A model generated the notes under the pieces. The model did no database searches. It worked only from the letters and a program-made list of their open reading frames with translations, and was not told the origin of the DNA. A stretch of DNA of 26,242 bases, from positions 1 to 26,242 of IMG/VR virus record IMGVR_UViG_3300043772_003284, one strand, 5' to 3'. Shown piece by piece: positions 1 to 26,242 of the stretch. This stretch comes from a virus. Made by a program: the position numbers and the translations under genes. The stretch's first letter is position 1. Every line of letters begins with the position of its first letter.

Positions 1-1
1 G

Positions 2-1027
2 CCAAAAAGCCAAATAGGGGAAATAGTCGTGGACTACATCAAGTCCATGACTTCAGATTTTAACAACCGAACCTTAGCGCGTAAAATAGTGCAGGAAAAT
101 CCGCACGTCTTCGAGCAAACCGAAAACGAAATAGAAAGAGTTAGGAACAGAATTAGGCAATACAGGGGAGCGTCAGGGGAACTAGACCGCCGAGATTTTA
201 AAACAAAATATTGGGTGCGAGAGGAAAAGAAGGTCAGCGAGTACATGGCCGACTACTTAGCCAAAGGCGAGGAAAACGACACGCCCTCAATTTGGTATCT
301 GCCGCCGCATCTAAACAAGGTTTTAATCTTGTCGGACATACATATACCATACCACGTTTACGACGCCGTAATGGCCGCGTTAGACTACGGGATGCAACAG
401 GGTGTGGATGCTATTTACCTCAACGGCGATATTGTGGACTTTAAGGATATTTCACGTTGGGACAAAGAGCCGGATGCTATCAGGCTGCACGATGAAATAG
501 ACATGGTGCGCGAATTTTTGCAAGGGCTGGCTGGTATTGGACTGCCTGTTTTCTATAAATTAGGAAACCACGAGGATAGGTGGCAAAAAAAGATTATGCG
601 GGATGCGCCGGAGTTCGCTAAACTTGACGCGCTCAAACTTGAAAATGTGCTGGGATTAAATGACCTTGGGATTGAACTAATTGCATCCGGCACGCGTGCG
701 CAGTTTGGCAATTTGACAGTTATACATGGGCATGAATTTGGTGAAACCCTGTTTTCTCCGGTAAACCCTGCACGCGGTTTATTTTTGCGGGCTAAATCTT
801 CGATTTTGTCCGGCCACTACCACCAAAGAAGCCAGCATGGTGAGGCAAACATCATGGGTGAAGAAACCCGCTGCTATTCTACTGGATGCCTATGCGACCT
901 TACGCCAAAATACCGCCCATTTGCCTTCACAAAATGGAAGCATGGCGCGGCAATCGTGGAGGTAAACCCTGACAAAACCTTCCAAGTGTATAACTTTGAG
1001 ATAAATCAGGGTCAAATTATTTATTAA
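2..1027 (+). CDS. Calcineurin-like metallophosphoesterase, 5' end outside the window
   Basis: A metal-dependent phosphoesterase of the calcineurin fold; the phage substrate (nucleic acid, nucleotide or phosphoprotein) cannot be told. Counting from the GTG at base 29, the motifs run in family order: SDIH at 102-105, NGDIVD at 132-137, GNHED at 179-183, HGHE at 233-236 and GHYHQ at 262-266, which supply the two-metal site. Residues 1-90 form a charged helical N-terminal region. No stop codon lies between base 2 and the GTG in this frame, and the residues encoded there (IGEIVVDYI) continue naturally into the protein, so the true start is probably left of the window. If not, GTG 29 or ATG 47 would serve. 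It precedes the holin and portal genes. Fold confidence is high, role unknown. Confidence 0.85.
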   Translation, partial: PKSQIGEIVVDYIKSMTSDFNNRTLARKIVQENPHVFEQTENEIERVRNRIRQYRGASGELDRRDFKTKYWVREEKKVSEYMADYLAKGEENDTPSIWYLPPHLNKVLILSDIHIPYHVYDAVMAALDYGMQQGVDAIYLNGDIVDFKDISRWDKEPDAIRLHDEIDMVREFLQGLAGIGLPVFYKLGNHEDRWQKKIMRDAPEFAKLDALKLENVLGLNDLGIELIASGTRAQFGNLTVIHGHEFGETLFSPVNPARGLFLRAKSSILSGHYHQRSQHGEANIMGEETRCYSTGCLCDLTPKYRPFAFTKWKHGAAIVEVNPDKTFQVYNFEINQGQIIY

Positions 1028-1032
1028 CTTTG
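1025..1032 (+). promoter_or_regulatory. Bacteroidota-type -7 box in front of the holin gene
   Basis: TAACTTTG fits the Bacteroidota -7 consensus TAnnTTTG and lies only five bases before the ATG at 1038. No well spaced upstream TTG is seen; an identical TAACTTTG at 991-998 lies inside the preceding gene. If active, it would give a transcript with almost no leader. Confidence 0.4.
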
Positions 1033-1037
1033 TAATT

Positions 1038-1475
1038 ATGAAAACAATGGCCACTGCTTCGGCTTTCCTTATAGCGTTTTTCGCACCTGTTGCACCCGTT
1101 TTGCTTGCAGTTGGGGGATTTATAGCCCTTGACACGCTAACTGGCATCCTAAAATCCATAAAACTACATGGCTGGCGGTCGATTAAGTCGGCAAAGTTGG
1201 CACGCGTAGCCACGAAAAACCTCGTTTATTGCGGGAGCGTGTTGGTTTTTTTCTTGTTGGACAAGGCTATGTTCAACGAAGTGCTTATAGGCTTCATTCC
1301 TACGCCGTATGTCCTGACCAAAGCAATGGGGCTTATACTTTGCAGCATTGAAGCGAAGTCAATAGACGAAAATTTCGAGGCAGTTTATGGCGTATCTTTG
1401 TGGGAGCGGTTTAAGCTAATCATTAAGCGCGTGAAGTCAGTCGTTGGCCAAGTTCAAGAAATCAAAAAAGCATAA
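1038..1475 (+). CDS. Phage holin (holin family 4/toxin secretion type)
   Basis: A probable small inner-membrane protein of 145 residues that would form the lesion through which an endolysin reaches the peptidoglycan. Hydrophobic segments lie at about residues 8-32, 58-76 and 83-102, and the basic C-terminus (KRVKSVVGQVQEIKKA) would face the cytoplasm. The segment around residues 28-60 (ALDTLTGILKS followed by a basic stretch and STKL-like helix) matches the D-x-x-TGI pattern of phage holin family 4 proteins common in Bacteroidota phages. ATG 1038 follows the metallophosphoesterase stop by 10 bases, and the portal gene starts two bases after its stop. The probable endolysin lies about 6 kb downstream rather than next door. 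Confidence 0.75.
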   Translation: MKTMATASAFLIAFFAPVAPVLLAVGGFIALDTLTGILKSIKLHGWRSIKSAKLARVATKNLVYCGSVLVFFLLDKAMFNEVLIGFIPTPYVLTKAMGLILCSIEAKSIDENFEAVYGVSLWERFKLIIKRVKSVVGQVQEIKKA

Positions 1476-1476
1476 C

Positions 1477-3324
1477 ATGGATGTCGTTTCATTGGTGGCT
1501 GCTGCCACTTCCAAAATAAAAAAGTGGAAAGCATCTAAGGCGTGGGCGCGTCCGCAAACCTATGACCCCAAGTTCAAAACCAGTCAATGGATTGCAGCTT
1601 TGCCCGATTTTTCCGAAGGGTATAAGGCAGCTATTTTGGAACACGAAAAGGTCGCACCCCACGCGGAGGCAGACTATTTCCCGTATGGCATACTAAAGTC
1701 CAAAGCACCCAACCAAGACGAGAAGGAATGGGAGTATCAAATGCACCTTTACGAATCGGTTACCAACAGCGATTGGGGGCGTGCGCTTAACAAAACCAAG
1801 GCCGTAGGAAACAAGCAGAACTACAACATTAAGTGGTCAAATCCTGACCAAAAAAAATACTTTTACGAGGACTACCCCATCTACCAAAGTGTAGAGGCGT
1901 TTTTCATGGATATTGTCCGTGAAGAAAAAATCAACTATCCAAACAAGTTAATGGTGGTTGAGCCGGAGGGGCTTACGTATTTGCGGGATGTTGAAACCGG
2001 AAGTGTGTTGTATATTGACGACACCGAGGCAGTTTCTCCAGTTGTCCGCATCTACGAGGAATATCAAACGATTTACTTCAAAGAGCGCAGCCATGCTTTG
2101 GTTTTGGTTAGCATGGATGAACACTACCAAGACACCCTCAAAAACGAAAAGCATGACGGGCTAAGATTTCGCTATTTCGACACTAACATGATTATGGACA
2201 TTGTGCAAGTAGGCGAAGACGAAAAGAAAAACCCGGTTTATGAATTTTTGCCCGCATACGTTCACGGCTGGGGCTGGCTACCTTGCACCAAACTAAAAGG
2301 CCCGTCTAAGATTATTGGTGGCGAAGTAGTTTATGAATCTGCGTTTGCATCCGCTATACCGGATTTAAACGAAGTCATACGCATTAACTCTACTGCGCAG
2401 GTGTCTATCCACACTCAAGCCTTTCCTGTAAGGATTATGGTGGTAGACCCTTGCGATTATAATGACGGGCAGGGAAATGCTTGCAGCGGTGGTAGTGTTT
2501 GGTCGCCTCTCGAAAAAACCAATGTATCGTGCCCTTCCTGCAAAGGAAGTGGCAAAAAATCATTAGGGCCAACATCCGTCATTGAGGTGCTGGCGCGCGA
2601 CCCAAGGCCCGGCGCAGGGCCAACCGAACTGCCAACAGACCCTTTAAAATTCGTTGCACCTGACCCTACTATTTTGGAATACCTTGACCAGCGAATTGAG
2701 AAACACCGGAACAAAGCGTTTTCGATGTTTTTCGACACCGACAAGGCCACCAGCGAAACGGCAACAGGAAAGCAACTTGAAAAAGAAGAGTGGCAGACAT
2801 TCATGTCGGGATTTGCGCGGGAGTTGTTTGGATTGTTAGGTTTTGCAATTGAAGCCATTGGCTTTATGCGTTTTGGGTCGGATTTTGCACAGGTAGAAAT
2901 ATCATATCCCAAGACATTTAACTTCCGTACACCGGAAAGCATTACCGCCGAAATTGCCACGGCTAAAAAAGAGGGACTGCCTGCTACTTACCAAAAGGCA
3001 TTAACCTTGGAGGCGGTTGAAACGCGGTTTGGTTCAGATAAAGTAACCATGTCCGACATTGAATTGCAAATGGCAATCGACAAGCTGTGGTACATGGACG
3101 CGCTGCAAGTCCGCGCAGGGCTTGGTGTAACTATATCCACGCCGGAGGCACTACTGCACCAAAATTTTACAACCTATTTGGAACAAGCGCGAATCGAAGA
3201 TGAGGGGTTTGATGAACTTGACACCACGGCTAAAAGGGCGGTACTATTGGCATTGGCACAAGTGGATAACGCCGAAATAGAGGCAGCAAGGCCAACGCCG
3301 AACATTACGGCAAATCTTTTTTAG
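1477..3324 (+). CDS. Portal protein with a four-cysteine cluster (probable)
   Basis: A 615-residue protein in the usual portal position, before the scaffold and capsid genes. Portals form the dodecameric ring at the capsid vertex through which DNA passes and to which terminase docks. Support comes from size, position, a long helical centre (DPTILEYLDQRIEKHRNKAF) and the segment TSETATGKQLEKEEW followed by an F-x-x-PES region, a layout I know from portals of Bacteroidota phages. Four cysteines at residues 326, 336, 352 and 355 (CX9CX15CX2C, ending CPSCKGSG) look like a zinc site. A TTG at 1444 would extend the frame by 11 residues but overlaps the holin gene, so I prefer ATG 1477. The portal call rests on pattern and position, not on a diagnostic catalytic motif. 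Confidence 0.7.
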   Translation: MDVVSLVAAATSKIKKWKASKAWARPQTYDPKFKTSQWIAALPDFSEGYKAAILEHEKVAPHAEADYFPYGILKSKAPNQDEKEWEYQMHLYESVTNSDWGRALNKTKAVGNKQNYNIKWSNPDQKKYFYEDYPIYQSVEAFFMDIVREEKINYPNKLMVVEPEGLTYLRDVETGSVLYIDDTEAVSPVVRIYEEYQTIYFKERSHALVLVSMDEHYQDTLKNEKHDGLRFRYFDTNMIMDIVQVGEDEKKNPVYEFLPAYVHGWGWLPCTKLKGPSKIIGGEVVYESAFASAIPDLNEVIRINSTAQVSIHTQAFPVRIMVVDPCDYNDGQGNACSGGSVWSPLEKTNVSCPSCKGSGKKSLGPTSVIEVLARDPRPGAGPTELPTDPLKFVAPDPTILEYLDQRIEKHRNKAFSMFFDTDKATSETATGKQLEKEEWQTFMSGFARELFGLLGFAIEAIGFMRFGSDFAQVEISYPKTFNFRTPESITAEIATAKKEGLPATYQKALTLEAVETRFGSDKVTMSDIELQMAIDKLWYMDALQVRAGLGVTISTPEALLHQNFTTYLEQARIEDEGFDELDTTAKRAVLLALAQVDNAEIEAARPTPNITANLF

Positions 3325-3343
3325 TAACCTTTAATACACATAT

Positions 3344-3778
3344 ATGAACACACCAAGCGTTATTTTGGTACGGGTGGCACACCGGAAATCCTTAAGGCCA
3401 ACCGAGCGGCTTAGGCCCCGCGACTTCGGAAGCGAAAAAACCTTCTCTCACATGGAGTTAAAACAAGTAGGTTCGCAGCCCTTTAACAAATGGCTGGCGG
3501 ATTTTGGCCGAAACGGCTACATGATTAAAGCCGATTACGAGGCTGGCAATTATGCGCCCTATGGCTTTGACCCTGCAACCATCCAAAGCATCGAGGACGG
3601 CAGACGTGGCGGCGTTTCACGCGAAGCGGAACTGCAACTTGAACTTATGGAGAAGGAAGCCGAAATCGCACGCCTTCGCAAAATTGCAGAAGCAGCCGAA
3701 ACAAAAAAAGGCAAAGCCAAAGTCCAACAGGAAATCATTGAGCCGCAAGGCTACGACCAAACCAACACAGCCGAATAA
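3344..3778 (+). CDS. Hypothetical protein with C-terminal coiled coil, between portal and scaffold
   Basis: I do not recognise a family for this 144-residue protein. The N-terminal half is basic and mixed (MNTPSVILVRVAHRKSL; later FNKWLADFGRNGYMIKADY), and residues of about 92-128 form a heptad-like, charged helix rich in E, K and A, suggesting a coiled coil. The stop codon overlaps the scaffold ATG by one base (TAATG at 3776-3780), so the two are probably translated together. Position points to head assembly or to a head-tail connector, but nothing in the sequence decides this. Confidence 0.7.
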   Translation: MNTPSVILVRVAHRKSLRPTERLRPRDFGSEKTFSHMELKQVGSQPFNKWLADFGRNGYMIKADYEAGNYAPYGFDPATIQSIEDGRRGGVSREAELQLELMEKEAEIARLRKIAEAAETKKGKAKVQQEIIEPQGYDQTNTAE

Positions 3779-4557
3779 TGGAAACAACCGAAATCTTAAA
3801 AACCCTTGGTATTGAATTAGCCGAGGGCGAAACTCTAAGCGCGGATTTATTGACCACCAAGCTGGGCGAAAAATACGTGGATGTTAGCCTCCACAAAAAA
3901 GAGGTAGATGCCGCGTTCGGGAAAGCTATGGGCACAATGGAAACCAAGTTAAAACCATTGTTGGGCGAAGACGCCAAAGGGCTTAAAGGTGAGCAAATGG
4001 CAGAAAAGTTAGCCGCCAAATTTGCCGACATGGCCGCCTTGGTGGATGCCGCAAAAAAGGATGGTGCAAGCGCGGCGGAAATCGCTAAACTTCAAAAGAA
4101 AGCGGATGACCTTGCAGGGCTATTGGAGCAGGCCAACGCTGCCGCCGAAGCGTACAAGACTGAAGCGGCAACCGCGCGCGAAAAAGCGTTAGAGGAACTT
4201 GGCAAAGAGCGGCTAAACGCTAAAATCACCGAAACATATAACCGGATCAATTGGAGCGAGCAGGCCAACGAGTACGCTAAGAAAGGGCTGTACATTGAAA
4301 TTTCCGCCAAGTACGATTTTAAAGAGGAAGCTGGAAAACTTATGGCGTACGACAAAGACGGCAACATCGTTAAGATTGGCACATCCCATGCAACGGCCGA
4401 CCAAATCTTCCAGCAGGAGGCCAAAGCTGCTAAGCTATGGAAAGAAGTGCAGCAGGCTGCCGGAGGCCAGCGCGTAACCATTGACCCCGCAGACAAGCAC
4501 GCGGCCAAGCGAGCAGAGCGGCTGGCGTTTGCGGAAAAGTTGAAGCCTAAGGCGTAA
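3778..4557 (+). CDS. Capsid scaffolding protein (probable)
   Basis: A 259-residue, highly charged protein rich in A, K and E. Residues of about 80-145 are a long predicted coiled coil (AKLQKKADDLAGLLEQANAA and the following helix), and the C-terminus is basic (DKHAAKRAERLAFAEKLKPKA). This layout, with a basic tail that can bind capsid subunits, is the standard design of phage scaffolds, which direct procapsid assembly and then leave. The gene sits just upstream of the capsid gene, separated from it only by the small cassette at 4.6-5.05 kb. A strong terminator follows 19 bases after the stop. A capsid-associated helical protein of another kind remains possible. Confidence 0.7.
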   Translation: METTEILKTLGIELAEGETLSADLLTTKLGEKYVDVSLHKKEVDAAFGKAMGTMETKLKPLLGEDAKGLKGEQMAEKLAAKFADMAALVDAAKKDGASAAEIAKLQKKADDLAGLLEQANAAAEAYKTEAATAREKALEELGKERLNAKITETYNRINWSEQANEYAKKGLYIEISAKYDFKEEAGKLMAYDKDGNIVKIGTSHATADQIFQQEAKAAKLWKEVQQAAGGQRVTIDPADKHAAKRAERLAFAEKLKPKA

Positions 4558-4576
4558 ACCTATGCCATATTTTACA

Positions 4577-4598
4577 GCCTCCTTCGGGAGGCTTTTTT
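4577..4598 (+). terminator. Rho-independent terminator after the scaffold gene
   Basis: GCCTCC (4577-4582), loop TTCG, GGAGGC (4587-4592), then six T. A perfect 6-bp GC-rich stem with a stable tetraloop. Confidence 0.9.
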
Positions 4599-4599
4599 G

Positions 4600-4615
4600 T
4601 TTTAACACTTTTTAA
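4600..4615 (+). repeat. Recurrent 16-base intergenic motif TTTTAACACTTTTTAA, copy 1
   Basis: This 16-base string occurs exactly again at 7994-8009. Both copies lie a short way upstream of a promoter with the ATTGTAA/TTACAAT palindrome. A near copy lies at 5067-5081 in the capsid promoter, and a reversed near copy at 20344-20359. It could be an upstream promoter element or a protein site. Confidence 0.6.
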
Positions 4616-4625
4616 CTTTTAGGGT

Positions 4626-4656
4626 ATTGTAAAATGTTACAATCGCTGTACCTTTG
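4626..4656 (+). promoter_or_regulatory. Promoter with palindromic operator for the small cassette gene
   Basis: The -7 box TACCTTTG (4649-4656) has a TTG (4627-4629) 19 bases upstream, fitting the Bacteroidota promoter. The spacer holds a perfect inverted repeat ATTGTAA-N4-TTACAAT (4626-4643) covering the TTG. The same palindrome occupies the same place in the promoter at 8030-8061. A bound protein would block RNA polymerase, so repression is the simplest reading. Confidence 0.75.
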
Positions 4657-4677
4657 ACATATCAAAACGCAGCAGCC

Positions 4678-5001
4678 ATGACAGTTCAAGAAATTCTAAA
4701 AACAGCCAAAGAAGCCTACACCTTCGGACACGAATATCTTAAAGTTGATTATATGGGTATGGATGTGAAATTTAGAATGAACAAAAATCATTCAAGAAAT
4801 CACTCAAGAAATGATAGCAACGATATGCACAACCTTTCATTAGTTAATGTGCCAGCATCTGGAAGCAACATGAATAGCTATTTTGAAGTTGAAACACGCG
4901 AAGCTGTATTTATTCAAAAACAAATTTGGGGCGTTACAAATTGGAATCAAGCTAAAAAAGAAATCATTGAATTTCTTTCAGACATTGAATATCAAAATTA
5001 A
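4678..5001 (+). CDS. Small AT-rich hypothetical protein, probable moron
   Basis: A 107-residue soluble protein of unknown family (MTVQEILKTAKEAYTFGHEY...). Residues of about 36-46 contain a short repeat (NHSRNHSRND), encoded by two near-identical 12-base units at 4789-4812. A TTG at 4654 extends the frame but lies inside the promoter box, so the first usable start is ATG 4678, about 20 bases after the predicted transcript start. The gene has its own operator-promoter and its own terminator and sits between scaffold and capsid genes, which usually adjoin. It is richer in A and T than its neighbours. These are the marks of an accessory cassette (moron). It might act on the host or in superinfection exclusion, but nothing shows which. 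Confidence 0.75.
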   Translation: MTVQEILKTAKEAYTFGHEYLKVDYMGMDVKFRMNKNHSRNHSRNDSNDMHNLSLVNVPASGSNMNSYFEVETREAVFIQKQIWGVTNWNQAKKEIIEFLSDIEYQN

Positions 5002-5025
5002 CCCAACACACCCAACCTTTACCAA

Positions 5026-5051
5026 GCCTCCCTAACCGGAGGCTTTTTTTT
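5026..5051 (+). terminator. Rho-independent terminator after the cassette gene
   Basis: GCCTCC (5026-5031), loop CTAACC, GGAGGC (5038-5043), then eight T. The stem is identical to that of the terminator at 4577-4598; only the loop differs. Confidence 0.9.
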
Positions 5052-5061
5052 GCACCTAAAC

Positions 5062-5090
5062 TTGGATTTAACATTTTTTAACTATATTTG
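5062..5090 (+). promoter_or_regulatory. Promoter of the major capsid gene
   Basis: TATATTTG (5083-5090) fits the -7 consensus, with TTG (5062-5064) 18 bases upstream. The spacer contains TTTAACATTTTTTAA, one base different from the motif at 4600 and 7994. It lies between the cassette terminator and the capsid gene, so the capsid has its own strong-looking promoter. Confidence 0.75.
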
Positions 5091-5094
5091 TAGC

Positions 5095-5151
5095 GGCGGT
5101 GGCGACCGCGCCCAAATACGCATGGCGGTGGCGACCGCACCCAAGTACGCA
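5095..5151 (+). repeat. Two tandem 28-base hairpin units in the capsid mRNA leader
   Basis: Units at 5095-5122 and 5124-5151 differ at two positions. Each holds a perfect hairpin GCGGT-GGCG-ACCGC (5096-5109 and 5125-5138). The first starts about six bases after the promoter box, so it would be the very 5' end of the transcript. Possible roles are mRNA protection or translational control. Confidence 0.8.
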
Positions 5152-5178
5152 ATCCGTAAAATTTTAAATTCCAAATCA

Positions 5179-6240
5179 ATGTCATACGCATCTACTTTAA
5201 TTGCGTGTAATGCAGTGCAAGAATCACTGGCATCCGCATGGGCCTATAACAACCTTAGGGCCGACCAAACAACCCTTATGCAGGTGTTGTTGTCCGAAAT
5301 CAACCGCCGCGATACCATTCAGCGCATCGTGTCTAACAATGGCAAACGCCGCGCCGTAGAAGTTATCTATGAGCAGCGTTTCTTGGAGTCTATCGTGGAT
5401 AGCGGTGGACGTATCGTTTGTGGTGGTGGTAGCACTTCCGGCGAACTTTCCAAAACTTATGACGTAGCACCTTCAGATGGTTTCAACATCAAGTGGAGTG
5501 TGGATATGCAAACCTTGGAAGAGCGTTGTGAGGCTGACCAAGACTACATAGCGCGCCAAATCCTCAAGAACATGAACGTGCTTTTGGAGCGCGCCGAAAC
5601 CTACGTGGCTGCGCAAATCGCACTTAACCTTGGTTTCTTCGCTTCGGACGTGGATGCTGGTAACCCTGCTGGTACTTCACCATTGAAGCAAGGTACTGCT
5701 TTCAACACCAACGGAACTATCTCTTACGACCTTTCCAATGTCGTGAAGTATGAGTTCACCGCCAACGAGTACAACGGCCCTATCGTTGCTTTAGGCGGAG
5801 AAGACGTTTGGAAATATGCCAACGCGCTTCAAGCCTCCACAAGCGACAACGACCTTGGCGTACAACCTGAAATCCTACGTCAAAACGCTGGAATCAACTA
5901 TGGCTACAGCCGCAAAATGGCTACAGCTTTGGGTGGTAAAGAGTTTTTCCTTGGTATGATGCCAGGTTCAATTCAGTTGTTGTCCTTCAACGAGTTCGCA
6001 GGTGCTGACGGAAACCCACGGGTAATTGACGACAACGCACTTAAACAAGGCGTTATTATGCACCCCGAACTTCCTATCATGTTTGACTACTACGCTGAAT
6101 ATGCTTGTTCAGGCAGCAGCCGCCAGTGGAACTTCGGTTTAGCTTTGAACTTCGACACTGCTTTCTTGCCTAACGATATGTTCCAAGTGGGCGACCGCAT
6201 GGAAGGTGTAAACGGCCTATTGAAATTCGAGGTTATCTAA
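5179..6240 (+). CDS. Major capsid protein
   Basis: A 353-residue protein that would form the icosahedral shell. The call rests on its place after portal and scaffold, its own promoter with a structured leader, its length (typical of capsid proteins), a smooth soluble composition with many N, G and aromatic residues, and a terminator directly after it. It starts MSYASTLIACNAVQESLASA and ends GLLKFEVI. The frame is open upstream to TTG 5050. ATG 5122, inside the second leader hairpin unit, would add MAVATAPKYAIRKILNSKS. I prefer ATG 5179, which follows an AT-rich unstructured stretch. No fold-defining motif can be quoted, so HK97 fold is assumed from family knowledge. Confidence 0.8.
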   Translation: MSYASTLIACNAVQESLASAWAYNNLRADQTTLMQVLLSEINRRDTIQRIVSNNGKRRAVEVIYEQRFLESIVDSGGRIVCGGGSTSGELSKTYDVAPSDGFNIKWSVDMQTLEERCEADQDYIARQILKNMNVLLERAETYVAAQIALNLGFFASDVDAGNPAGTSPLKQGTAFNTNGTISYDLSNVVKYEFTANEYNGPIVALGGEDVWKYANALQASTSDNDLGVQPEILRQNAGINYGYSRKMATALGGKEFFLGMMPGSIQLLSFNEFAGADGNPRVIDDNALKQGVIMHPELPIMFDYYAEYACSGSSRQWNFGLALNFDTAFLPNDMFQVGDRMEGVNGLLKFEVI

Positions 6241-6265
6241 AAATCGTGTGTGTTCGGTTTAAATG

Positions 6266-6295
6266 GGGGTGGCTTCGGCTGCCCCTATTTTTTTT
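6266..6295 (+). terminator. Terminator after the capsid gene
   Basis: GGGGTGGC (6266-6273), loop TTCG, GCTGCCCC (6278-6285; two G-T wobbles), then TA and eight T. It runs directly into a promoter-like box at 6297. Confidence 0.85.
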
Positions 6296-6296
6296 G

Positions 6297-6304
6297 TACC
6301 TTAG
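6297..6304 (+). promoter_or_regulatory. Weak promoter box after the capsid terminator
   Basis: TACCTTAG differs by one base from TAnnTTTG. The run TTTTTTTGTACCTT that joins terminator and box is repeated at 22113-22126, in another terminator-promoter junction. No well placed TTG is seen upstream. Confidence 0.4.
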
Positions 6305-6322
6305 CAAAGTAATCCTGAAATC

Positions 6323-6403
6323 ATGGCCACGAAAAAAACTTACACCCCTACAACAGTTACCAAGCCACGCCCTGCCAAACCATGTAGCACCTGCGGACGA
6401 TGA
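6323..6403 (+). CDS. 26-residue CxxC peptide coupled to the next gene
   Basis: The frame reads MATKKTYTPT and ends KPCSTCGR. It begins with ATG 19 bases after the promoter-like box and its stop overlaps the ATG of the next gene (ATGA at 6400-6403). A basic, Pro/Thr-rich tail with one CxxC could be half of a zinc site. The overlap suggests translational coupling: reading this short frame would deliver ribosomes to the next start. Its small size makes it uncertain as a functional peptide, but placement between promoter and overlap is not random-looking. Confidence 0.5.
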   Translation: MATKKTYTPTTVTKPRPAKPCSTCGR

Positions 6404-7395
6404 ACTGCCTTACGGAACTTATAGGACTTGACGAATGCGGAACGCGGGTAGCTGGCAAGCTGTACATTAACGATATGCCCGGGTGGAATAGTTCGCTGTT
6501 AGGCTACCTAACCACGGACGAAAAGCCAAACACCGCGGATGTATTTAACGCCGCCGCGCTTCGTGCTGCCATGCGCCTTGAGGATGACTGGCGGCAGGCG
6601 ATTACATCCAAAATTAGCGCGCCATCCATTATTGGAAGGGGCAACATTGGGATGTATCAAGACGGCAAGCGCATCCGCCCTGCAAGCGCAGGAAAGCACG
6701 CGGGCATTCGTGTAACCGCAAATGGATCTGCATTCACGCAGCTAAACATTGACCAGATTAAGGTGTTTTGGCCTGTGGCGGTGTCTTCGTCTATCATTGT
6801 CGTGGACTTGTTGCAGGGGGCTATTTTAGCTACTTACCCATTCACAAGTGTGGCTGGAGGCTATGCCACCATTGAGGCGAACCTTGCCGTGCGCAGCATG
6901 GGGCAAGCTATGGACATAGCTATACTTGCACCAGCCAACAATGGCAGCTACGATGGTGCTATCACCTACGGCGGATGTCGTGAATGTGGCACGAAATGGG
7001 AGGCAGCCGGAAAAAACGTCTACGCGCAAACTACCGCGTTTACAACGGGTGGGCCTTATACGGATGCAACGGCTACAAGCCTCGGACATATTAACGGCGT
7101 TTCGGCAACTTATGCGCTATCCTGCGACTATGAGGCGGTGCTGTGCCAATACGCCCACAGGCTTAAACGCGCTATGGTTTACGCGGCTTTGGTGGAGGTG
7201 CTGAATGAGGCTTTGTTTTCCAAGCGTCTTAACTCCTTCACGAGCGTAAATCGCGAAGATGTCGTGGAGCAGCGCGATATGTATGCCGAACTTTATAATG
7301 AGGCCGTTGGCAGCGTTTTTACGAACCTTGTACTGCCAAATGATATCTGTTTCGCTTGTCGGCCAGCAGTTAGGGCAGCGACATATATTCCGTAA
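6400..7395 (+). CDS. Hypothetical protein after the capsid gene, probable virion protein
   Basis: A 331-residue protein I do not recognise. It starts MNCLTELIGLDECGTRVAGK and contains a CxxC at residues 193-196 (GGCRECG). The middle part (about 110-190) is rich in beta-forming residues, and the C-terminal third has an acidic, helical stretch (VEQRDMYAELYNEAVGSVF). Its start overlaps the stop of the CxxC peptide. Its place after the capsid gene suggests a head-tail connector, minor capsid or decoration protein. A role in the virion is inference from position only. Confidence 0.75.
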   Translation: MNCLTELIGLDECGTRVAGKLYINDMPGWNSSLLGYLTTDEKPNTADVFNAAALRAAMRLEDDWRQAITSKISAPSIIGRGNIGMYQDGKRIRPASAGKHAGIRVTANGSAFTQLNIDQIKVFWPVAVSSSIIVVDLLQGAILATYPFTSVAGGYATIEANLAVRSMGQAMDIAILAPANNGSYDGAITYGGCRECGTKWEAAGKNVYAQTTAFTTGGPYTDATATSLGHINGVSATYALSCDYEAVLCQYAHRLKRAMVYAALVEVLNEALFSKRLNSFTSVNREDVVEQRDMYAELYNEAVGSVFTNLVLPNDICFACRPAVRAATYIP

Positions 7396-7410
7396 CTAAA
7401 CACACACTAT

Positions 7411-7983
7411 ATGAACCGATGCTACCTATCGCCGCGAATCACAGCGGCAACATCGATGCAGCGCGCACACTCTTTTGCGGATGCAAAACAAAGCCACGCC
7501 CAAATCGCCTTATTTTTAGACGTGGAAAAAACCCCGCGATATGCACCTACCAAGACAAGCACGTTTTGCAACGTAGCCGCGCACGACTTCGCTACACTCG
7601 CAGGGCACTACATACCGCGCGTTTGGTGGACTATTGAAGCGATGACGCGCAAAGACACCGCCGCGATTTACGGCAAAAACTGCGTGGAAATGAACGCAAA
7701 CGCGCTGCATGATTGGTTTTTTTCGCATGGTAGGTCATTTGGCTGGGGGCGTACCGATATTATAGAAGCGCAGGAAATCGTGAATAAAGGCGGCTTCGCT
7801 ATCATTGTGGCCCGAAACAAAAACCGCAGACAAAGCGGACACATTTCAGTTATTATGCCCGGCGATGTGCAGGCTATACCCTTGCAATGGAACGCCGGAC
7901 GCGTAAATAAAGCGTCGTTCAGGTCATCTTGGTACACGCGCGTAACATTCGACAGCTGGGGAGTTTATTCGATTATGCCGTAA
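7411..7983 (+). CDS. Probable cysteine-type endolysin (NlpC/P60 or CHAP-like)
   Basis: A 190-residue protein with the layout of papain-like cell-wall hydrolases. A cysteine opens a helix at residue 53 (TFCNVAAHDFA), followed by N-A-L-H-D-W-F, then G-x-AIIVA and a catalytic-type histidine at 144 in GHISVIMPG. The C-terminus is aromatic (SWYTRVTFDSWGVYSIMP). In this family Cys and His are the catalytic pair that cleaves peptide or amide bonds in peptidoglycan. There is no signal peptide, so release would depend on the holin encoded at 1038. It could instead be a virion-associated hydrolase, since it follows structural genes. The gene begins 15 bases after the preceding stop, with ATG in the context ACACTATATG. 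Confidence 0.6.
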   Translation: MNRCYLSPRITAATSMQRAHSFADAKQSHAQIALFLDVEKTPRYAPTKTSTFCNVAAHDFATLAGHYIPRVWWTIEAMTRKDTAAIYGKNCVEMNANALHDWFFSHGRSFGWGRTDIIEAQEIVNKGGFAIIVARNKNRRQSGHISVIMPGDVQAIPLQWNAGRVNKASFRSSWYTRVTFDSWGVYSIMP

Positions 7984-7993
7984 GCGCAGCGCA

Positions 7994-8009
7994 TTTTAAC
8001 ACTTTTTAA
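7994..8009 (+). repeat. Recurrent motif TTTTAACACTTTTTAA, copy 2
   Basis: Exact copy of the string at 4600-4615, about 20 bases upstream of the operator-promoter at 8030. Confidence 0.6.
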
Positions 8010-8029
8010 GAATTAAGCGGTGCAGCCCT

Positions 8030-8061
8030 ATTGTAAGATATTACAATGGGGCTTACTTTTG
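8030..8061 (+). promoter_or_regulatory. Operator-promoter of the early (replication) block
   Basis: The -7 box TACTTTTG (8054-8061) has TTG (8031-8033) 20 bases upstream. A perfect inverted repeat ATTGTAA-N4-TTACAAT (8030-8047) covers the TTG, exactly as in the promoter at 4626. The first ATG of the block (8066) lies four bases after the box, so the transcript would have little or no leader. Confidence 0.75.
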
Positions 8062-8065
8062 TCTT

Positions 8066-8185
8066 ATGAACAACACCAAAAAAGCACTAATCGCAATTCT
8101 TGCAGTTTTTGCACTAATTGCCCTCAACGTGGCGGCAGGCTACGCCGACAAACAATGTTTAACTAAACAAACCGAACAACGATGA
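8066..8185 (+). CDS. 39-residue membrane peptide, first gene of the early block
   Basis: MNNTKKALIAILAVFALIAL continues into NVAAGYADKQCLTKQ and then TEQR. Two lysines precede one hydrophobic segment of about 18 residues (7-24), as in a signal anchor or an uncleaved signal peptide, followed by a short polar tail with one cysteine. It starts directly after the promoter box and its stop overlaps the next ATG (ATGA at 8182-8185). It might be a small inner-membrane protein affecting the host early in infection; the sequence does not say. Confidence 0.6.
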   Translation: MNNTKKALIAILAVFALIALNVAAGYADKQCLTKQTEQR

Positions 8186-8391
8186 ACACTAAGAGGTACT
8201 TGTTATTTATTGAAAGCGTATATGAAGAATCGGGCGGGCTTCACGACGTAGTTGGAGCATTTAAAACTATTGAAGATGCTAAAAATTTTTTAGCGAAGCG
8301 TGAGCCATTGCATGAACGTGATTACTATTCTATATGGGATACTCACAATTTAACACTCATTGAAACAAGTAGAAAAACATCTCAAGTATAA
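8182..8391 (+). CDS. Hypothetical protein, 69 residues
   Basis: A small soluble protein of unknown family, MNTKRYLLFIESVYEESGGL and onward, with a mixed strand-helix pattern: a beta-like start (YLLFIES), a helix around FKTIEDAKNFLAKRE, and a second strand region (YYSIWDTHNLTLIE). It is AT-rich compared with the recombination genes. It is coupled to the membrane peptide by an ATGA overlap and precedes the next start by four bases, so it belongs to the early transcript. No function can be assigned. Confidence 0.7.
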   Translation: MNTKRYLLFIESVYEESGGLHDVVGAFKTIEDAKNFLAKREPLHERDYYSIWDTHNLTLIETSRKTSQV

Positions 8392-8395
8392 AACC

Positions 8396-8644
8396 ATGAA
8401 CATCAGAATTAACCCATTCGACGGCATCAACCTTGAAGTAGAAACCAAGGAGATTAACCTTAACATTTGCCTATCCAAAGGTAGTGGCCTTGAAGCCGAC
8501 ACCGCCATGAAGTTTGTCCAAACAGCTTACCACGCCGTTTCATTCGTGGATGAACAAGAAATGGACACCACCCTGTTCATCATGGAGCTTATCCGCCGCC
8601 TACCACAAGACAAAAAAGAACTTTTTAAGAGCCTTAACCTATGA
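8396..8644 (+). CDS. Hypothetical protein, 82 residues
   Basis: Starts MNIRINPFDGINLEVETKEI at an ATG in the AAACCATGAA context shared by many starts in this phage. The frame also opens at a TTG at 8360, but that lies inside the preceding gene. The N-terminal half looks beta-rich and the C-terminal half helical and acidic-basic (MELIRRLPQDKKELFKSLNL). Its stop overlaps the ATG of the helix-turn-helix gene (ATGA at 8641-8644). No family recognised. Confidence 0.7.
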   Translation: MNIRINPFDGINLEVETKEINLNICLSKGSGLEADTAMKFVQTAYHAVSFVDEQEMDTTLFIMELIRRLPQDKKELFKSLNL

Positions 8645-8922
8645 ACCAAGTTACAACACGCACCGCGCATTTTACCGCCATGACCCTCAAAGCCGGCACT
8701 AAAGCGCATATTTTACGACACCACAAGCAATACACCGAACGCTTTGGAATATCCCGCAAAACCCTCTATAATTGGGTGAATGACACCAGCATGGTTGGCC
8801 CTGCTTACTCTTACGCATTCCTACACTTTACGGCCAATATGCTGAACTGCCAAATACCTGAAATGCTGGAATTTATTTACGGAAAAACAACGCTACAAAC
8901 CAAAACACAAGTTGAATTATGA
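8641..8922 (+). CDS. Small helix-turn-helix DNA-binding protein (probable)
   Basis: A 93-residue protein with a helix-turn-helix-like segment at about residues 33-49 (ERFGISRKTLYNWVNDTSM): a helix, a turn at Gly-Ile-Ser, and a recognition helix RKTLYNWVND. This resembles the DNA-binding part of Bacteroidota phage and mobile-element regulators. It lies in the early block, coupled by ATGA overlaps both to the gene before and to the Rad52-like gene after it. It is the best candidate in the window for the protein that binds the ATTGTAA/TTACAAT palindromes, including the one in its own promoter, but this is a proposal only. Confidence 0.65.
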   Translation: MNQVTTRTAHFTAMTLKAGTKAHILRHHKQYTERFGISRKTLYNWVNDTSMVGPAYSYAFLHFTANMLNCQIPEMLEFIYGKTTLQTKTQVEL

Positions 8923-9455
8923 ACACCACCGAAATCCAAAAACTACCAGACGCTGCCGCCGCAACACAAGCCATGCAGCAACTCGATGAACTTTTAACCA
9001 TGCTGGGTGAACAACCTGACAAGCGGTTTATTAAGACCAATAAATACGCCAACAACGCCGAATATTTGCCCATTGGCTACATTGAGGCAAAACTTGACCA
9101 AATCTTCAGAGGCTTATGGAAACTTGAAATCGTAAACCAGCAACAAGTGGCCAATGGCTATGTGGTATCCGTACGCTTATCGGTTTACAACTGGGTGGCA
9201 AACCTTTGGTTGGTGCGCGACGGCATTGGGGCCAAGGCCTTTGAAATGGAAAAAGGTGCGCACCCTACCGACTTTACCAAAATCAACGCCAAGGGTATTG
9301 AAAAAATCGTACCTATTGCCAAGGCGGAGGCATTCAAAAACGCCGTGAAATCGTTAGGCAATATCTTCGGGCGAAACCTCAACCGCGAATTTAAACACGG
9401 ACACGCACCCGACAAGCGCGTGAAGGAGATAATTGAAGGGCCTATTAATGCGTAA
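8919..9455 (+). CDS. Rad52-like single-strand annealing protein (probable)
   Basis: A 178-residue protein that I read as a phage Rad52/Sak-type recombinase, which coats single-stranded DNA and anneals complementary strands. Seen: EYLPIGYIEAKLDQIF at 49-63 followed by a W-x-L-E-I strand, a V-S-V-R-L strand near 83-88, a G-I-G-A turn at 102-105, and IAKAEAFKNAVKSLGNIFGR at 133-152. This order (substrate helix, antiparallel strands, then a helix with A-x-x-A-x-K-x-A-x-x-x-LG) is that of the Rad52 core. The gene directly downstream is a RecB/Cas4-like nuclease, the standard partner of such proteins in phage recombination. The family call is from pattern, not a database search. Confidence 0.65.
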   Translation: MNTTEIQKLPDAAAATQAMQQLDELLTMLGEQPDKRFIKTNKYANNAEYLPIGYIEAKLDQIFRGLWKLEIVNQQQVANGYVVSVRLSVYNWVANLWLVRDGIGAKAFEMEKGAHPTDFTKINAKGIEKIVPIAKAEAFKNAVKSLGNIFGRNLNREFKHGHAPDKRVKEIIEGPINA

Positions 9456-9467
9456 TACCCCACAACC

Positions 9468-10217
9468 ATGAACCTATCACAATCCGCCGTTAAGACTTGG
9501 GAAGCGGCTACCCAAACAGCCCCACAAGGCGTAAACCATTACGACTCCCCAGCGTGCAAATACTATTGGAAGTTGATTTACATTGACGGCAACGAAACGC
9601 CGCCAAGCGATGCGCAGTTACTTGGCCAAGTTTTCGAGTACAAACTCACCGGACAAAAAACCCTACACGGACAAACACCCGAACTTCCTAAACTTAAAAA
9701 TGGTGGGCCTTCGGCAGATGAACGCATGATTGATGAACGCGTGGAAGCTACCAAGGCGTTTTTGGATCACCACGGGATAGTGCTACGAAACGGCAGCGTA
9801 TTCATTAAAGACGGCATCACCGGACACATTGACGCCGAAAGCGAAGTAGACGGCAAACCCGCCATTATTGACATCAAATTCACCGAAACCAAAGAAGATG
9901 ACAAGTGGCACGGGTGGGGCGATATGGACAAAATCGACCTGCTCCAACCCGCCACCTACGTTTGGGCAATGGGCCAACCATACCGCCGTTTTTACTACCT
10001 CATTGTTGGTAAAACATGGCTGCGTTTGGTTCAGGTTTTACTCACACAAGCTGACCTTGACGACATGCACGCGCGGTTTGCGGCGGTGCGCGAAGCCATA
10101 GCCGACAGCGACTTTGCCCCAACACCAACGTGGAAAAATTGCAAATCTTGCAAACTGGCCGACATCTGCCAACACGCGGTGAAGTTTCCGGAAATTGAAA
10201 CCTATCAGCGCGGCTAA
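9468..10217 (+). CDS. Cas4/RecB-like PD-(D/E)XK exonuclease with Fe-S cysteines
   Basis: A 249-residue nuclease. The core motifs are GHIDAE with D122, IDIK with D135 and K137, and the Q160-P-A-T-Y helix typical of RecB-family nucleases. A cysteine at 30 plus C225, C228 and C234 (CKSCKLADIC) match the four-cysteine iron-sulphur arrangement of Cas4 and AddB. It would resect DNA ends to give the single strands used by the Rad52-like protein encoded 12 bases upstream. There is no cas1 or CRISPR array nearby, so a recombination or replication role is far more likely than spacer acquisition. Its stop overlaps the helicase start (TAATG at 10215-10219). Confidence 0.85.
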   Translation: MNLSQSAVKTWEAATQTAPQGVNHYDSPACKYYWKLIYIDGNETPPSDAQLLGQVFEYKLTGQKTLHGQTPELPKLKNGGPSADERMIDERVEATKAFLDHHGIVLRNGSVFIKDGITGHIDAESEVDGKPAIIDIKFTETKEDDKWHGWGDMDKIDLLQPATYVWAMGQPYRRFYYLIVGKTWLRLVQVLLTQADLDDMHARFAAVREAIADSDFAPTPTWKNCKSCKLADICQHAVKFPEIETYQRG

Positions 10218-11605
10218 TGCTTTTCGACTACCAGCACAAGGCGGTTAGCGACACCCGCGCCGCCTTTTTAAACCACCGACGCGTTATACTAACCATGCCA
10301 ACCGGAAGCGGCAAAACATACACCGCCGCCACAATGGTTAAGGCAGCAGCCGAAAAAGGTCGCGCCCTTATGTGGGTGGCACACCGGAACGAACTACTTG
10401 ACCAAGCGCGCGCCTCACTCGCAAACGTAGGCGCACCCCCCGAAATTTGCACAAGCATACAAAAGTGGAACAGATCCGGCGGACGCATCAAACGACCAGA
10501 CTTCATCGTTATAGACGAAGCGCACCTAAGCATAGCGGAAACCTACAAGAAGCTAATCGAAGCCTACCCAAAAGCCTATGTGCTGGGATTAACCGCCACG
10601 CCGTACCGCTTGGACGCGCAGGGCTTAGGCGAAATCTACGACACTATTGTTGAAGGGCCGGCAACCCAACACCTAATCGACATTGGTAGGCTATCACCGC
10701 CCATGTACCGCGTACCATCGCAACTAAACTTTACCGAACTAAAAAAATCTGGCCGCGATTTCGACCCGCGACAAATGGCCGCCATGTGGGATAAGGCAAA
10801 GGTATTTGCGGGAGTAGTGCGAAACTTCACGCAAATGTGTCCAGAGGCCAAAGCAATAGCGTTTTCGTCAAGCGTAGAGCAAAGCCAAAAGTTAGTAAAT
10901 GAATTTGCAGCTGCTGGCTACATCGCTGCGCACGTGGACGCGGAAACGCCGCCAAAGGAAAGGGCAAGGCTGTTAGATTTATTCCGCAAAAGCCAAATCC
11001 AAATCCTATGCAATGTGGCTTTATTTACCGAAGGGTACGACCTTCCCGATATTCAATGTGTCATACTTAACCGCGCTACTTTGTCAAGGGCCCTCTATAT
11101 GCAAATGGTGGGCAGGGGTGGCCGTTCCGCGCCAGGCAAAACAGGCTTTTGGGTTTTGGATTTTGGGGGAAACGTCCTGCGACATGGGCGTTGGGAATCC
11201 CCCGTAGAGTTTAACCTTGACGGCACGCCACCAAGTGTAAGCGAAGGCGTCGCACCCATGAAGGTTTGCAAATCCTGCTTTATTATCAACCCCATCCAAG
11301 CCAAAGTTTGCACCGCTTGCGGCTGGGTTTTTCCACGACATACAGGCAACGCAGAAGAAACTGAACTTGTTTCTTTAGACCACCGCCCAAGTGTATTAGA
11401 ATTTGTCGAAATTTGCAACTCCGCCACCGCCCAAATGCGACCCGAAGCAGCAGCCCACAGGCTTGCAGCAGTAGCGCAAAACCCCGCCGAATACCGCAAG
11501 GCTTTGCAGCAGTTGGCTACCATGCGCGGTTATTCCGCAGGTTGGGTATGGCGGACGCAGAAAAACATCCCTTGGAAGGGAAGTGCAAAGATTATTAATG
11601 ATTAA
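10217..11605 (+). CDS. SF2 DEAH-type helicase with C-terminal zinc ribbon
   Basis: A 462-residue ATP-dependent helicase. Motifs: Walker A PTGSGKT at 28-34, DEAH at 100-103, TATP at 126-129, and motif VI QMVGRGGR at 296-303, so both RecA-like domains are complete. After them come two CxxC pairs, C351-C354 and C365-C368, giving a zinc ribbon, then a helical C-terminus. Phage helicases of this kind act in recombination-dependent replication, branch migration or origin remodelling. It is joined to the nuclease gene by a one-base overlap, so nuclease and helicase are likely made together and may work together like AddAB or RecBCD parts. Confidence 0.9.
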   Translation: MLFDYQHKAVSDTRAAFLNHRRVILTMPTGSGKTYTAATMVKAAAEKGRALMWVAHRNELLDQARASLANVGAPPEICTSIQKWNRSGGRIKRPDFIVIDEAHLSIAETYKKLIEAYPKAYVLGLTATPYRLDAQGLGEIYDTIVEGPATQHLIDIGRLSPPMYRVPSQLNFTELKKSGRDFDPRQMAAMWDKAKVFAGVVRNFTQMCPEAKAIAFSSSVEQSQKLVNEFAAAGYIAAHVDAETPPKERARLLDLFRKSQIQILCNVALFTEGYDLPDIQCVILNRATLSRALYMQMVGRGGRSAPGKTGFWVLDFGGNVLRHGRWESPVEFNLDGTPPSVSEGVAPMKVCKSCFIINPIQAKVCTACGWVFPRHTGNAEETELVSLDHRPSVLEFVEICNSATAQMRPEAAAHRLAAVAQNPAEYRKALQQLATMRGYSAGWVWRTQKNIPWKGSAKIIND

Positions 11606-11623
11606 ACCAAAAACCGAAACACC

Positions 11624-12439
11624 ATGAAATCACAAATTTTTCGCGACCATTTTCAAAACTTTAAGGGCTATCAAATCCCTAAAGCCCAGCTAATTATTGC
11701 AGACATTCCTTACAACCTCGGAAATAATGCCTACGCATCAAATCCGGCATGGTATAAAGACGGGGACAATTCAAACGGCGAAAGCGAACTCGCAGGAACG
11801 TCTTTTTTTGACACCGATGAAAACTTTAGGCCAGCAGAATTCATGCACTTTTGCTCAACCATGCTGAAAAAAGAACCTAAAGAAAAAAGCAGCGCACCAT
11901 GTATGATTGTTTTTTGTGCGTTTGACCAGCAAATGTACCTCATAGAACTTGCCAAGCGTTACGGCCTAAACAACTACATCAACCTCGTTTTCCGAAAAAA
12001 CTTTTCGGCACAAGTTTTAAAGGCTAACATGAAGGTGGTAGGAAACTGCGAATATGGCTTAATACTTTACAGGGACAAATTGCCAAAGTTTAGAAATAAT
12101 GGCAAAATGATTTTTAACTGCATGGACTGGCCGCGCGATAACGAAAGCGAAAAACTACACCCAACCCAAAAGCCCGTTGAACTTTTGGAAAGGCTTATTG
12201 AAATTTTCACGGATGATGGAGACGTGGTTATTGACCCATGCGCAGGAAGCGGAAGCACATTAATTGCAGCGCAGCGAAAAAACCGAAAAGGATATGGTTT
12301 TGAAATCAAAAAAGAGTTTTTTGTAAAAGCCCAAAATTGGATTGAAACCGATTTTAATACCTTTGAGGAAATCAAAACGCTGGGGTATGCCAAAAGCAAA
12401 CTCGAAGCCGAAGCCCCTACCCTTTTCTCTACTCTTTAA
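11624..12439 (+). CDS. DNA adenine/cytosine amino-methyltransferase (beta group)
   Basis: A 271-residue SAM-dependent DNA methyltransferase modifying adenine N6 or cytosine N4. The catalytic motif DIPY at 27-30 replaces the usual DPPY, and the SAM site DPCAGSGST lies at 204-212, preceded by HPTQKP at 179-184. Catalytic motif first and SAM motif last defines the beta group. No restriction endonuclease is adjacent, so it looks like an orphan enzyme that protects phage DNA from host restriction or marks replication origins. It lies 19 bases after the helicase gene with a start in the ACACCATGAA context. Confidence 0.9.
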   Translation: MKSQIFRDHFQNFKGYQIPKAQLIIADIPYNLGNNAYASNPAWYKDGDNSNGESELAGTSFFDTDENFRPAEFMHFCSTMLKKEPKEKSSAPCMIVFCAFDQQMYLIELAKRYGLNNYINLVFRKNFSAQVLKANMKVVGNCEYGLILYRDKLPKFRNNGKMIFNCMDWPRDNESEKLHPTQKPVELLERLIEIFTDDGDVVIDPCAGSGSTLIAAQRKNRKGYGFEIKKEFFVKAQNWIETDFNTFEEIKTLGYAKSKLEAEAPTLFSTL

Positions 12440-12450
12440 GTCGCAAAACC

Positions 12451-14736
12451 ATGAACTTCAACCTATCTTTTTACCCAAACGTGCGCGCGCCGAAGCCATC
12501 GCACAACATGACATTCGAGGATTTTATCGACAATGTCCAAACTAACCCAGAATGGCAAGAGGCCGCAGAGCAAATCCAAGCCATAAACGATAAAGCCGAA
12601 CGCCGCGAAGCCAAAACCAAACTGCCCGGCGTACGCCTGTCCGGTACATTTTCCGGACAAAGCGACGATTCAATTATTACCAAGTCCGGTTTAATCGGCA
12701 TGGATATTGACGACTTTTCAGGCGATTTACAACTTCTCAAGGAGCAACTTTGCCATGACCAATTTGTGGCAGGAGCGTTTTTTAGCGTTTCAGGAAATGG
12801 CCTATGCGCGGTTTTTCGCATCACAACAGACGACTATGCCGAAGCGTACATACAAATTTCCGCTTACCTACGCAAAGAGTATAACATCACTTGTGACCCC
12901 GCGTGTAAAAATATTTCCCGCTTCCGGTTTATCACCCATGACGGCTTACCATACATCAACCTTAACGCTGTTGTTTTTGACATCAAGCCACCAAAGACGC
13001 AAAAGAAAGCGGACTTTGTACCCTACTCCAAAGACAGCGATGTAGAGTACATTATCGGCCAAATCCAAAACCTCGGCATAGACATCACCACCTCCTACGA
13101 AGATTGGCTAAAAGTTGGCTTCGCAATCGCCGACGAGTACGGCGAAAATGGTCGGAACTTTTACCACATCCTTTCCCAAAACCACCCGGAGTACAACGAA
13201 AACACAACCAACAAAAAGTACGACTCCCTCTTACGCGGTAGAAATTCCTCTAAACGCGTATCAATTCGCTCGCTTTTTTATATCGCAGCACAACACGGCA
13301 TTCGCACAGTATCACCGGAACGCGCCATGATTGACGCACAAGCGCAGCGCGTTTCCAAAACCACCAACACCACACAAGACCTCGTAGGCTCGCTCGCCGC
13401 CGTTGGGGTAAACATTTCAGAAGATAATGCCAAGATAGCACTCGAAGCGGCCAAGACTTCCAAGGTAAGCGGTAACGCTATGGACTTAATTGGCCAGTTT
13501 ATTATTTCCAACTTCGACCTCTACCGAAACGGCGTAACCCAACGCATCTACTGCAAGGCAGACCCCCTCCACCATAAGTTTATAGGTGAACAGGAAATCA
13601 ACTCTATGTTTGTGCGCCTCAAGCAAATCGAACCCAAGGTCAAAATCCAAGACATCAAGGCGTATATCAATTCCGAAAACACTCCAACCTTTCACCCATT
13701 CGCAGACTTTATCGCAGAAAAACAAGGCTACGAAGGACCAGACGTGGTGGCACAGCTTATTGATTGCATTAAAGTGGAAGAAGACAAGGCATACGGCCCA
13801 ACGTGCCAGCATGGCGTCTATAAGCAGGTGTTTATGCGTAAGTGGCTCTTGGGCGTGGTGGGCTCAATGCAGGGCCACCATAACGAACTTATGCCCATCC
13901 TTTGCGGGGCTGGGGGCATCGGTAAGACCGTATTTGTACGCGAACTTCTACCGAAGTCCATGCGCTATCTTTTTGGCTCGGGCATCATCGGCATGGGCAA
14001 AGACGACCAAATGAAAATGAACGAATTTCTTATCCTGTTGGATGACGAATTTTCCGGAAAAACCACGCGCGACTTTAAGACGCTCAAGCAGGTGCTTTCC
14101 TTGGATTATGTTACCATACGCCTACCATACGCAGCCACCACCGAGAAACTCCAACGCATCGCCTCTTGGATTGGCACGTCCAACGAAACCCAAATCATAG
14201 ACGACCCCACCGGCAACCGCCGTTTTGTACCCATGACCATTACCGAAATTGACCAAAAAGGAATGGAGAAAATTGACCGCGAAGCCCTTTGGTCGCAGCT
14301 TGTTACCGAATACACCAAAGCCGATACCGAGGAGCTACGCAAACCCCACCACCTTACGCGCGAAGAAATGAAGTTTTTAAACATGGTTTCCGCCGCATAC
14401 GCGGTTACATCCGCTGCGCAAGACCTTGTGTCTTTAATTGTAGACCTCCCTCAAATCGGGCAAAAAGTGGAGTATTTATCTTCATCGGAAATCCTTGCAC
14501 TTATGAAAATGAAGTACCGAGTTGACCAAGTAAACCCACAGCAAATTGGGCGCGTGCTTACCTCTTTGGGCTTTGAGCAATCACTAAAGCGCACCGGAAC
14601 AATGGTGAAGCGTATGTGGAAGGTATCATTAGTAAACTCCGCCGACCTTGGACTAATTGGCCGCGAAGTAACATTGCCGGGTTTAACACCTTATAACACT
14701 TTAACAAACGAAGATTTTTTAACTTTACCGAATTAA
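12451..14736 (+). CDS. VirE-type primase-helicase (BT4734-like N-terminus)
   Basis: A 761-residue replication protein in three parts. Residues of about 1-175 form the BT4734-like primase-type domain, with GLIGMDIDDF and GLCAVFRI strands. Residues of about 190-285 are a primase C-terminal helical domain (EDWLKVGFAIADEYGENGR). Residues of about 440-640 are a virulence-associated E ATPase, with Walker A GAGGIGKT at 486-493 and Walker B LLDDEF near 529-534; GTSNE and a D-x-TGNRRFVPM stretch follow, as in SF3 helicases. It would unwind and prime DNA at the phage origin. It lies upstream of the sliding clamp gene and 2.5 kb from the iteron-like array. Confidence 0.88.
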   Translation: MNFNLSFYPNVRAPKPSHNMTFEDFIDNVQTNPEWQEAAEQIQAINDKAERREAKTKLPGVRLSGTFSGQSDDSIITKSGLIGMDIDDFSGDLQLLKEQLCHDQFVAGAFFSVSGNGLCAVFRITTDDYAEAYIQISAYLRKEYNITCDPACKNISRFRFITHDGLPYINLNAVVFDIKPPKTQKKADFVPYSKDSDVEYIIGQIQNLGIDITTSYEDWLKVGFAIADEYGENGRNFYHILSQNHPEYNENTTNKKYDSLLRGRNSSKRVSIRSLFYIAAQHGIRTVSPERAMIDAQAQRVSKTTNTTQDLVGSLAAVGVNISEDNAKIALEAAKTSKVSGNAMDLIGQFIISNFDLYRNGVTQRIYCKADPLHHKFIGEQEINSMFVRLKQIEPKVKIQDIKAYINSENTPTFHPFADFIAEKQGYEGPDVVAQLIDCIKVEEDKAYGPTCQHGVYKQVFMRKWLLGVVGSMQGHHNELMPILCGAGGIGKTVFVRELLPKSMRYLFGSGIIGMGKDDQMKMNEFLILLDDEFSGKTTRDFKTLKQVLSLDYVTIRLPYAATTEKLQRIASWIGTSNETQIIDDPTGNRRFVPMTITEIDQKGMEKIDREALWSQLVTEYTKADTEELRKPHHLTREEMKFLNMVSAAYAVTSAAQDLVSLIVDLPQIGQKVEYLSSSEILALMKMKYRVDQVNPQQIGRVLTSLGFEQSLKRTGTMVKRMWKVSLVNSADLGLIGREVTLPGLTPYNTLTNEDFLTLPN

Positions 14737-14749
14737 ACGCCACTACACC

Positions 14750-15748
14750 ATGAACACCACAAACGACATTACCAGCCTACTATCAAACGTAGCAAAGGCC
14801 ACCAGCCCAACAACAATCCCTGCAACGCAAAACCTTTGCTTCCGTAATAACCAAGTCGAGGCAACAGATTTACAAACGCACATTGTCGCGCCGCTACCCA
14901 GCGAGCTCAACTGCCAAGTAAACGCATCCGCGCTAATCGCAGCTTTAAAACAAATCGAAAACCCAACCATCACCCAGCATGAAGGGTACATCCTGCTAAA
15001 AACCGGCAAAGGCAAATACAAAATGCCTTGCTATCCTGCAGACGAATTTCCGGCTGCACCTTCCATTTCCGGCACACCTATGCAGGTTTCCTCGGATGTT
15101 TTCGCATCGGCCAAGCAATACTGCTCAAACATGGTGGGTAAAGACGACCTACGCCCTGTCATGTCCGGGATATACTTCGGCGAAAACGAAATCGCAGCCA
15201 CAGACGCCACCCGCCTCGCCAAAATTAGCCAAGACCACCCCTTGTCAGGCATCATTATACCCGTTAAGCCCATTCGCTTAACCCAAGACTTTATCCGGTC
15301 AAACTTTGCCGTTACCCAAGCAGACAACCACATCAAAATAGAAGCATTTAACGCTACTATTTACGCGCGGTTGATTTCCGGTAACTACCCGAAATACCAA
15401 GCCGTTTTCCCTTCCCACCATGCCGAGTTCCAAGCGGACGCCGCCGAACTTTCGACTGCTATTCGCAGGCTACTGCCATACGCCAACAACGCTACCAACC
15501 TCATTATTTTTGACTTCGAGAAACAATGCCTAACCGCGTTTGACATAGACTTAAACAAAGAGGCAAGCGAGGGCTTTACCCTACCTTCCGGACCAAAACA
15601 AATCGGCGTGAATGGCCGCTTTTTGGCCGACATCCTGCGCACCATCGAAACCCCAAGCATAACCATAGCCCACGGCGAACCAAACCGCCCGCTTATTATC
15701 AAATCCAAAAACGCAGAGTTTTTATTAATGCCTATAATTTTAGCATGA
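14750..15748 (+). CDS. DNA polymerase sliding clamp, DnaN (beta) type
   Basis: A 332-residue protein resembling the beta clamp, which encircles DNA and tethers polymerase. Clamp features appear in order: RPVMSGIYF at 135-143, ATDATRLA at 150-157, GNYPKYQAVFP at 211-221, and the C-terminal LLMPIILA that corresponds to the partner-binding pocket end of DnaN. It is shorter than cellular clamps (about 370 residues), chiefly at the N-terminus. Phage-borne DnaN homologues are uncommon. No DNA polymerase is encoded in this window, so it would either recruit the host replicase or act with a polymerase encoded elsewhere. Its stop overlaps the next ATG (ATGA at 15745-15748). Confidence 0.85.
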   Translation: MNTTNDITSLLSNVAKATSPTTIPATQNLCFRNNQVEATDLQTHIVAPLPSELNCQVNASALIAALKQIENPTITQHEGYILLKTGKGKYKMPCYPADEFPAAPSISGTPMQVSSDVFASAKQYCSNMVGKDDLRPVMSGIYFGENEIAATDATRLAKISQDHPLSGIIIPVKPIRLTQDFIRSNFAVTQADNHIKIEAFNATIYARLISGNYPKYQAVFPSHHAEFQADAAELSTAIRRLLPYANNATNLIIFDFEKQCLTAFDIDLNKEASEGFTLPSGPKQIGVNGRFLADILRTIETPSITIAHGEPNRPLIIKSKNAEFLLMPIILA

Positions 15749-16314
15749 CCACAACCATTATCGGGAAACACCCTTCCGCATACCAACACCTGCACCTTGT
15801 AGACGGCACTACAATCGGCCTAAACCAAGCTGCCCTCGCATTTCACACCGATTTCGCCATGTCGGGCCATGACGTAGTTATCGATATGTTCAAGCTGACC
15901 GGGTTTTTTCCCGAACGCACCATTGCCTGCTACCCTTCCTTCGAAGGAACAAACCACCGCACACCACATTGGATTAAAAATGGCCAATACCGCCAAACAA
16001 TAGAGCGCAAAGAAATGCCATTGGAGTGGATTGAAAACTTCGTTATTTCCGCTGTAAACCGCGACACCAAGGCACTATACCCGAACTTTTGGTCAATACT
16101 GCATTTAGCCATGTTCTACGCCGTTTCGCATGGGGCTACCAAGCTAATCCTTATCGGAGTGGACAACACTCCAAGCGGCTCTGAAATGTACCCAGACATG
16201 GTGAACCATGAGTACGTGCGAAAGCACACCGCCCTGTTGGTGGAACTTTTCCAAAAGCACGGGATAAACGTGCAATGGTTTAGGGACAACACCTCTACAC
16301 TTTGTAACCAATAA
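15745..16314 (+). CDS. DUF115/MptE-like or glycosyltransferase-like protein
   Basis: A 189-residue protein with a Rossmann-like outline: an N-terminal strand and loop (TIIGKHPSA), IGLNQAAL at 24-31, HDVVIDM at 42-48, and FWSILHLAMFYAVSHGATKL at 115-134 running into ILIGVD at 135-140. That last segment, a helix followed by G-A-x-x-L-x-L-I-G-V-D, is shared by DUF115 (MptE-like) proteins and some glycosyltransferases. No substrate can be named. It overlaps the clamp gene by four bases and is followed 10 bases later by a SAM methyltransferase, so the two may act in one modification step. Certainty is moderate for the fold, low for function. Confidence 0.55.
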   Translation: MTTTIIGKHPSAYQHLHLVDGTTIGLNQAALAFHTDFAMSGHDVVIDMFKLTGFFPERTIACYPSFEGTNHRTPHWIKNGQYRQTIERKEMPLEWIENFVISAVNRDTKALYPNFWSILHLAMFYAVSHGATKLILIGVDNTPSGSEMYPDMVNHEYVRKHTALLVELFQKHGINVQWFRDNTSTLCNQ

Positions 16315-16324
16315 TTCAAATATA

Positions 16325-16912
16325 ATGGCCAAGAAAAAACCAGCCATAGAACAAGACGCAGACATCGCAACGCGGGTTAAAATCGATCCAGCTGCGCCGC
16401 AAGGCTACCGCCCCGCAGACCCCGCCACCAACCGCCCTGCGATTTGGTCAAGCGAACCCGAAATAGCACAGCTTATCCTCGCTATCGCCGCCAACACCAA
16501 GGCCAAAACCATTATCGAAGTGGGATGTTTTCGGGGGGCTACAACCACTCAATTAGCTGCATCAGGCTTGGACATCCATGTCGTGGACATCGCTCCGGAA
16601 TTGCCACCAATGCCGCCCAATGTAACCGTGTACGTCGGCGATAGCATCGCACTCGCGCCAAAGCTACCCAAGGCAGATATTATCTTCTTTGACAGCGTCC
16701 ACGAGTTTAAGCGGCAGCGGGATGAGTTTCAACGCTACGAGCGCATCTGCGGAAACCCCAACACCACTTATATCTTCCATGACGCTATCCATATCGCAGA
16801 CGTAGCAGCGTTTTGCGCATGGCTTCGGGAGTGGTATGACGTGGTCATCATTAACACCACCGATAATCGCGGTTTAGCGATTGCCAAGTGGAAGGGAAGC
16901 CGTAAAAAGTAA
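16325..16912 (+). CDS. Class I SAM-dependent methyltransferase
   Basis: A 195-residue enzyme of the Rossmann type. Motif I EVGCFRGA lies at 65-72, the SAM-ribose acidic residue at D88 (HVVDIA), GDS at 105-107, FFDSVHE at 121-127 and FHDAIH at 151-156. The D-x-x-HE and HDA pattern resembles the methyltransferase family 24 and cephalosporin hydroxylase-like group, which often modify sugars or small molecules rather than DNA. The first 25 residues are basic and polar (MAKKKPAIEQDADIATR). It ends the replication-side block; a terminator follows 21 bases after its stop. Paired with the gene upstream it may modify a glycan or virion component. Confidence 0.75.
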   Translation: MAKKKPAIEQDADIATRVKIDPAAPQGYRPADPATNRPAIWSSEPEIAQLILAIAANTKAKTIIEVGCFRGATTTQLAASGLDIHVVDIAPELPPMPPNVTVYVGDSIALAPKLPKADIIFFDSVHEFKRQRDEFQRYERICGNPNTTYIFHDAIHIADVAAFCAWLREWYDVVIINTTDNRGLAIAKWKGSRKK

Positions 16913-16933
16913 CCCACCCCACCCCCACTTTCC

Positions 16934-16956
16934 AGCCCCTTCAATGGGGCTTTTTT
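16934..16956 (+). terminator. Terminator closing the early block
   Basis: AGCCCC (16934-16939), loop TTCAAT, GGGGCT (16946-16951), then a T run to 16956. Confidence 0.85.
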
Positions 16957-17743
16957 GTGGCCTATAATATAGTTTACCCTTTGGCACGCCTCGCCACATA
17001 TAAGTTTTATTTATCTTTTGCCAGCAACCCATAAACCCGGCTTATAATAGCCCTATTTTGCTTACTCGTTTTATGGGTAATGGTTACAACTTTTAGGGGG
17101 TGCATATCCAACCCCTGTATTTTCGGTGAAAGTTTCAAACGATTTTTGCACTTTTTTTCATTTTTTTTCAACAGCCTGTTTTTGTCAATTTTAAATTTAC
17201 ACACCACCGCGTTTTTTCCGATAAATTGCCAATCGCAAACCATTGCACCACAGCCTTTTACGCCCATTTTCCGCCATATTTTACCCCGCTTTTTTCCGAT
17301 AAAAGTTTGTAACAGTGTGTTTTTTTACTGTTACACTCCAAGCCCCGCAGCCTCAATGCGTTACAAGGGTTTTGTAACAGATATTTTTTCACTGTTACAC
17401 GCTACAGCCCTACTCCCACGGGCGTTTCCCGCGTTTCTGTAACAGATATCGACATTTCAAAAACTATATAAAAAATAGGGGTATTGAAAGTACCAAATTT
17501 TACCATTTATTATTAAAAGTCTATTAGAGTATATATCTTACAACATATAGTTGTAACCCTTTTCATATAACCTTTAATACTTTTTTCTGTTACCTGTTAC
17601 AGAGTATTATATTATATAGTAAAGACGGGGGTTGTAGGCTGTAACAGATTTTTTTTATCTGTTACAATCTGTTACAATTTGGTGGAATGGAAAAATTTGT
17701 TTTATTTGGTGGCCGAACAAAAACCGAAAATAACGCATAGTTT
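16957..17743. other. Long intergenic region, candidate origin or regulatory centre
   Basis: About 790 bases with no convincing gene in an otherwise packed genome. The left part (16957-17300) has T runs and no clear structure. The centre and right part hold the TGTAACAG array (17308-17676), an AT-rich stretch (about 17446-17600) that could melt easily, and the palindrome TTACAAC-ATATA-GTTGTAA (17538-17556). It lies between the clamp/primase block and the packaging block, a usual place for a phage origin. Two frames present here (17080-17442 on + and 17007-17267 on -) are dominated by Phe or Lys codons from T runs, and I do not accept them as genes. Confidence 0.6.
17308..17676. repeat. TGTAACAG/CTGTTACA iteron-like array
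   Basis: Exact copies of TGTAACAG on + at 17308, 17373, 17438 and 17640; exact copies of the complement CTGTTACA at 17328, 17392, 17594, 17659 and 17669; one near copy (CTGTTACC) at 17587. Six of the exact copies make three inverted pairs with T-rich spacers: 17308/17328 (12 bases), 17373/17392 (11) and 17640/17659 (11). The copies at 17659 and 17669 repeat in tandem at 10 bases, one helical turn. This fits a protein-binding array such as origin iterons or a multi-site operator. Confidence 0.85.
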
Positions 17744-18088
17744 ATGAAAAGGCAAGAAGACCACATCCAAGCGGAAATAGTCAAGTGGTGGCAGACTACC
17801 TACCCAGCGAGAGCAGCTGACCTCATCCACATCCCAAATGAGGGCAAAAGGAGCGCACAGGAGGCCGGAAGAATGGCGGCGTTAGGGTTGATGCCCGGCG
17901 CACCCGATTTAATCGTGCATATCGGCTTTAATTACTTTGTGCCGATTGAGGTGAAAGCACCCGGCGGGAGGCTATCCCAAAGTCAAAAAAACTTAAATCG
18001 CTTTTGGGGTGCGAGGGGAACTCAAATCCATGTCGTATATTCGTTAGAGGATTTTCAAAAAGTCATATCCCCATGGATGAAGAAATAA
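17744..18088 (+). CDS. VRR-NUC domain nuclease
   Basis: A 114-residue single-domain nuclease of the VRR-NUC branch of the PD-(D/E)XK fold. Motifs: HIPNEGKRS at 29-37, PGAPDLIV at 51-58 with D55, and PIEVKAPGG at 67-75 with E69 and K71 as the active site; SQSQ follows at 78-81. Phage VRR-NUC proteins are structure-specific nucleases (Holliday junction or flap type) that could clear branched DNA before packaging. It is the first gene after the iteron-like region and comes four genes upstream of the large terminase. The next gene starts inside its last 16 bases. Confidence 0.88.
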   Translation: MKRQEDHIQAEIVKWWQTTYPARAADLIHIPNEGKRSAQEAGRMAALGLMPGAPDLIVHIGFNYFVPIEVKAPGGRLSQSQKNLNRFWGARGTQIHVVYSLEDFQKVISPWMKK

Positions 18089-18294
18089 GCGTTGAAGCCT
18101 ACCAAAAGGGTTTAAGAAACATCGAGGCGATGGAGTTTGACCATTGGTACAAGGTAAGCAGCGAAGAGATAGACGCGGCCATGAGGCACGCGCAGGAAAC
18201 GGGGGTGCTGGCTCACGCTGGCTTCATGCTGGAATGGAATTTTAAAGAAACCTTGGTACGCAAAGTAAAAAACCTTAACTTTGTTTCCAACTAA
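18073..18294 (+). CDS. Hypothetical protein, 73 residues
   Basis: A small acidic to neutral protein starting MDEEISVEAYQKGLRNIEAM. The frame is open to an earlier TTG at 18004, but that lies deep inside the nuclease gene; ATG 18073 overlaps it by only 16 bases. It looks mostly helical (SSEEIDAAMRHAQETGVLAH), with aromatic residues in FDHWYKV and FMLEWNFKE. No family recognised. It sits between a nuclease and an SSB-like protein, so a role in DNA metabolism is possible, but that is only from position. Confidence 0.65.
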   Translation: MDEEISVEAYQKGLRNIEAMEFDHWYKVSSEEIDAAMRHAQETGVLAHAGFMLEWNFKETLVRKVKNLNFVSN

Positions 18295-18317
18295 TATAAA
18301 CCGAAACACACGAAATC

Positions 18318-18677
18318 ATGGCAAAAATGTACTGCGGGCAAGCCGCAATCAGACAAACGAAAATTGGTCAGGTGGTAAGCATTGAGCTTGACCTGACCGA
18401 TTTAAGGGCAATTTTGGGAGAGGCCGCACAAGGTCAAAGCGAAGCACAAATCCGCGAATGGACGGACAAGGCGGGTGTTACCCACAAAGTTTTAAAACTT
18501 GAAGCTATCCCCATGAAAGAGCCGGGCAAGTACAGCACTCACACATTGAAGCTAAATACTTACGTGAAGGATGCCGCCGCGCCTGCACAGGCACCCGTGG
18601 TGGACAAGCGTAACGAGTACATCCATGATGCGGTAGTAACCGCCCAAGTGGTGGATGACGGGGGATTACCATTTTAA
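18318..18677 (+). CDS. Small protein with SSB-like acidic C-terminal tip
   Basis: A 119-residue protein ending VVDDGGLPF. An acidic linker closing in a hydrophobic Pro-Phe tip is the hallmark of single-stranded DNA-binding proteins (for example DDDIPF in bacterial SSB), where the tip docks partner enzymes. The N-terminal 80 residues show alternating strands (GQVVSIELDLTDL, THKVLKLEAIPM, YSTHTLKLNTYV), compatible with an OB-type fold, followed by an Ala/Pro-rich linker (AAAPAQAPVVD). It would protect single strands and recruit phage or host enzymes. The tail is seen directly; the OB fold is inferred. It lies just before the terminase genes. Confidence 0.5.
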   Translation: MAKMYCGQAAIRQTKIGQVVSIELDLTDLRAILGEAAQGQSEAQIREWTDKAGVTHKVLKLEAIPMKEPGKYSTHTLKLNTYVKDAAAPAQAPVVDKRNEYIHDAVVTAQVVDDGGLPF

Positions 18678-18682
18678 AGAAT

Positions 18683-19033
18683 ATGACCGCGCGTGAGGCT
18701 TATGCCATAGTGTGGTCGGCAGTATGCAAGGGCGACCTGATTGCAGCCGCTGGGAGGACGGCAGCAAAGGGTGGCCCTTGTTCTATTTCTGAATTGGTTG
18801 CCTTATTGAAGTCCGAGCCGGGCGTATGGGAAGACCATTTACTAACCGACAGGGAACGCGCTAAGAACACATTGAGATTTGTAACCGAGCGCGGCCGTTC
18901 GGAATTGGCACGCGTAACCGCTGCAAGGACATTGGTAGATATGTTGGAGGTAGACGGGCTAAACCCCAACGCTGACCGAGCCAAGATGCCAAGCGAAATC
19001 ATTTTTAAAGTACACGCGCCGAATGCTGAATGA
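18683..19033 (+). CDS. Terminase small subunit (probable)
   Basis: A 116-residue, largely helical protein placed directly upstream of the large terminase and overlapping its start by 11 bases, the usual position of the DNA-recognition subunit. The middle part (ERAKNTLRFVTERGRSELAR followed by VTAARTLVDML) could be a helix-turn-helix plus oligomerisation helix. I do not see a family-specific motif, so the call rests on size and gene order. It starts at ATG 18683, five bases after the preceding stop. Confidence 0.55.
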   Translation: MTAREAYAIVWSAVCKGDLIAAAGRTAAKGGPCSISELVALLKSEPGVWEDHLLTDRERAKNTLRFVTERGRSELARVTAARTLVDMLEVDGLNPNADRAKMPSEIIFKVHAPNAE

Positions 19034-20339
19034 CCTTATACTAAACCTTAAGCAGAATGAAACCTTAACCGAAAGCCTAAAGTATAGGCTTTTTGCGTTT
19101 GTTGGGGGGATTAGGGGAGGTAAGACGATAACGGGCAGTCATTGGGCTTTGCGTAACATCCTGTCGCGCCCAAACGAAAAGGGCGGGATATTCTCGAATA
19201 CTAACAAGCAGTTGAACCAAGCAACCTTGTCGGAGTTCATAAAGGTGCTGGATTATTATGGCCTGCATAGAGGCGTGTATTACGTTACCGGAAAAGACCC
19301 CGAAAGGTTTTTCGGCTACAAGTCCAAGTTCGATAGGCACGACGGCGTTTGGTCGTTTGCCAATGGTGCGCAGGTCATTGTGTTTAGTATTGAAACAATG
19401 ATCCGCGGTATTGAGTTAGGCTGGTGCTGGGGGGATGAGGTACAGGACGCACCTGTTGAGAGCCTAAACGTGGTGCTTGGGCGTATGTCGGGCAGCGCGA
19501 CCCCAAACACGCTATGGACAATGACACCGCCTGCGAATAACCCCGGAATGGACAACCTTATTTATGGGGAAAACCCGATACCCCATGTGATAAGCACTAC
19601 CTACGACAATGCGGCGAACCTGCCTGAAGGTTACGTGGAGGGGCTAAGGGAGCGATATGATGACCTTTGGTTTGACAGGGAGGTATTGGCCAAGCGTGTA
19701 ACCATGTCGGGGCGAAATTGGCTTTATGCTTTTGACCGGACGCGGCACGTGGGTAAGGTTGAGTATGTGCCGGACCTACCCGTTTACGTGTCCATTGACT
19801 TCAACGTATCGCCATTTGTCGCGGTTTTAGCGCAGCGCGGCGGCGGTGGTAGACAGGCATGGGTGCATTATTTCGACGAGGTAGTGTTAAGGGACACAGA
19901 AGTTGGCAGCAGAACGTATATCCAAGCCTTATGCGAGGAAATCCGTAGGCGGACACCCCAAGCGGCGGAGCGGAATTTATACTATGTTACAGGCGATGCC
20001 AGCGGGCGGGCGCAGTCGGTGATAAGTCGGCCGGGCGTGAATTATTGGACTGAGGTAGCGCAGTACTTACGGGTGGGGTACAATAAAATGAACGTGCCGT
20101 CGTCAAATCCGCCATTGGTTGAAAGCAGGCGGTTGTGCAATGCGATATTTGCGAAGTTTCCGGATATTAAGATAAGCTCGAAGTGTGCCACGTTGATAAT
20201 GGATTGCGAGTTTGTGAAGGCGAAAAACGGGGCAGAGATAGACAAGAGCAGCCGGGCGAATGTGCATCAGCGCGCGGATGCGTTGGACGCGCTTAGGTAC
20301 GACTTGCAGGCCAACAATGCGGGGTGGGTTGAGCGGTGA
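19023..20339 (+). CDS. terL: Terminase large subunit
   Basis: A 438-residue packaging motor. The ATPase half has Walker A GGIRGGKT at 28-35 and a Walker B/catalytic stretch WCWGDEVQ at 134-141, with a coupling segment TMTPPANN at 167-173. The nuclease half has the RNase H-like acidic set: D259 in SIDFN, D325 in TGDASG, and the D419/D422 pair in RADALDALRY. It docks on the portal, pumps DNA into the prohead and cuts it. The nearest portal gene in this window is about 18 kb away in linear order, so packaging and head genes are not adjacent here. The start overlaps the small-subunit gene by 11 bases. Confidence 0.92.
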   Translation: MLNDLILNLKQNETLTESLKYRLFAFVGGIRGGKTITGSHWALRNILSRPNEKGGIFSNTNKQLNQATLSEFIKVLDYYGLHRGVYYVTGKDPERFFGYKSKFDRHDGVWSFANGAQVIVFSIETMIRGIELGWCWGDEVQDAPVESLNVVLGRMSGSATPNTLWTMTPPANNPGMDNLIYGENPIPHVISTTYDNAANLPEGYVEGLRERYDDLWFDREVLAKRVTMSGRNWLYAFDRTRHVGKVEYVPDLPVYVSIDFNVSPFVAVLAQRGGGGRQAWVHYFDEVVLRDTEVGSRTYIQALCEEIRRRTPQAAERNLYYVTGDASGRAQSVISRPGVNYWTEVAQYLRVGYNKMNVPSSNPPLVESRRLCNAIFAKFPDIKISSKCATLIMDCEFVKAKNGAEIDKSSRANVHQRADALDALRYDLQANNAGWVER

Positions 20340-20343
20340 GCGT

Positions 20344-20386
20344 GTTAAAAGGTGTTAACCATTTTGGTGATACCAACGAAATGGTT
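20344..20386. repeat. Reversed copy of the intergenic motif merged with a hairpin
   Basis: On the minus strand, 20344-20359 reads GTTAACACCTTTTAAC, a near copy of the motif at 4600 and 7994. Overlapping it is an inverted repeat AACCATTT (20357-20364) with AAATGGTT (20379-20386) and an inner TGGT/ACCA stem. There is no T run, so it is not a standard terminator for the terminase gene. Confidence 0.5.
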
Positions 20387-20457
20387 TAATTTCGCAGAGT
20401 ACCCCTCCAATGTTAGTACTGTTGGATTGACTTTGCCAGCAATGGTGGAGTTTACAT

Positions 20458-20549
20458 AGTCAGGTGGCGAAATTGGTAAACGCATGGTAGCAACGCCAGC
20501 CCATATAGGTGAGATGCCTTGTCTACAGGTTCGAGTCCTGTCCTGACTA
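20458..20549 (+). tRNA. Class II (Leu/Ser-type) tRNA-like gene with a non-standard anticodon arm
   Basis: The acceptor stem pairs perfectly (AGTCAGG at 20458-20464 with CCTGACT at 20542-20548, discriminator A). A D arm GCG-AAATTGGTAAA-CGC (20467-20483), T arm ACAGG-TTCGAGT-CCTGT (20525-20541) and a variable-arm stem AGGT/GCCT (20507-20519) are present. The D arm resembles tRNA-Leu. Between 20484 and 20506 I cannot form a 5-bp stem with a 7-base loop containing T33. The best option is ATGG(TA)GC pairing with GCCCAT, which has a two-base bulge. The anticodon is therefore unassigned. CCA is not encoded. The gene is either a decayed tRNA or an odd functional one. Confidence 0.65.
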
Positions 20550-20568
20550 CTTTTTAAAAACGCAAACC

Positions 20569-20875
20569 ATGAAATACACGCGATACACTGCACCTGCGCG
20601 ATACCTTGGTTTTTAAGGAACTTCGCGAGCGTTTTGTGGTAAAGCAGGACACCAGCGGAAGAGCGCAGCTAAAGTATTGGGTAGATGAATACGGGCGGTT
20701 GCAGATGCGCTGCACGGCTACGGATAATGTGGTTAGGTGGGTTGAGCAGCACAGCAACAAGGCCACGATAGAGCAGCGCACGGCGGTCTTAGGTTGGCAG
20801 GCGGTTGTGTTGGCTTTGTGTTGTTTAGTTGCAGGCGTGGTCGCAGGTATAATGTGGATGTGGAATCCGAAGTAA
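20569..20875 (+). CDS. Small membrane protein gene with a +1 frame change in a T run
   Basis: ATG 20569 (AAACCATGAA context) reads MKYTRYTAPARYLGF and then stops at TAA 20614. The +1 frame continues without an ATG as KELRERFVVKQDTSGRAQLK and ends GIMWMWNPK at 20875. The switch falls in five T (20610-20614). Removing one T joins both parts, and a Phe tRNA could also slip +1 on TTT-T. The joined protein is about 102 residues: a charged soluble part, then one C-terminal membrane segment (WQAVVLALCCLVAGVVAGIM). Without the shift, translation would have to start at TTG 20606. A disrupted gene, a base-count error or programmed shifting are all possible. No family recognised. Confidence 0.55.
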
Positions 20876-20906
20876 CGTGCCGCAGACACAAAAGTGACAC
20901 AAAATA

Positions 20907-20936
20907 TTGACAAATCGAGCGTATGTGCTGTTATAT
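20907..20936 (+). promoter_or_regulatory. Sigma-70-like promoter before the AT-rich HExxH gene (tentative)
   Basis: TTGACA (20907-20912) is followed after 18 bases by TTATAT (20931-20936). This resembles a general bacterial promoter, not the Bacteroidota TAnnTTTG type used elsewhere in the window. It would fit an imported gene that brought its own promoter. Confidence 0.3.
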
Positions 20937-20950
20937 CATGTTTTAATTAT

Positions 20951-21559
20951 ATGATAGAAATAAAAAGAGATACTTATACGCTTTTATTAGGTGAAAATCC
21001 TTGTGAAATCTTTGCACACTTTGGTGTTGAAGAAATGCATGGGTTGAAAAACAAAGACTGCATGATTTATCAAAATACTAAGGATGATGCCTACATTTGG
21101 GGATTGGCTAATTATGTACCTAAAGATGACAAAGACTACAAGTTTAGAGATGAAAGATTTGTATTTATTAATCTTCAAAGGTGTGCAGATAACTATGAAA
21201 CCTATGGAGGTGTATTTCACGAACTTATGCACCATTCATTAGAGAAGCACAATTACAACATGGACTTGGAAGAAGAAATAATTAGTTGGGCAGAAAATGA
21301 AAGCCATGAAGTGTTTGAATTGATTTTAAAAAATTTATCGCAACCCTCATACAAACCCAACACCAAAAACATGACACCGAAAGAAAAAGCAAAGCAATTA
21401 ATCACCAAGTTTTACACGCTAACCACCGACACCGATATTTCCATTGCTAAGTCTTGTGCAAGACAAGCGGCTAACGAAGTGCTGGAGGCATTAAACCCAA
21501 GCCAGTTGGAAGACATTTTTTATTGGAGCGAGGTTAAAACCGAAATCGAAAACCTTTAA
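20951..21559 (+). CDS. HExxH metalloprotease-like protein fused to a small phage protein
   Basis: The frame also opens at GTG 20894; I prefer ATG 20951 (MIEIKRDTYTLLLGENPCEI). Counting from it, HELMHH lies at 90-95 and EEEIISWAE starts near 108. This is a zinc-binding HExxH with a following Glu, as in ImmA/IrrE-like and related peptidases. The part encoded before 21371 is AT-rich. From ATG 21371 the same frame reads MTPKEKAKQLITKFYTLTTD and ends EVKTEIENL. That 62-residue segment looks like a free-standing small protein common in Bacteroidota phages, and its ATG is preceded by an A/C-rich leader like other starts here. The locus may be a gene fusion or two genes with an internal start. The substrate is unknown. 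Confidence 0.65.
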   Translation: MIEIKRDTYTLLLGENPCEIFAHFGVEEMHGLKNKDCMIYQNTKDDAYIWGLANYVPKDDKDYKFRDERFVFINLQRCADNYETYGGVFHELMHHSLEKHNYNMDLEEEIISWAENESHEVFELILKNLSQPSYKPNTKNMTPKEKAKQLITKFYTLTTDTDISIAKSCARQAANEVLEALNPSQLEDIFYWSEVKTEIENL

Positions 21560-21560
21560 C

Positions 21561-21770
21561 ATGGAACAAGTAAACCACCCTAACCACTACGGCGGCGGCG
21601 AAAACCCATACGAAGCGATTAAGGTTATCGAAGCATGGGATTTAGGCTTTAACCTTGGCAATGTGGTTAAGTACCTTTCCCGTGCCGGAAAAAAGGGCGA
21701 AACGCTGGAAGACCTACGCAAAGCTGCATGGTATTTAAATCGCGAAATTCAAAACCGCGAAAATGAATAG
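21561..21770 (+). CDS. DUF3310 family protein
   Basis: A 69-residue protein with the full DUF3310 signature: VNHPNHYGGG at 4-13, YEAIKVIEAW at 17-26, LGNVVKYLSRAGKK at 32-45 and LEDLRKAAWYL at 49-59. The family is widespread in phages, where it is often annotated as a nucleotide kinase-like protein, although its reaction is not settled. It begins one base after the stop of the fused gene upstream and overlaps the next gene by eight bases, so the three are likely on one message. Confidence 0.9.
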   Translation: MEQVNHPNHYGGGENPYEAIKVIEAWDLGFNLGNVVKYLSRAGKKGETLEDLRKAAWYLNREIQNRENE

Positions 21771-22047
21771 GTACACTTTGCTAAGCGAAAACTACGCCGA
21801 GCGTAAGAAGCTGCGGCAGGACTTCCATAAGGAAACGCGGATAGGTGCGCTGGACAAGCTGGTGGTGTATTGCGCATGGCTGGAACACAAAGCCACGACC
21901 GAAACCAAGATAAGCAACGCTCAAATTAGGCGGCTATTTTCAAGTATATCGCGGCTGGACATTCAGGACGACTTTTGTTTTATTGAGTACACCCTGTTCT
22001 TGGAAAACGAACTAATCATAAGTCGCAGGGCAGCATTAAAAAAATAG
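21763..22047 (+). CDS. Hypothetical protein, 94 residues
   Basis: Starts MNRYTLLSENYAERKKLRQD, with ATG 21763 inside the last eight bases of the DUF3310 gene (ATGAATAG). It is a charged, mostly helical soluble protein: a basic N-terminal helix, a helix around DKLVVYCAWLEHKATT, and a C-terminal helix IEYTLFLENELIISRRAALK. I recognise no family. It ends the run of small genes before the tail block; a promoter-like box overlaps the bases just after its stop. Confidence 0.7.
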   Translation: MNRYTLLSENYAERKKLRQDFHKETRIGALDKLVVYCAWLEHKATTETKISNAQIRRLFSSISRLDIQDDFCFIEYTLFLENELIISRRAALKK

Positions 22048-22048
22048 T

Positions 22049-22056
22049 TACCTTTG
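22049..22056 (+). promoter_or_regulatory. Promoter box upstream of a short terminated interval
   Basis: TACCTTTG is an exact match to the -7 consensus. Transcription would start near 22061 and meet the terminator at 22093-22119 after about 57 bases. A 25-codon hydrophobic frame (MVFVLFYAFWRGV...) begins at ATG 22064 and ends in an ATGA overlap with the ATG at 22138. I do not call it a gene because it runs through the terminator. Confidence 0.4.
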
Positions 22057-22092
22057 GGTGTTCATGGTTTTTGTTTTGTTTTATGCGTTTTG

Positions 22093-22119
22093 GCGGGGTG
22101 TAACAGCCCCGCTTTTTTT
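22093..22119 (+). terminator. Terminator before the tail block
   Basis: GCGGGG (22093-22098), loop TGTAACAG, CCCCGC (22107-22112), then seven T. The loop happens to equal the iteron word TGTAACAG. Confidence 0.8.
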
Positions 22120-22120
22120 G

Positions 22121-22128
22121 TACCTTTG
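22121..22128 (+). promoter_or_regulatory. Promoter box of the tail block
   Basis: TACCTTTG, an exact -7 match, starts one base after the terminator T run. The first ATG of the tail block is three bases downstream, so the transcript would be leaderless or nearly so. No TTG lies at the usual distance. Confidence 0.5.
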
Positions 22129-22131
22129 GGT

Positions 22132-22704
22132 ATGGCCATGACTATTCAGCAGTATATAAACAAACTAAAGAAGAACGCCGAAGACTTGCAGAATGGGCGT
22201 GCGTTTGTTAGTCAGGTGAGCCAAACCATAACCGAGCAGGCCGACCGGATATTTACGGATGGATTGGATGACCGAGGCCGACCCATTGGCAATTATAGCA
22301 CAAGGCCAACATATATAAACACCATGGAGGCATCACCAAAGAAGCTGCCAGCCATAGGAAAGACAGGCCAAAAGAAGTTTAAGAATGGCAAACCGCATAA
22401 GTCCACGTATTTTGCGGGGGGCTATCGGCAATTTAAGCAGCGTGCAGGGCGTGGGGGTAAATTTAACCTGTTCCTTTTTGGAAACTTTAACCGCGCGTTT
22501 TTGGCAGGTGCAGTTAGGCCAACATTATTGACCGAGCCGACGCGTATGGTAGCACTATTCGCAATTAAGGCAGGGGTGGACAATCCATCGGGGAAGGTGC
22601 AGGGATTATTGGAACGATACCCCAACGCGTTTAAGCTAAGCATCAACGAAAAGGTAAACCACCGCGATAGGATTTCGCGGCTATGGAACAACGCCTTTAA
22701 ATAA
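22132..22704 (+). CDS. Tail completion/virion morphogenesis-like protein (probable)
   Basis: A 190-residue basic protein. DRIFTDGLDDRGRPIGNYST at about 40-59 is the typical opening of phage virion morphogenesis (tail completion) proteins, which join tail and head or finish tail assembly. It is followed by a Lys/Gly-rich region and TYFAGGYRQFKQRAGRGGKF. The frame opens earlier at TTG 22054, but that stretch contains a terminator and promoter, so the start is ATG 22132 or ATG 22138 (MTIQQYINKL). It is the first gene of the tail block. The C-terminal half is basic and not diagnostic. Confidence 0.6.
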   Translation: MAMTIQQYINKLKKNAEDLQNGRAFVSQVSQTITEQADRIFTDGLDDRGRPIGNYSTRPTYINTMEASPKKLPAIGKTGQKKFKNGKPHKSTYFAGGYRQFKQRAGRGGKFNLFLFGNFNRAFLAGAVRPTLLTEPTRMVALFAIKAGVDNPSGKVQGLLERYPNAFKLSINEKVNHRDRISRLWNNAFK

Positions 22705-22708
22705 TTTG

Positions 22709-22716
22709 TACCTTTA
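22709..22716 (+). promoter_or_regulatory. Possible weak promoter box
   Basis: TACCTTTA is one base from TAnnTTTG and lies four bases before ATG 22721, the same geometry as the boxes at 1025, 8054 and 22121. Confidence 0.3.
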
Positions 22717-22720
22717 ACCC

Positions 22721-23386
22721 ATGATTGCAGAGGTCATTTCCGAATTATTGCCAAGCGTAGAGGCCACGGGGTTAATAAGCAACGCCTATGGCTTATGCGA
22801 ATTGGTGAACAAGGATGAGCGGGAGTTTCCGGTTTACTACATTGGCAGGGATAATGCCGTCAGCGTGAGCGAGCAAGACCCTAAAAACGGGGTGGCTTGG
22901 TTTATGCGTAACGGCGAAACCACCACGGAAGACCTTGAAAGCCCGCGCGAGAACGACCGCATCATCCGGCAAACTATACCCGTGCGCTTTTACGCGTGGA
23001 GTGGCCGAAAAGTCTACGATGATGACGCGCCGCAAAGCCCAGAGATATTAGCGCAAAATATGCGGGCTGCATTAGTACGGGCTACTATGCCACAGCTTCG
23101 GCAAGTGTTGGGGATTTCCCGAGCGTTTACCGAGGCCACCGCCGTGAACACTAACACGCGCGAAGTGTTGGAAATCTACGCAAACATCCCCGTGCAGCGG
23201 TTAGACCACGTGGCGGTTTACATAGACCTAAACGTGGTGTTGATTGGGCGCGAGGAATGTTTCGTTCAGTACGCGTGCAAGACGCGTAACCGCGTTATTT
23301 TGCCAGCAGGAATATTAACCACAAGCCCATTGGGTGAAGCATTAACAATTAGCCCAAGTGGCGATTACATACTACCTTCGATATGA
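22721..23386 (+). CDS. Hypothetical tail-block protein
   Basis: A 221-residue protein of unknown family starting MIAEVISELLPSVEATGLIS. Residues 30-95 alternate short strands and turns (REFPVYYIGRDNAVS, TIPVRFYAWSGRKVYDD), and a helix follows (PEILAQNMRAALVRAT). The C-terminal part has strands (HVAVYIDLNVVLIGREECF). Size and place between a tail completion-like gene and a fibre-like gene would suit a tail terminator or connector. This is position-based only. Its stop overlaps the next ATG (ATGA at 23383-23386). Confidence 0.7.
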   Translation: MIAEVISELLPSVEATGLISNAYGLCELVNKDEREFPVYYIGRDNAVSVSEQDPKNGVAWFMRNGETTTEDLESPRENDRIIRQTIPVRFYAWSGRKVYDDDAPQSPEILAQNMRAALVRATMPQLRQVLGISRAFTEATAVNTNTREVLEIYANIPVQRLDHVAVYIDLNVVLIGREECFVQYACKTRNRVILPAGILTTSPLGEALTISPSGDYILPSI

Positions 23387-24750
23387 GCCAAAAACGAATA
23401 AATCAACTGCCCGAAAACGTAAACGCGGCAAATAGTACGAATGACTACCTTGTTAGGCAAACGTGGGAGGGGCAGGGAAACCCAAACCTTCAAACCAACA
23501 CAGGGTGGAAAACTTATGTAAGCAACTTTGGCGATTTTTTCGCAGGGATACTAACCCCGCTTAACCAAGTTTTAAACTGGATTATTTCGCCGATTTCTAC
23601 GGACGCGCTGAACACGGCCACCCTTGGAAGCGATTTAAAAATATATGTACCGCCTGCGCCTGCGAACGCGGCATTTTATGCAACTACCGCGGCTTCGGAC
23701 GTGGTGGGCTATACCAAGCTGGTGATAAGCACGGTTGATCCTTCATACGATAACCCTGCGGTTGATGTAAGCACGGGTGCGATAACGGCTTTTGGCCAAG
23801 CGGCGGGCGCATTGGTCAGCGCGCCGGGCGTGTTTGTGGGAAATCCGGGTGTTGTAACAATAACGACTACGGGAGAAATACGCCGCGTAAGCGGAAGCGG
23901 AACGGCCGAGTTTTATTTTGAGGTTTACCACAGGAATGCGGGCGGAACGGAAACCTTGATAGGGACCTCCAATGTAACGCCGCCTATTTCCACAAGCGCA
24001 TACACGCAGTTTACGGCCAACTGCCTCGTAAACAACGGAGATTTTTTAGCGACGGATAGGCTGGTTATTAAATACTTCGCCAACCGCATCGCTGGCGGTT
24101 CAAACCCCGTGTATCAGTTTTTGTTTGGCGGTGCTAACCCTGTAACAACGCTGTTTCCTGTTCCCGCTGGCGTGATTGCTCCGCCTATTTCAAGCGACCC
24201 CGGCAACAATGCTACAATAGGTACAGATGGTAAGATATTTGTACCAACGCCCGTTATAGCACAAGATTTTGAAACCTTGGCCACCCAAGGAAGCCCTGTA
24301 ACGATTATCAATACAAGCGCGGAAACTATTTACCCCACCAACCTGCTGGTGCAGGGGGCAAAAAACTTGGTTGGCGCGATGTATGAATTGCACTTTAATT
24401 TAAGCAAGGGGGCTGCGGGGCATTCGTCTACAATCCGAATTTACATAAACACGGCCAACAACTTGACGGGAAGCCCGGTTAAGGTGCTGGAATATGGAAG
24501 TGGGTTTAACTCCAACACGTCCTTTCCTTTTATGTTTAGGTATTTCAGAAACAGCGTTGGTTTGGTTGTTCCGAGGGATGTAAATGCTGCGGGTGCTGTT
24601 TTAGGCAACCTTAACACCCAATCATTGGTTAGCACTACGCCTATAACCTTTAACCCTAACCTGACCTATTATTTCGTCATTACCACCCAGATGAACGTAA
24701 CAACGTCATCCGAAACCTTACAATTTGCCAAGCTATGCCTAAACAAATAA
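23383..24750 (+). CDS. Tail fibre-like or receptor-binding protein
   Basis: A 455-residue, beta-rich, low-Cys protein, strong in T, N, G and V as fibre proteins are. A linker-like unit appears twice: PISTDALNTATLGSDLKIYV at about 70-89 and PISSDPGNNATIGTDGKIFV at about 268-287. Each precedes a new beta domain (about 92-262 and 291-455). The N-terminus (MSQKRINQLPENVNAANSTN) resembles the attachment part of Bacteroidota phage tail proteins. The first domain has paired-strand features (GTAEFYFEVYHRNAGGTETL). Such proteins sit at the tail tip and bind the host surface. There are no enzyme motifs. It overlaps the preceding gene by four bases. Confidence 0.65.
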   Translation: MSQKRINQLPENVNAANSTNDYLVRQTWEGQGNPNLQTNTGWKTYVSNFGDFFAGILTPLNQVLNWIISPISTDALNTATLGSDLKIYVPPAPANAAFYATTAASDVVGYTKLVISTVDPSYDNPAVDVSTGAITAFGQAAGALVSAPGVFVGNPGVVTITTTGEIRRVSGSGTAEFYFEVYHRNAGGTETLIGTSNVTPPISTSAYTQFTANCLVNNGDFLATDRLVIKYFANRIAGGSNPVYQFLFGGANPVTTLFPVPAGVIAPPISSDPGNNATIGTDGKIFVPTPVIAQDFETLATQGSPVTIINTSAETIYPTNLLVQGAKNLVGAMYELHFNLSKGAAGHSSTIRIYINTANNLTGSPVKVLEYGSGFNSNTSFPFMFRYFRNSVGLVVPRDVNAAGAVLGNLNTQSLVSTTPITFNPNLTYYFVITTQMNVTTSSETLQFAKLCLNK

Positions 24751-24905
24751 CATGGGCTGAACCCAACCGTCCGGAAATTCCGAACGGTTGGCCAATCATT
24801 ATCGACGGCCAAAACGGAACGGCTTACGAAGACGTAAGCGAGTATGTGCAAGCGGTGGCCACATTGGAGGCAAGCCAAACGCCAAACACGCCGCCCAATG
24901 AGTAG
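24735..24905 (+). CDS. Small protein, 56 residues, in the tail block
   Basis: Reads MPKQITWAEPNRPEIPNGWP and ends NTPPNE. It starts 16 bases before the end of the fibre-like gene, and its stop lies inside the start of the next gene (ATGAGTAG, 24898-24905), so it fills a gap of 147 bases exactly. Pro and Asn are frequent and it has one short helix (EDVSEYVQAVATLEAS). Overlaps at both ends argue for a real translated gene. A small virion or fibre accessory protein is possible; no family recognised. Confidence 0.65.
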   Translation: MPKQITWAEPNRPEIPNGWPIIIDGQNGTAYEDVSEYVQAVATLEASQTPNTPPNE

Positions 24906-25272
24906 CTGCTTAGCCTCATGTACGCCCGCCGAATGTTTGGCCATGCCAAGCTGCGCGGCGGGTACTACAATAACCTTAGGATTAGCCACAGGCGCGGGTA
25001 CATACCGCGTCTACTTGGAAAACCTTGCAACGGGTTATGTAAGCAGCGTGCAAGTAGTGGTTGATAATACCTTGGTGGTGGCGGTAGACCCAACGGATCT
25101 GCAACGCGTAAACCCTGCCAACGTGTATCGAATATGGATGACGTTGGATGGGGATAGCCTGTATGACACGCAGCCTATTCAAGTGGATGGTAATTCGTAT
25201 GATTGTTTTTTGCTTAACTTTGTTAGGACGAACACTTCGCCGAATAACCAAACACTAACACCTTTAACATGA
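24898..25272 (+). CDS. Cysteine-rich-start hypothetical protein, probable virion component
   Basis: A 124-residue protein from ATG 24898; an earlier GTG/ATG-type extension would overlap the preceding gene fully. The N-terminus has four cysteines (C4, C8, C13, C19 in MSSCLASCTPAECLAMPSC), then a compact beta domain (TITLGLATGAGTYRVYLENL, SSVQVVVDNTLVVAV, YRIWMTLDGDSLYDTQPIQV). The layout suggests a small beta-sandwich such as a tail tip or decoration module. Its stop overlaps the next ATG (ATGA at 25269-25272). No family can be named. Confidence 0.7.
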   Translation: MSSCLASCTPAECLAMPSCAAGTTITLGLATGAGTYRVYLENLATGYVSSVQVVVDNTLVVAVDPTDLQRVNPANVYRIWMTLDGDSLYDTQPIQVDGNSYDCFLLNFVRTNTSPNNQTLTPLT

Positions 25273-25607
25273 CTTTACTGAACATTGGATTGTTTTCCTT
25301 GGCTGCTGCGATAATGGCTATGGCCGTTTACATTGCGCGCTGGGAGGGAATGATTTTAGAACCATTGGATAGGTACCTGCGGGAAGCCCTGCCGAAGCAT
25401 GTTTACAAGCCCTTGATTGGATGCGTGTACTGCAATGCTTTTTGGTGGGGTGTCCTTGCTGGGTTTGTGCATTGCGTGTGGCAGATGCACGCGATATTTC
25501 AAGATGCGGGTACGCTGGTGCTGCCGTTTGGTATGGTGGCGATTGTGCTGCACGGCTGCGCGGCTATGGTGCTGGCGGCGTTAATGGTTGGAGTGTCGGC
25601 CAAATGA
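25269..25607 (+). CDS. Small membrane protein with CxxC (holin-like?)
   Basis: A 112-residue protein with hydrophobic segments at about 5-23, 52-75 and 82-108. PLIGCVYCNAFWWGV at 48-62 places a CxxC at the head of the second segment, similar to a motif in small bacterial membrane proteins of the DUF1360 type. It may be an alternative holin, an antiholin, or an inner-membrane protein for DNA entry. A holin already exists at 1038, so lysis is not proven. It overlaps both neighbours by four bases and is therefore coupled to the tail block. Confidence 0.65.
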   Translation: MTLLNIGLFSLAAAIMAMAVYIARWEGMILEPLDRYLREALPKHVYKPLIGCVYCNAFWWGVLAGFVHCVWQMHAIFQDAGTLVLPFGMVAIVLHGCAAMVLAALMVGVSAK

Positions 25608-26242
25608 TTTTCCGGTTGCTTTACAGGGCATTCCCCCGCGCGTATGCGGCGGCTATGCCAAACTTTAGCTTTCCTAACTACAAGGATAAGCTGGAGTTGT
25701 TATTCAAAGAGGGTGAGCACGCGTACTATAAGTTCCCTGTGGCGCAGGACATACCAAACGAGCGTTATTTAATACTGCAAACCCACATTCAAGAACACCA
25801 AGCGCGGTTAAGCGATGAAGACCAAGGGGTGTTTGTGGAATTGTTGGAAAAGGCTTACGCGGATCTGTTAAGCCCAAGGGAGGCAACGCAGGTGCAGGCT
25901 AAAAAGGAGATAGGCTACCTCATTGATGAGATTAAGTTCCGCCATAAGGAACTGCCTATCCACACGCGGGTGCTATGCGACATCGGGGCGGTGTGCCTAA
26001 TTAGGGATGACGAAGACCCCGCTAAGTTCGACAAGCAAATCCATGAGGAGAAGGTGGCGGTTTTGCGCGGCCACATCACAGACCATGGTTTTTTTTTGAA
26101 GATTGGCTTAGCAGCGTATATTCCCAACTTCGAGCAATTAGCATCGCATTGGCAAGCATTGGCGGCGGTGGCGGAGCGGATGTTGCAGGAGAGCGACGCA
26201 AGGTTAAGCGACTTCAAGACGTTGAAATCAGGGGGCGGATTT
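25604..26242 (+). CDS. Hypothetical protein, cut by the right edge
   Basis: Open from ATG 25604 to the end of the window, 213 codons with no stop. It starts MIFRLLYRAFPRAYAAAMPN and is then helical and charged (FLKIGLAAYIPNFEQLASHW, LAAVAERMLQESDARLSDFK). Residues of about 25-120 carry many Glu and Lys, with coiled stretches such as LLEKAYADLLSPREATQVQA. No family recognised. It lies downstream of a membrane protein in the tail block, to which it is joined by an ATGA overlap. The rest of the gene is missing. Confidence 0.75.
   Translation, partial: MIFRLLYRAFPRAYAAAMPNFSFPNYKDKLELLFKEGEHAYYKFPVAQDIPNERYLILQTHIQEHQARLSDEDQGVFVELLEKAYADLLSPREATQVQAKKEIGYLIDEIKFRHKELPIHTRVLCDIGAVCLIRDDEDPAKFDKQIHEEKVAVLRGHITDHGFFLKIGLAAYIPNFEQLASHWQALAAVAERMLQESDARLSDFKTLKSGGGF

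Follow-up and report, generated by a model that had tools for sequence, protein, structure and literature searches.

A conserved two-orientation octamer array is very probably a phage replication origin, with a VapE-type primase-helicase as its initiator

The octamer array and its neighbourhood

The stretch of DNA analysed here (the window) is an entire virus-collection record of 26,242 bases. Downstream of genes for a primase-helicase and a sliding clamp, and flanked by a gene at 16325-16912 and a VRR_NUC nuclease gene starting at 17744, one octamer recurs in both orientations around an AT-rich core. The features are as follows.

12451..14736, + strand: primase-helicase with BT4734-like N-terminal, PriCT_2, VapE-like and DUF5906 domains and a predicted C-terminal winged helix at about residues 674-725; proposed initiator
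14750..15748, + strand: sliding clamp, DNA polymerase III beta-like, between helicase and array
17308..17676, both orientations: iteron array of nine exact TGTAACAG octamers in the order >< >< > core < >< < (counts; six relatives)
17308..17335: outer left convergent pair, TGTAACAG-N12-CTGTTACA (pattern search)
17373..17399: inner left pair, convergent with an N11 spacer, mirrored by 17640-17666 on the 17519.5 dyad
17438..17445, + strand: left core-edge octamer, mirror partner of 17594-17601
17446..17593: AT-rich core, 77% A+T, holding the dyad centre 17519.5; proposed unwinding element
17587..17594, - strand: near copy CTGTTACC, overlapping the next octamer by one base
17594..17601, - strand: right core-edge octamer; cumulative GC-skew minimum at 17594
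17640..17676: right convergent pair (N11) followed, 10 bases on, by a third octamer in tandem (octamer and pattern counts)
17744..18088, + strand: VRR_NUC nuclease gene, directly 3' of the array

A preliminary description of this DNA had claimed nine exact copies of the octamer in 17308-17676. Our recount located all nine, with exact TGTAACAG/CTGTTACA starts at 17308, 17373, 17438 and 17640 on the + strand and at 17328, 17392, 17594, 17659 and 17669 on the - strand. A tenth copy, at 22099, is the only one in the other 25.9 kb, and the total of 10 compares with a mean of 0.70 in shuffled sequence, where none of 100 shuffles reached 10. The other elements of that description were also present: the near copy with its one mismatch, the 10-base tandem at 17659/17669, the AT-rich stretch between the groups (148 bases, against 52% A+T for the whole window), and the arrangement of six octamers as three convergent pairs, which a pattern search recovered with spacers of 12, 11 and 11 bases. 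The convergent-pair pattern matched three times per strand and a reversed control pattern not at all. With weaker copies included, the array stretch contains 12 GTAAC/GTTAC cores. The sole ORF of at least 50 aa touching it (17080-17442, +, 120 aa) was judged not convincing. An ARAGORN tRNA call further downstream (20458-20550) has an undefined anticodon and is doubtful.

The array also has a symmetry that the earlier description lacked. Its inner three octamer pairs (17438/17594, 17392/17640 and 17373/17659) mirror exactly about position 17519.5; when nine oriented octamers were placed at random, three pairs fell on one dyad in 22 of 20,000 trials.

Conservation in close relatives and the GC-skew switch

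Six close relatives were found through the adjacent VRR_NUC gene and the helicase, and all six keep the nine-copy array; each has ten TGTAACAG copies, nine of them inside it. Aligned DNA identity to the window is 83-96%, and 99% for G001. In an alignment of seven genomes (G000-G006), which comprise four distinct array sequences only, one of 72 octamer columns varies, compared with 26 of 149 other outer-array columns, 18 of 148 core columns and 43 of 192 flanking columns (Fisher 5e-4 for octamers against the other array columns, 44 of 297 variable; 5e-6 against the flanks). The one change is in G006, where the near copy becomes exact and its neighbour breaks, leaving the count at nine; the octamer is thereby shifted by 7 bases, and two of the three dyad pairs remain exact in this genome.

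In the relative G005 (40,724 bases) the two ends overlap by 687 bases at 93%, and G003 has its ends meeting elsewhere in G005; the genome therefore maps as a circle of about 38-40 kb. Just upstream of the array region, near window position 16946-16958, two relatives are longer by about 960 bases (G002 locus L068 10354-11312; G003 30457-31415, with an ORF of 296 aa in G003). The DNA methyltransferase gene (N6_N4_Mtase) at 11624-12439 has no counterpart there in G002, G003, G005 and G006, and in G005 a related gene of 205 aa sits between helicase and clamp; the N6_N4_Mtase gene is apparently mobile cargo.

The cumulative GC-skew minimum of the window falls within the array, at 17594. When the two near-complete relatives were closed into circles, the minimum again lay in the array, at 39750 in G005 (array 39464-39832) and at 32063 in G003 (array 31777-32145). 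Gene direction does not explain the switch, because 32 of the 33 non-overlapping window ORFs of at least 90 aa run on the + strand. At third codon positions the skew changes from -0.33 over the 11 genes of 8182-16912 to +0.08 over the 11 genes of 17744-25607 (p 0.001), a test that left out the genes at 29-7983, a segment with near-zero or weakly positive skew. There is no sharp skew maximum, and the strong skew fades to a broad plateau away from the array. An apparent maximum opposite the array was dropped as an effect of the circle cut point (detrended maxima at 26101 in G005 and 18695 in G003). The switch falls where the replication genes give way to the terminase genes, and module history may contribute to it. 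Among 26 unrelated records with arrays, the minimum lies within 100 bases of the array only in G015 and G028; in G014 it falls inside coding repeats, and most of the 26 show one-way drift throughout or are fragments.

Scarcity of the word elsewhere, conservation and the position of the skew minimum together support the original proposal of an initiator-binding array and candidate phage origin.

The primase-helicase as candidate initiator

The preliminary description considered the initiator not obvious and saw no RepA/DnaA-like protein in the window. A DnaA/RepA iteron origin is indeed not supported, as none of the 19 Pfam-scanned window proteins matches a RepA or DnaA family and the window contains neither of the DnaA boxes TTATCCACA and TTATNCACA (0 copies each; one loose match at 2883). 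The initiator is not absent, however: the VapE-type primase-helicase is the best candidate. This VirE/VapE protein was one of two named at the outset, and the studied relatives of its group, SaPI Rep, SCCmec Cch2 and P4 alpha, recognise iterons by their C-terminal domains (PMC7581432, PMC4234260). The HTH protein encoded at 8641 has no Pfam or PHROGs match at E 0.001 and appears in none of the listed ORF clusters that span four or more array records.

The helicase matches PF05272 (E 1.2e-30), PF08707 and PF08800, and it reaches 27.8 bits against PF19263, for which the cut-off is 27.6 (32.2 bits in a second scan). A structural model of its last 128 residues predicts, with modest confidence, a helix-helix-beta hairpin in winged-helix order (pLDDT 65-80 there, mean 60.8). 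PDB structures listed as matches to this model are winged helices of many kinds, Cdt1 and MCM4 included, with a best Z of 8.8; the P4 origin-binding structure is not among the 50 matches listed, an absence that carries no weight. The sole solved sequence relative that we found for the helicase is 7pds, 'Similar to D. nodosus vapE'.

Known systems of this type differ in where the array lies. With SaPI Rep and SCCmec Cch2, the iterons directly follow the gene of the initiator helicase that recognises them (PMC7581432). This is the usual place, seen in Sfi21 as well, although it is not strictly defining, since P4 ori is away from alpha. The window array is displaced: it begins 2,572 bases past the helicase stop, and the clamp gene and two others lie in between. 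Phage phiFL4A has the order VirE helicase, gap, VRR_NUC gene, and comparison with the array-VRR_NUC order of the window hints at a separation of helicase and origin by the clamp and two genes in the window lineage.

A close parallel in layout is the annotated replication origin of Streptococcus thermophilus phage Sfi21, a 302-bp non-coding element (NC_000872 34487-34784) in which GTAAC/GTTAC words in both orientations surround an AT-rich tract, as in the window. It adjoins a DUF5906/Pox_D5 primase gene and is described as acting as an origin (PMC6356513). The Sfi21 words have flanks different from those of TGTAACAG, mostly AGTAAC followed by T or C, and the Sfi21 element lies directly behind its primase gene, unlike the displaced array of the window, whose helicase belongs to the VapE type and has a BT4734-like N-terminus. 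Satellite phage P4 likewise has annotated 8-base type 1 repeats in both orientations, with tandem copies 9-11 bases apart; its alpha protein binds the origin repeats through a winged helix (PMC4234260). The P4 octamer is TGTTCACC and variants, and P4 has two regions, crr beside the alpha primase gene and ori away from it, compared with the single array of the window.

Octamer arrays in other viral contigs

Viral scans and a search for a tight three-octamer pattern indicate that TGTAACAG arrays are widespread. At least 39 loci (from L073 up, counting window relatives and re-fetched pieces) reach or exceed five copies per 500 bases, on contigs with GC of 0.28-0.65, and the three-octamer pattern occurs in 28 stretches of viral contigs and 6 of genome contigs. 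Two of these six are 13-copy arrays about 10 bases behind a helicase gene, on contigs of an Alistipes MAG (L493, which likewise has an exact three-pair dyad) and a Clostridia MAG (L492). At the C-terminus their helicases are closely related, so one of the bins may be wrong. The other four stretches have fewer than four clustered copies and no helicase within the fetched locus.

The spacing of the octamers follows a common pattern in 29 two-orientation arrays, taken from a hand-made list of 36 loci that was not dereplicated. Same-direction neighbours are 9 or 10 bases apart in 55 of 92 steps, convergent neighbours are 18-23 apart in 30 of 63 steps or else far apart across the core, and divergent neighbours are 44-46 apart in 15 of 48 steps and never closer than 35.

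The arrays co-occur with the helicase. PF19263 (DUF5906) is found in 21 of 35 array records, 18 of them above cut-off, and in 17 of 30 once the window and the four of its relatives among the 35 are left out. The 35 include two records with 78-base coding repeats (G014, G017) and four with octamers in one orientation only (G027, G029, G031, G040), which we judged not to be origins. Among controls (50 of 60 sampled from 182) the match occurs in 4, one of which, G087, was mis-sorted, having two arrays beyond the piece first seen. Several of the 14 array records without a DUF5906 match are short or have coding repeats; PF05272 alone is found in 12 of 35. A local helicase profile matched 10 of 33 array loci (three of the 10 being window relatives) versus 1 of 182 controls; it was built from loci fetched with an 11-row alignment, six rows of which are helicases of array records, and is thus not fully independent of the arrays, and the count set aside 16 loci with exactly four copies, of which one (L239) has the helicase.

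Adjacency is frequent as well. Among records with the two less than 500 bases apart, the array follows the helicase gene on its 3' side, at up to about 170 bases, in G018, G019, G020, G034, G035, G041, L492, L493 and L498, in which G018/G019 and L492/L493 are pairs of close kin. It is 5' of the helicase in G016, G026 and its kin G032, within the helicase ORF in G024, and 1-7 kb or more away in G007, G036, G038 and others; in G022 it lies behind a DUF3987 helicase instead. The C-terminal winged-helix end looks alike by eye in several TGTAACAG users, which we regard as a lead.

The converse search started from helicases (41 clusters, 77 loci, from the best 80 of 539 matches). Among 60 permuted words, GTAAC was the top clustered word in 5 of the 41 clusters versus 0.7 expected, and in these five the cluster starts -46 to +281 from the helicase stop. 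AGATC was top in 6 of 41, at scattered positions and mostly on GC-rich contigs. Many other clusters have different repeated words behind the helicase (GTAAAC, TGGACA, GTCAAC, GTAGC, GGGACA), and several have none. This survey indicates that the place is common while the word drifts, with GTAAC as one recurring form.

The full octamer cluster was absent from 18 named phages (17 from 40 of the 273 records listed, plus Sfi21). By rank among 60 permuted words, its GTAAC core came first in snusmum, Javan608 and Sfi21 and second in APSE-3 and Javan179; in the other 13 phages it ranked between 11th and 54th. The scan covered W06, W14, W16, W17 and W18 in part. GTAAC clusters lie at the 3' end of the helicase gene in Flavobacterium snusmum, APSE-3, Streptococcus Javan179 and Sfi21; the Javan608 cluster is weaker, upstream and looked coding, and was not counted. 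Other words occupy this place in phiFL4A (GGATAC, 13) and pippi8-1 (GGAACA, 12), and no clear iterons were seen behind the helicase in phi46:1, Persinger, FoX1, CKB-S1, LNTR2 and BF503P2. Among the matches listed, array DNA matched named phages at chance level only (E 6).

Who reads the octamers is the point on which the main alternative turns. The array could be an origin whose octamers are bound by a factor of the host or by a small DNA-binding protein of the phage, for example the 8641 product, with the helicase only being loaded there. We consider this unlikely. Binding of the octamers by the helicase is itself inferred, and G007 and G021 have the same octamer with D5-type helicases only remotely like that of the window (blastp E 2.7 for G007). 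However, the primase-helicase is the most widespread ORF cluster of 29 array records, present in 16 (three from the window group), the 8641 product is without a family match, the wide GC range of the array contigs is hard to explain by one host factor, and studied relatives of the helicase bind iterons themselves (PMC7581432, PMC4234260).

Four prophage-like records have two TGTAACAG arrays 20-24 kb apart, reminiscent of P4 ori and crr:

G007: 23922-24281 and 44274-44577
G015: 1706-2088 and 26138-26542
G021: 17235-17639 and 41439-41823
G087: 1787-2169 and 24841-25245

By eye, one G007 array is near HNH/terminase-looking genes and the other is beside a recombinase-like gene at the record end. 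Boxes like the DnaA box TTATCCACA adjoin both (L198 4281-4400, L199 4240-4275), perhaps a host-assisted variant. G015 keeps both arrays, although its primase-helicase is broken into two neighbouring ORFs of 343 and 289 aa (17060-18964). Some loci of VRR_NUC relatives have other dense octamers (L056 666-891, L058 8966-9191, L064 1683-2277, L065 3375-3969), namely ACTTACAA in 11 copies and GTGTCATA in 9, which are possibly origins with another code.

Two further functions seem much less probable for the window array. A packaging (pac) or late-promoter control site would suit its place a few genes upstream of the large terminase gene (19023-20339), as well as the G007 array near terminase-looking genes; we judge it very unlikely, as several unrelated records have the array directly behind the helicase gene instead, the skew minimum, AT core and dyad fit an origin, and the Sfi21 equivalent is annotated and described as one (PMC6356513). 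The least probable role of all is partition or copy control (incompatibility) in a phage-plasmid. Regularly spaced iterons serve such roles too, and four records have two arrays, but there is no ParA/ParB-like match among the 19 Pfam-scanned window proteins, and partition would not need an AT core with a skew switch.

We conclude that the array is very probably the phage origin and the VapE-type primase-helicase its initiator. With high confidence, we favour a model in which the phage's own helicase would bind the TGTAACAG octamers through its predicted C-terminal winged helix. Assemblies would form on the two mirrored half-arrays and melt the AT-rich core between them, and two of them would load on the separated strands. 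Replication forks would then set out in both directions and recruit the phage clamp. The array would be a new self-recognised origin of an SF3/VapE helicase, a kind already known from Sfi21, P4 and SaPIs.

Less expected is that one octamer and one spacing grammar (tandem 9-10, convergent 18-23, divergent 44-46, core about 128-156 bases) are common to unrelated phages. One reading is that unrelated phages of several bacterial groups share a portable origin code, TGTAACAG with its core GTAAC plus this grammar, read by the SF3/VapE winged helix and either ancient or swapped as an origin-plus-binding-domain module. We hold this tentatively, at slightly less than even weight: for the exact octamer, the reach across phyla depends on bin titles and unnamed records, which lowered our estimate from an even call to just under it; for the GTAAC core it depends on named phages. 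The literature matches listed on SaPI, Sfi21, P4, self-loading helicases and VirE/iterons contain no report of a shared TGTAACAG code, those listed for the octamer itself are unrelated, and those for GTAAC with phage iterons describe no such origins in their titles and the opening lines of their abstracts.

If the shared code is real, origins, and prophages with two of them, could be read directly from sequence. To our knowledge, most phage origins are unmapped; if octamer and spacing mark origins in many phages, the origin, its initiator and the direction of replication would become predictable from sequence, and mini-replicons could be built for hosts without vectors. The iteron-reading winged helix would also be open to study through natural pairs within the same helicase family that use GTAGC, GTAAAC or TGGACA. 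Extra copies of the Sfi21 element are reported to block incoming phages (PMC6356513), so such arrays may serve as phage-resistance elements for starter cultures.
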